Assembly (NCBI RefSeq): GCF_026151205.1
Contig: NC_087079.1
Span: 3,071,730-3,135,729, forward strand
DNA: 64,000 nt
Source of the DNA: Bolinopsis microptera
Lineage: Eukaryota; Ctenophora; Tentaculata; Lobata; Bolinopsidae
Reading direction: 5' to 3'
This document shows, one piece after another, positions 1 to 64,000 of this stretch. The notes below the pieces were generated by a model. It had not been told where the DNA came from. It made no database searches and worked only from the letters and a program-made list of their open reading frames with translations. A program made the position numbers and the translations under genes. The first letter of the stretch is position 1. Each line of letters opens with the position of its first letter.

Positions 1-63
1 GAGTTGGCTGCCTCACTGCTGTTGAGCTGCATGATCCTGACATCTAACCTCCTTACAAGCTAA
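1..63. other. Possible exon fragment at left edge
   Basis: The first 63 bases are richer in GC than what follows and are open in two ways. On the + strand they read ELAASLLLSCMILTSNLLTS followed by TAA, which would be the last exon of a gene entering from the left. On the - strand an AG followed by RLDVRIMQLNSSEAANS is also open, which could be an exon of a gene leaving the window, for example more of UTP20. I recognise neither peptide, and the piece is too short to decide. Confidence 0.2.
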
Positions 64-1833
64 TAATTACATGCAAGTAGAGCGAGTAGTCACTATATTA
101 TCGCGAGGTATGTTTGTCGCGACAAACCAAGCTCACAGTATAATCATAATAATTACATTAATGTCGTTTTTATGTAATAAACTTGATAATAGATATATTA
201 TGAGGAGACATGTTCTTCCTATTTTGAGTGGGATCATGTTTATTTGGTTTGTTCACTTTTGTTTGTTTGACCTTGTGCCCGATATCATTTTGCAATCACA
301 ATGTACAATAGGTGACGAATCCCATCACCGGTATCACCCATTCAAATCCCTTTATACATGTTGTATACATTTTACAAGCAACTCTTCATGAGGTAGTACA
401 TCCGACTAACTTGTGTAATGGACCTTTCACATATTACGTACTCTACACGTCATAGCTATTGTGCTTTTAATTGTATTGTGTTTTTAAATGGTATTTAAAT
501 CATTAGCTTTTCCAAAGCCCCTTTCCCTAACCAAATTATCTTTTGTTGTGCTTATAAATGTAGTCTAGTGTTGTTGTTGTGGCAAGCATGTTAAGCTATC
601 ATTACGGATGTTCCAGAAAGCGGAACTGGAATTATACATATACTGAGGTTGAGTAATGTTATAAGGGCAAGTTTACGAAATGGCGCGTTTGTTTTATTTC
701 TCATTGTAGCCATGCCAGTCTATCTAAGAACGGCTCAAACTCGTAATCTCGTTTGATAACCGTTTACTGTTAATGTTATGGATAATGTTCTGCGGTAAGT
801 GGTATAAGAGTAAGCCTGAACAATTGGCAGTCTCATGAATAGTAGTCACTAATGACACCACCACTGTTGTTGTTATGTTGTTAAGGGACTAATGTTGATA
901 GACAAGAACATTACACAGTCTAATATCCAGGGCGATGTAAAAAAAGGCCCATTGTTAAACACTTTGTTATGATGATGTAACCCAAGATATGTAATAGAGG
1001 TATGCAGCCTTGCAGTACATTCTACAGTAATGGAGTTGTTGTGGTCATCTTGAACTATGTAATGGCGCTGTTGTGTTGCTGTGGCTTTACAGGCAGGATC
1101 TACATATATTGTAGAGTTACAGCGTTTATGCACATTTGCTTTGTTGTAGTTTTAACAGTTTAAAAGACGGAATCAGATCGGTTAACGTTACTTAACACAG
1201 TACATTCGTACTGTAAATGCTCAACATGAAATGTATCTGAGTCTAGCATGCTAAACTATAAAACTATTGTTCCATATATCGTCATTATCTTGTTCTGATA
1301 TTGGTAAGCTGCAGACTCTCTCAAGAGTTATAGGTTTCCTGGCAACTTGTTCAACAGGAAAGACAATGATCTTTTAAAAAGATATGCCAAGCATCGCTTG
1401 TGAATTTTCCTTTTTTTGTGGTCATCATTTCACGCGAACTTCATTTTTGTTTCTGATGTTTTGAAACAGTTGCTTGGAATTGGATACGATGTTTTTAGTA
1501 TCTTGATTTAAAGTATAGATTGAAAAAACTGTCTCTTCTGATCAAATTTGTACAATATTATCTAATTTTAAATCGCTTAGTAAGAATACGTTTGGCTAAT
1601 GTCCAAGTATCGTTTAAAAGTAACGCAATTCCACTGTATTTGTATTGTAGTACTGTGATGGGTTTAATAAGACAAATTCGCTCAGCAGGCAAATAAAACC
1701 ACTAATTATTCTTACTAGTAATATCACATCTCCACAAACAATTCTTTTCCATTATAATTTGTCTTTCATTATGATAACGACCTTATCTTCACAACCTAAC
1801 TTAGTGGATTCAGCGGAGAGAAAAAGTTCAGAA
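64..1833. other. Intergenic, no gene seen
   Basis: This is AT-rich sequence. Short open frames at 71-391 (+) and 873-1133 (-) have no splice context, no recognisable domain and low-complexity composition. I see no exons of either flanking gene here. The promoter and any 5' UTR of the DEG/ENaC gene must lie in the right-hand part, but I can point to no specific element. Confidence 0.5.
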
Positions 1834-4800
1834 ATGGAAAATGAAAAGAATTCACAGTCCTACCCGTTCATTTTCAGGTTTGAATTATTAGTTGGCAGCT
1901 TGCAACAAACCGATGCCATTTTCTCGAACTTGTAAACTATTAGCTCAATTTTATCGATCAAGAGTTCAATCTAAACTTATTCAAAATATTATCTGCGCAG
2001 ATTTAAAAGACATAACCAACTTTACCTTATAGTAGTGGCACTATGGTAACACTAGCATATAAGGTAATGATACAACACTTTCCCGCAGATTTAAAGATAT
2101 CAGCAACAACTACCTAGATGAGCTGTTCAGGGAGAGAAGATCCTGTTTTAGCATGTAAGATTTCTTACCAATTGAGAATTAATTCCAGTATTAGTTTATC
2201 TAGGGCTCACGTTTTATTCCAAAATAGAAAGTGTTTCCAACTCAAGCTCTTAGCACTTTAATTTCACTTACTTTCAATGTAGCACTTCAATTTCAACCCA
2301 TATCATAGCCCATACAATGAAACCATTTAGTCGGGACAACTGTATCTAATCTACCTTGGTCCCTGGTTTGAAACACGATCAACAACATCTTACTGTTTCA
2401 GTGTAGTTTGGTTAGGGCTGTTGCTAACGATGGCTGTGTTCTGTTTCTACATTGTGTACCAACTACTGGCACAGTATTACCTGTACGAGTCTTATAATCT
2501 GGAGTTCAACCAAGTGTCATCCAGTTACACCTTACCAGCAAGTTAGTAACGTTATCAAGTTAGTAACATCATCAAGTTAGTAACGTCATCAAGTTAGTGA
2601 TGTTATTAAGTTAGGAACGTTATCAAGTTAGTAACTTTATAAAGTTAGTGATGTCATCAAGTTAGTAACTTTATAAAGTTAGTGATGTCATCAAAGTAAA
2701 GTACTTACATTAACACTTGACAAACCTTTTTAAAACGTTTATACAAGTAACCAATTATTTTTCAGTAACAATATGTAATCTAAACCTGCTGAATTATACG
2801 AAGTTGGAAGCGGCGGGTTTATACATTCCCTATAAAGAATGGGTTGTTGGTCATGGGGTGAGTCAAATTTGTTAAATTTGTTAAATTAGTTAAATTTGTT
2901 AAATTTGTTAAATTTGTTGAATTACTGTAGTTAAATTTGTTAAATTAGTTAAATTTGTTAAATTTGTTAAATTTGTTAAATTTGTTAAATTTGTTAAATT
3001 TGAATTTACTTCCCCGTTTGTTATTTCAAAATGCTATCACTTGTCACTGGCTCTAATTAATTCAGCCTTCAAACTGTTAAATAAGCTATTTCACTTTCCA
3101 GCAAAGAAACTCCTCGGCAGACGACACCGAGACAGAGGTTAACGAAGAATTGGATCAGGAGGAGATATACACTACGTACAGGATGGAAATACACGATTCT
3201 GTTATTAACGAGTTAACATTGTACGTGTTAACATGTCCAAAACAACAATGTCACAACAAATATGCACCACAGTTTTGCAATTAAACGTATACAAATTCCC
3301 CATAGTTTAACAAGTAAACAACAAAAATGCGTCCTAGTTTTCAAATTAACCGTTACACAAATTTCCCATAGTTTTGCGAAAGAGCCGACCGACTTCAAAG
3401 AGTTCACCTCGTTTGCGTACACGGAGAAAGGTATGTGTATGGAGATGAATGACGATGAGCAGCTGATCCAAAGAGTGAACGGAGCTGCGGGTGGTCTGTC
3501 CTTGACTCTGGATGCCAAGACTGATCATTATCTGCCCGAAACGGTACGTTTTATCTATATCAAATAATAATAATAATAAACACGCTTTATTATTATTATT
3601 AGTTAATGGCTGATAGTCTGAATCTGGTGATATCAGATAACCGAACAGTTCGTATGTGTTGCACTATGAACACAGCGGAAGGCTAAATCATCTTATATTA
3701 TGGTGTAATAACTTGAGATTTAGGGTGTTTGGAAGATTAGATCAGCAGATAGCAGACCTCTTGCTGCAGTAAAAATGCTTAAAATATTTCCCTCATTTAC
3801 AATTAGGTTTAGCTGATATAATATGCAAATATTTCTGAACTCTGCATCCAGAGTCTCGAAAGCCAACTGAAATTAAATGTTCAATAATATGCTAAAATGA
3901 AGATCCCTAACCACTCCTCCCACAGGAACAAGCAGGATTTATGGTGACACTGAGAATGCCAAACGAGACAGTTCTCAGTCAAGAATTTGGGTTCCTTGTT
4001 GCGCCCGGTAAAGAATACCACATAAATCTACGAACAAAAACCGTAAGATGTTTCCTATTATTGAAATTTTTTATCAAAACCCAGGATGCACGACATAAAG
4101 AATTTGTTTTAACTTGTTTGTATGAAAATCATCAATATCCATGAAATTGGAATGCTTCAAAATTGACCAATCAGAACACAATGTATCAAGATGAAACCGG
4201 CACCGTCACGAGCCTACAATTCCTCTTATCACCAGGTGACAAGATTGTCAGAACCGTGGGGGAACTGCGTAGACGCCGAGGATATATTCGACGATGAGGG
4301 CAGTTGGTCTTTCAAAGAGTGCTATCTCGCCCAGGTAACACTTTTCTCCCTTGTGAGCAATCATAATCGCTTTTTTCAGACTCGATAATTGTTACAGGTC
4401 ACGAGTGCGGCAAATATTCGCAAATTTGTCGATATTTTTGATTTTACGATTTATAATCTAGTATAATTTGTATGCGATTCCACTGCAACTAGATGGTGCC
4501 TCTGCTGATCATACAGCCTAGTGCTAAAGAAACGTTCCTCATATTGCAGATGCTGTGGATGTACCCTAAGCTCAGACACCTGGGGTGCGGATGTTACCCT
4601 TGGTACTTTTACCAGAGATATATCGAGGACGAAGAGGACTCTAAATACGAACCCAGTATCAAGTGGAAGCTCGTTCAAGCCTGGACTGAGACCTTGCCCT
4701 ACGAATACAATTTCAATTTTACTGGTTGGTTTTTTGTCTTTTTGTTACCTTTAGGGGAGAGTTTAATACATTTTTTAAAGCTTGATAATAACATCTTGTT

Positions 4801-6838
4801 ACTTTTTGGGAAACTGTAGTTTTAGATAATATTCTTTCAACTCTCTAACTCTTAGATCTCAACTTAATCTAACTTTAGGCTACTCCCAATCCCACCAACC
4901 CCGTTCTTTTACATACTTTAATTAATGTAACTATAAGATACATGTGAATACGACGACAGCGGCTACACACCGAGTAGCAACAGAATAGAGACACTAACTG
5001 AGGTGACATCTCTGAAGAAGTGCGAGGATTTGTGTCGGGATAGTACTAGCAGTTGTCGGTACTTTATCTTCTCCAATACCACTAACGGTATGAAATGTTC
5101 GGTATTGATCATGATAATTATTTTATCTAAGCAATCTTGTTATCGAAAAGTTATCTTGTTTTAACTCTTATGTTAATGCACTAGAAAAATTATAAAAATA
5201 TCCAATTAAATTGAACGTGGGCATACTGATGTGTACAGGAATTTCAACGGATAACAAATGAGAAAACTTACTAATTCACATAATATAAAACTAATTACAA
5301 CACTACAAATCTAATTACATTTATTGAGTATTATGTAACGCGATGGAAATATTTCAAGCGGGTAATATCCAGTCCAAACCCAGGATACATAACATGAAGA
5401 CTTTGTTGTAACTTGGTATGAAAAGCATTAATACATGTAATAATAAACAAATAATTTCCAAATAAAAAATCTATCTATATAAAACAAGTAAGATATCCTA
5501 ACACTAACTGAACCTCTGGTAACCAGACATGTTGAACGCTAACGAATGCTGGCTGTACGAGAGAGGAGCAGAGATCAGCAAGATATCCCTAAACACAAAG
5601 ACAACAGGTCTAGTGTGGGGTGACACGCAGTGCTACAACATGGAACAGTGTTCTGTGTCTGCCGGGGCTGCTTGTAAGAATAAGATTATGAGTGAGTAAC
5701 ACTTTACCCTTTAGTTACCTTTTAGTTACCCTTTACTTTTGTTAGTGCACTCAGTTAGTGATATTTAGTTGCTAGAGGAGTTTTTTATTCGATTTATAAA
5801 GTACTCTTAATCTTGGTGTGATTTGTTTCAAATGAAGTCAGAACAAGGATCCAGTAAGGAATGACACCGCTGTAACAAGTGCTGAACATTGGACCAGCAG
5901 TGTTATAGTAAAACCTTATACAAACCTTATAAAACTAACAAATAAAGCCCTGCTGAAACAGTTAATTAAGAACTCCTTGCAATGGCGTAAACCGTAACCC
6001 TCGACTAATCCCTCTGTTTTCAGATGCGCTAATGTCATCAGATGATGATTTAGATGAAACAGGCAAGTCTAAAACCCCTCCCACGTGCTACGAACCCTGT
6101 AGTTTCAATGAGTACCTGTACGATGTATCGGACAGTAATTACCCCACACGTAGATACTGGGATAATTATCTCAGTGAAATAGTGAGTTTAGTTTACATCC
6201 TGTTTCAACTCTTATTTTACATCTTGTTATTGTCCTTTTCATAAAACTAATTCAATCGTGTCAAACATTCACAAGGAAATCAGGACAACCAATACATCCA
6301 ATTATCCAAACAATCAATTATTACGTAACTATAGCAGAAGAAATCAATACATTTAACTTGACTTCTGGTAACAAAATTACTTTCAGATAACAAAGTACGA
6401 GTCTAAACAAGAAGCAGCAGAGAACTTGGTGAAGATAGTGTTCTACACTGACCAGATGAGCACAATAAATGTTGTACAGACACCTAGCTATGAAATAACC
6501 AGCTTTATAGGTAAGAGCTTTATATCAACCACTAAAAACTTTAGGGAAATCAAACTTTGTGATTTAATGAACAAATTTCTCAACTTATTCTTCAGTAGGT
6601 GATGACTAATGACCAATTAAATGACTTATTATAATATAACCTATTAAATATTAATTAAATGCCTCACATTTCAGCGAATGTTGGTGGTCTGACTGATCTC
6701 TTTATTGGACTCTCCTTCTTTACATTCTACCAGTTTATTGAGTGGCTGGTAACTAAAACAGTACGTAGACTAACAGTCGATAGGAGAATCAAAATTGATG
6801 AAATTAATAATATTCGTGTGGAGGATACGGGCCTGTGA
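1834..6838 (+). CDS. DEG/ENaC (amiloride-sensitive type) cation channel subunit
   Basis: Sodium-permeable trimeric plasma-membrane channel subunit of the degenerin/ENaC/ASIC superfamily. Fourteen exons: 1834-1877, 2089-2154, 2402-2541, 2766-2857, 3102-3220, 3372-3543, 3926-4042, 4236-4334, 4550-4724, 4938-5087, 5527-5691, 6024-6181, 6387-6510, 6675-6838. All phases agree and give 594 residues, a normal family length. Exon 3 encodes TM1 (VVWLGLLLTMAVFCFYIVYQ), and the 3/4 junction rebuilds the post-TM1 signature LPAITICNLN. The extracellular part has FKEFTSFAYTEKG, EPWGNC, GCGCYPWYF and CYEPCSFNEYLYD, with many cysteines. Exon 14 carries TM2 with the selectivity-filter GLS in LFIGLSFFTFYQFIEWL, then a short basic tail. 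The His-Gly gating motif usual before TM1 is not visible. The subfamily (ASIC, peptide-gated, degenerin) cannot be set by eye. The ATG at 1834 was chosen because it gives the phase needed by exon 2; exon 1 is short and is the least certain. Confidence 0.93.
2542..2694 (+). repeat. 17-bp tandem array starting at a DEG/ENaC 5' splice site
   Basis: Nine consecutive 17-bp units, each starting with gttagt or a one-base variant and continuing as aacgtcatcaa. The first unit is the actual donor of exon 3 (GCAA|gttagtaac), so the array offers up to nine donor-like sequences in a row. Confidence 0.9.
2864..3002 (+). repeat. 9-bp tandem array next to the exon 4 donor
   Basis: Units of aaatttgtt with occasional aaattagtt and one interruption around 2920-2930. 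The array begins directly after the gtgagtc donor of DEG/ENaC exon 4 and fills about half of that intron. Confidence 0.9.
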
Positions 6839-7617
6839 TCAGGAATCTTCTGGAACATATCCAATTATTACAGACTGAATTTTTTCTTCAGTCGATTAAA
6901 ACGTTTGTATGTATAAAGACTTTTTATTAACTTACTAAATTATTACCGACCGAATTGTGCACATGAGTCGACCAAAACATTTATTGTTGTATAAACTTTG
7001 AGCTTAATCAGTTCAGGGAGGGTAAAGTATCTCGATGTCTGATATGTCGATGATTCAGCGAAATTTGTTCTTCCGAAAAAGTCTGCCCCCTGCACTGATT
7101 TGATACTGCCAAATTGAAAACTTAACTTATTTTATTTATCTGTGAATTAATACGTTGTTTTATTGATATCTCTGTTTGAAAAACTGTTCGCATAAAGACT
7201 ACCTGAATGAACATCAATATGTGTACTGTGTTTGTATAATGGATGTCTGTCATTTTACTTAAGTACACTTTTATGGAACTTATGACTTATGAAGAGTTTT
7301 AACCTCGTAATTACGTCTTAATTCGGAAATACTACAGCTACTGCCACTATATCAGTAATATGTTAAATATTTTAACCAAGTTTTAGTTCATTCTGTGGAC
7401 CAAGTAGACAAATTACAGAAGGAATACCTAAGAAAGCTCAAGCTGTTGGTTCAATTCATCGTTACATAAAACTATATAATAAGTTAATTACAATAATAAG
7501 TTATGAACAAAATTAAAAAGACTCAAACCGAATCTAATTTGTATCAAATAGACTTGATCTAAATGAAATAAAATAAACTTAACTTAAATAAAATTAGGGA
7601 AAGGTTCCGTTACGTAC
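6839..7617. other. Convergent gap between DEG/ENaC and UTP20 exons
   Basis: AT-rich sequence after the DEG/ENaC stop, containing its 3' UTR (an ataaag element near 6915). On the other strand it starts as a UTP20 intron (donor gtacgt at 7617-7612). I read no further UTP20 exon here. Confidence 0.5.
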
Positions 7618-10600
7618 CCCTTAGACAGAGCGCCCCTGAGTTCAGAGAGAATGTAACCCAAGTAGAGAGGTCCGAGACTGTTAGCTATAGTGGATAACGT
7701 CTGTCTGGATACATCTCTCACATCCATCGCTCTGAAATAACAAGTGGGTAGTTAACTTTGTTCATAAGTTAATGAAACGAGCTTTAAATTATAGTGGACC
7801 GATTTAGAATTAGCGGTTTTTAAAGAGTCTCAGTAAATTCAGTCGATCAAAATACACATCTTAACCGCCATTTATAATCGGAGTACTATGATTGACAAAT
7901 GTAATAAACAATTAATTTGTCACCCCTCCTCCTCCTCACCTGTTACGCAGCGTGTTACAAATTCTCAACAGTACAGGAGGAAGTTTAGTCTGTCTCTCCT
8001 CCTCAGGCAGTCTCGTGATTAGATTCACTATTGATATCGCTATTGGTGCCTGAATGGTGGGGTGTTAATCGTGCTGTGGTGCAAGTGATGAGGTACCTTG
8101 AAGACAAATTTAAAGATTTAAGGGGTTGGTGGAATTTTCGGTAGATTGGATTTGTTTGCTGAAGGTCTAAGTGTTATTAGATGGATTCTGATGTATATTA
8201 AGATTTGTGATAATAGTTATCTCTCCTTGATCTAGCGATTTTCCTTATTTTAATGGAACATTAGGTTAAATAAATTTATCTAGAGCCTATTAACAACAAA
8301 TAACAACGATAAACGAATAAATATAAATTTAAAAACCCAAAGTTTCAGAGCAAATAACAACATTAAATATGAATATACAAATTTAAAAAAAAAGATAAAA
8401 ATTAACCTGGACAGCGACTTGGTCCTCCTCGTAAGCGATTGATTTCTTCTTGCTCCGTTCTATAGGAGCCGTGGTTACCTTTGTCAGGAACTCCTGCATC
8501 TTGGGCAGGACTTGTTTTGTAATGGTAGAGAGGATCTTACTGCCTGGTTCAACGGGTTCGTGGAATCCTGAGATGGGGGATAGTAATTCTCGGTATAATG
8601 GAGGGGGGGGGGGCTATAGTGTTTTATTTTTATTATAGTACAGTAAATTATTGTACAGTAAATTGTTGATAAAATTGGGTGAAATATTTATTTTTCATAC
8701 TAAATAAAACGTGATCTAAAAGTCAAGACAATTACCAGCAAGAATAGCACCAACAACTTTGACAGTGATCTTATCCTCCACCTTGGCAGCCAGGTCCTTG
8801 AGAGACTTCTGGAGAAGCTTGAGAAACTTGGCCCAGGGGAACTTGAGACACATTTCTGTAAGGACTGACAAGCCCTCTGTTATCGTGTTGTGGTGCTTGT
8901 TCCTGGGGGAGTTACTGTTTGATATACTAGTTTATAGCAGCGTGGTGTAAGACTGGTAACCATTCTTGGTTACCATATACAACATATTATTATATATAAT
9001 ATATATCTCAGTTCCCAAGAAGTAAAGAATATAGTTGTTAGCTGTGTACCCCTGTGTTAACAGCTAACAGTATAGAGGTTTTGGTTATCTCAAATTTATA
9101 ACTCAAACGGTTCGGTTGAATTTCGAGGGGGTCCCAGGAGAATTAAAAACTAAATTGCGGATAAAATAGAATTTAACAAAGTTGAAAATTGAAGCCCGTC
9201 GCAAAAAACCGTCGTTCATCCCAACATCTGTCTCAACAACTGTCCCTTCCCAACAACTATACCCTGTTGCGAACCAGTAGACATCACACTGGTTACTCCT
9301 ACTGGCCACTTGAATGGCAGTCACCGTCTCCACCGTGTAAACACTAAACACTACAGTGGAGTTTATTGTAAATAATTCATAAAGAGAGTCTGCTGCAGGA
9401 TTTGTCTTTTTGAAGCAATGTAGTTTGATTTTATTCCAATATCAATTGTGTAATTCTCTGGTTTAGTAAGGTTCGATTTACAGCTGTCTTTTTTGGTGGT
9501 TGGGCAGGGAATTGTCCATTGTGATGTCGAGTACTATTGGTTTCGGAAATTATACAGCACGATTAATTGTAGTTATCATGTTTTATTACTAGCAAAGTTG
9601 GAAACGTGACTACTGACTAATTCCACTTTAAAATTTTGCACATCAAATTTACCCCGTACGACAAACTGTTATTCAAAAAATAATCACTAATTAAAGAGAC
9701 TAAGAGAAAAGACTAACCCTGAAAGAGAGAAGACAGGAGACAGAATAGGGAGAAGATAATTCCACATAGAATCCACGCTAGCCTGCTCAATAGACCCCTT
9801 CATCCTGGTGACTGCACGTGTACGTCTGTGCGTCTGTATGTGTGTAATGTTGTTGAAGAAGTCTATCTCCGGATCTTCATCAGTGAGAGGAGCTAGGTGG
9901 TTCCAGGGAGCAACCTCAGGGAAGGCTTGAACAACTTTGTGAAGGAGCAGTATGGCTTCACGCTGGAAGACTTCGGCAGGGTTACGGAGCCCGCTCTGTA
10001 GGAATTTAACAATATGCTCCTCAATAATAAGGGTGTAAATCTGGGAGTTGCTGGTGGTTTTGACAAAGTCTATGGTGAGGATGGCAGCATGAGAGGCAGA
10101 GTCTCGGAGTGCCATCTCCTCTGAGGTGAACACAGTGTAGAGAGCAGTGTTGAGACACGGAGACAGTCTCAACTTTAGATCGCTGACGGGAATGTCAGAG
10201 TTGAGGATCTGAGACATGTCTCGGAATCCCTGTAACCTAGCATCAAAGTCAGGTTCATCCAGCACTTTCATGTTCCAGGCGTGTAGCTGGTGGAGTATGT
10301 TTGCACTGGGGTGACCCGTGTTTTCTAGCAATCTACAGAGGGATTTTCTGGCATCCTTGTCATTGTTATCTCCGAACAGCACACAACACATTTGATAGCA
10401 CGTGTCCAGTAAGGGAGGATACTCAGAGTGCTCTGTTTTCTTCAAACAAACCAGCAGCTGAGTAATAGTGTCCACAGCATTCACTACATCCACAGGCTTC
10501 CGGACTATCTGCTCCTTCAGCACGTGCACAAGAGTGTTGATGAGCGCGTCACACGATGTCTGCAGTGACATGTCAGGTATTTCTGTTATCAGACAGGATA

Positions 10601-13600
10601 TGCGGGACAGCAGGTCCAGCTCTTGTTTTAACGTTTTCTTGACTGAAACCGCTGGTCCATGTTTCTTCTTCTTGGTCTTTTTCAAGGACAACAGAGACTG
10701 GTGAATGTACTGGACCACTGGGTGTAGATAAGGAAGTAGGAGGGTTTGTCCTGCTGTCCCATGGTCTAGTAGACACGCTATTATTGTCAATACTTTGCTG
10801 ATAACAACGTTGACCACGCCCTTACCCCGTAACAGGCTTATCACGTACTCAAGTACGTGTTTCCCAGCACATGTGTGCTGTAACCATGACAATCTGTGCA
10901 TTGCGCAGGACTCAATGAGAAGGAGTAGAGGAGAGGAGGATTGAAGAGATTCCGCGGGCAAGTTCCCAATATTAACATCCACAACAACCTCATACACTCG
11001 TGCCTGGTGAGCCGTCAAATCGTCTTTAGGAAACGCGTTCAAAACATGAGTTATGGTAGAAATAGTGAGCGCTCGCAGCGCTTTGAGGGGGGTGTGAGTG
11101 TGAGGCATCACTTCAGTTCGGCGCTGCAAGCAGTGCTGAACAGAGTGCAACATCGTCAGCACTGTGTCTATAATGTGTGGAATGTGAGGTCTGGTCTGGT
11201 CCTCGTGGAGGACTGAGATTGTCTGGCGGATCAGGCGGAGGTAGGAGGTCTGCATTCCTAGCGGCGTGATCGAGAAGGATGGAGTGGAGTCTGAAATAGT
11301 TTGATTGTATTAACTTTGCAGAAAAATGAACGTATATTTTGAGATAAATGAATTGTAGATAATTTATGCACTACCATATGAGCAGGTAGGGTTGATTAGA
11401 TAAAAACAGGGAGAAAGAACAGTTACCTGGATGGATTTCGTTGATCCCAAATGTCAAGGCTACAAGGTCGAAAAATAAACCGATCTCTTCCTCTGAGCAA
11501 GCCTGTGATAAAACGATTTAAAATATTATGTCCCTATTTTTCACTGTCGACTCTAAAATAAATAATCATACTTAGACCACAAAAATGATTACCATCTCAT
11601 TAAACTTAGTATCTCCAATAAAAATAAATAATGACGAACCTCCAGATATCTTAGAACGATGCCTTGTCTCTGCTTGGACCCAGCTTTGCCCTTAGCATGT
11701 CCTATCCTGCTACCCATCTTACCAAACATGATTTTCAGTAGGATGGGGAACACTGCTGCTCTGTGATCTGGCTTTAGGATTGTTCCTTCCCCTGACACGC
11801 TGATGGTGGGGTGGTTAAGAAACGTTAGCGAGATTTGTCATGTGTACGTATTGGAATTTATTTTCGAGACTAAATCCCATTGTAAGTTTCGGAATCTTAT
11901 AGTTGTCATCTTAAATAAGCATCTTGTATGTGAATTTATCATGTAATATCTGAACAATTTGCAATACTATAAACATTAGGATATATTTATCATAATAAAT
12001 GATATTTAAGATACCTGAACTTGGCAAGCTGATCTCGGAAGTTGACATCATCCACCAGCATTAGAATATCTTCTTTATACTCAGTTAAAGAGGCATCTTT
12101 GTACGTTATCATACACTCTAAAGCTAGTTTCTGAAATGGAATAGAGTTATTAACTAAAGGAGTTTAGTTAATGGTTAAGTTCATAGGACATACTTGAGCA
12201 CGTGAAAGAAAACTACTCTACTTTTCTACTAGTAAAACATACCGTGCCACTACAACTGGAGTTGACACTTAGTTCCTGATCTCCAAGACTAAAATCTAGA
12301 TCACATAATATCGAACTCCATAAAAGCAATCCGGTTAAATCGTGGAACTTATTATTAGTTAATATGACAAAACTTACCTGAACATCGGTCTGCTTGTTAG
12401 ACAGTAGCTCTGAGTACATGTTCTGCAACTCATCTGTCTTGTACAATGCCTTAGGGTTATTAAACTGAGATAACAGCTTCAACATGGCTCTCAGCTCATC
12501 GTTTATATGAGTCTCGGGTTTACTACCGCCTGTAGGAGTTGGGTATTTTCAGTGGGAGGGTAGCTATGATGAAATAACTGAATATCTATGATGAAATAAC
12601 TGAATATCTATGATGAAATAACTGAATATCTATGATGAAATAACTGAATATCTATGATGAAATAACTGAATATCTATGATGAAATAACTGAATATCTATG
12701 ATGAAATAACTGAATATCTATAATGAAATAACTGAATATCTATGATGAAATAACTGAATATCTATGATGAAATAACTGAATATCTATAATGAAATAACTG
12801 AATATCTATGATGAAATAACTGAATATCTATGATGAAATAACTGAATATCTATAATGAAATAACTGAATATCTATGATGAAATAACTGAATATCTATGAT
12901 GAAATAACTGAATATCTATGATGAAATAACTGAATATCTATAATGAAATAACTGAATATCTATGATGAAATAACTGAATATCTATGATGAAATAACTGAA
13001 TATCGAGCAGTCTTCTATCAATGTGCTCTTAATCATTCCCAGTTAATGCTTGATTAAACCAATTCGCCAGAATTTAGGTTCGTAGTCTCAGAGAATTTCT
13101 TCTGAGATAGCGCTGTCTAGAAAACATATGTGAAAAAGTGAAGGGTCGTCGGGTTACATGTGATTAATTACTCACCACTTGCTTTAACGATTCTGTTCAG
13201 CGATATATCTTGCTTTCTAAATCCGTAAACCTCGTTGTACCTCACCCTGTGTGAAACTATCTATTAGATCTCAAATGTGTAGCAATTTCGACACAAAATC
13301 CGTACATTATTCGTGGTATATTCTGATCGAGGTCTTTGTAGATAAAAACGCGCGTTAATAGAATGCTCAATTTACTTTTTACAGAGAAAGAATCTTGCGC
13401 GCTCCACATTTAACACTAAGACATGTGCACCGCGTGTAAAATTTGCCAGTTTCAGGGCCAATGTATTAGGTAAAAGCCGCTACAATACTTAGAGGTACGG
13501 GTAAAAGGTTTTAAAACCAATACTCAATAATTAGATAAATTTAGTCCTTACCGGAACTCGAGTATGATAGGAACTAAATATCTGGACTTAGGCTCAGCAA

Positions 13601-13905
13601 TGTGTGGAACTTCCGAAAGAAGATTCCAAAGACAATTCCGGAATGTATCGTCATCAATGTCCTTCACCAAGAGACCAGAATTTGAGAAATTGCTGGTCGC
13701 TATTTTTCTGACTGAGGAGAATAAAGAATGCGTTAGTAGTGTTAGTAGTAAAAAACTCAGAATAGCCAGCATAAAATTGTCTTGAGTTCACATAAAAAGA
13801 TAAAATTACGCAATATTTGTATTTTCACAAACCATACTCTGAAGTTGGGTAATCGATTTCCATTTTCGTTTCACGATGAGATGTATCGTAAAGACGGCCC
13901 ATAAC
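7618..13905 (-). CDS. UTP20: UTP20 exons 8-19 (central part with DRIM core)
   Basis: Exons: 13833-13905, 13552-13711, 13176-13246, 12378-12529, 12015-12130, 11640-11799, 11427-11502, 9718-11290, 8736-8914, 8407-8567, 7940-8049, 7618-7731. Exons 12015-12130 and 11640-11799 join LALECMITYKDASLTEYKED to VSGEGTILKPDHRAAVFPIL, the most conserved stretch of the family. The 1573-nt exon (524 codons) has a basic run KKTKKKKHGP and ends with SMWNYLLPILSPVFSLSG. The next exons give KFPWAKFLKLLQKSL, KKKSIAYEEDQVAVQ, APIAISIVNLITRLPEEERQ and LGPLYLGYILSELRGALSKG. The 13552-13711 start uses acceptor ctcctcag. The donor at 8406 is a weaker gttaat. Confidence 0.9.
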
Positions 13906-16900
13906 CTAGTAAATTAATTAATGAAGACAAAGGTATAATGGATAAATAATGGACCATATTTTGTACCAAAGATTACCAGAAATACATAAAATTAAAAAGT
14001 GTGGGTTACACTTTTGATGATTAGAGCCCATTAAAAAGTTTTAAATTTCAAATACCTGACTAAATATGGTCCAAAAGGTAGCTGAATCAGCGTTGCCAAA
14101 CTCCACTATAAGTTTGGTTAGTCCTTCCCAGATAGGTCGCAGCGGCCACTGCAAACTGCCTAACAAATACCTCACTCTAAAATCCGTGTTTTCAGTCGAG
14201 GCTGAATACCTGAGATTTTCAATGATTGTTTTAATGATTATCAATTCCATCATGTCACAAAGTGAATATTTTAAATTACACATGCAACCAAATTTAACAA
14301 CTTGTAATCAACCTAAAATATCATAACCATAAGGTGGATGATAACATGCACCTTCCCTAACATAACATTTTATCAGCACATATATTGTTACCTCAGCAGG
14401 GTACAATGCATGAATCTATCCCTATAAGTCTCCAGTGTAAGAGGCGTGCTCTCAGCACTAAGTGCAGCAGTGATATCCTGTCTTGTTGTAGGGGATATCT
14501 CCTCCACTTCCGTGTACAGTGATAGGATATTCAGTGTGATGTACCGTACAGAGGTACTCGTTTTTAGTAGGTTATCCTGAAAAGTGTGCGATAAGGTGTG
14601 AGCTGGGAAACTACACATAATATAGTAGGGAGGAAATTCGTTGCACAATTTACCGTCAGCTATATAAGAGATTATTGTGATGAAAAGAAAGGAAATTAAA
14701 CAACATATTTTAGAATTTTTAAAGACTAACTTTGAGAAGTTCCATGAGTTTCTCAAAACAAGACCTTTCTATAAACCCAGGCCCGCACTGTCTGAGGTAG
14801 AAAAACACAGTCTGCAACACTATAACATCACCACTTTGTTCAGTTACCATATTTACCACCTCCTCCCACTGCAGCAATCCGTCACTCTCATCTACTGATA
14901 AGAGAGATAAACATTTTATAACCTCCAGGTAAAGATATTGTTGGTCTTTGTCTTGATGAAGGGCTTTGAACATGTTGGTTAGCGAGGCTATAGAGTCATC
15001 GTCAATGTTGGTAAAACTTTGGATAACTTTTAAACACTGAAAAGCGAGAGTTGTGTCTGACCCAGAATCTGATAATAGCTGAACAACAGATTTCTTGAAT
15101 TCAGGCTGAGATTCAGCAAATATGCTTGGTATTTCAAGAATGTTTCCAGCTTCACGGTGTATGGAGATTTCTGCTAAAACATGAAGATAAGTTCTGAGAT
15201 CAAAGCTCTGAACCTTCTCCAAGATCACAGGACAGTAATTATCATAAAACTCTGGCATACCACATAGCACACTAATCAAAGATTGCAGACAGTTCACTGA
15301 TTTATGATGATCAAGATAAAGAGACAACATCAACCTATCATCAGCTGACACCATCTGTTTCAAATACCTCATCAGATGGTTGTGAGCACGGATAAAGTTC
15401 ACAACAGTGACACTAAACTTCTCCTCTAACCTCCCCTCATCTCCGTTCAACAGACTGAATATCGGGGTCAGAGCAGATAACAGATCAGAGCTGGATATCA
15501 GATAGGTGTGGCGTCCTCCTTTCAACATTACATCAATACACGACAAAACAAATATCAAGAACTCTGACGGTTCTTTTTCCGTGGATAAACCTCTAATCAG
15601 GGAATCCCATATGATTTGAGTTTCCGGTTTGGTGATTTTTATCGCAACAAGCTTCAATATTTCGATGTAAATATTCTGAAAATGTTTCGATGTCCTACTC
15701 TTCTTCAATATAAGATTAAGATAAAGATCAGCATGTGTGTTGAACTTGTACTGAACACCTTTAACCGTTTCAAAAAGTAAGGTTGCAACAGGAGCAACTA
15801 ACCCACTACTCTGCCCTATCTTCTCCTCCAATAAACCCAACAAAACCTCTGGTTCAGGATGTTTCCTGATCAGATACGCAACACTCTCCGCAGTGAAGTT
15901 AGCCACATAATGCTTGGTCGGAGGCTTGAAGAGCGGTGATAACAGATCAAACACAGAGCTGATGTCAGCTAGCATCTGCCTCCATGTGGTCTTGAAGATG
16001 TGGGCGAAGGTTTTGAAGACGTGGGCTATGAGTGGGGCGTCTTGCACTTTTAGGAGGGAGTGTAGGACGAGGATTATGCGGGGTACACAGCTGTAGAAAT
16101 CCTGAGGAGATAAATGTGAAGTTATTGTAGGTTACGGATGAATTCATCTATTATTTATTTTTATATCTTGGATTACCTAGAAAAGGTTGGGCTTTGTTTT
16201 AAGATATTTTGACAATAATCATAACAATAAGACGTGTTATTGTTCGATGAAACAAGCAATATATTAAATATTTCTAGACTTTCTTTAAACATTCTAATTT
16301 ATTGAATAATTAGTAAGTTTCTCAAATTAGTACCTGTTGTAAGTCAAGAGCAACACGAGAAAGCACATCCAAAACAGCATCACAGCCGTGCCTGCCTGTT
16401 GTATCCTGGAAAATATTGAAAACATTAACAACTCTAAATTAAGAGTAAATGAGTGATGTACCACTTAGAGCGCCAAATCAAGCGCCATTTAAATAACAAA
16501 CAGCGTATTTCAGTATAATTTTTATTTAGTAAACCACAGCTTCACAGTGATATCAGCAAAAGTTATGAGAGAGTCAATGTAAATTAATCATGACGTATCA
16601 TAAAATTATGAAGTTATTAACATTATTAAGGTGGAAGCAAGCATTGAACATCTGTGCTTGCTGAATATTAGATCGACATTGTGATCGTTTTTGTTGTTAG
16701 TACGTTGTGTTCAGTGAGAGTTACATTTTATTTTTTATTGGGTTGTATCATCGGTTGTGATGAATATTCATTATTCATTGATGCGATAAAAACTGACTAT
16801 CAAACAAAACTATTACATACCTTTCTCCCTGTGATCACGGGCTTTCTAATAATAACTATAAAGAATTAAAATGAATTATAAAAGTATAAAAGTTCGAAAG

Positions 16901-19900
16901 AAGATACCTGCAGAGAGTCCAGGATAATATCTACTATCGTATCTTTGTGGTGGAGAAGTTGTGGTAGACTCTCTGTTATTGTGTTAAGTTTTCCGTAACA
17001 CAGCACTGGGGCGGGAGAAGTTTCAAAAGGTCAAAATATAGCAATTGTATGAGACAGGATAGTGTATGGTATGGCTTTAGTGATTTGATTGGATTGATTA
17101 CTTTTATAAATTATTGTTCATCATATCGGGGGGGGGGGGGGGTGACATGTCCGCCAATGTCACGTCCTGTACTTTATGCATTCTATGAGACAACGGGCGT
17201 GTCTTTTGGGACATTAGCGGACAAATATTATGAGAATTTTGTGCACATAATTTGATCAATTGGAAGGAGCTTATACTCATAAGAAGCCTATATTCATAAC
17301 CTATCGAGGCATCCCCTTTTCGATTCAATCTCGGAAAGCAGACCTCCCCAGTGGCGGCTCGTGACGGACCTCACGCGAAAAAGTGGGGGTGTAGACGACC
17401 CCACCTTATATTAAAATACACATCTGCACTCAGATTCATGAGCTGCCAGCCCCTACTGCAAATTACACGTAAAATTTGAGATTGTGGGTGCTTCAAATCG
17501 CCCACGCTACACGCATAGCCCTCGATTCGCAAGTCAAATTTTAAGTGTCTAAATTGCCCCAAAATTGCGCGGCTTTATGGTGTCGCTAGTCCGTGCGCGT
17601 TAACATTTTACGCGACTTCATCGAATCTAAATTAAAAATTTCTTAATTTTTAAGTTGAAAATTATGTGGGCGCGTCTGAACGCCCACATGCCCACACGAG
17701 CCGCCCCTGGACCTCCCCTTTTTCAAACCGAACTTGGAATCACATTTTCGGCTCATAATGATCAGGGTAGAATGAAACATGAACTGAAGTAGTTTCCAGA
17801 AAAACTTTGAAAAATGTCGACTTAGAAATCTTTCTGTCCGAGTCATTATCGATACATACCTCTGAAGACAGAGCTCTCGCTACCGAGCTCGTATTGCTAA
17901 AGGGAGGTCTGCCTTCCAAGATCGCATTACAAATTTACAAAGGGGACCCTCAAGTCCGAAATCGGATATCGAAGGGTAGGCGTGGACTTCGAAAACCGAA
18001 AAATATTTTCGGGTCAAAATGATCAGGCCTCAGGGTAGCATGAAACATGTACGAATCACAGGATCAAATATTTAAATATATTGGACCAAGCTACCAACAA
18101 TTGAATTGTAGTTTCCAAGGCATAGGCCTTGTATCCTTTTGTGCTAATCAACACTATGGCACGAGAACTACAGTAATTTAATCAACAAGCCAGACAAGTC
18201 AGACACGGAGTCTATGGTCAAAATTATTGATGGTGAACTAATTTTACAATAATAGATAGCTTTGAACACATTATGACTTTTGAATTTGATTGGCTTTTCA
18301 GAACAATCAAATTCAATTCGATGATTTGCTCCAATCATTATTCCTTATCAAAATATTTCGTCAAAATGATTTCATTGGTCAACTAATTTCTGTACTATTA
18401 TTCAGCTCAGCATCTGTTATGTCACGTTTATTTTTTTATCTCACGGAAAAGTCGGGCATGATCGGTCTTATTCCTTTTAGATAATTTACCACCTTTTGTT
18501 AAAAATAATCTATGTTGTACCTAACCCTAACCAAAGCCAATATTTTAAATGTCAAGCTGCGCAGAACCGCTCCATTTGTTTGTAGATCATTGGCTTGCCC
18601 ATGGTCACGTGATATCGATCCTGCATTATGATTCGCTTCAGAGCTGCATGTCTATAAATACCAACACACAGACCCGTGAGTCAGTGTATTCTTAGTCTGT
18701 TCTCATTTTGTATTTTTTTAATTTTAGAAAAAGGTTGCTGTCCACTTTTGTCCACTAATGTCCGCCAATGTCCTGCCCTTTTTGGATTCTATGAGACAAG
18801 CGGACATAGACGGACGTGACACCCTCTACCCCCCCAATTGTAAGTATTGTCCGACCAACAAAAAGCCAATATTTTTACGTGATCCTGATGATATTTGAAT
18901 AATTTTATAACGATATTTGCAATAATCTTACAGAGAACTTCCACAAGGTTTCATACCAAATTGTTCAGAGCAGTTCATCTCCCGCCAATATTGTAGAGAT
19001 TGGTTTGTCTGGGTGTCATTGTCCTCACAATCATCTGCTTTTGCTAGCCTTCTTACTCCGACCTTACAAGGAATAAAACTTTAAAATCTTAAGTTACAAT
19101 AGTAACTGTTAGGATAATAACAATATCATAAGATTTAAACTTATTATATTAATATAACTTAAACAAAGGTGACAAATAAAAATTTTGAAAATAATTATTT
19201 TGTTTCCCTTGGTAATGCTTGAGCCAGGCCACTTTACTTTGCAGTCGTTGTTGCGCGAAAAGAAAAAAGCGCTGGTACAGTGCACTAATCCGTAGTCTTG
19301 TGATATTAGCACGGTCTGCATATTTAATGACACTGTCTAGGTAATATTCTTTGTTGAATTTGGATTTTAGGTCACGATAAAATTCTAACTTCCGAGAAGT
19401 GTAGATACCCCCAATATTCTCTAAAGCTACATTACAAATATTTTACTCCCGATGAGCTGTTTTTGTTGATTGCGGAGGAATTTGTTTCTTGAAACCGTTG
19501 TGAATAAGAAAGTCTTCTTTTGGTGGTTTCGCGATACTCGGGTTTCTTTCCAAAATTAACTTGGAGTGATTGTTTTCAGTGTGCGGTAGGCTGTGACATG
19601 ATCGGTAGAGAAACATGGGTCTAGCGCGAGGACAGGCTCCAAACCTCTGTACCAGTCCATTTCATATTCATCTGTTCCTTGAATGCTAAGAAGACGAGGG
19701 AGTTATCTTTGAGATTTTTCAAGTGTTTTAAGAGTGAGGTTAGCGCATTCATAGATCATTGGGTAGCGGCCTGACTCACCCCAGACGCCTGCTTTGCTGG
19801 CTTTACGATTTACACCCAGTGACCATTTAAGAAAGTGAAGGTGACATTTTTTTTTCTAAGGCTAATTTTCTTGAGAATACTAGTTTGAAATTTTGTTTTT

Positions 19901-20059
19901 GTGTCAGGGTCCACATTGATCCGTGTCAGATTAAATATAGTTCACATCAGTACCGGCATTCAGGGCTATATAATATATCATTCTGCTTACCTTGATACCA
20001 CCGAGTTGATCGTTGAATGACTGAAAGTGAAACTTGTTCCTTTCACGTTGTTTGACCAT
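7618..20059 (-). CDS. UTP20: UTP20 / DRIM small-subunit processome component, 3' part missing
   Basis: Very large helical-repeat nucleolar protein of the U3 snoRNP/small-subunit processome, needed for 18S rRNA maturation. Nineteen exons read from 20059 downward give about 1666 residues; human UTP20 has about 2785. Recognition rests on collinear matches to the animal family. The start region NKFHFQSFNDQLGGIK and YWREMNCSEQF align with the human N-terminus. The segment ending in HRAAVFPILLKIMFGKMGSR plus RQGIVLRYLE is the DRIM core. EIDFFNNITHIQTHRRTRA is a family hallmark, and the last exon has VRDVSRQTLSTIANSLGP. The ATG at 20059 fits the family start. The final exon ends in phase 2 at a good donor, so the gene continues, but no continuation was found to position 1. 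LINE, MITE and minisatellite DNA sit in its introns. Confidence 0.93.
12566..13003. repeat. 22-bp minisatellite in a UTP20 intron
   Basis: About 20 near-identical units of atgatgaaataactgaatat plus ct, with a rarer ataatg variant spaced irregularly. It lies inside the intron between UTP20 exons 12378-12529 and 13176-13246, about 35 bp from the nearer exon, and does not include a splice site. Confidence 0.95.
14056..20059 (-). CDS. UTP20: UTP20 exons 1-7 (N-terminal part)
   Basis: Exons: 19991-20059 (start MVKQRERNKFHF), 18957-19062, 16908-17005, 16334-16405, 14731-16101, 14392-14576, 14056-14209. Phases are 0, 1, 0, 0, 0, 2, 0 and each junction restores a family-like peptide; for example exon 2 to 3 joins EQF to VLCYGKLNTITESLPQLL, which lines up with human UTP20 without a gap. 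The 1371-nt exon 14731-16101 encodes 457 residues of HEAT-like helices (DFYSCVPRIILVLHSLLKVQ at its start). Exons 1 and 2 are small and far from the rest, so an automatic caller could miss them. Intron 1 carries a LINE copy; intron 2 (about 1.9 kb) carries the hAT MITE and an inverted repeat. Confidence 0.88.
17128..17142 (+). repeat. Poly-G tract (15)
   Basis: Uninterrupted run of 15 G in UTP20 intron 2. Other homopolymer runs: 11 G at 8603-8613, 20 G at 20861-20880, 14 C at 27193-27206. Confidence 0.9.
17297..18052. repeat. Gapped inverted and direct repeats around the MITE
   Basis: Left arm 17303-17348 (ending agcagacctccc) and right arm about 17898-17955 (containing gggaggtctgcct and aaaggggaccctc) pair as an imperfect inverted repeat of about 50 bp. 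In addition 17743-17782 and 18007-18052 share ttttcgg, aatgatcagg, agggtag and atgaaacatg in direct order. This looks like an older transposon into which the hAT MITE inserted. Confidence 0.55.
17349..17709. mobile_element. Non-autonomous hAT element (MITE) with 8-bp target duplication
   Basis: A 361-bp element with 15-bp terminal inverted repeats that differ at one base: CAGTGGCGGCTCGTG at the left, and the complement of CACGAGCCGCCCCTG at the right. It is flanked on both sides by the identical 8-mer gacctccc (17341-17348 and 17710-17717). An 8-bp duplication and CAG..CTG ends are the hallmark of hAT transposons. It has no transposase frame, so it depends on a partner elsewhere. It sits in UTP20 intron 2 and has interrupted an older inverted repeat. 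Confidence 0.88.
19111..19950 (-). mobile_element. CR1-like non-LTR retrotransposon 3' fragment, copy 1
   Basis: Read on the - strand, the end of a reverse transcriptase ORF is visible with some frame breaks: HLHFLKWSLGVNRKASKAG, VWGESGRYPMIYECANLTL, KLEFYRDLKSKFNKEYYLD and NITRLRISA. This order (thumb region, then RISxHxLE tail) is typical of CR1/L2-like LINEs. The 3' boundary begins at ggataataacaatatc, the same base as copy 2. Compared with copy 2, 398 bp are missing at 19282, joined at a shared gtg. The copy lies in UTP20 intron 1 in the same orientation as UTP20. The 5' limit near 19950 is approximate. Confidence 0.8.
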
Positions 20060-20950
20060 TCTTTTTCAGATTACCTTTCACATGTAACTAGTGGTGAATA
20101 TTTGTGTAACATTATATCGAATACCATCATTCAAGTTTTAGAAATTTGCCAAGATCTATCTAGAAAAAATAAATGTAGACAAAATAATTATATTTTTACA
20201 GACGCCACATCATACAATGTTATATAAACAGATGCATGCTCGAATTTATAAAAGAGTTTAATACACCCAGATGTTTGAACTATTTTATAGAATATACTAT
20301 CTTTTCAGACTAGATTTTTTTGAGTAATCACCCTGGAACTATCAGGATATGTTCTAGGGACCATTTAGAAGAGATCATTGAGACGAAATTTTGAGATAGG
20401 CCTTTAAAAGTTTTTATTCAATTTTGAAAATATTGGACCCTCAAAATGAATATTTGAGTATTGCAGTAGGAGATCAGGTATGTGCCAAGATCAGGTTCCT
20501 TAACTTTCTTGAACCTGTACAGGTTTCTTAATCAAATTTGAATTTGATCACAATTTTGCAGCAAACGTGAATTTACGAAAAAGTCTAAATGTTTTCATCT
20601 TTGCTGTGGTCGTTTGCTATTCAAATACTATTTCCAATGATGCACGACACAATTAAAACATCACAAAAGAATGAAACCTCTGAGTGCATAGAAACTAGTA
20701 TCCTAACTGTAACATGGGGGATTTACCGGTTTGCACCATTGTAACTCGTGGACCATGTTATTTAAGAATGAAATGAGGTATTAATATCCCGCTCATATGA
20801 TTAACCAACAACACAAGGAAGGTGGTTAATCATGTCAGAGCGGCTGACTGCGAGTGATGCGGGGGGGGGGGGGGGGGGGGATCAGGTACCAAGTGCCGGA
20901 CATCACGTTGGTGGGTGGGTCATTTTTTCTCCCAAAAACACAGTTAGTAC
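20060..20950. other. Upstream of UTP20, no gene seen
   Basis: AT-rich intergenic DNA that should include the UTP20 promoter. A run of 20 G at 20861-20880 follows a GC-richer stretch. I see no convincing coding exon; the frame at 20027-20227 (+) overlaps UTP20 exon 1 and has no features. Confidence 0.5.
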
Positions 20951-21178
20951 ATGGTACTAACTGGTGGGTCTGCTGCCCATTTTCCAGAAAAACAGTTAGT
21001 ATATGGTACTAAGGGGTTCATTTTTTGGGTGTCCAACCCAAAAAAAACTATTTTACCTCTAATTTCAATTTTGGGAATGGGTTTTGAGGTTTTTTTGAGT
21101 TTTTTTTGGGTTTTTTGTAATTTTAAACTTTTTGGTGTAACTTTTTATCTAATTCGACTACATTGAAAACAAAACCCC

Positions 21179-21320
21179 TACTAAATAGTGGGTATAATTT
21201 TCCCATTTCCAATGTTTAATGAGCTGTTTAAAGCAATTTATGGGTGGGTATCTTATTCTATATACCAAAAAACAGTTAGTACCACGATTTTTCGACAGTT
21301 AGTACCGCAAAAGGCGGCAA
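21179..21320. repeat. 142-bp direct repeat, left copy
   Basis: Begins tactaaatagtgggt and ends aaaaggcggcaa. It is identical, as far as I can read, to 22366-22507. The LINE copy 2 lies exactly between the two copies. Confidence 0.92.
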
Positions 21321-22365
21321 GGATAATAACAATATCATAAGATTTAAACTTATTATATTAATATAACTTAAACAAAGGTGACAAATAAAAATTTTGAAAA
21401 TAATTATTTTGTTTCCCTTGGTAATGCTTGAGCCAGGCCACTTTGCAGTCGTTGTTGCGCGAAAAGAAAAAAGCGCTGGTACAGTGATGTTCCGTGTTCA
21501 TGTACTGGCCAGAGAGTCGACGAATTTCTTGAGGTTGTTAAATCTAGCAACGACTCTCGTGAGGTGGACTTGACTTTCGTTCGTGATTAATTCAACGATT
21601 TCACTGTTGCTGCTGATGAGATTGAAGACGTTTGCTCCAAGGATGACAGTGTGAAGAGGATAAGATGTCACAGATGGTGTGTTTGGATTTGATATGATTT
21701 ACTGGATCTTGTCTAGGAGTCTAGGACTTTCCGCCTCGATGCAGTGTTAAGATCACAATGGTTAAGGAAGTGATCTTCATTCTCAATAATACCAGAACCT
21801 AATACTATATTGCACCAGGAGCATTTATTCGCTCATCTCGAGGAGTTTGAATATATCGGCCAAAGTCAATTTCGAGTCGATGTGCACTAATCCGTAGTCT
21901 TGTGATATTAGCACGGTCTGCATATTTAATGACACTGTCTAGGTAATATTCTTTGTTGAATTTGGATTTTAGGTCACGATAAAATTCTAACTTCCGAGAA
22001 GTGTAGATACCCCCAATATTCTCTAAAGCTACATTACAAATATTTTACTCCCGATGAGCTGTTTTTGTTGATTGCGGAGGAATTTGTTTCTTGAAACCGT
22101 TGTGAATAAGAAAGTCTTCTTTTGGTGGTTTCGCGATACTCGGGTTTCTTTCCAAAATTAACTTGGAGTGATTGTTTTCAGTGTGCGGTAGGCTGTGACA
22201 TGATCGGTAGAGAAACATGGGTCTAGCGCGAGGACAGGCTCCAAACCTCTGTACCAGTCCATTTCATATTCATCTGTTCCTTGAATGCTAAGAAGACGAG
22301 GGAGTTATCTTTGAGATTTTTCAAGTGTTTTAAGAGTGAGGTTAGCGCATTCATAGATCATTGGG
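21321..22365 (-). mobile_element. CR1-like non-LTR retrotransposon 3' fragment, copy 2
   Basis: 5'-truncated copy of the same LINE as 19111-19950, nearly identical over the shared part and 398 bp fuller. The extra segment (21487-21884) supplies the C-terminal end of the ORF on the - strand: RLEIDFGRYIQTPRDERI, then, after a one-base frame change, KCSWCNIVLGSGIIENEDHF and LNHCDLN, a Cys-Cys-His-Cys knuckle that ends many CR1-like ORFs. The 3' end begins at ggataataacaatatc, directly against the left 142-bp direct repeat, and the truncated 5' end abuts the right repeat. Confidence 0.85.
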
Positions 22366-22507
22366 TACTAAATAGTGGGTATAATTTTCCCATTTCCAAT
22401 GTTTAATGAGCTGTTTAAAGCAATTTATGGGTGGGTATCTTATTCTATATACCAAAAAACAGTTAGTACCACGATTTTTCGACAGTTAGTACCGCAAAAG
22501 GCGGCAA
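22366..22507. repeat. 142-bp direct repeat, right copy
   Basis: Second copy of the sequence at 21179-21320, continuing rightward into aagggtgggtgtc, where the left copy instead runs into the LINE 3' end. The arrangement is that of an unusually long target-site duplication. Confidence 0.92.
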
Positions 22508-23149
22508 AAGGGTGGGTGTCTTACGTATTATCCAAAAGAACAGTTAGTACCGCAAAGGCTAAGGAGTGGGTGTGTCTAGTGAAAAATATCCAAAACTTCA
22601 CTAAGTCGACGTGATTTCCGACACTTGGTACCTTGGTAAAAATGACCAAAAGTACAACTCCTTATATTATGATAAAAGATAAAATCAGGAATTCCACTTT
22701 TGATGCTAGAATATCAGGTTAAACATAATAATTCTTATTCCTTGTAGGGGATCTGCATTCTGCCTGCTAGGCTTTTGATTCACAATCATTAAAAAGTTGC
22801 TCTATATCATTTTAACAATGCAATGCCTATATCAATAATACCACTATAAACCATAAACCCATTCATCGTTTCTATATGATCAATATATCTTGTCCTTAGC
22901 TTATGAACTAGATTGTCCTTCCTAACAGACCTGTACTCAGGAGATACAATTTATTGTGTCGTTAATAAATAGTTGGTTTTGCTTTTCCGTGTTCTTTAAT
23001 TGATAACAGTTATTCAACTAAAATGGTTTCAGCCTATATTTTTCTTTAAAGAAGTGCTAAATTGAGAAAAATAAGCATGTGACATGTTATTTACATGCTA
23101 AACGCTGAATCATCAAATGTTATACTTCTCACAGGATGACGTAGTTAAA

Positions 23150-23176
23150 ATGAAGAAGCGTAAGAAGGATGACTGA
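23150..23176 (+). promoter_or_regulatory. Upstream ORF overlapping the GPCR start
   Basis: A 9-codon frame, ATG to TGA, encoding MKKRKKDD, overlaps the GPCR start codon at 23169 in another frame. A still shorter ATG ACG TAG lies at 23135. Just before them, cttctcacag at about 23124-23133 looks like a splice acceptor, so the GPCR mRNA may have a spliced 5' leader. Whether the small frames are translated is unknown. Confidence 0.35.
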
Positions 23177-24335
23177 CTCTACTGATCAACAAACACCATC
23201 AAGATCAACACAATGGGTTCCATGGAAAAATGAAGAGCAATATGATAGCTTTATGAGGTGTTTGGAACACTACGTTGTCATCAGCATACCATGTATTGTC
23301 TTAAGCATCATGACAATCTTCCTCGGCATCTTCGTCATAAATTTCTATAGAAAGAAAGATGTCGCCTTGGTCCCTCTTCTCTATACAGTAATATCAGGAG
23401 CAGATATTTTGACAGCTGTTGGGGTTATCTACCAGTCAATAATCATTCCTTTGTACACGAGAGATATGATCTCTCTGCGGACACTGAATATAAATGCTGC
23501 CGTCAGTTACACTCTGGCTCACATTAGTTACAGATCCTCAATATTTAATAACTTGGTGCTAGCTGTTTCCAGGACAGTAATGATCGTCAGCCCATTTTAT
23601 CACATCAAAATCAAAGCAGTTGTAGTATGCTGTGCTCTTTATGCTACACTGTGGATCGTGATCGCTGGATTTGAATTGGAATTTCAGTCCAGGCAGTACG
23701 ATTGGGATGAACCTGTTGATAGTGACCCCCAAGGATATATCTCTGGCAATTATTTTAATAGTTACAGTCGCAACGTTTACGCTCAAGGAGATATGACACA
23801 TTATATGGGTAGAGAACTCTTTAATGGAGATGAATTTGCAGCGCTACAAGTGATAGCGTTTGTATTGCCAGTCGTAATTGTTTTCGTAACATGTGTTATT
23901 CAGGTGATTTCTCTGTACAGATCAAATGAGTTCCCGACATTAACCACAACCTTTAACCGTGAAGTAACTATCACTGTTATCCTTATTTCTACCCTTTTTT
24001 TTGTCTGTAATTCTATTCTTTGCATCTTCTATCTGCTTAACATGTTAGGTTTCTTCACAGGAAGACAAAATGAACTTTCCTGGGAAGAATATAAAATAAT
24101 TATTCTCAAAGAAGATGAGAAAATAGTTCTATGTTTGGCAGTGTTTGGAACACTATTTCCGATACTAAATGCAGCTTTGAACCCTGTGATCATTATCTCA
24201 CGGAGTCTGGCAATGAGGCAATCCTTTTTAGAAATGTTCTCAGTCTGTAGGCGATCACCACAGAGATCTCAACAGATAACGGAGGTGATTGAGATGGGGT
24301 CTCGAAAGACGATGGACAAACAACAAGAAAATTGA
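23169..24335 (+). CDS. Divergent rhodopsin-like (class A) GPCR, single exon
   Basis: A 388-residue intronless seven-transmembrane receptor. Predicted segments: TM1 about 35-58 (VVISIPCIVLSIMTIFLGIF), TM2 66-91 (with SGADILTAVG, the Asp of the TM2 core), TM3 112-138, TM4 147-168, TM5 224-250 (with VLPVVIVFV), TM6 266-292, TM7 318-345. The DRY position at the TM3 end reads SRT in LVLAVSRTVMIVSPFYHI, and NPxxY in TM7 is NPVII in LNAALNPVIIISRS. I see no Cys at the usual TM3 top, so the canonical TM3-ECL2 disulfide may be lost. The C-tail is short and basic or serine-rich. The ligand cannot be inferred. A possible polyadenylation signal aataaa lies near 24700. Confidence 0.85.
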   Translation: MTDSTDQQTPSRSTQWVPWKNEEQYDSFMRCLEHYVVISIPCIVLSIMTIFLGIFVINFYRKKDVALVPLLYTVISGADILTAVGVIYQSIIIPLYTRDMISLRTLNINAAVSYTLAHISYRSSIFNNLVLAVSRTVMIVSPFYHIKIKAVVVCCALYATLWIVIAGFELEFQSRQYDWDEPVDSDPQGYISGNYFNSYSRNVYAQGDMTHYMGRELFNGDEFAALQVIAFVLPVVIVFVTCVIQVISLYRSNEFPTLTTTFNREVTITVILISTLFFVCNSILCIFYLLNMLGFFTGRQNELSWEEYKIIILKEDEKIVLCLAVFGTLFPILNAALNPVIIISRSLAMRQSFLEMFSVCRRSPQRSQQITEVIEMGSRKTMDKQQEN

Positions 24336-24341
24336 AAAAAG

Positions 24342-24575
24342 TAGCTCTTCCAATTGAGACACACAGTGAATAGTGATGTTAAACAGTTTATTTATCATAA
24401 TATGCATGATAAGCTAAAATACTATAGATATGACTTCTCTGTAGTGGCTCCAAAGATCTACAATCGTCTGCCTGTTACCATCTCTTCAGCTCAATCCCTG
24501 CAATCTTTTAAGGCTCTTCTAAAAGCGTACCTTTTTAAAGTGTCCCCAGATCAACTTGAAAAACTTTATCGATAA
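24342..24575 (+). mobile_element. LINE reverse-transcriptase C-terminal remnant
   Basis: An open frame of about 73 residues starts seven bases after the GPCR stop. YRYDFSVVAPKIYNRLPVTI and SLQSFKALLKAYLF match the very common tail of CR1/Jockey-like ORF2 proteins (FSVxAPxxWNxLPxxIRxxxSLxxFKxxLKxxLF). Upstream LINE parts are absent. It is not related to the 19-22 kb LINE by its visible motifs. Confidence 0.75.
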
Positions 24576-25103
24576 CTATGTTTGTCTTGTCTGGTGTTTG
24601 ATCTTTGCATAATATGTTTAAGTACCATTTTCTGGCTTAAGTATTGACGATATGTTTTCGAGCATAAGCTACTTTTCTAAACTAAGTATTCATGTTATTA
24701 ATAAAACAAATATTTAAAACAAATATTAATAAAACAAATATTTATTTTTACGGCACAATCAAACAATATCAATAATAAATAAATCAGGGGAGGTTTGAAG
24801 AGGTTTCAAGTGCCGAAGGCAAATGTTTATCTTTAGGATTTGAGAGTGACCTGTGCTTGAAACCCCCTCAACCATCCACTACGTCAATATACTAATTACA
24901 GTATACAATTAATATAGAAAAATATAATAATCTTAAATTACTTATTGGTTTAGTTTGGTGACAAAGGAGAGCCCAGTTGAGTTTTAGTTTAGCTTTAGGT
25001 TTTGAATCACAGTTTAAAAGGTTAGCCATGTTTCATGGCAGAGAGAGATATCATGTGTGCATAGCCGTACCGGATGTAGAGTTTGAGATATAATATAGAT
25101 TAG
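24576..25103. other. Non-coding, LINE 3' DNA and spacer
   Basis: AT-rich sequence with short direct repeats of acaaatatt around 24705-24745. The right half is probably 3' untranslated DNA of the minus-strand LINE tail at 25104-25380. Confidence 0.4.
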
Positions 25104-25380
25104 TTACCATGTATTAGGGTCATCTCGATTTTGGAGGGATAGCAAGTGCTTTTTAAGGTTAGATTTAATAACACCTGACGAAGCTGATAAGTCTGAATTC
25201 TTGGAAGAACCCGGGATTATCAACCCATCTACATTAGCATCACATATTTCGAATACATAGGGGCTGAGGTCATTCCAGATTTTCGTAGAGGTGTACAAAA
25301 AGTTCTGTTGGGAGATATCTAACCTCAGTAATGGGACAATCAGACGAAGTTTTTCATTTCTAGGAAATTTTCTGGGATGA
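25104..25380 (-). mobile_element. Second LINE ORF2 C-terminal remnant
   Basis: On the - strand a frame of about 90 residues reads KFPRNEKLRLIVPLLRL, then QQNFLYTSTKIWNDLSPYVF and IKSNLKKHLLSLQN. This again is the LINE ORF2 tail (R..KL..P..R....SF.Y...IWN.LP....F...LKK.LL), from a different family than the remnant at 24342. It is 5'-truncated. Confidence 0.7.
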
Positions 25381-26260
25381 ATAGTTTAAAAACTGCTGAG
25401 TATAGGTTTTATCTTAATAGCGGTGTTATTAAATTTCAATTTATTATAATTATGACTCCCAATACTGAGATCCAAATTGACATTTCAAGATGTAACAATA
25501 AAACACATTTAACTTTGAGCAGGATGAAGGTCGACCAATTTATTATGAACAATTTCATGTAGGAGAATGATAGAATCCTTATTTAAGTAAATGTATGTAT
25601 TTATGTATGAGTTATGGTAGGGGATAATTTAACTTTTGCCCTCTACATAATATTCATGTCACGGACAGATTTCGGGCGGTTTTTTAGTGAACATGAACAC
25701 AAGCGATCAAAATTGTTGTTTTAAAAGTTCACGTTCACGTTTTTACGCTCACAAGTCTGTCAATGAGATGTTTTCAAAGTTAAGTTTTTTTTGTGTCTTT
25801 TATTTTTGTTGCTCAACAATAAAGAATTGTCTCATTATAAGATTATACCTTTATACTAAATGTACCTACTCTCTTTTGAAAAAAAAACTGAGTTTGGTTC
25901 TACTTTTAATTAATCTAGAGTTTGAGACCAATACATCTGCACCAGCTGGTACCCCTATAATACTCTCTGCAATTCCTACTTTCTAACCACTATTCTGCAA
26001 AATTGCAGTTAACGAAAATCAAGAGATCTGACCAAGATAAAAAATCGATATATGTACTAAAAATTTCAACTACATGATTAAAAACTGAACTCACATAAAA
26101 AATTCCCAAGAAGCATCAGAAACGATAACATCAGTAAGACGTATAACTTTAGAATAGATATTTTATACAAACAAAGCTGTTCCCCTATGATTGGCAACAC
26201 AGCGCTCCTGAAATTATAAAAAACTCGACTACTTAATTAAGATATGTCCCATCAATCCAA
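25381..26260. other. Intergenic, nothing recognised
   Basis: AT-rich. Two open frames on the + strand (25377-25562, 25687-25986) lack any domain, splice context or biased codon use. The 3' UTR of ACOT13 lies in the right end. Confidence 0.45.
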
Positions 26261-28705
26261 CTAATCATCCAGCTCCAGCTCCACAAGAGGAGTTCCCATG
26301 AACTTAGTATGTTGTCCCTTCAGCAGCAGGTCCCCCTTTTCGTTGTATATAAAACAGGAGCTGAACGCCAGGGTTTTCCCTGCGCGGTCACACTGCCCTA
26401 CTATGGTGATGTCTTTGCCAACGGGGGCTCCTTTAAGGTAGGATACTTGCATGTCAGTGCTCACTCCCCATCTCTTGCATCTGGCGTTTTGGCGGTTACG
26501 TGTAGGTAAGTTATATCTTAATAACAATTTTAATGTCTGATCATAACATTTTACATGCTTCCAAGGAATGAACATGATATTCTTAATATAACGATGCTTT
26601 TAATGTTGCTATTTAAATCGAATATTGTTTGGCAAAATTATTGAAATTTGATAGTTGGATTTTGGACGATGTCGAAAATGTTATCTAATAGTTAGACTCT
26701 AACTAGCCACGCTATAAACATACTTAAACATACTTATAAACATAAGTTTATAAACATACTTGGAAAGAATAGCGACAGAAGAACACAAGTCAACCAGACT
26801 AGCCCCCAGACCACCGTGCATAGTGTCGTATATATTGGAGTCTCCCTTCTCTACTGTCAAGTTAAACTTCACCTGACACGATATATAGGTTGTGAGGAAT
26901 CGTTAGTATTTTTTGAAAATTAAATTAGCTTTTTAGGTTCTGCTTAACCAAAACAAACTTATCTAGCCAAAGATAATTATGCCATTTAACGCACTGTAAG
27001 TCTGTAATGATTATAAGAGGAACAGAATTCCAGTGCCAAAGGTATTCTGATAGTCGAAGAACAGTGCCCATTGCAAGATTGGACACTGTCCTTTTTAATA
27101 AAAAGTAAAGTTTCAATTTATCATGCTGGGTAGAGCAACAAACTAACATTTTACATACATTCAAATAACGTGCTGTACAAATACTCATGGCTCCCCCCCC
27201 CCCCCCTCCCAACAAATAGCAGGTACAGCTGTTGCGGAATGAGTTTTATAGGTTTAAGCGATCTGCAAAGCTTCAAATCTTGTCCAGAAGCCGTAATTCT
27301 AATCTCAGCCATTTTCAAAATGATATCAATTTGTTGGTTTAATGCTTTAATTTTTTAATAACTGTTTCACTCACAAGAAAACATTGGTTAAAAACAGCGA
27401 TGCAACAATTTAGCAACTGAATAACTAACTGTCTGATACTCTATGCAGTAGAAATTCCATTTATCAGCCGCATCTTCATCATGCTCTCCGATTTACAATC
27501 TGTTTCCTTCAGAATTGGTACTAGCTATTATATTATGGATGTATGGTGCCACTCATTGCAAAATGTTTAAGTAGGCTCTTTCCTCTTAAAAAAAGCTGGT
27601 CACAAGCATTAACCACACATCACATAAAACGCACCAGCAAGTGGGTTGCAAATATCAAACTCACTCTTTATGCCAAAACACAAACCAATATTAACTAAAA
27701 TAAACTACAACTTTAAAAAGCAAAAAAGAGAGCTCTGGGAGCTAATGTGGTCTTCATAGCTAGACCCGCCTTCTTAAACATTCCGGCGATACCAAAGATG
27801 TACAAGATATGCAATTTGAATCAATGAATTTTACCATTCCTGGTGTAGCCTCCAACACTTTCAGATGGGACATGGTCTTGTCACCAAAACCACCACAAGA
27901 CAACATAGTCTTAGTCAGCTCTTTTGAGACAGCTCTTGTAAAAGACATTCCTTAGCCTATTATTGAAAGAGTAAAAGCATTTTTTTGTGGTGGTTGATTG
28001 TTATGATTTTATGCAATACTAGATCGTTCACCTTAGATTATTATTCGGAAGACCATTCTACTCAATGGCCATGGGCTTCTTCCAAGGAAACTCAGCCAGA
28101 AAACATTATTACAAAATTCTGTAATTGTATAATCACATATTGTATCATAATGATTAAATAATTATCTTTAGACTTGGAAAGAACGTTACCATTCCTGGAG
28201 TAGCTTGCACCAATTTGAGATGAGACAATGTCTTCTGTTCAAAACCACCGGCAGCCAATGTTGTTTTATTCAGTTCCTTTAACACTGCCCTGGTGAATGC
28301 CATCCTGCAGCCTAAGCATGACTTTGGGTTCGTTTTGGATGGTTGTTCAATGTTCATGATACAGTAAAAAGGGCATGAAGGATTGATTTCGGAATATACC
28401 GCCCAGTGTATCGGCTATCACCGCAGCAAATGTGATATCGCACCCTCAGAAGGTTCACTATCTCACTCTATGAAGGCCACACAAGAAAGCAGTAGCTTAG
28501 ACAAAAAACTGGTTCGGTCGGTTATGACTGTCTAATAAAGAATATAACTATTATAAGATATATATTATGATACTATAAATTATAATATTACCGTTCCCGG
28601 GATAGCGTCCGCTAACTTCAGGTGTGACATTGTTTTCTGACTAAAGCCTCCGTTAGTCAAGATACCGTTTACCAGGTGCTTCCCAAGAGCAGATTTAAGA
28701 GACAT
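26261..28705 (-). CDS. ACOT13: Acyl-CoA thioesterase 13-like (THEM2), hotdog fold
   Basis: Small hotdog-fold acyl-CoA thioesterase, in animals a tetramer associated with mitochondria that hydrolyses medium/long-chain acyl-CoA. Shared exons: 26760-26872 and 26261-26480. One of three alternative 5' coding exons (27835-27948, 28190-28303, 28592-28705) supplies the start, giving 148 residues (human about 140). Motifs: HGG in IYDTMHGGLGASLVDLCSSV (family catalytic-loop HGGxxxxxxD), WGVSTDMQVSYLKGAPVGKD (the VSVDMNxxY strand) and GKTLAFSSCFIYNEKGDLLL with GQHTKFMG at the end. Phases agree: 0, 2, then stop TAG at 26261. It is transcribed in the same direction as MEGF8, whose end lies 0.8 kb upstream. 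Confidence 0.92.
27835..27948 (-). CDS. ACOT13: ACOT13 5' coding exon, version A (proximal)
   Basis: 114 nt, 38 codons, starts ATG and ends in phase 0 at donor gtaaaa. Peptide begins MSFTRAVSKELTKTMLSCGG and ends KVLEATPGM. Two bases before the ATG is an AG (ggctaag) that could be a 3' splice site. Confidence 0.85.
28190..28303 (-). CDS. ACOT13: ACOT13 5' coding exon, version B (middle)
   Basis: Exactly 114 nt, donor gtaacg, phase 0. Peptide begins MAFTRAVLKELNKTTLAAGG and ends KLVQATPGM. An acceptor-like ggctgcag lies one base before the ATG. Versions A and B are clearly paralogous in nucleotide and protein. Confidence 0.82.
28592..28705 (-). CDS. ACOT13: ACOT13 5' coding exon, version C (distal)
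   Basis: Exactly 114 nt, donor gtaata, phase 0. Peptide begins MSLKSALGKHLVNGILTNGG and ends KLADAIPGT. It is more diverged than A and B but keeps GGF, QKTMSHLKL and the length. AG in aatatcag lies two bases before the ATG. Confidence 0.78.
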
Positions 28706-29507
28706 TGCTGATATTAGTGGCATGAAATAGTACATAATATTATTACATAATAATATTAGAGAGTAATATTGTGTATCTGAATTTTAAAAACATAACATTT
28801 TATATACATCAGAAATGGCGGGCAACTTACAAATAAAGAAATTAGGCTTTTCTTCGTTTTACTTGTACATCGTATGGGCCAACAATATATAATAATATTC
28901 AACAAAATAATTAAGTCATCGTCAAAAATGTGGCCAGTGAATAGAGGGTAAATATGACTATGACAATGCAAATGGTACCTCGCCCACATGGACAATGTAT
29001 TTCTCCTCCTGATCCTAGTGGCACACAATGTACTACTGTAGGACATCCTCCGATAATCACATCCTTCCTTAGAAAAGGATGTTATTTATTAACAGTTATA
29101 ATTATAATATGGCCATAATAATATAGTAAGTTAAAAATTAGGAAAATAGGGACAATTTGAGATACAAAAGTCAAGAGGCAGTACTACAACTATATTTGGA
29201 TAATATAGGATAATTTTCAAGGTTATAATATTATAAATTCCATTCAACTATTGGTTTTCCAGTAAAACTGCCAATGAGATTCAAATTAAAGTTTTGATCC
29301 AACCAAACAATCGATTGATAAATGTATAAAATGATAAATAAAATACTTACAGTAAAACGTTAAAATAGAGCTCTGTACAAGAATAAAAAATGTTGAATAA
29401 AAAAAACAAGGTTAAGAATAAAAACAATTGAATGGAGTCGACTCCAAAGATCTTGGTCCTAAACTCAAGAGCCACCAAAAATCTAAAATAATAACATCTC
29501 GAAACTT
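28706..29507. other. Spacer between ACOT13 and MEGF8
   Basis: Mostly AT-rich. A - strand open stretch around 28920-29080 reads LGSGGEIHCPCGRGTIC followed by a hydrophobic run. It has no start or splice context I trust and I do not recognise it. A 5' UTR exon of ACOT13 and the MEGF8 3' UTR are expected here. Confidence 0.4.
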
Positions 29508-31561
29508 TCAAATTGACGTTTCACAGATAACCTCATCAGGGGTGCCCAACCGGAAATCCAAAGACTTATCCCCAGTTTTGAACACAGCTGTCCCAAACAT
29601 CAACTTAGGAAACATTTGCTGTCCCGGTAGTTTAATCAACACGGTGCTCAACCCACAGCGCACATCCGCTACAAAATACTCCTGGGTTGCTACTGGCGTT
29701 ATTGGTGGTAGAGCTTCATTTTGAGGAAGAAGAGTATACCCTCTTTTACACCTCAAATGGTGGTGCTTGTAGTCGCTGATATCCAGACACAAACTCACTA
29801 AACATTTCGGGCGATTGTTAACGCTCGCCCGCCGACCTGCCCGTTGCTGCCACAGATAAATCAGGGAGTTGATGGCATTAGTCATGAAGTAATAGAAGAC
29901 AAGCATGAGGATGAGACCGCTGGACAGGAGGTTAGCAGTGAGGTAGTAGTTGTACTCAGTGTTGGAGACATACCACTGGATCTTGAGGTGACCTCCCGTC
30001 ATCTTGGTCTCTATGATCAGGTAAATCCCGGTGTTGGGTCCGTGTTTCATGGGCGAGTATTTGATTAGCCGTCGTTCACAGTTCATTTCCGTTTGAAGAT
30101 AGTTGTACTGGGTATCTATCTCTTCTACTCCTGTGTTATGGAAATTTAGGAAATTATGATAATCTGCTCCGTTGCAATATTACAAAATGTATTGAAAAGT
30201 GAAAACCGCAAGAGCAAAAGAGACGGAAAGAAATTATATTCACGAAAAATGAGACAGGTGAAAAATAACAAGAGTTAGTTTTAAATAGTAATTTTAATGT
30301 AGTTAGTTACCAGCTATCCAAGGTTTCATGGGTTTTATATCCCAGCGATGTGTCGTGTATCGAGCACTTCTTTTGCTGTTGTGTACCTGCAATATCGAGA
30401 TACTTTAAATCAAATAACAAATTCTTTGAATTTGATGGCATATTGATGTGAGTATCACAGCTTCATTATTTAGTTAAATTCTCTTACTCATCATTGATTC
30501 AAAGATTACCTCGTAGAATGACTCATGATGAACTCCATGGCTCCTCGTTTTCTCGTCTAAATAAATCCTATATTCCCTAGGGTTCATACTAGCGTACACA
30601 GTTCCCACCAGGTCCCTCATCTCAATGTAGACCCAGTGGTCCGACGAGCCTTGCAAGGGTATGTGAAAAGGTCTTGCAAAGTATTCTCGCCCTGTAAAGT
30701 TATACACCTTGTCTCTATCTAGGGTCTGAAAGCAGGAAGACCCGTTTCTAGGGTCTCCTGAGTAACCGTACTGACATATGTCACACTGGTACAAGAAACA
30801 GTTCTGAGCGTCTACACACTTTCCACCCTCAGATTGGTAACTGCTCCGGGTGTGGTTCTGACAGTCACAGTCCAGGCCCGTCTCCGGGTTACACTTCCAA
30901 GTGTGCTTGTTGCACGTGCACTCGCGACACTCTCCCGATACGGGATCCCGGAAATAGTCCGGTGATTTACATTTCTGACAATAGTCGCCGACTGTGTTGT
31001 TCTGACAGTCCTCACATTTGGCGCGCTCGAACAACAAGTATTTGAATGATTGGGTGGCAGTTGTTGCGGGGACCCTGTTATCGACACACGTGTTAGAGTG
31101 GCCATAACACAGCTCTTTGCAGGATATACAGTACTTTCCCTTGAGGATAAACCCATCCAAGCAGTGTTCACATCTCGACCCTGTGGTGTTACCCTCACAC
31201 TTCAAACATGAGCCGTCTTCAGCGCACTCGCTGTGTCCCATACAATCACACTTTAGGGAACAGTCTGCCCCATGGTACCCATACTCACACACACACATGC
31301 CCACGTCAACACAGTCTCCGTGATCACATCCAGTGTCCGCGCAGGATGGGATACACGCGTCTACCTCGTCAGAGTTAACAGTGCCGTTACTGCACGTGCA
31401 GTTGTAACCATCCTCCATATCCACACACAGCTGGTCTAGTCTGCACGTGTGAACATCCAGCGCGCATTCGTCCTCCAGTGGACAGGTGAAGTAGTGCCAG
31501 TTAGCGCACGTGCTGTCGCGCGGGTTGCTCACATCTCCACTCTGACACTCTCCTTCTTCAC
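29508..31561 (-). CDS. MEGF8: MEGF8 exons 31-33: EGF, laminin-EGF, membrane segment, tail
   Basis: Exons 30510-31561, 30311-30386, 29508-30130. The first has a calcium-binding type EGF (DECALDVHTCRLDQLCVDME), an EGF with CDHGDCVDVGMCVCEYGYHG, laminin-type EGFs (CDCMGHSECAEDGSCLKCEG; ECTCNKHTWKCNPETG) and the start of a beta-rich domain (EYFARPFHIPLQGSSDHWVY). The last exon has the membrane helix (SSGLILMLVFYYFMTNAINS) and a tail of about 95 residues. In the tail NNRPKCLVSLCL lines up with the MASRPFA-type motif that recruits MGRN1 in vertebrate MEGF8 and attractin, keeping Arg-Pro but not the flanks. LSTVLIKLPG near the end also matches the family C-terminus. Confidence 0.88.
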
Positions 31562-34500
31562 CTGGGTATTTAAAAAAGAAGTTAATTATAGTCGTCGAAA
31601 TCGCTCAAAAATGCTTGACTAGAACGAACTATACTGAGAATTAAAAGAAAACTGTGAGTGAAATTCGAAAGTAAAATCGAAACTTTGAGTGAAAGTGAAA
31701 CTGTAAGTAAAAGTGAAACAGAAAGTCACATACCATTGGCACACCAGCCACATTGGTTGTGTTCTTTGCAGACTGAGCAGGTCTTGTGTAACGAGCATGG
31801 TTCCGGGCATTGTACCGGATGTACCAACAGATCACATCTACAGACGACAATATGACGTTACTTTTCAGTTGTACTACTATTTTAAATGAGTTTATCAAGA
31901 TTACTAGCAGTTATGCAGATATTACGATAATTTGCATATCTACAGCTTTATTAAATAGCAATAAATTTGATTAAATGAATGGTGTAGTCCTACGAACAGC
32001 TGTGCATACCGATTAAAGAGGCAGAACCAGTCCTGCAGTTCAGCTGACAGACATGTTTCTAAAGCTGAGCTCCAGCTACAATCATCTTTCACTGTACATC
32101 TGGTCAGAATGTTTGGTTATCAGTCTACCAAGTCGATAGAAAAAAATATAACACTTTTATCGGTCGACGTTACACAATTGATACCTTAAATCGGAGGTAA
32201 TAAAATAAATCGTAGATTTAGATAACCCATTTGATTATAAATTTAATTGGTTATTTATAAAGTACCTGGTGCAATCATCGATACCACCACAAACCACTGG
32301 ACAAGACCTCTTTCCATCACTTCTCACAACATTACTTGTGTGTGTGCACGTGTCTTTGTGCCAAGCACATTGAGCGTTTCCATGACACTCCGTGCACGTG
32401 CTCCAGTCTTTACAAGCACCATTGCACGTGGTGCGCAGCGACTTGTTACTGCTGCACGTCTTGGCAGATGTCCAGTAGCATGAGTTGGAGGCGCATGAGT
32501 AACAGTCTGTGTGGTGGATACAGGGCAATGTGGTGTCCAATGTGTTGTATTTACATCTGGTATAAACAGAGTGGTTGGTGAGGGATGTGGTTGAGAAAAG
32601 AGCGGGTAGTAAATACAGTGTTTCGTTTCGAACATATTAATATTATCATGAATTCGAATATAATTATTAAATTAATATTTAAATATACTTTCTGATTCAA
32701 TAAGGACAGGCCCAAACCTAAGTTAAAGCAATGTTACACTCACCCTAGAATTGGGGTAGGAATGCAAGGTTTAGGACTATATAAAGGTTTATCACACCAG
32801 GCACACCCGAACCTACTACATTCTTCCTCCTCTGAGGTAGAAATAACGGTGAGTTTAAATAAAATCATTCATAACTTTACACTTACACCAGAGATACGAT
32901 ACTTCTATTGCATTGGTTACTTAATCATTTGTTATCATAATAATAATACAGTAATACCGCTCATGTTCATAAGAATAATCAAACAGTCGACTGCTAACTA
33001 TTTAAACGTTAGCAACACAATTAATTAATTAAGTGTCAATTATTAAATTACTAAATTAATTAATTGCCCTTAATTAACCTCTGATAAAGTAGCAGATACT
33101 ATCCCTTAAATCATACGATAGTACCAGGCTGTGAACACTTCCATTAAACCCTCCCATCAGATACAGCTTGTTGTTCAGGAATAGTAGGTTAGATGAGATC
33201 ATGGCTGTTTCAGGGTCACGTGTTATTTGGATGTAGCTGCCTGTGTCTAGTTGCAGTGCGAACAGACCCTGTCAGGATTTTATATGTAGAATAAAAGCGG
33301 ATCTTGGACAAAAAAATTCATATAAGAAATTACAATTGTTTTATGGCAATCAAGCAAGCAGACTTGACGTGAAAAAGCGAACTGCAGAGATTATTTTCCA
33401 ATCAAATTGTCACTGACACTAAAATAACATTAAAATAACATCTGCCAATACAATCCTTTCGTATCACTTATATGTTTTAAATATCCCCCCTCCAGATTAA
33501 CAATCTGATACGTCATATCAAGTCAACTTACCCCATTGAGATGGTGAACTCCCCGACTTCTTCCCCCCACCAGATACACCAGCCCCACATCCTGAGTAGA
33601 ACTGTGGAAACTAGATACTATCTCCTCCGGCAGATCTGCTGGGACTGATACCCAGGTGTGGGCGGTAACACTGTACTTGTAGTACCCCGGGGACCCTATC
33701 ACGTGGAGACGGTCTTTGTGGAGGATCATGCTGTGCCCGTACATACGGGGCACTAGACCTACAGAGAGGGCATGTTTAGAGTTACATACGGGGCACTAGA
33801 CCTACAGAGAGGGCATGTTTAGAGTTACATACGGGGCACTAGACCTACAGAGAGGGCATGTTTAGGGTTATTATATACGGGGCACTAGACCTACAGAGAG
33901 GGCATGTTTAGGGTTATTATATACGGGGCACTAGACCTACAGAGAGGGCATGTTTAGGGTTATTATATACGGGGCACTAGACCTACAGAGAGGGCATGTT
34001 TAGGGTTATTATATACGGGGCACTAGACCTACAGAGAGGGCATGTTTAGGGTTACATACGGGTAACGGGGCACTAGACCTACAGAGAGGGCATGTTTAGG
34101 GTTACATACGGGGCACTAGACCTACAGAGAGGGTATGTTTAGGGTTATATTATATTGTAATGATTATTTACGTAGCTGATTTTATCATGAGTTTATGAGA
34201 TGAAAATATTGTTGTTTGAGGTTCAGTTTTAGCAAAACACAAACGATTCCTTAACATGCACTATTCATAATAATATAATGTATCATGCAGGTTAAATAAA
34301 AATGGTATTAAATGTTAACTAATCTTGGAGGAAATCTAAACGTTGTCTGTACCTGAAGTTGGGACGAGACTCCACAGTTTCTTCGTCACACTAAACTTGT
34401 ACAATAAGTTTGAGGCTCCTGACTCAGTTACACCGCCAAACAGGTACCATGTTTCTTCAGAGTATCGAACTGCACTGCTACCAGCTGGAGTGAGGGATGT

Positions 34501-37500
34501 TTAACACAAGGAAATATCTTATAATAAAGGATCAAGCTTGCGCTCTGTGCTTTCAAAGTTTAATTTACCTAAATTTAGCTATTACTATAATATCTAAATT
34601 CTGTATAATGTGACATTGTGACATTACCCATGGGAGGTAGGCCAGATGAGTGCAAGTTAGTCCAAACAATGTCATCTCCTCCTAAACTTGTACACCAAAC
34701 TTCACTACTGAGTCCCTCTTTCGTTACCCCACCTAAGATGACACAATAAAATCTAGCAACTAGAATGGTATTCATTGGGTTTTATACTATCGACAAGACG
34801 TTTCAAAGTTAATTGATGACCAAACTATTTTGACCAAACTCTCGCTCCCTCTTAAATCTATATCAAAACTGGTGTTCAAGTTAAGTGTAACTATAGTTAC
34901 CCACCAATGACACACATGGAGTTATCCTCTACAATAACACTGTGTAGATATCTAGCAGCAGGATATCCTTCACCCCCAGAAGCACCAGTAGAAGCACCAG
35001 TAGAAGCACCAGAGGTATGAGGAGCAGTAACTAGCTGTGTCCAGGTTAAAGAGTCTGTATCGAACTGCCAGATATCAGAGTACATTGTGTAGAGATCGTA
35101 CCCTCCGTAAACAGTCAAGTTGTTACCTGGGGTTAGAGGTCTCCTTTACTTGTTTGCGAGTTAAGTTGCTAAGTTGCTCAAAGCTTTAAGACTTTTACTT
35201 TGAATTTTATCAGATAAGTGGATACATTTTATTTTCTAGATAGAAATATTTGCAGACGAGAGATCAAAATCTATGAAGAGAACATTGCAGTATCTCACGA
35301 AGCTCTTACCCCCAATAACGACAGCGGAATGCCCCATCCTGGGTCCCATTATCACGTGACCGGGTGGCACCCAATCAAAACTCTTGACTGACCACGTAAT
35401 CTGGGCTGAACTCCTGTCACTGCACGAGATGCCGGAGCTGGACTCGTCACATCTACACACCCCCGTACTCTCTACACATGAACCCTGCAGGGGAGATCAT
35501 ACTTTGTTAACAATTTTAAAATGGTTAACAATCTTAATTTAGATAACAATGTTAACATGGTTAAAAGTGTTATTATGGTTAAAAATATTAACAGAGAATA
35601 CAGTTACTAACACATTTTGAGCCTCATGAAATCTAACATATTAACACGATTAAGATATCTTAAAATCCAAACAAGATATCAATTTACCCGGTTGTTACAG
35701 TTATCGGGGCAGACTGGCGTGTAACACTGGGGACCCATGTGCCCTGACACACAGGTGCAGTCCATTCCGTACCCACATGTAGCGTTAAACCTGCACCGAG
35801 AGAGCTAACGTTATTTACTGGTTATTTAGTTTGTTGTAGTTGAAGGTAGGAAGAGAAGATCGTGAAATACATTCATTTTCAAAAATTCATTAAACTATAT
35901 CGATTTGATGGGTAAAAGAGTTTGACGGTTTTGATGTCGAAATTTGTGGAAATAACATAAATATTAATTGTCAATGAGAACACATTTAGAACCATGTAGG
36001 GATGTAGTAATATCTACTTGAAACTAAACTGATCCCACAAACCCTACAATCCGATGAGCCCTAACCTGGCATCTTTACCACTGCAGTTGTGAGTACAGTT
36101 CCTCAGCTCATACGAGATGTTAAACTTGGTGCTCTGCATGCCCTCAAACAGCACAGTCACAGCACCGCGCGCACTGAACTCCCTCATCACGTGGTCACGT
36201 GTCTCACGCGTGAAGTGGTCACGTGACGAGGAGATGTCCGCGGAGAGGAGGAGGAGGAGACGTGAGGTGAGGTTGGAGGAGAGGGCCCCGGAGATGTGTG
36301 CTGGGAGCCCTTCCCAGATGTACAGGACTCCTGGAGGGGGACTTTAGTAAGGTGTCACTCAGCCAGGTTGTAATGTAGTAATATCAGGCAACTGGTAACT
36401 TAAATATGGTTATATTATTATTCTTTACGATATAAGTACCCTGAAACTATTACAAAAACATAATTGTTCCTCCTAAACCACCAATTTCCCAACACTAAGC
36501 AGCAACTAACCCGGTGTATCAGGAGCGTTAGACTTGAAGTCGTTAACAGACACCACCACACTAACACTCTCTAACGGAGGAGTAATGTACCACATAACAC
36601 TCTCGTACCCACTCAGCGAGTACCTGTGCCGCCTCTCTGACTGGACATTCCCCACCGCGCCATCTGCCACGCTGGCTAGCTGGACGCGGGAGCGCGCCAC
36701 CATGTAACACTGACCTCCGTCCACGGCGCTGCCGTAGTACCCCTGGCCACAAAGCTCACAGTTAAAGCCCGTGGTGTGGCCGGTACAGTGACACTGCCCC
36801 GTGTTTCTGTCACAGTACCCACGTGCCGGGTCATGGTGTCCGTTACACTGACATGGGTTACAGACGCTGCGCGTGCCCGGACCTGTACGGTAGGCACCAG
36901 CCGTACACAGCTGACAAGTTGCTCCTTCAGTCATGTGTTTGCAGTCGTCACAAATTCCTTGTCCCTGAAGTGGAACATAGATCAGCTGTTCTGATTATTA
37001 TAATCGATCGCGAATTATGTGATAAGTATCCATATTTAACAACTTGTAAATTAATATAATATAATCACCACAATACAATTAAAAACAATATTCAACCTGA
37101 GAGCAGGTAGAGTGAAGGTTACACTAAAACAATATTCAACCTGAGAGCAGGTAGAGTGAAGGTTACACTAAAACAATATTAAACCTGAGAGCAGGTAGAG
37201 TGAAGGTTACACTAAAACAATATTCAACCTGAGAGCAGGTAGAGTGAAGGTTACACTACAACAATATTCAACCTGAGAGCAGGTAGAGTGAAGGTTACAC
37301 TAAAACAATATTCAACCTGAGAGCAGGTAGAGTGAAGGTTACACTAAAACAATATTAAACCTGAGAGCAGGTAGAGTGAAGGTTACACTACAACAATATT
37401 AAACCTGAGAGCAGGTTGAGTGAAGGTTACACTAAAACAATATTAAACCTGAGAGCAGGTTGAGTGAAGGTTACACTAAAACAACATTAAACCTGAGAGA

Positions 37501-40500
37501 AGGTAGAGTGAAGGTTACACTAAAACAATATTAAACCTGAGAGCAGGTAGAGTGAAGGTTACACTACAACAATATTCAACCTGAGAGCAGGTAGAGTGAA
37601 GGTTACACTAAAACAATATTAAACCTGAGAGCAGGTAGAGTGAAGGTTACACTACAACAATATTAAACCTGAGAGCAGGTAGAGTGAAGGTTACACTAAA
37701 ACAATATTCAACCTGAGAGCAGGTAGAGTGAAGGTTACACTAAAACAATATTAAACCTGAGAGCAGGTAGAGTGAAGGTTACACTAAAACAATATTAAAC
37801 CTGAGAGCAGGTAGAGTGAAGGTTACACTAAAACAACATTAAACCTGAGAGCAGGTAGAGTGAAGGTTACACTAAAACAATATTAAACCTGAGAGCAGGT
37901 AGAGTGAAGGTTACACTAAAACAATATTAAACCTGAGAGCAGGTAGAGTGAAGGTTACACTACAACAATATTAAACCTGAGAGCAGGTAGAGTGAAGGTT
38001 ACACTAAAACAATATTCAACCTGAGAGCAGGTAGAGTGAAGGTTACACTAAAACAATATTAAACCTGAGAGCAGGTAGAGTGAAGGTTACACTAAAACAA
38101 TATTAAACCTGAGAGCAGGTAGAGTGAAGGTTACACTAAAACAACATTAAACCTGAGAGCAGGTAGAGTGAAGGTTACACTAAAACAATATTAAACCTGA
38201 GAGCAGGTAGAGTGAAGGTTACACTAAAACAATATTAAACCTGAGAGCAGGTAGAGTGAAGGTTACACTAAAACAACATTAAACCTGAGAGCAGGTAGAG
38301 TGAAGGTTACACTAAAACAATATTCAACCTGAGAGCAGGTAGAGTGAAGGTTACACTAAAACAATATTAAACCTGAGAGCAGGTAGAGTGAAGGTTACAC
38401 TAAAACAATATTAAACCTGAGAGCAGGTAGAGTGAAGGTTACACTAAAACAATATTAAACCTGAGAGCAGGTAGAGTGAAGGTTACACTAAAACAATATT
38501 CAACCTGAGAGCAGGTAGAGTGAAGGTTACACTAAAACAATATTAAACCTGAGAGCAGGTAGAGTGAAGGTTACACTAAAACAATATTAAACCTGAGAGC
38601 AGGTAGAGTGAAGGTTACACTAAAACAATATTAAACCTGAGAGCAGGTAGAGTGAAGGTTACACTAAAACAATATTAAACCTGAGAGCAGGTAGAGTGAA
38701 GGTTACACTAAAACAATATTAAACCTGAGAGCAGGTAGAGTGAAGGTTACACTAAAACAATATTAAACCTGAGAGCAGGTAGAGTGAAGGTTACACTAAA
38801 ACAACATTAAACCTGAGAGCAGGTAGAGTGAAGGTTACACTAAAACAATATTAAACCTGAGAGCAGGTAGAGTGAAGGTTACACTAAAACAATATTAAAC
38901 CTGAGAGCAGGTAGAGTGAAGGTTACACTAAAACAATATTAAACCTGAGAGCAGGTAGAGTGAAGGTTACACTAAAACAATATTAAACCTGAGAGCAGGT
39001 AGAGTGAAGGTTACACTACAACAATATTCAACCTGAGAGCAGGTAGAGTGAAGGTTACACTAAAACAATATTCAACCTGAGAGCAGGTAGAGTGAAGGTT
39101 ACACTACAACAATGTTCAACCTGAGAGCAGGTAGAGTGAAGGTTACACTACAACAATATTAAACCTGAGAGCAGGTAGAGTGAAGGTTACACTAAAACAA
39201 TATTAAACCTGAGAGCAGGTAGAGTGAAGGTTACACTAAAACAATATTAAACCTGAGAGCAGGTAGAGTGAAGGTTACACTAAAACAATATTCAACCTGA
39301 GAGCAGGTAGAGTGAAGGTTACACTAAAACAATATTAAACCTGAGAGCAGGTAGAGTGAAGGTTACACTAAAACAATATTAAACCTGAGAGCAGGTAGAG
39401 TGAAGGTTACACTAAAACAATATTAAACCTGAGAGCAGGTAGAGTGAAGGTTACACTAAAACAATATTAAACCTGAGAGCAGGTAGAGTGAAGGTTACAC
39501 TAAAACAATATTCAACCTGAGAGCAGGTAGAGTGAAGGTTACACTAAAACAATATTCAACCTGAGAGCAGGTAGAGTGAAGGTTACACTAAAACAATATT
39601 CAACCTGAGAGCAGGTAGAGTGAAGGTTACACTAAAACAATATTAAACCTGAGAGCAGGTAGAGTGAAGGTTACACTAAAACAATATTAAACCTGAGAGC
39701 AGGTAGAGTGAAGGTTACACTAAAACAATATTCAACCTGAGAGCAGGTAGAGTGAAGGTTACACTAAAACAATATTCAACCTGAGAGCAGGTAGAGTGAA
39801 GGTTACACTAAAACAATATTCAACCTGAGAGCAGGTAGAGTGAAGGTTACACTAAAACAATATTCAACCTGAGAGCAGGTAGAGTGAAGGTTACACTAAA
39901 ACAATATTCAACCTGAGAGCAGGTAGAGTGAAGGTTACACTAAAACAATATTAAACCTGAGAGCAGGTAGAGTGAAGGTTACACTAAAACAATATTAAAC
40001 CTGAGAGCAGGTAGAGTGAAGGTTACACTAAAACAATATTCAACCTGAGAGCAGGTAGAGTGAAGGTTACACTAAAACAATATTCAACCTGAGAGCAGGT
40101 AGAGTGAAGGTTACACTAAAACAATATTAAACCTGAGAGCAGGTAGAGTGAAGGTTACACTAAAACAATATTCAACCTGAGAGCAGGTAGAGTGAAGGTT
40201 ACACTAAAACAACATTAAACCTGAGAGCAGGTAGAGTGAAGGTTACACTAAAACAATATTAAACCTGAGAGCAGGTAGAGTGAAGGTTACACTAAAACAA
40301 TATTCAACCTGAGAGCAGGTAGAGTGAAGGTTACACTAAAACAATATTAAACCTGAGAGCAGGTAGAGTGAAGGTTACACTAAAACAATATTAAACCTGA
40401 GAGCAGGTAGAGTGAAGGTTACACTAAAACAATATTAAACCTGAGAGCAGGTAGAGTGAAGGTTACACTAAAACAATATTAAACCTGAGAGCAGGTAGAG

Positions 40501-43500
40501 TGAAGGTTACACTAAAACAATATTAAACCTGAGAGCAGGTAGAGTGAAGGTTACACTAAAACAATATTAAACCTGAGAGCAGGTAGAGTGAAGGTTACAC
40601 TAAAACAATATTAAACCTGAGAGCAGGTAGAGTGAAGGTTACACTAAAACAATATTAAACCTGAGAGCAGGTAGAGTGAAGGTTACACTAAAACAATATT
40701 AAACCTGAGAGCAGGTAGAGTGAAGGTTACACTAAAACAATATTAAACCTGAGAGCAGGTAGAGTGAAGGTTACACTAAACAATATTAAACCTGAGAGCA
40801 GGTAGAGTGAAGGTTACACTAAAACAATATTAAACCTGAGAGCAGGTAGAGTGAAGGTTACACTAAAACAATATTAAACCTGAGAGCAGGTAGAGTGAAG
40901 GTTACACTAAAACAATATTAAACCTGAGAGCAGGTAGAGTGAAGGTTACACTAAAACAATATTCAACCTGAGAGCAGGTAGAGTGAAGGTTACACTAAAA
41001 CAATATTCAACCTGAGAGCAGGTAGAGTGAAGGTTACACTAAAACAATATTAAACCTGAGAGCAGGTAGAGTGAAGGTTACACTAAAACAATATTAAACC
41101 TGAGAGCAGGTAGAGTGAAGGTTACACTAAAACAATATTCAACCTGAGAGCAGGTAGAGTGAAGGTTACACTAAAACAATATTAAACCTGAGAGCAGGTA
41201 GAGTGAAGGTTACACTAAAACAATATTCAACCTGAGAGCAGGTAGAGTGAAGGTTACACTAAAACAATATTAAACCTGAGAGCAGGTAGAGTGAAGGTTA
41301 CACTAAAACAATATTAAACCTGAGAGCAGGTAGAGTGAAGGTTACACTAAAACAATATTAAACCTGAGAGCAGGTAGAGTGAAGGTTACACTAAAACAAT
41401 ATTAAACCTGAGAGCAGGTAGAGTGAAGGTTACACTACAACAATATTAAACCTGAGAGCAGGTAGAGTGAAGGTTACACTAAAACAATATTCAACCTGAG
41501 AGCAGGTAGAGTGAAGGTTACACTACAACAATATTCAACCTGAGAGCAGGTAGAGTGAAGGTTACACTAAAACAATATTCAACCTGAGAGCAGGTAGAGT
41601 GAAGGTTACACTAAAACAATATTAAACCTGAGAGCAGGTAGAGTGAAGGTTACACTACAACAATATTAAACCTGAGAGCAGGTAGAGTGAAGGTTACACT
41701 AAAACAATATTAAACCTGAGAGCAGGTAGAGTGAAGGTTACACTAAAACAATATTAAACCTGAGAGCAGGTAGAGTGAAGGTTACACTAAAACAATATTC
41801 AACCTGAGAGCAGGTAGAGTGAAGGTTACACTAAAACAATATTCTACCTGAGAGCAGGTAGAGTGAAGGTTACACTAAAACAATATTAAACCTGAGAGCA
41901 GGTAGAGTGAAGGTTACACTACAACAATATTCAACCTGAGAGCAGGTTGAGTGAAGGTTACACTAAAACAATATTCAACCTGAGAGCAGGTAGAGTGAAG
42001 GTTACACTAAAACAATATTAAACCTGAGAGCAGGTAGAGTGAAGGTTACACTACAACAACATTAAACCTGAGAGCAGGTAGAGTGAAGGTTACACTAAAA
42101 CAATATTCTACCTGAGAGCAGGTAGAGTGAAGGTTACACTAAAACAATATTCTACCTGAGAGCAGGTAGAGTGAAGGTTACACTACAACAATATTAAACC
42201 TGAGAGCAGGTAGAGTGAAGGTTACACTAAAACAATATTCTACCTGAGAGCAGGTAGAGTGAAGGTTACACTACAACAATATTCAACCTGAGAGCAGGTA
42301 GAGTGAAGGTTACACTAAAACAATATTAAACCTGAGAGCAGGTAGAGTGAAGGTTACACTAAAACAATATTCAACCTGAGAGCAGGTAGAGTGAAGGTTA
42401 CACTACAACAATATTAAACCTGAGAGCAGGTAGAGTGAAGGTTACACTAAAACAATATTCAACCTGAGAGCAGGTAGAGTGAAGGTTACACTACAACAAT
42501 ATTAAACCTGAGAGCAGGTAGAGTGAAGGTTACACTAAAACAATATTCAACCTGAGAGCAGGTAGAGTGAAGGTTACACTAAAACAATATTAAACCTGAG
42601 AGCAGGTAGAGTGAAGGTTACACTAAAACAATATTAAACCTGAGAGCAGGTAGAGTGAAGGTTACACTAAAACAATATTAAACCTGAGAGCAGGTAGAGT
42701 GAAGGTTACACTAAAACAATATTAAACCTGAGAGCAGGTAGAGTGAAGGTTACACTAAAACAATATTAAACCTGAGAGCAGGTAGAGTGAAGGTTACACT
42801 AAAACAATATTAAACCTGAGAGCAGGTAGAGTGAAGGTTACACTAAAACAATATTAAACCTGAGAGCAGGTAGAGTGAAGGTTACACTAAAACAATATTA
42901 AACCTGAGAGCAGGTAGAGTGAAGGTTACACTAAAACAATATTAAACCTGAGAGCAGGTAGAGTGAAGGTTACACTAAAACAATATTAAACCTGAGAGCA
43001 GGTAGAGTGAAGGTTACACTAAAACAATATTCAACCTGAGAGCAGGTAGAGTGAAGGTTACACTAAAACAATATTAAACCTGAGAGCAGGTAGAGTGAAG
43101 GTTACACTAAAACAATATTAAACCTGAGAGCAGGTAGAGTGAAGGTTACACTAAAACAATATTAAACCTGAGAGCAGGTAGAGTGAAGGTTACACTAAAA
43201 CAATATTAAACCTGAGAGCAGGTAGAGTGAAGGTTACACTAAAACAATATTAAACCTGAGAGCAGGTAGAGTGAAGGTTACACTAAAACAATATTCAACC
43301 TGAGAGCAGGTAGAGTGAAGGTTACACTACAACAATATTCAACCTGAGAGCAGGTAGAGTGAAGGTTACACTAAAACAATATTCAACCTGAGAGCAGGTA
43401 GAGTGAAGGTTACACTAAAACAATATTCAACCTGAGAGCAGGTAGAGTGAAGGTTACACTAAAACAATATTCAACCTGAGAGCAGGTAGAGTGAAGGTTA

Positions 43501-46500
43501 CACTACAACAATATTAAACCTGAGAGCAGGTAGAGTGAAGGTTACACTAAAACAATATTCAACCTGAGAGCAGGTAGAGTGAAGGTTACACTAAAACAAT
43601 ATTAAACCTGAGAGCAGGTAGAGTGAAGGTTACACTAAAACAATATTCAACCTGAGAGCAGGTAGAGTGAAGGTTACACTAAAACAATATTAAACCTGAG
43701 AGCAGGTAGAGTGAAGGTTACACTAAAACAATATTCAACCTGAGAGCAGGTAGAGTGAAGGTTACACTAAAACAATATTCAACCTGAGAGCAGGTAGAGT
43801 GAAGGTTACACTAAAACAATATTCAACCTGAGAGCAGGTAGAGTGAAGGTTACACTAAAACAATATTCAACCTGAGAGCAGGTAGAGTGAAGGTTACACT
43901 AAAACAATATTCAACCTGAGAGCAGGTAGAGTGAAGGTTACACTAAAACAATATTCAACCTGAGAGCAGGTAGAGTGAAGGTTACACTAAAACAATATTA
44001 AACCTGAGAGCAGGTAGAGTGAAGGTTACACTACAACAATATTCAACCTGAGAGCAGGTAGAGTGAAGGTTACACTAAAACAATATTCAACCTGAGAGCA
44101 GGTAGAGTGAAGGTTACACTAAAACAATATTAAACCTGAGAGCAGGTAGAGTGAAGGTTACACTAAAACAATATTAAACCTGAGAGCAGGTAGAGTGAAG
44201 GTTACACTAAAACAATATTAAACCTGAGAGCAGGTAGAGTGAAGGTTACACTAAAACAATATTCAACCTGAGAGCAGGTAGAGTGAAGGTTACACTAAAA
44301 CAATATTAAACCTGAGAGCAGGTAGAGTGAAGGTTACACTAAAACAATATTAAACCTGAGAGCAGGTAGAGTGAAGGTTACACTAAAACAATATTAAACC
44401 TGAGAGCAGGTAGAGTGAAGGTTACACTAAAACAATATTCAACCTGAGAGCAGGTAGAGTGAAGGTTACACTAAAACAATATTCAACCTGAGAGCAGGTA
44501 GAGTGAAGGTTACACTAAAACAATATTCAACCTGAGAGCAGGTAGAGTGAAGGTTACACTAAAACAATATTCAACCTGAGAGCAGGTAGAGTGAAGGTTA
44601 CACTAAAACAATATTCAACCTGAGAGCAGGTAGAGTGAAGGTTACACTAAAACAATATTCAACCTGAGAGCAGGTAGAGTGAAGGTTACACTAAAACAAT
44701 ATTCAACCTGAGAGCAGGTAGAGTGAAGGTTACACTAAAACAATATTAAACCTGAGAGCAGGTAGAGTGAAGGTTACACTAAAACAATATTAAACCTGAG
44801 AGCAGGTAGAGTGAAGGTTACACTAAAACAATATTCAACCTGAGAGCAGGTAGAGTGAAGGTTACACTAAAACAATATTAAACCTGAGAGCAGGTAGAGT
44901 GAAGGTTACACTAAAACAATATTAAACCTGAGAGCAGGTAGAGTGAAGGTTACACTAAAACAATATTCAACCTGAGAGCAGGTAGAGTGAAGGTTACACT
45001 AAAACAATATTCAACCTGAGAGCAGGTAGAGTGAAGGTTACACTAAAACAATATTCAACCTGAGAGCAGGTAGAGTGAAGGTTACACTAAAACAATATTC
45101 AACCTGAGAGCAGGTAGAGTGAAGGTTACACTAAAACAATATTCAACCTGAGAGCAGGTAGAGTGAAGGTTACACTAAAACAATATTCAACCTGAGAGCA
45201 GGTAGAGTGAAGGTTACACTAAAACAATATTCAACCTGAGAGCAGGTAGAGTGAAGGTTACACTAAAACAATATTCAACCTGAGAGCAGGTAGAGTGAAG
45301 GTTACACTAAAACAATATTCAACCTGAGAGCAGGTAGAGTGAAGGTTACACTAAAACAATATTCAACCTGAGAGCAGGTAGAGTGAAGGTTACACTAAAA
45401 CAATATTCAACCTGAGAGCAGGTAGAGTGAAGGTTACACTAAAACAATATTCAACCTGAGAGCAGGTAGAGTGAAGGTTACACTAAAACAATATTAAACC
45501 TGAGAGCAGGTAGAGTGAAGGTTACACTAAAACAATATTAAACCTGAGAGCAGGTAGAGTGAAGGTTACACTAAAACAATATTAAACCTGAGAGCAGGTA
45601 GAGTGAAGGTTACACTAAAACAATATTAAACCTGAGAGCAGGTAGAGTGAAGGTTACACTAAAACAATATTAAACCTGAGAGCAGGTAGAGTGAAGGTTA
45701 CACTAAAACAATATTAAACCTGAGAGCAGGTAGAGTGAAGGTTACACTAAAACAATATTAAACCTGAGAGCAGGTAGAGTGAAGGTTACACTAAAACAAT
45801 ATTAAACCTGAGAGCAGGTAGAGTGAAGGTTACACTAAAACAATATTAAACCTGAGAGCAGGTAGAGTGAAGGTTACACTAAAACAATATTAAACCTGAG
45901 AGCAGGTAGAGTGAAGGTTACACTAAAACAATATTAAACCTGAGAGCAGGTAGAGTGAAGGTTACACTAAAACAATATTAAACCTGAGAGCAGGTAGAGT
46001 GAAGGTTACACTAAAACAATATTAAACCTGAGAGCAGGTAGAGTGAAGGTTACACTAAAACAATATTAAACCTGAGAGCAGGTAGAGTGAAGGTTACACT
46101 AAAACAATATTCAACCTGAGAGCAGGTAGAGTGAAGGTTACACTAAAACAATATTCAACCTGAGAGCAGGTAGAGTGAAGGTTACACTAAAACAATATTA
46201 AACCTGAGAGCAGGTAGAGTGAAGGTTACACTAAAACAATATTAAACCTGAGAGCAGGTAGAGTGAAGGTTACACTAAAACAATATTAAACCTGAGAGCA
46301 GGTAGAGTGAAGGTTACACTAAAACAATATTCAACCTGAGAGCAGGTAGAGTGAAGGTTACACTAAAACAATATTAAACCTGAGAGCAGGTAGAGTGAAG
46401 GTTACACTAAAACAATATTAAACCTGAGAGCAGGTAGAGTGAAGGTTACACTAAAACAATATTAAACCTGAGAGCAGGTAGAGTGAAGGTTACACTAAAA

Positions 46501-49500
46501 CAATATTAAACCTGAGAGCAGGTAGAGTGAAGGTTACACTAAAACAATATTCAACCTGAGAGCAGGTAGAGTGAAGGTTACACTAAAACAATATTAAACC
46601 TGAGAGCAGGTAGAGTGAAGGTTACACTAAAACAATATTAAACCTGAGAGCAGGTAGAGTGAAGGTTACACTAAAACAATATTCAACCTGAGAGCAGGTA
46701 GAGTGAAGGTTACACTAAAACAATATTAAACCTGAGAGCAGGTAGAGTGAAGGTTACACTAAAACAATATTAAACCTGAGAGCAGGTAGAGTGAAGGTTA
46801 CACTAAAACAATATTCAACCTGAGAGCAGGTAGAGTGAAGGTTACACTAAAACAATATTCAACCTGAGAGCAGGTAGAGTGAAGGTTACACTAAAACAAT
46901 ATTAAACCTGAGAGCAGGTAGAGTGAAGGTTACACTAAAACAATATTAAACCTGAGAGCAGGTAGAGTGAAGGTTACACTAAAACAATATTCAACCTGAG
47001 AGCAGGTAGAGTGAAGGTTACACTAAAACAATATTCAACCTGAGAGCAGGTAGAGTGAAGGTTACACTAAAACAATATTAAACCTGAGAGCAGGTAGAGT
47101 GAAGGTTACACTAAAACAATATTAAACCTGAGAGCAGGTAGAGTGAAGGTTACACTAAAACAATATTAAACCTGAGAGCAGGTAGAGTGAAGGTTACACT
47201 AAAACAATATTCAACCTGAGAGCAGGTAGAGTGAAGGTTACACTAAAACAATATTCAACCTGAGAGCAGGTAGAGTGAAGGTTACACTAAAACAATATTA
47301 AACCTGAGAGCAGGTAGAGTGAAGGTTACACTAAAACAATATTAAACCTGAGAGCAGGTAGAGTGAAGGTTACACTAAAACAATATTCAACCTGAGAGCA
47401 GGTAGAGTGAAGGTTACACTAAAACAATATTAAACCTGAGAGCAGGTAGAGTGAAGGTTACACTAAAACAATATTCAACCTGAGAGCAGGTAGAGTGAAG
47501 GTTACACTAAAACAATATTAAACCTGAGAGCAGGTAGAGTGAAGGTTACACTAAAACAATATTCAACCTGAGAGCAGGTAGAGTGAAGGTTACACTAAAA
47601 CAATATTAAACCTGAGAGCAGGTAGAGTGAAGGTTACACTAAAACAATATTAAACCTGAGAGCAGGTAGAGTGAAGGTTACACTAAAACAATATTAAACC
47701 TGAGAGCAGGTAGAGTGAAGGTTACACTAAAACAATATTCAACCTGAGAGCAGGTAGAGTGAAGGTTACACTAAAACAATATTAAACCTGAGAGCAGGTA
47801 GAGTGAAGGTTACACTAAAACAATATTAAACCTGAGAGCAGGTAGAGTGAAGGTTACACTAAAACAATATTAAACCTGAGAGCAGGTAGAGTGAAGGTTA
47901 CACTAAAACAATATTCAACCTGAGAGCAGGTAGAGTGAAGGTTACACTAAAACAATATTCAACCTGAGAGCAGGTAGAGTGAAGGTTACACTAAAACAAT
48001 ATTAAACCTGAGAGCAGGTAGAGTGAAGGTTACACTAAAACAATATTAAACCTGAGAGCAGGTAGAGTGAAGGTTACACTAAAACAATATTCAACCTGAG
48101 AGCAGGTAGAGTGAAGGTTACACTAAAACAATATTAAACCTGAGAGCAGGTAGAGTGAAGGTTACACTAAAACAATATTAAACCTGAGAGCAGGTAGAGT
48201 GAAGGTTACACTAAAACAATATTAAACCTGAGAGCAGGTAGAGTGAAGGTTACACTAAAACAATATTCAACCTGAGAGCAGGTAGAGTGAAGGTTACACT
48301 AAAACAATATTAAACCTGAGAGCAGGTAGAGTGAAGGTTACACTAAAACAATATTAAACCTGAGAGCAGGTAGAGTGAAGGTTACACTAAAACAATATTA
48401 AACCTGAGAGCAGGTAGAGTGAAGGTTACACTAAAACAATATTAAACCTGAGAGCAGGTAGAGTGAAGGTTACACTAAAACAATATTAAACCTGAGAGCA
48501 GGTAGAGTGAAGGTTACACTAAAACAATATTAAACCTGAGAGCAGGTAGAGTGAAGGTTACACTAAAACAATATTAAACCTGAGAGCAGGTAGAGTGAAG
48601 GTTACACTAAAACAATATTCAACCTGAGAGCAGGTAGAGTGAAGGTTACACTAAAACAATATTCAACCTGAGAGCAGGTAGAGTGAAGGTTACACTAAAA
48701 CAATATTCAACCTGAGAGCAGGTAGAGTGAAGGTTACACTAAAACAATATTAAACCTGAGAGCAGGTAGAGTGAAGGTTACACTAAAACAATATTAAACC
48801 TGAGAGCAGGTAGAGTGAAGGTTACACTACAACAATATTAAACCTGAGAGCAGGTAGAGTGAAGGTTACACTAAAACAATATTAAACCTGAGAGCAGGTA
48901 GAGTGAAGGTTACACTAAAACAATATTAAACCTGAGAGCAGGTAGAGTGAAGGTTACACTACAACAATATTAAACCTGAGAGCAGGTAGAGTGAAGGTTA
49001 CACTAAAACAATATTAAACCTGAGAGCAGGTAGAGTGAAGGTTACACTAAAACAACATTAAACCTGAGAGCAGGTAGAGTGAAGGTTACACTAAAACAAT
49101 ATTAAACCTGAGAGCAGGTAGAGTGAAGGTTACACTAAAACAATATTAAACCTGAGAGCAGGTAGAGTGAAGGTTACACTAAAACAATATTAAACCTGAG
49201 AGCAGGTAGAGTGAAGGTTACACTACAACAATATTAAACCTGAGAGCAGGTAGAGTGAAGGTTACACTAAAACAATATTAAACCTGAGAGCAGGTAGAGT
49301 GAAGGTTACACTAAAACAATATTAAACCTGAGAGCAGGTAGAGTGAAGGTTACACTAAAACAATATTAAACCTGAGAGCAGGTAGAGTGAAGGTTACACT
49401 AAAACAATATTAAACCTGAGAGCAGGTAGAGTGAAGGTTACACTACAACAATATTAAACCTGAGAGCAGGTAGAGTGAAGGTTACACTAAAACAATATTA

Positions 49501-52500
49501 AACCTGAGAGCAGGTAGAGTGAAGGTTACACTAAAACAATATTAAACCTGAGAGCAGGTAGAGTGAAGGTTACACTAAAACAATATTAAACCTGAGAGCA
49601 GGTAGAGTGAAGGTTACACTACAACAATATTCAACCTGAGAGCAGGTAGAGTGAAGGTTACACTACAACAATATTAAACCTGAGAGCAGGTAGAGTGAAG
49701 GTTACACTACAACAATATTAAACCTGAGAGCAGGTAGAGTGAAGGTTACACTAAAACAATATTAAACCTGAGAGCAGGTAGAGTGAAGGTTACACTACAA
49801 CAATATTAAACCTGAGAGCAGGTAGAGTGAAGGTTACACTACAACAATATTAAACCTGAGAGCAGGTAGAGTGAAGGTTACACTAAAACAATATTAAACC
49901 TGAGAGCAGGTAGAGTGAAGGTTACACTACAACAATATTAAACCTGAGAGCAGGTAGAGTGAAGGTTACATTAAAACAATATTAAACCTGAGAGCAGGTA
50001 GAGTGAAGGTTACACTAAAACAATATTCAACCTGAGAGCAGGTAGAGTGAAGGTTACACTACAACAATATTAAACCTGAGAGCAGGTAGAGTGAAGGTTA
50101 CACTAAAACAATATTAAACCTGAGAACAGGTAGAGTGAAGGTTACACTACAACAATATTAAACCTGAGAGCAGGTAGAGTGAAGGTTACACTAAAACAAT
50201 ATTAAACCTGAGAGCAGGTAGAGTGAAGGTTACACTACAACAATATTAAACCTGAGAGCAGGTAGAGTGAAGGTTACACTAAAACAATATTCAACCTGAG
50301 AGCAGGTAGAGTGAAGGTTACACTAAAACAATATTCAACCTGAGAGCAGGTAGAGTGAAGGTTACACTAAAACAATATTAAACCTGAGAACAGGTAGAGT
50401 GAAGGTTACACAAGCAGTCCTGGTCACAGTTAGGCCCAGTGTAACCTAGATCACACTCACACAGGTTGTACTCGCTACACTTGCCGTGTTTGCAGGTGGA
50501 ACTCGTGTCACACCTGCGGTGGTAACAGTTTTATCGAGCCATGTATTTACAATTGAAATAGGGTCATTATATCGGGCATTGTTTTTAGAAGTGTCACTGA
50601 TAATAACTTGGGTATTTTACCCCTTTTACAAATTAATATTTGCTTGATTTTCGCTGAACTTGACAAACAGTGTTTAGTTGTACCACAAGTCACTAAAAAT
50701 CTCAAACTAACTAACTTCAACCGACAATCTCCTCCCAACTCACTTGGACTCACAGACCCCATCGTGGTCCTGATAACCCAGTTTACACTGACAAGTAAAC
50801 CCGTCCTCTGTATCTATACACTCGGCGTTGTCATGGCAGTGGTGGAGTCCCAGGGCACACTCGTTAACTGCTGGACACTCCTGGTAGTACCAGCTCAGCG
50901 AGCAGTAACCCTCCTCAAAGTTACCCTGACAGAGCATGTTAGTGTGCTTCTAGATTCAAAGTTACCCTGACAGAGCATGTTAGTGTGCTTCTAGATTCAA
51001 AGTTACCCTGACAGAGCATGTTAGTGTGCTTCTAGATTCAAAGTTACCCTGACAGAGCATGTTAGTGTGCTTCTAGATTCAAAGTTACCCTGACAGAGCA
51101 TGTTAGTGTGCTTCTAGATTCAAAGTTACCCTGACAGAGCATGTTAGTGTGCTTCTAGATTCAAAGTTACCCTGACAGAGCATGTTAGTGTGCTTCTAGA
51201 TTCAAAGTTACCCTGACAGAGCATGTTAGTGTGCTTCTAGATTCAAAGTTACCCTGACAGAGCATGTTAGTGTGCTTCTAGATTCAAAGTTACCCTGACA
51301 GAGCATGTTAGTGTGCTTCTAGATTCAAAGTTACCCTGACAGAGCATGTTAGTGTGCTTCTAGATTCAAAGTTACCCCGACAGAGCATGTTAGTGTGCTT
51401 CTAGATTCAAAGTTACCCTGACAGAGCATGTTAGTGTGCTTCTAGATTCAAAGTTACCCTGACAGAGCATGTTAGTGTGCTTCTAGATTCAAAGTTACCC
51501 TGACAGAGCATGTTAGTGTGCTTCTAGATTCAAAGTTACCCTGACAGAGCATGTTAGTGTGCTTCTAGATTCAAAGTTACCCTGACAAATCATGTTAGTG
51601 TGCTTCTAGATTCAAAGTTACCCTGACAGAGCATGTTAGTGTGCTTCTAGATTCAAAGTTACCCTGACAGAGCATGTTAGTGTGCTTCTAGATTCAAAGT
51701 TACCCTGACAGAGCATGTTAGTGTGCTTCTAGATTCAAAGTTACCCTGACAGAGCATGTTAGTGTGCTTCTAGATTCAAAGTTACCCTGACAGAGCAGGT
51801 TAGTGTGCTTCTAGATTCAAAGTTACCCTGACAGAGCATGTTAGTGTGCTTCTAGATTCAAAGTTACCCTGACAGAGCATGTTAGTGTGCTTCTAGATTC
51901 AAAGTTACCCAGACAGAGCATGTTAGTGTGCTTCTAGATTCAAAGTTACCCTGACAGAGCATGTTAGTGTGCTTCTAGATTCAAAGTTACCCTGACAGAG
52001 CAGGTTAGTGTGCTTCTAGATTCAAAGTTACCCTGACAGAGCATGTTAGTGTGCTTCTAGATTCAAAGTTACCCTGACAGAGCATGTTAGTGTGCTTCTA
52101 GATTCAAAGTTACCCTGACAGAGCATGTTAGTGTGATTCTAGATTCAAAGTTACCCTGACACAGCATGTTAGTGTGCTTCTAGATTCAAAGTTACCCTGA
52201 CACAGCATGTTAGTGTGCTTCTAGATTCAAAGTTACCCTGACAGAGCATGTTAGTGTGCTTCTAGATTCAAAGTTACCCTGACAGAGCATGTTAGTGTGC
52301 TTCTAGATTCAAAGTTACCCTGACAGAGCATGTTAGTGTGCTTCTAGATTCAAAGTTACCCCGACAGAGCATGTTAGTGTGCTTCTAGATTCAAAGTTAC
52401 CCTGACAGAGCATGTTAGTGTGCTTCTAGATTCAAAGTTACCCTGACAGAGCATGTTAGTGTGCTTCTAGATTCAAAGTTACCCTGACAGAGCATGTTAG

Positions 52501-55500
52501 TGTGCTTCTAGATTCAAAGTTACCCTGACACAGCATGTTAGACGTTAGTGTGCTTCTAGATTCAAAGTTACCCTGACAGAGCATGCTAGTGTGCTTCTAG
52601 ATTCAAAGTTACCCTGACAGAGCATGTTAGTGTGCTTCTAGATTCCCTGACAGAGCATGTTAGTGTGCTTCTAGATTCAAAGTTACCCTGACAGAGCATG
52701 TTAGTGTGCTTCTAGATTCAAAGTTACCCTGACAGAGCATGTTAGTGTGCTTCTAGATTCAAAGTTACCCTGACAGAGCAGGTTAGTGTGCTTCTAGATT
52801 GTATCTTAGAGGTGGTAAATTTGGGTAGACAACACAGAATTGAAAGACGGATAAGCTTGTAAACATTCCTCCTGAACAAATACCTGGGTGAGGTTGAGAC
52901 TGCAGAGTGACTGCAGACCTACCTTAATACAAGTACCGGAGTGACGTGAGGTTGAGACTCCAGACCTACCTTAATACAAATACCTGGGTGAGGTTGAGAC
53001 TCCAGACCTACCTTAATACAAGTACCGGAGTGAGGTTGAGACTCCAGTCCGCACCACCCACACCCGCGCACACTCTGACACTCTCTGCACGTGCGGTACA
53101 TCTCGCACTCGTCACAGTGGGACGATCCACCCCTGAAACAAGTTCCGTGAGATTTAATATTAATTGATAAAATCCCTATTTTATTATACTAGATTCGTCT
53201 TTATTTCGTCTTTATTTCTGAAGCAGACTGATATGGTAGATAAGCTTCCAAAAATCCAAAACTAATAATAATTAATCAATACCCAAATATTAACATATTA
53301 TCTACATTAATTCACAAGATATTGTGTTAAAGCACACAAAAGGACTCAGACTCACGGGGTAACAAATCCGTTGTACCACACGGAGCACTCCCCAAACGGG
53401 TAGAGAGCCACCTGTACGTTTATGGAGAAACACCGTCCCAGCGCCTTGCACCAAACACAGTCGTCCAGCCTGGGGTCACGTGATTATTTAGAGTCACGTG
53501 ATTAGTAAGGGTCACGTGGTTTGTTAGGGTCGCGTGATTAGTTCAAATAATTTAGATATTTGGTGGGTAGAGATTTTATGACACAACTCTAATATACTAT
53601 TATATTGCCAGGCAAACCTTCCGGTTTTTAAAAAGATAGAGATTAATGTTGGTATTGAAACATAATTAAACTGCTATAATCACTGATTAGTACCGAAATA
53701 ACTTTATAACTAGGAATCACTAAGTTACTAAATGTGTCAGGAAAATGAACTGACTCAGTGCAGGAGTAGCAGGAAGACTGTCGAGAGCAGGTATCCGGGC
53801 AGCGGTATCTCGATCTGATCGCTTCCTCGTATCTCCCACGTCTGTGGCATCTGAAGTTAAGCCACTCACAGTTACCGTCCTGAGGGAGGGGTAGTGTCTT
53901 ATCTGGCAAAACTGTGGTTAATTAAAACTGTGGTTAACTAAAACTGTGGTTAACTAAAACTGTGGTGAATTAAAACTGCGAATAACTAAAACTGCAGTTA
54001 AATAAAACTGTGGTAAACTAAAACTATGGTTAACTAAAACTGTGGTTAACTAATTACTAAAACTGTGATTAACTAAAACTGTGGTTTAAAAACTGTGGTA
54101 AACTAAAACTGTGGTTAACTAAAACTGCAGTTAAATAAAACTGTGGCAAACTAAAACTTTGGTTAATTAAAACTGTGGTTAACTAAAACTGTGGTTAACT
54201 AAAACTGTGGTTAAATAAAACTGTGGTTAACTAAAACTGTGGTTAACTAAAACTGCAGTTAAATGAAACTGTGGTAAACTAAAACTGTGGTTAGTTAAAA
54301 CTGTGGTAAACTAAAACTCACTCCAGCACAAGCAGAACAAGTGATACGTTCGTCACACTTGGTACAGGAATCAAAGTCAGTTATCAGGTACCCTGCTCTG
54401 AACTTCTGATTGGTGGAGAAGGTGTGCACTGATCTTAGCTGGCATCTGGGAGGAAGGAGGGTGTTACATGCCACATACCAAAGCTTTCGACTAGTGGGTT
54501 TATAGTATATTATGTACGGATACTTCTAGTTAGAGTAACCAGGGCCAGGGTTTGAGAATTATACCGTATACGTCGAAGTGTCACTAACCGTGCTAAAGAA
54601 GAGTGATGACGTCACTAACCATGATATAGAAGAAAGATGACGTCACTAACCGTGATAAAGAAGAGTGATGACGTCACTAACCGTGATATAGAAGAGTGAT
54701 GACGTCACTAACCGTGATATAGAAGAAAGATGACGTCACTAACCGTGATAAAGAAATAAGAAGAGTGATGACGTCACTAACCGTGATATAGAAGAGTGAT
54801 GACGTCACTAACCGTGATATAGAAGAAAGATGACGTCACTAACCGTGATAAAGAAGAGTGATGACGTCACTAACCGTGATAAAGAAGAGTGATGACGTCA
54901 CTAACCGTGATATAGAAGAGTGATGACGTCACTAACCGTGATAAAGAAGAGTGATGACGTCACTAACCGTGATATAGAAGAGTGATGACGTCACTAACCG
55001 TGATATAGAAGAGTGATGACGTCACTAACCGTAATATAGAAGAGTGATGACGTCACTAACCGTGATATAGAAGAGTTCCAGCCACACAGTTGATCAGTAA
55101 GACACCCCAGACAGGTTCCAAAGTGAGTACAGGAACCGTTCCTGTAGGGCACTAACACGTCCTGATAATGTATACCGTTACTGTGAGATACCTTCAGTTT
55201 TACTGTCATTTAGAGATGGCCACTAGAATTGAACAATAAGAGAGTAAAATCACATCCAGTAAACGAGGTAACGGGGGAAAACAAAGGGTTATCTTGTTAT
55301 TCTGTCCATCACGCAATGACGTTATAAACCGACGGATAACGTCACGTGACCTCCTTATGACGTCACGTGACCTCCTAATGACGTCACATGACAGTGTACC
55401 TCGTTGAGTATCTCCTCGGAGTGGTAGTCAGATCCCCCACCGTCCCACATGATCGTCATGTTACTCCTCTGTTGCTGATCATTAATGTACTGACTTAACA

Positions 55501-55567
55501 CTGCTTTTATGTATACCTGGTGTGAAACAATATTACCATTGTAAGAAGGAGGGGGCGGGGCGGCGAA

Positions 55568-55605
<38 letters not shown>

Positions 55606-58600
55606 GACATAACATTCCTTATGATATTAATCATCTTATTTTCATCATTACATCCCCCCATCATTAATCTGCAGTTTGATTTCAATAGACCATTTTACAT
55701 ACATAACTTTATCATAATACGACCAAACTATTCACTAAAACGACTTGACAAATATAAAGAAATAATAATAAAAGAAATTTTAATCTTAAATATGTAGAAA
55801 GAATAAAAAAGCGACTCGACAATCTTCTCGACAATAATGTCACTAAAAATTCACTAAAAAAGTTCTCACAATTTTGTATCTAGGCAGCGAGTAACGGTTC
55901 TCCTTTTGTATCTTCCGGCTGGCATTCCTGAACACTAACTCTGCGTCACGTGACGTCCTGCCCACGTGCAGATCAACTAAGCCGTCCGTGTACTGGACTC
56001 GTAGATTGTACTGCGGAATTTGGGGGAGGGATAGTTATTAGGCCAATAATTAAATACTTGAACAAACTGTTTGTTTTAATTGTCACATAGGTTTATTGAA
56101 ATATCGTGACAAAAAGTGGCAAAATGTACTACAAGAACTCAAGAACTGTGCGAAGAAAATATCAATGCAGTGATCATAGTTCAAATAATTGACAATCATA
56201 TTCTAGACTAAAAGTGTAAACTGAAGGTTAAAACACTAAAAACCCATTCTACGCAACTAAACTCCAGAGAGATCTCCTCTCTGTGGGGTGGTCACACAAT
56301 GTGATGGCTTTGTTAAGTTGTTAAAGCTTAACAAATCTCAACATAGGTGACATAGGTGGATAAACTGTAAGATATTAGATAAACCTTGTTGGAATATTCC
56401 CTGTGCGTGCTGTTGATGTAGCCCCGGAGGTGTCCGTAGTATCTCTTATCTTCCCCCGTATCTCTTGTATGTGTCTGGTATTGTGAAATAATGGTCACGT
56501 GATCTAATTACTTACTCTCAAATTGGGTCTTATTTAAAAGCCTGAATATCAACCTTAAATCAGCACGTCCTCGCTTATTTTCTTTGTCGCACTCACGCAG
56601 TAGCAATCTCAAACTATTATCAACTTTAAATATTATTGAACTTAGGGAAAAGTAACCAATGTTAAAGATCATTACATGTTTGGAGTAGAGCAGGTCGACA
56701 CGTGCTGACTTGACAATAGACACGTGATCAGGGAGGTCCCAGTTAACCGGGTCCACTACTTTCACCCAGTGTAGTCCTGGAGGCATATCGTCTGTCTGGG
56801 AGGATCTTAATTAGTCAGTTAATTACTAATTAGTCAATAAGGTGATTAGATAATTGGTCAGTAATTAAACCGGGGTTCAGGGGACAGTGTTTACCTGGCA
56901 CTGTATAGGTGAAGTTAGCAGGGTTCCCTCAGGACCCCACCATGGTTCTGGAGATTGTACTCCACAATAGTCGCCACTGTTCCGGGATCTACAGTTTCCG
57001 TCTTGTACACACCTGTTATTATTAGAAAGTGAATATAAATAAAATCTAAAATAAATAATATTAAGGTTTTAATAATTGACGGTCGGAGGGAAAGAAAACG
57101 CAAAGATATCAAATTTAATCCAAATAATGACATAGATAAGGTGACCTTTGGAAAATCTAATTAGTCGCTGCCCCCGCTAATTGTTGCATCATTGACTCTT
57201 ATAGACGCCAACTCCTCACCAGTATAAACAAATAAACAAAATATAAGTATCCTAATAAATCCTGTACGCCGTGATGATATGATAGATTTTAGGAAGTATT
57301 GTGTGATATTAATACCAGTTAGTTATATTTCTACGTAATGGAAGTGGAAAACCGAGTTCCGGTCGGCGGGTCCGATAGGGCGGGTCAGACAGCACCTGGG
57401 GGAGTGACAAATGCACCACCTCAGAGGGAACAGCTGTGAAACACTGGAGCTAGAATTAAGGGCTGTCAAACACAATGATGCTAAATTAACATAATATAAT
57501 GATGATAGATTAACACAGCGTGATAGAGAGGAACAATAACTAGTCAACGGAGTGCGAAGGTAGCAGGTGAGAGGTCTAAAACAACGGACAGGACATTATT
57601 TATAGCTGGGAGCTGGAGCTGGGCAAAGAGAGTTTCTAGTTTGTTCTATCGAAGGACGGTTGGTGGCGGACGACTAAGGAACCTGTTACTCTGGTTGAGT
57701 TCTGGTTGGCCTGGAGAGTTGTCGATAGTTGACATAATGTTATTGGTCACGGCACATTTAAGTTAGGAGTTTCAGCGGGACATAATGCAGGTGTAACTGT
57801 AATTGTAGACAAGCATTGACGGAGTTTCAGCGGGACATAATGCAGGTGTAACTGTAACTGTAGACAAGCATTGACGGCACATTTAAGTTAGGAGTTTCAG
57901 CGGGACATAATGCAGGTGTAACTGTAATTGTAGACAAGCATTGACGGAGTTTCAGCGGGACATAATGCAGGTGTAACTGTAACTGTAGACAAGCATTGAC
58001 GGCACATTTAAGTTAGGAGTTTCAGCGGGACATAATGCAGGTGTAACTGTAATTGTAGACAAGCATTGACGGAGTTTCAGCGGGACATAATGCAGGTGTA
58101 ACTGTAACTGTAGACAAGCATTGACGGCACATTTAAGTTAGGAGTTTCAGCGGGACATGATGCAGGTGTAACTGTAATTGTAGACAAGCATTGACGGAGT
58201 TTCAGCGGGACATGATGCAGGTGTAACTGTAATTGTAGACAAGCATTGACGGCACATTTAAGTTAGGAGTTTCAGCGGGACATGATGCAGGTGTAACTGT
58301 AATTGTAGACAAGCATTGACGGAGTTTCAGCGGGACATGATGCAGGTGTAACTGTAATTGTAGACAAGCATTGACATTTAAATTAGGAGTTTCAGCGGGA
58401 CATGATGCAGGTGTAATTGTAGACAAGCATTGACGGCCGACTTTATTATAGTGTGTCTGAATAAAGTAGGTTTGTACTGATTGTATTTCATATAATAATG
58501 TTAGTTATATCGTCTTAGAACACGTTTATTAATTGTTAGGCCCTGAACGTCAGTGTCTAATAATCGCCACTGTTGGTATCAATTAAGCAGGAATACCCAC

Positions 58601-61252
58601 TGCTAACAAGCCACGTACCACTCACAACCAGCTAGTGCACACTCGGTGCACCTTGTTAGTCTGTAGCACACACTGCACTGGTTCATCTGCTGACGGCATC
58701 TCTTGACTGGTCGGCACTTCTTGCCGCACCGTACGCAGTGCTGTAACGCGTTACACTCGTCATATGCGGCACTGCTTACTTCACCTCCCTGTAGGTAGTA
58801 ATGCGTCAACAATTATAGAATTATACGGTAGCTGTGTTGTGAACTTTACTATAAAATTAAAATGTCTTAAATGAAACTGTTAATTACATCGCATTTAATC
58901 TCATCAGTTCGTCGGACGTAGGACAGATAAATCAAAAATCCTACGTCATAATAGTGCCCAATTAATAGCCGAATAAAGGCAGAATCTAATGGAATTGTAA
59001 CATTCACGTCAGAACGAACCACTGTTTTAAAGTTTTAACACACCTTTTTATCCTTGTTCGGAATGGAAGAGCAATCCTCCCTGGGCGGATAATATAACAG
59101 CACATCGTTCATGGGCTGTCCGTTAAACCCCCCTACAACAACCATACTGTCTCTGTATCTAGCTGCCGCGTGCGCGTATCTCAAGCTGGCTGTCACGTGG
59201 CTCTCGTCTTTGGGGAGCGGGGACACCCAGTCCATGCAACCCAGGTCGAAAACTATAGTGTCCGGGTTAAAACACTGCTCGACATTCTGGTTTTCTTTGT
59301 TGCCACCTGACAAAGGGAAGTTTAGGTTAGAGTTAACGAAATAAATAACGATACAATTAATGAAACAACAATGTCCTCTCGGTGCAATCCATTTGTCAAG
59401 GTTGGTTAAATATTTATTTGGAAATTGGATTATGGATGGAATTAGTACGATGATTTTGGTCCATCGTTTAGAGAAATAGTAAACAGAGTTAGAATTAACC
59501 AGATTCTTAGTTGTCACATTGACTTACCGAATACAACCATAAATCTGCCCAGTTTGACTGCTGTGTGAAAAACAATACCAGGAATTTGGGTAGTGATTTT
59601 AAGCTTCGACCATACCTGCAAGGGGTAATACAGTTATTAATATATCAAGCTATAATCAACAAATGTATTAGAACTTGAAGAAGTTATTTCCAATTTGCTA
59701 TGCCAATTGGTTAAAACACTGTTCCACAGTAGGCTTTACTTTGGGTAAATTGGCAACTGTTATTTTTTTATTTTTTTATTATATCAGGGCATTATCGACA
59801 AATTACACCCGAAGATATTGTTTAAACTACCTAGGAAGGGAGCACCCAATTTTTTCCTCAAAATTAATTTAATCTTTAAAAAAATGAGAACTGCTAATCG
59901 GTAATACGTAAAGCTACTAATCATTGTTCCTGTCACAACCCGTGAATCCATGATAGAGGCTGTAACAATGCAGTCTGAAGCTCCACGATGGTCCGTGCAC
60001 CCTGCTTATCTCCCCATAAACCCTGTAAACCGTCCCAACTAACAAGCTATTCACTAGAACATCCCCTGTCTGTGAAGCTCTCTGCATCCAGAAAGCAGCT
60101 ACTCTTCCTTATATGGGCATCACGTGGCTACGCTTGCCCTACTGCTCCTTGTATCGGGGGTTGTCTGGACACAAGAACCCTTACCAGGCTGATAATAACA
60201 TGCGGGCAGATGTAGACAGGGCTGTTGTCTGGAGATATAGGTAGTATGTCTTCAGTCACACTTGTCAGAACCGCCCCTCAGGAGCTTATTTAATATCAGC
60301 ATCAGACCAAAGGTCAGATCAGTGCTCAGTGGTTTGTTTTTCGAGAGCTCCATTGAGGTATGGAGCCGTTAGTTTTATTTCTCAGTTCTTCTATATGGAC
60401 TGAGTGCGTGGAACTTTTTTGTCTAAAATTTGGAGGTTATTTTCTTTTCGGACACATTTAAATTATATTAGATCAAGGCGAACTAAATAGTTGTTAGGGC
60501 CACGCTTTTTTAACTCGTACGTTTTTATCTGTAGATCTGTGTAGTATTTGTTTAATAAGTTCATGAAAACTTTTGTTATCTATTTCGTTACACGATGTAA
60601 CATTTAAACGGAAGTAGTTTTTTCTCAAGCCCATTGAGAGTCATATTTACTGTCTAAGCGCAGTAACAATAGGTTTTTGAATAATAATATAAGAATTTGT
60701 TTATTCCACGCCAGCAATCATTCGTCGATAATGCCCATTTTACAAGCTTATATAAGTCACCTTGTTCTTTATACTGAAGAGTAAAACATCCGAACTCTTG
60801 TCGTAGCGTACATGAGGTATTGGAACAAAACCTGTGTGAGAAACAAGGTTAGTACTTTAGTAGTAGTGTGAGAAACAGTGTTAGTACTTTAGTAGTATCC
60901 AGCATATCCACCTGTTTGAGAGGGTTAGTACTTTAGTAGTATTCAGCATATCCATATTCCATATCCGGCCCCAATTGTAATGATATCATGGTCCCACCGC
61001 TGTGTTCCGGGTTATCCGACATAAAGTTTACAAATGTTAGCATTGATCATATGCTCTAACAAAATATAAGCTCACCTCCGAACACGACAATACTTCCTGA
61101 GTCCTCATCATACACAGCAGAGTGACCGTACCGTCTTATCTCAGAACACTTGTAGATAGTGGGGGTCACCAGACCCCATACAGGACTCCGGGAGGATAGG
61201 TCCATGGTGTGAAGTGAGCAGGAATAGTGGTCCGTGTCTCCGCCAGTAAGAC
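29508..61252 (-). CDS. MEGF8: MEGF8, all but the N-terminus (33 exons)
   Basis: Single-pass membrane protein with a huge extracellular region; in vertebrates it works with MOSMO and the ubiquitin ligase MGRN1 to lower Smoothened at the surface and is needed for left-right patterning and BMP/Hedgehog control. The exons give 2158 residues in one frame; human MEGF8 has about 2800. Domain order from 61252 down: Kelch block, PSI, linker, PSI repeats, EGFs, laminin EGFs, CUB, EGF, second Kelch block, PSI repeats, EGF/laminin EGF, transmembrane segment, tail. Two Kelch blocks separate it from attractin, which has one. The first exon in the window begins in mid-codon, so CUB1, the first EGFs and the first Kelch blades lie upstream or are missing. 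One intron is about 13.4 kb because of a 44-bp satellite. Confidence 0.93.
31734..32831 (-). CDS. MEGF8: MEGF8 exons 27-30: second PSI repeat block
   Basis: Exons 32744-32831, 32266-32556, 32010-32099, 31734-31837. Cysteine-rich PSI modules: CSRFGCAWCDKPLYSPKPC, CYSCASNSCYWTSAKTC, CTECHGNAQCAWHKDTC, CSWSSALETC and CSVCKEHNQCGWCAN. Phases 2, 2, 2, 1 all agree. They follow the second Kelch propeller, as in vertebrate MEGF8. Confidence 0.87.
33079..35790 (-). CDS. MEGF8: MEGF8 exons 20-26: EGF plus second Kelch propeller
   Basis: Exons 35688-35790, 35310-35484, 34905-35126, 34628-34732, 34353-34484, 33532-33758, 33079-33268. EGF residues CGYGMDCTCVSGHMGPQC and CVESTGVCRCDESSSGISC lead into Kelch blades: GPRMGHSAVVIGGNNLTVYG, MYSDIWQFDTDSLTWTQL, ARYLHSVIVEDNSMCVIGG, RYSEETWYLFGGVTESGASN, YGHSMILHKDRLHVIG, DVGLVYLVGG and LLFLNNKLYLMGGFNGS. 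The donor of 34905-35126 must be gtgggt to keep phase. A small perfect amino-acid repeat GASTGASTGAS sits in the loop of one blade. The acceptor of exon 33532-33758 is duplicated in the adjacent array. Confidence 0.9.
33753..34148 (-). repeat. 43-46-bp array carrying the exon 33532-33758 acceptor
   Basis: About nine units. Read on the gene strand each unit contains ccctctctgtag followed by GTCTAGTGCCCCGTAT, which are the 3' splice site and first 16 exon bases of the Kelch exon, then gtaac or gtata. Two unit lengths alternate because of an insertion of about 3 bp (tattatatac versus tacatac). Confidence 0.92.
36066..36964 (-). CDS. MEGF8: MEGF8 exons 18-19: laminin EGFs and CUB domain
   Basis: Exons 36511-36964 and 36066-36330. 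The first starts GQGICDDCKHMTEGATCQLC, completing the laminin EGF begun in exon 17 (CLCNLHSTCSQ), then CQCNGHHDPARGYCDRNTGQ and CHCTGHTTGFNCELCGQGYY. The rest reads YESVMWYITPPLESVSVVVS, GVLYIWEGLPAHISGAL and RGAVTVLFEGMQSTKFNISY, a CUB domain. Local GC is clearly higher than in neighbouring exons. Confidence 0.9.
37083..50409 (-). repeat. 44-bp satellite, about 300 copies, made of an exon end plus 5' splice site
   Basis: Head-to-tail 44-bp units fill nearly the whole MEGF8 intron between exons 50384-50513 and 36511-36964. On the gene strand each unit is 27 nt identical or nearly so to the end of the upstream exon (TGTAACCTTCACTCTACCTG plus CTCTCAG, coding CNLHSTCSQ), then the donor gttgaat or gtttaat, then attgttttag. 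Recurrent variants are attc/atta, actaaaac/actacaac, aatatt/aacatt and a few ctacc. The actacaac type is commoner near both ends and rare in the middle. One unit near 40777 lacks one base. The exon itself uses TGT TCT CAG where most units have TGC TCT CAG; one nearby unit (about 50125) shares the exon variant. Confidence 0.97.
50384..50925 (-). CDS. MEGF8: MEGF8 exons 16-17: EGF modules
   Basis: Exons 50744-50925 and 50384-50513. The first holds NECALGLHHCHDNAECIDTE and GFTCQCKLGYQDHDGVCE, a calcium-binding type EGF; the second CDTSSTCKHGKCSEYNLCEC and LGYTGPNCDQDCLCNLHSTC, closing one EGF and opening a laminin EGF. The first exon's acceptor (ctctgtcag) and the second exon's donor (CAG|gtttaa) are each the seed of a large tandem array. 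Confidence 0.9.
50918..52800 (-). repeat. 41-bp array carrying the exon 50744-50925 acceptor
   Basis: About 45 units. On the gene strand each unit contains catgctctgtcag followed by GGTAACTTTGA, that is the real 3' splice site plus the first 11 exon bases, then atctagaagcacactaa. Irregular units occur at about 52540 (extra bases) and 52644 (shortened). Single-base variants are scattered. Confidence 0.95.
52900..53050 (-). repeat. Three to four copies of a MEGF8 exon end with its donor
   Basis: The end of exon 53012-53132 (GGAGTCTCAACCTCAC to TTGTATTAAG, then gtaggtct) is repeated two or three more times into the intron, at 42-48 bp spacing. The first extra copy is in frame with the exon and would add VGLESQPHPGICIK if a later donor were used. 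Confidence 0.85.
53012..54445 (-). CDS. MEGF8: MEGF8 exons 12-15: first PSI repeat block
   Basis: Exons 54322-54445, 53755-53879, 53356-53469, 53012-53132. PSI-type cysteines: CTKCDERITCSACAG, CPDTCSRQSSCYSCTE, LDDCVWCKALGRCFS, and CRECQSVRGCGWCGLESQ followed by GTCIK. Phases 0, 2, 2, 0. The donor of 53755-53879 is gtcagt, which is weak. The end of exon 53012-53132 is ambiguous because it is tandemly repeated with its donor. Confidence 0.85.
53915..54318 (-). repeat. 16-bp minisatellite between MEGF8 exons 12 and 13
   Basis: About 23 units of aactaaaactgtggtt with point and length changes. On the gene strand it begins five bases after the exon 12 donor (GGA|gtgagttttagtttacc) and every unit carries an acceptor-like ccacag. 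It fills most of the intron. Confidence 0.92.
54575..55075 (-). repeat. 31-bp array carrying the exon 11 donor and a CRE palindrome
   Basis: About 16 units, some shortened to about 28 bp. On the gene strand each contains CTTCTATATCACG|gttagtgacgtcat, the last exon bases and 5' splice site of MEGF8 exon 55061-55191. Fifteen units keep the perfect 8-mer TGACGTCA, the CREB/ATF consensus. Confidence 0.93.
55061..57012 (-). CDS. MEGF8: MEGF8 exons 6-11: PSI end, inter-propeller linker, PSI
   Basis: Exons 56895-57012, 56676-56795, 56385-56474, 55870-56010, 55400-55516, 55061-55191. Peptides: CVQDGNCRSRNSGDYCGV, GLHWVKVVDPVNWDLPDHVS, DKRYYGHLRGYINSTHREYS, LRVQYTDGLVDLHVGRTSRD, RSNMTIMWDGGGSDYHSEEI and NGSCTHFGTCLGCLTDQLCG. 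This matches the beta-rich linker and PSI that follow the first propeller of MEGF8. Exon 7 ends at gtaatg (56675); reading through gives a long open frame that looks like intron. Exon 11's acceptor (aactgaag) is poor, so its start is less sure. Confidence 0.82.
55568..55604 (+). repeat. 37-base poly-G tract
   Basis: Uninterrupted run of 37 G on the + strand (poly-C in the MEGF8 pre-mRNA), inside the intron between exons 9 and 10 and about 50 bp upstream of the exon 55400-55516 acceptor on the gene strand. Such a run can form stacked G-quadruplexes on the + strand and is also a place where sequencing length is unreliable. Confidence 0.95.
57722..58436 (-). repeat. 55/70-bp alternating (dimeric) minisatellite
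   Basis: Units of ggagtttcagcgggacat(a/g)a to caagcattgac, 55 bp, alternate with a form bearing an extra 15 bp (ggcacatttaagtta), giving a dimer of about 125 bp repeated about five times. Homogenised variants (aactg/aattg, cataatg/catgatg) track the dimer. It lies in the intron between MEGF8 exons 58619-58788 and 56895-57012. Confidence 0.92.
58619..61252 (-). CDS. MEGF8: MEGF8 exons 1-5 in window: first Kelch propeller and PSI start
   Basis: Exons 61076-61252, 60761-60831, 59528-59615, 59044-59306, 58619-58788. Kelch blades: LTGGDTDHYSCSLHTMDLSS, IRRYGHSAVYDEDSGSIVVF, GGFVPIPHVRYDKSSDVLLF, VWSKLKITTQIPGIVFHTAV, LGRFMVVFGGNKENQ, CMDWVSPLP and YAHAAARYRDSMVVVGGFNG. The last exon gives CNALQHCVRCGKKCRPVKRC and CYRLTRCTECALAGCEW, a PSI module completed in exon 6. 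The first exon starts with two bases of a split codon, so at least one more 5' exon exists. Donor of 59044-59306 is gtgtgt. Confidence 0.88.
60835..60945 (-). repeat. Short repeat next to a MEGF8 acceptor
   Basis: Three imperfect copies of ggttagtactttagtagta joined to gtgtgagaaaca. On the gene strand the gtttctcacac part is the polypyrimidine stretch of the exon 60761-60831 acceptor, which is therefore partly duplicated. Confidence 0.7.
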
Positions 61253-61732
61253 CTGTCAAGTGATTAGATTATTATATATTAGCTGATTAGTAATAAATAG
61301 GAGATCGTAAATTTATCGGTAAATTTAAAAAACATACTGAATATTTTGGATTACCGCCCCAAAAAATTTAACAAAGAATGTTAATTGTAACCCGCCCTAT
61401 GATGAATGTAACCCGCCCTATGATGAATGTACTACGGCAGACTTTTCTAAAAATACATTTCGTTATCCGTATATTTGATTACAATTAAACGACTAAAAAC
61501 CTTATGAGACCCGAGAACACTTTTCAGGTGGTCAAAATGAATATTATTCAAGTAATAAAAACAAATTTAAAAATGTTATATGGGTCAATCAATAATATTA
61601 TCATGTGATTATGACTGATTTCAACACATGATAATATTTCAAAAACGTAATTATTAATAAACAATTAATAAGATCGTAGAAAATACTCAAACCAAATTAT
61701 AAATTATTTAATAGTAATCTTAAACCAGGATC
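61253..61732. other. Spacer between MEGF8 exon and pentraxin-like gene
   Basis: AT-rich, with a short direct repeat of gtaacccgccctatgatgaa at 61388-61430. It should contain the promoter of the + strand gene. I find no further MEGF8 exon. Confidence 0.5.
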
Positions 61733-62954
61733 ATGTTTTTGCAACTCCTATCAGCCCTGCTAGCCCTCCATTGCACCATCCCCACTATATCGGCTTCAGA
61801 GGGATCCTCAGCAAAGGCACTGCAGTTCGGTACCACCTTTGGTGACTACGTAAAGTTTTTCCCTGATATGAGCCAGGTCAAAGACTCCCTAACGGTGTGT
61901 TCATGGGTAAAGAAACAGCTGACTGGCCCCTACAGATCCTGGTTTAGCTACAAAACGTCCACACACGAGATCCTAATATCAGATGCTGGTTACTACAACT
62001 ACATTCACAACAGCGGCAATTACCAGTCAAGTGCTATTACTGTAACAGTACCTCTTGATACGTGGAGTCATCAATGTCAAAGCTGGTCAACAAGCACTGG
62101 GACAATGAAGACATACTATAATGGTACTCTCATAGGGTCTAAAAGTATTTCCTCAGCTCCATTAAAAGAGGGGGTGTCATTACTCTGGGACACAATGCTG
62201 CAGCGTAGAACAAGTAGAAGTATTCGGTGGGCAGCTGATGAAACTAGATATCTTCGGAAAAGTGCTCAGTTCAGAAGAAATTGCAGATATATACAACGCT
62301 GGGAGATGTTCCGATGTAGAAAAGAAGCACCAGGAAGTCAGGTTCATCACCTGGGAGAGCATCCTGAGTCAGGACAAAACTGGTAATGTCACAGAAGTGG
62401 ACTCTGGGTGTCCTGCTGAAGAAGAAGAGGAGGAAGAAGAGGAAGAAAAAGAAGTTTGAGTGTCACAGTATTTGGGACATACTCTATGATCAGACCTACT
62501 TCAACCAAACACTCGCCGCCGAGAAACTGACCGAGCTAAATGCTAACTGGAACATGTTGGGTAAGTAGATAATTACCATGAGTAGGTTAAGTTCATGTCT
62601 TATTATTTTTAGAGATTTTCCTTCGTTCTGGTTAGACTACGACTGGATACTGGTGCAGGGGAGGTTAGCCGTATTTGTTGTGACACGTGATAAAGAGTCT
62701 TGTTTGATTGGCCAATTATACTGGAAGCTGACTGGTTAATTACTGGCACGTGTCATAGTAAATAGAGTTCAAATCCGGTCTTCCTGACCGTGTCTAGATA
62801 TATTGAACGCGAACAATTTTTCTTGTACCCTAGAAATAAACTAATAATAAGTTTACTTGCAGATTATTTCGTCGGCACACCGATCACGGAGAATATCATA
62901 GCTTATTTTAAGGCTTACCATCCTATGCCGGCAGAGAAAGATGACAGCAGCTAG
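61733..62954 (+). pseudogene. Secreted pentraxin/LamG-like protein, reading frame broken
   Basis: Starts with a signal peptide (MFLQLLSALLALHCTI), then a pentraxin-type jelly-roll: ALQFGTTFGDYVKFFPDM, SLTVCSWVKK, HEILISDAGYY and the pentraxin signature HxCx[ST]Wx[ST] as HQCQSWST. After about 62182 the frame fails. The C-terminal strand VFGGQLMKLDIFGKVLSSEE and IADIYNAGRC continues in another frame from about 62205, and past a GAA microsatellite (62418-62453) a third frame carries CHSIWDILYDQTYFNQTLAA. Exon 1 would end at 62560 and exon 2 is 62863-62954 (ends AEKDDSS, TAG). This is either a decaying gene or consensus sequencing errors; the preserved downstream peptides suggest that any damage is recent. 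Confidence 0.65.
62418..62453 (+). repeat. GAA/GAG microsatellite
   Basis: Purine-only run of GAA, GAG and AAA triplets within the pentraxin-like gene. It encodes poly-Glu in one frame and poly-Lys in the next, and marks one of the frame changes. Confidence 0.85.
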
Positions 62955-64000
62955 AGGAAAGAAATCAAGGGGAAGATTAACTCATCGGTACGTTGATTTT
63001 AATAACAGCACAATAACTTATTATTAACTAGGTTTGCTGATTAGACATTTTAAGATTATTAATTACTATCAATATTATTGGTTATCCCTCCGTCTCCGGC
63101 CGGTAAAATGTATGATATTACTAATCAACTTCTCTTCAGGTCCTACTACAAAGTACACTGTTCTCCTTACAGCTGCTTGGTTACTAATTTGGAGACGAGG
63201 ATCTAATTTTTCTGATACGTATCATGGGATTAGTCTGATGTCAGAGCTTTTGTTGCCTTAATGTTGCCTTAATGTTGCCTTAATGTTGTCTTAATGTTGT
63301 CTTATCGTTTGTTGTCTTATTGGTGTTTGTTGCGTTAACGTTGGCTTAATGTTGTCTTATTGTTGTCTTAATATTGTCTTATTGTTGTCTTAATGTTGTC
63401 TTAATGTCCCATCGGTGATTGTTCAAGTGGCCGAGCTTTTTGAACCCATTTCCATTATAACAGTAACCCGTTTTAGAACATTCTTAATAATTATCATTAG
63501 AATAGTTATACTGACCCTATATTTTTGAACAATAATTTTACTATCAATTATTGGCATTTTGATGTCAGGAATTTGTTTTACCAACCGATTGTCATTGCAG
63601 TAACTAATTTTAGAACATTTTGAACATCAATTTATTGACCCCTATAATACTATTCAGTTGAGTGCCATTTTAGAACATTTTTGATACGTAATTATTTTAA
63701 TAATGACTCTTATTTGATTTAGAGCTAATTTTAGCTAATACTAGTATCTACTATCAACGTATCATAAATATAAAATAAAGATACGTTTTTAAAAATTTGA
63801 ATCTTAGTCTTACATTTAAAGTATGGTTAGTGAATTTATTTACGATCTATTTACGATAATAATTATTTACGATAATTTATTACGATAATAATATGTTATA
63901 GGGAACTTAGAGATTTTTCAACATGAATGCTTTCATCAATTGTGATTTGAAACGATTTAAATTTTATTCGAAATCGTATCTTTTATTGGTTCAAATATAT
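62955..64000. other. Right edge, no gene recognised
   Basis: A donor-like gtacgt at 62989 and acceptor ttctcttcag near 63139 suggest a spliced 3' UTR for the pentraxin-like gene; the frame 63034-63261 has no domain. The rest is AT-rich. Confidence 0.4.
63248..63410 (+). repeat. 11-12-bp minisatellite (ttgtcttaatg)
   Basis: About 13 imperfect units of gttgccttaat or gttgtcttaat, partly with tattgt variants. It lies after the pentraxin-like gene and does not touch a recognised exon. Confidence 0.8.

Follow-up and report, generated by a model that had tools for sequence, protein, structure and literature searches.

Intron 17 of a MEGF8/attractin-like gene of the ctenophore Bolinopsis microptera is almost entirely occupied by a tandem array, which raises the question of what its unit is, how it reached its present size, and how the gene tolerates it. 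The gene was modeled in the window, the whole 64,000-nt stretch of DNA that was analyzed, and the features are listed in Table 1. The model is open for 388 amino acids, is then interrupted by a break in phase from exon 7 to exon 8, and is open again for 1,813 amino acids to the stop codon. Its least certain junctions are those of introns 7 and 10, neither of which has a junction-spanning array. Introns of the gene are short, with a median of 198 bp before expansion. An earlier note on this DNA had assigned the exon and donor from which the array starts, and this assignment holds: exon 50513-50384 joins exon 36964-36511 in phase 0 (...CLCNLHSTCSQ|GQGICDDC...).

Table 1. Gene features and junction-spanning arrays (mirages). 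Positions are those of the window, except for the last six rows, where they are internal to the locus.
Feature	Position	Strand	Details
MEGF8/attractin-like gene model	29508..61252	-	33 exons, 32 introns; 5' end not found
Exon 17	50384..50513	-	last 27 nt (50410-50384) form the exon-derived part of the unit
Intron 17	36965..50383	-	13,419 bp, ~13.3 kb of it array; final 117 bp before the acceptor (37081-36965) outside the array
Exon 18	36511..36964	-	laminin EGF (PF00053, PF24973)
Intron 17 array, donor type	37082..50411	-	44 bp, 303 copies; unit TGTAACCTTCACTCTACCTGCTCTCAG|GTTTAATATTGTTTTAG
Intron 15 array, acceptor type	50915..52800	-	41 bp, 46 copies; 11 nt of exon 16 (GGTAACTTTGA) and acceptor CTGTCAG
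Intron 15 array, donor type	52909..53047	-	42 bp, 3.2 copies; 36 nt of exon 15 and donor AAG|GTAGGT
Intron 11 array, donor type	54580..55076	-	31 bp, 15.8 copies; 16 nt of exon 11 and donor CACG|GTTAGT
Intron 24 array, acceptor type	33743..34148	-	46 bp, 8.9 copies; 16 nt of exon 25 and acceptor CTCTGTAG
Array in locus L035	646-918		
Array in locus L035	2031-2948		
Array in locus L044	312-1438		
Array in locus L040	137-433		
Array in locus L038	1294-1408		
Array in locus L018	3102-3246		

Tandem Repeats Finder, run on the window, reported a period of 44, 303.0 copies, and 98% matches for the array. Cutting it into units on the minus strand, the gene strand, gave 303 units, of which 301 are exactly 44 bp long and 2 are 43 bp long. 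Each unit consists of the 27 nt of the exon 17 3' end, the donor, and 17 nt of intron, and CAG|GT is intact in all 301 of the 44-bp units. The array and its exon 17 boundary are directly observed. Both analyses bear out the proposal that an exon end, its donor, and the start of the intron are repeated about 300 times, and the exon-derived part is, as had been claimed, a whole number of codons (nine, phase 0). A donor is indeed present in every unit, although the exon-proximal copy reads GTTTAATA instead of GTTGAATA; at the differing position 195 of the 301 units have T and 106 have G. Likewise, the TGT that had been read in the unit is true of the exon 17 copy and of one of the 44-bp units besides it, whereas the other 299 of the 301 have TGC. 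As judged by eye, the rarer variants are more frequent at both ends of the array than in its middle, as in ordinary satellite turnover. A higher-order repeat, hinted at by a 308-bp spacing of first matches, was rejected: identity of unit types at lags of 1-30 was 0.39-0.51 against an expected 0.41, and no lag up to 60 exceeded 0.6.

The 264.7-Mb assembly holds 422 exact matches to a 30-mer of the unit, 296 of them in the window, 126 in contig C91, and none elsewhere, which rules out a dispersed satellite. C91 comprises 28,401 bases and, as judged by a Tandem Repeats Finder run covering its first 10 kb and by base composition and 10-mer counts over the entire contig, appears to be the intron 17 array, partly garbled, together with two long poly-A runs. 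Its ~22 kb of array-like sequence lies on a separate contig and cannot be assigned to an allele, so the length and allele structure of the array in the assembly are provisional. The poly-A junk beside the array in C91 suggests that reads from this region were badly handled, and the accessible text of PMC10232365 describes the published Bolinopsis assembly, which may be the one analyzed here, as built with wtdbg from PacBio reads. Both points would suit an assembly artefact, in which the assembler inflated or smoothed an array that is far shorter in the animal itself. However, C91 indicates additional array sequence and not a deficit, and the assembly holds eleven junction-spanning arrays of differing units, several of them short enough for single reads, so that we regard an artefact as very improbable. 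COX1 had no match in the assembly, while 8 of 14 control genomes gave one; the mitochondrial genome is therefore probably absent from the assembly.

Four of these eleven arrays accompany that of intron 17 in the MEGF8-like gene, where 5 of the 64 splice junctions, three donors and two acceptors, are spanned by an array. All five are crossed by an open reading frame, and intron 15 has both of its ends duplicated, in a donor-type and an acceptor-type array. The remaining six lie in sampled laminin-type and ABC genes and again have differing units. The exon piece in the L044 array is just 8 nt, and in L044/L035 both ends of one intron are once more duplicated, the exons joining as laminin EGF (...CDYDPLTG|GSLTCDCQEGYEG...). 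A further L044 array (1725-3138; 23 bp, 61 copies), whose units contain CACTAG|GT, ends 9 bp before an acceptor; it may be a degenerate case and was left uncounted.

The PF00053 sample yielded 20 arrays with units of at least 20 bp (merged by eye), and flanks were inspected for 17, two of which are cut by the end of the locus (L042 1-72 and the array in L049); outside this inspection were L038 1415-1464, seen inside the flank of another array, and the arrays in L041 and L050. Of the arrays in ABC and iGluR loci, 11 were inspected. Among 14 myosin loci, none of the 8 arrays with units of at least 20 bp (merged by eye) spans a junction; the phenomenon is thus spread unevenly across genes, which weighs against the neutral explanation given below.

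Can the units act as exons? It had been suggested that units are spliced in as 27-nt micro-exons, giving variable EGF loops, and the phase 0 at both ends and the nine whole codons would suit this. Nevertheless, the acceptor-like site before each 27-nt piece, TTTTAG|TG, has a lower predicted score than any of the gene's 31 other acceptors, and its score is equaled or exceeded by 234 of 303 ordinary intronic AGs. Judged by this score, the site is a commonplace decoy. Neighboring units would be just 17 nt of "intron" apart, so that units would need to be skipped. Use of a later donor would not give tolerable EGF loops either, contrary to what had been envisaged, since 44 is not divisible by 3 and reading on past the junction runs into a stop in the second codon (SQV*). 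We consider a micro-exon array highly unlikely.

The end of the 27-nt piece is a different matter. Read as an acceptor, the exon end in its unit form scores 9.7, a value that 26 of the 31 other acceptors do not exceed and that just 2 of the 303 ordinary intronic AGs reach. The exon 17 end ranks 2 of the 32 donor junctions of the gene read in this way, and CTCTCAGGT occurs 301 times in the exon 17 end and intron 17. The juxtaposed acceptor and donor that define recursive splice sites are found in the array unit, with predicted scores of 9.7 and 2.3. A recursive-splicing satellite can therefore be conceived, in which each unit would offer a strong 3' and a weak 5' splice site side by side (CACTCTACCTGCTCTCAG|GTTTAA) and the 13.4-kb intron would be removed stepwise. 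Each step would restore the same donor, so that growth of the array would be costless and perhaps favored in a gene of 200-bp introns. In humans, recursive splice sites at the distal ends of exons are known from the accessible part of PMC10156609. At 2.3 the donor half is weak, and the other mirages are unremarkable as dual sites (ranks of 32: intron 11 donor, 20; intron 15 donor, 15; intron 15 acceptor, 14; intron 24 acceptor, 15). We hold stepwise removal to be unlikely. It is similarly doubtful, on the sequence, that every unit is a complete splicing ratchet, with splicing from copy to later copy restoring the same junction and leaving the array invisible to the gene. Were it true, arrays could grow limitlessly at no cost, with hundreds of possible recursive steps, and splice-junction minisatellites would be a major source of intron growth in this ctenophore and of raw material for new introns and exons. 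A literature search that took in few subscription papers found none on recursive splicing with tandem repeats. In the acceptor-type unit of intron 15, a donor-like GTAACT with a score of 8.1 lies one base further in.

Most probably the intron 17 array is a splice-junction minisatellite that is neutrally tolerated and needs no dedicated function. We infer that a short tandem duplication across the 3' boundary of exon 17 came first and would then have grown to ~300 copies by unequal exchange or slippage. With the exon-proximal donor in use, the coding sequence would stay intact and copies further in would leave with the intron; the duplication would be tolerated because the exon-proximal splice site still yields normal mRNA. 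The same process has probably acted at other junctions of the gene and the genome, on donors and acceptors alike. Counting against its presumed use, the exon-proximal donor, CAG|GTTTAA, is a weak one, with a score that only 2 of the gene's 31 other donors match or fall below, and it has ~300 equals downstream.

Neutral copies are expected to vary equally in their exon- and intron-derived positions. Six pooled arrays, with anchor columns excluded, varied at 10 of 88 exon-derived and 18 of 151 intron-derived positions (Fisher p = 1.0), and thus gave no signal of selection on the exon-derived part; 8 of the exon columns compared come from 4 units of the intron 24 array, and none come from the L044 array. 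Single arrays are unlike in where they vary (exon versus intron: intron 17, 3/20 versus 6/17; intron 15 acceptor type, 0/11 versus 6/22; intron 11, 6/16 versus 0/7), which we count against the neutral explanation. A structured RNA was rejected: nothing in 36000-53100 reached Rfam gathering thresholds, and the folding of six unit sequences is unexceptional (z from -2.06 to +0.93); the ACCTG...CAGGT hairpin spanning the donor is at most a weak lead.

Ten arrays seeded at random in short introns would be predicted to give 2.1 junction-spanning ones, against 5 seen (P = 0.033), under a null that presumes exon-spanning copies to be fully tolerated. This excess is mild, so a strong junction-seeking duplication mechanism is not required; it may hint at a junction-related cause.

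Arrays of this kind illustrate a possible route to longer introns and to the seeding of new exons or introns. They also set up a natural competition among ~300 near-identical donors, or 46 near-identical acceptors, of which only one gives the right mRNA, so that the choice of the spliceosome among equal sites becomes directly testable.

The earlier note had known of no described case of this size. The kind is already known from amphioxus, where, in the accessible text of PMC3087553 and PMC3902484, "mirage" minisatellites repeat across exon-intron boundaries of Adh3, globin (BflGb6, BflGb9), PGBD5, and other genes whose mRNA is apparently normal; Adh3 data and globin RT-PCR point to the copies being spliced out with the intron (PMC3087553). 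The size of the array may nonetheless be without precedent: it has 303 copies, as against the 6 and 3 units given for two amphioxus BflGb6 haplotypes. As in amphioxus, the intron 17 unit spans an exon-intron boundary (27 exon and 17 intron nt), and arrays occur at 5' and 3' intron boundaries in several genes. Amphioxus mirages are, in addition, unstable in length between haplotypes or somatic cells. Our search, including one directed at ctenophores and with few subscription papers in its scope, found no mirages or similar arrays outside the amphioxus papers. The host here is a ctenophore and not a cephalochordate, and ctenophores are held, in the accessible text of PMC10232365, to be sister to other animals. 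The iGluR protein of locus L029, with its best match in ML032222a, points to a ctenophore as well, and locus L026 is neutral; a connexin search aimed at a tunicate origin gave nothing, although its control gave no match in any genome either. A cephalochordate host is where the name mirage comes from and has no mechanistic weight. Mirages at many junctions in a ctenophore suggest a general outcome of tandem duplication in short-intron genes and not a peculiarity of lancelets.

Intron gain by tandem genomic duplication at AGGT (the Rogers model), as set out in the accessible text of PMC3087553, allows AG|GT copies to make exon sequence intronic or to create exons, and a potato case is described in that of PMC4974935. 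Unlike in this model, the last 117 bp of intron 17 are its own and lie beyond the array, so that an existing intron has probably grown. The recursive ratchet points and dual-specificity sites of PMC10156609 resemble the unit in having an acceptor and a donor side by side, also at the distal ends of exons, but in the accessible text they do not lie in tandem arrays, whereas ~300 nearly identical candidates stand here in a row. Two features set the ctenophore arrays apart from the amphioxus mirages: two introns have both ends duplicated, and the units of the largest array carry a dual AG|GT.

On the gene strand, the unit of the 44-bp array in intron 17 (window 50383-36965) reads TGTAACCTTCACTCTACCTGCTCTCAG|GTTTAATATTGTTTTAG. 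Nucleotides 1-27 are the end of exon 17 (50513-50384), save for one silent T/C difference, and the remaining 17 nt correspond to the beginning of the intron. The earlier note's description of an exon end, donor and intron start repeated about 300 times was thus borne out by 303 copies. Unit length was exactly 44 bp in 301 of the 303, and 161 units shared the commonest sequence. Between the far array end and the acceptor of exon 18 (36964-36511) lie 117 bp of non-array sequence. The figure of 303 is the assembly's count and not a measured allele, because array sequence is left over in the assembly on contig C91. This 28.4-kb contig (loci L003, L004 and L005) appears to consist purely of the 44-bp unit, in both good and badly garbled stretches, and two poly-A runs of ~2.2 and 3.7 kb. 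Its probable origin is low-quality reads left over from the array or from another allele.

The model of the host gene runs along the minus strand between 61252 and 29508 and has 32 introns; the 5' end of the gene was not found. Joining the exons gave an open frame of 388 amino acids, then a break in phase from exon 7 to exon 8, and from there an open frame of 1,813 amino acids ending in a stop codon. The change of reading frame is near a run of five G (window ~56474-56440, minus strand) and may be an assembly error, a wrong junction or a real frameshift. Pfam searches with 1,582 of the 1,813 residues detected attractin/LZTR1 beta-propeller and kelch repeats, PSI, and laminin/attractin EGF domains. 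The label MEGF8 given earlier is compatible with this domain content, on which, and not on a tree, it is based.

A screen of the 64 splice junctions of the MEGF8-like gene, with probes of 15 nt and no more than one mismatch allowed, found spanning arrays, or mirages, at five, that of intron 17 included. The gene has 10 arrays whose units are 20 bp or longer (list merged by eye); five of them span a junction, compared with 2.1 expected from random seeding of ten arrays (P = 0.033). Other arrays were also observed in the window. Intron 12 is nearly all a 16-bp array of 25 copies (53908-54318), which begins at a distance of 4 bp from the donor; TTTTAG, without exon sequence, is present in many of its units. 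The middle of intron 5 holds 5.4 copies of a 125-bp unit (57749-58421) made of two similar halves of ~55 and 70 bp. In another multi-exon gene, a 22-bp array of 20 copies (12564-13004, minus strand) with acceptor-like TTTCATCATAG or TTTCATTATAG stops ~30 bp before the apparent true acceptor.

Junction-spanning arrays in the MEGF8-like gene and in sampled loci of the assembly
Array	Position	Unit (bp)	Copies	Exon nt copied	Remarks
Intron 17 donor (44-bp array)	window 37082-50411	44	303		gene strand minus; 98% matches
Intron 11 donor		31	15.8	16	
Intron 15 donor		42	3.2	36	
Intron 15 acceptor		41	46	11	
Intron 24 acceptor		46	8.9	16	
Laminin EGF sample	L035 646-918				
Laminin EGF sample	L035 2031-2948				
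Laminin EGF sample	L044 312-1438			8 only	
Laminin EGF sample	L040 137-433				
Laminin EGF sample	L038 1294-1408				
ABC/iGluR sample	L018 3102-3246				reading frame examined

Across the assembly (264,652,675 bases, 232 contigs), matches of the four families with hits all fell within contigs C1 to C13. Outside the window, arrays were counted by eye in their flanking sequence. The laminin EGF sample (24 loci, 75 kb, some overlapping) contained 20 arrays with units of at least 20 bp; flanks were inspected for 17, and 5 span a junction. The ABC and ionotropic glutamate receptor (iGluR) sample covered 28 loci (98 kb), of which many are long open frames; here the proportion was 1 of 11 inspected arrays, and in 14 myosin loci (46 kb) none of eight spanned a junction. 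One intron in L044/L035 is duplicated at both ends, like intron 15 of the MEGF8-like gene, and its flanking exons join as ...CDYDPLTG|GSLTCDCQEGYEGSNCGEC....

Other repeats were also seen in these loci. A 23-bp array of 61 copies (L044 1725-3138), its units bearing a pyrimidine tract and CACTAG|GT, stops 9 bp short of a laminin-type exon's acceptor and is possibly a degenerate acceptor-type mirage. At L040 ~1200-1450 a segment comprising an acceptor and the beginning of an exon (CCCCCCCAG|AATGCCCGATAGCG) was noted by eye twice, at a distance of ~100 bp. Two copies of a 48-bp unit (L066 1033-1130) begin just inside a myosin exon's donor, adjoining the junction without copying exon sequence. The 72-bp repeat at L063 2836-3058 (minus strand, 3.1 copies) is not a splice-junction array; by eye it encodes an in-frame 24-residue coiled-coil-like repeat.

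Clusters of iGluR matches lie at C12:11.78-11.81 Mb and C3:15.86-15.94 Mb, and three of the C12 matches apparently belong to intronless genes, as they lie in open frames of >900 amino acids. The best PDB match of the L029 receptor was ML032222a (187 bits), which we take to be from the ctenophore Mnemiopsis leidyi; this 256-residue ligand-binding domain outscored full-length kainate receptor chains (at most 178.9 bits). For the L026 receptor, full-length GluK2 scored highest (254.8 bits) and the short ML032222a chain reached 212.8 bits, which is neutral as to ctenophore affinity.

Splice sites were scored with weight matrices for which the gene's 31 remaining introns served as the training set, a small one. 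By this measure the array donor is weak: just two of the 31 donors have a score as low. The proposal that units are spliced in as 27-nt micro-exons requires TTTTAG|TG as a usable acceptor, and this fared poorly: all 31 acceptors scored higher, and of 303 ordinary AGs within introns 234 equalled or exceeded it. Read as an acceptor, the exon end CTCTCAG|GT is strong: its score equals or exceeds those of 26 of the 31 other acceptors and is attained by 2 of the 303 intronic AGs. Every unit thus juxtaposes an AG and a GT (AG|GT). When donor junctions were read as acceptors it ranked 2 of 32; the other mirages of the gene showed no such prominence (ranks 14 to 20 of 32). In the intron 15 acceptor unit, a donor-like GTAACT (score 8.1) lies one base further in. 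A bold reading of these motifs is that intron 17 might be removed recursively, in many steps, through the AG|GT of each unit; dual AG|GT at distal exon ends are documented recursive sites in human (PMC10156609).

Neutral growth tolerated by splicing is the leading and probable explanation, given an mRNA that would stay unchanged, short introns and equal exon and intron variation in the pooled arrays. A junction-spanning duplication would be close to harmless as long as splicing takes the exon-proximal site, since the mRNA would then stay the same. Use of each further donor would add 44 nt and, in a reading-frame check, meet a stop at the second codon, contrary to the idea that later donors would give tolerable variable EGF loops; wrong choices would, because of this stop, presumably be lost to decay. 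Short introns would raise the likelihood of duplications hitting junctions, and the median intron of the MEGF8-like gene before expansion is 198 bp. When arrays were pooled, exon-derived and intron-derived positions varied equally; single arrays lean either way.

Mirages were reportedly first described by Canestro et al. in 2002. In amphioxus, tandem repeats cross exon-intron boundaries in Adh3, the globins BflGb6 and BflGb9, and PGBD5, with units of 10-72 bp in Adh3 and apparently normal mRNA (PMC3087553, PMC3902484). Arrays of this kind had accordingly been described before, though the size of the present one may still be without precedent, and the 44-bp array belongs within the structural definition of those mirages. 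What is new, within the literature searched, is the host lineage, a probable and perhaps lobate ctenophore. The scale is also new relative to the amphioxus globin cases: 303 copies, compared with six units in one BflGb6 haplotype and three in another (PMC3087553, PMC3902484).
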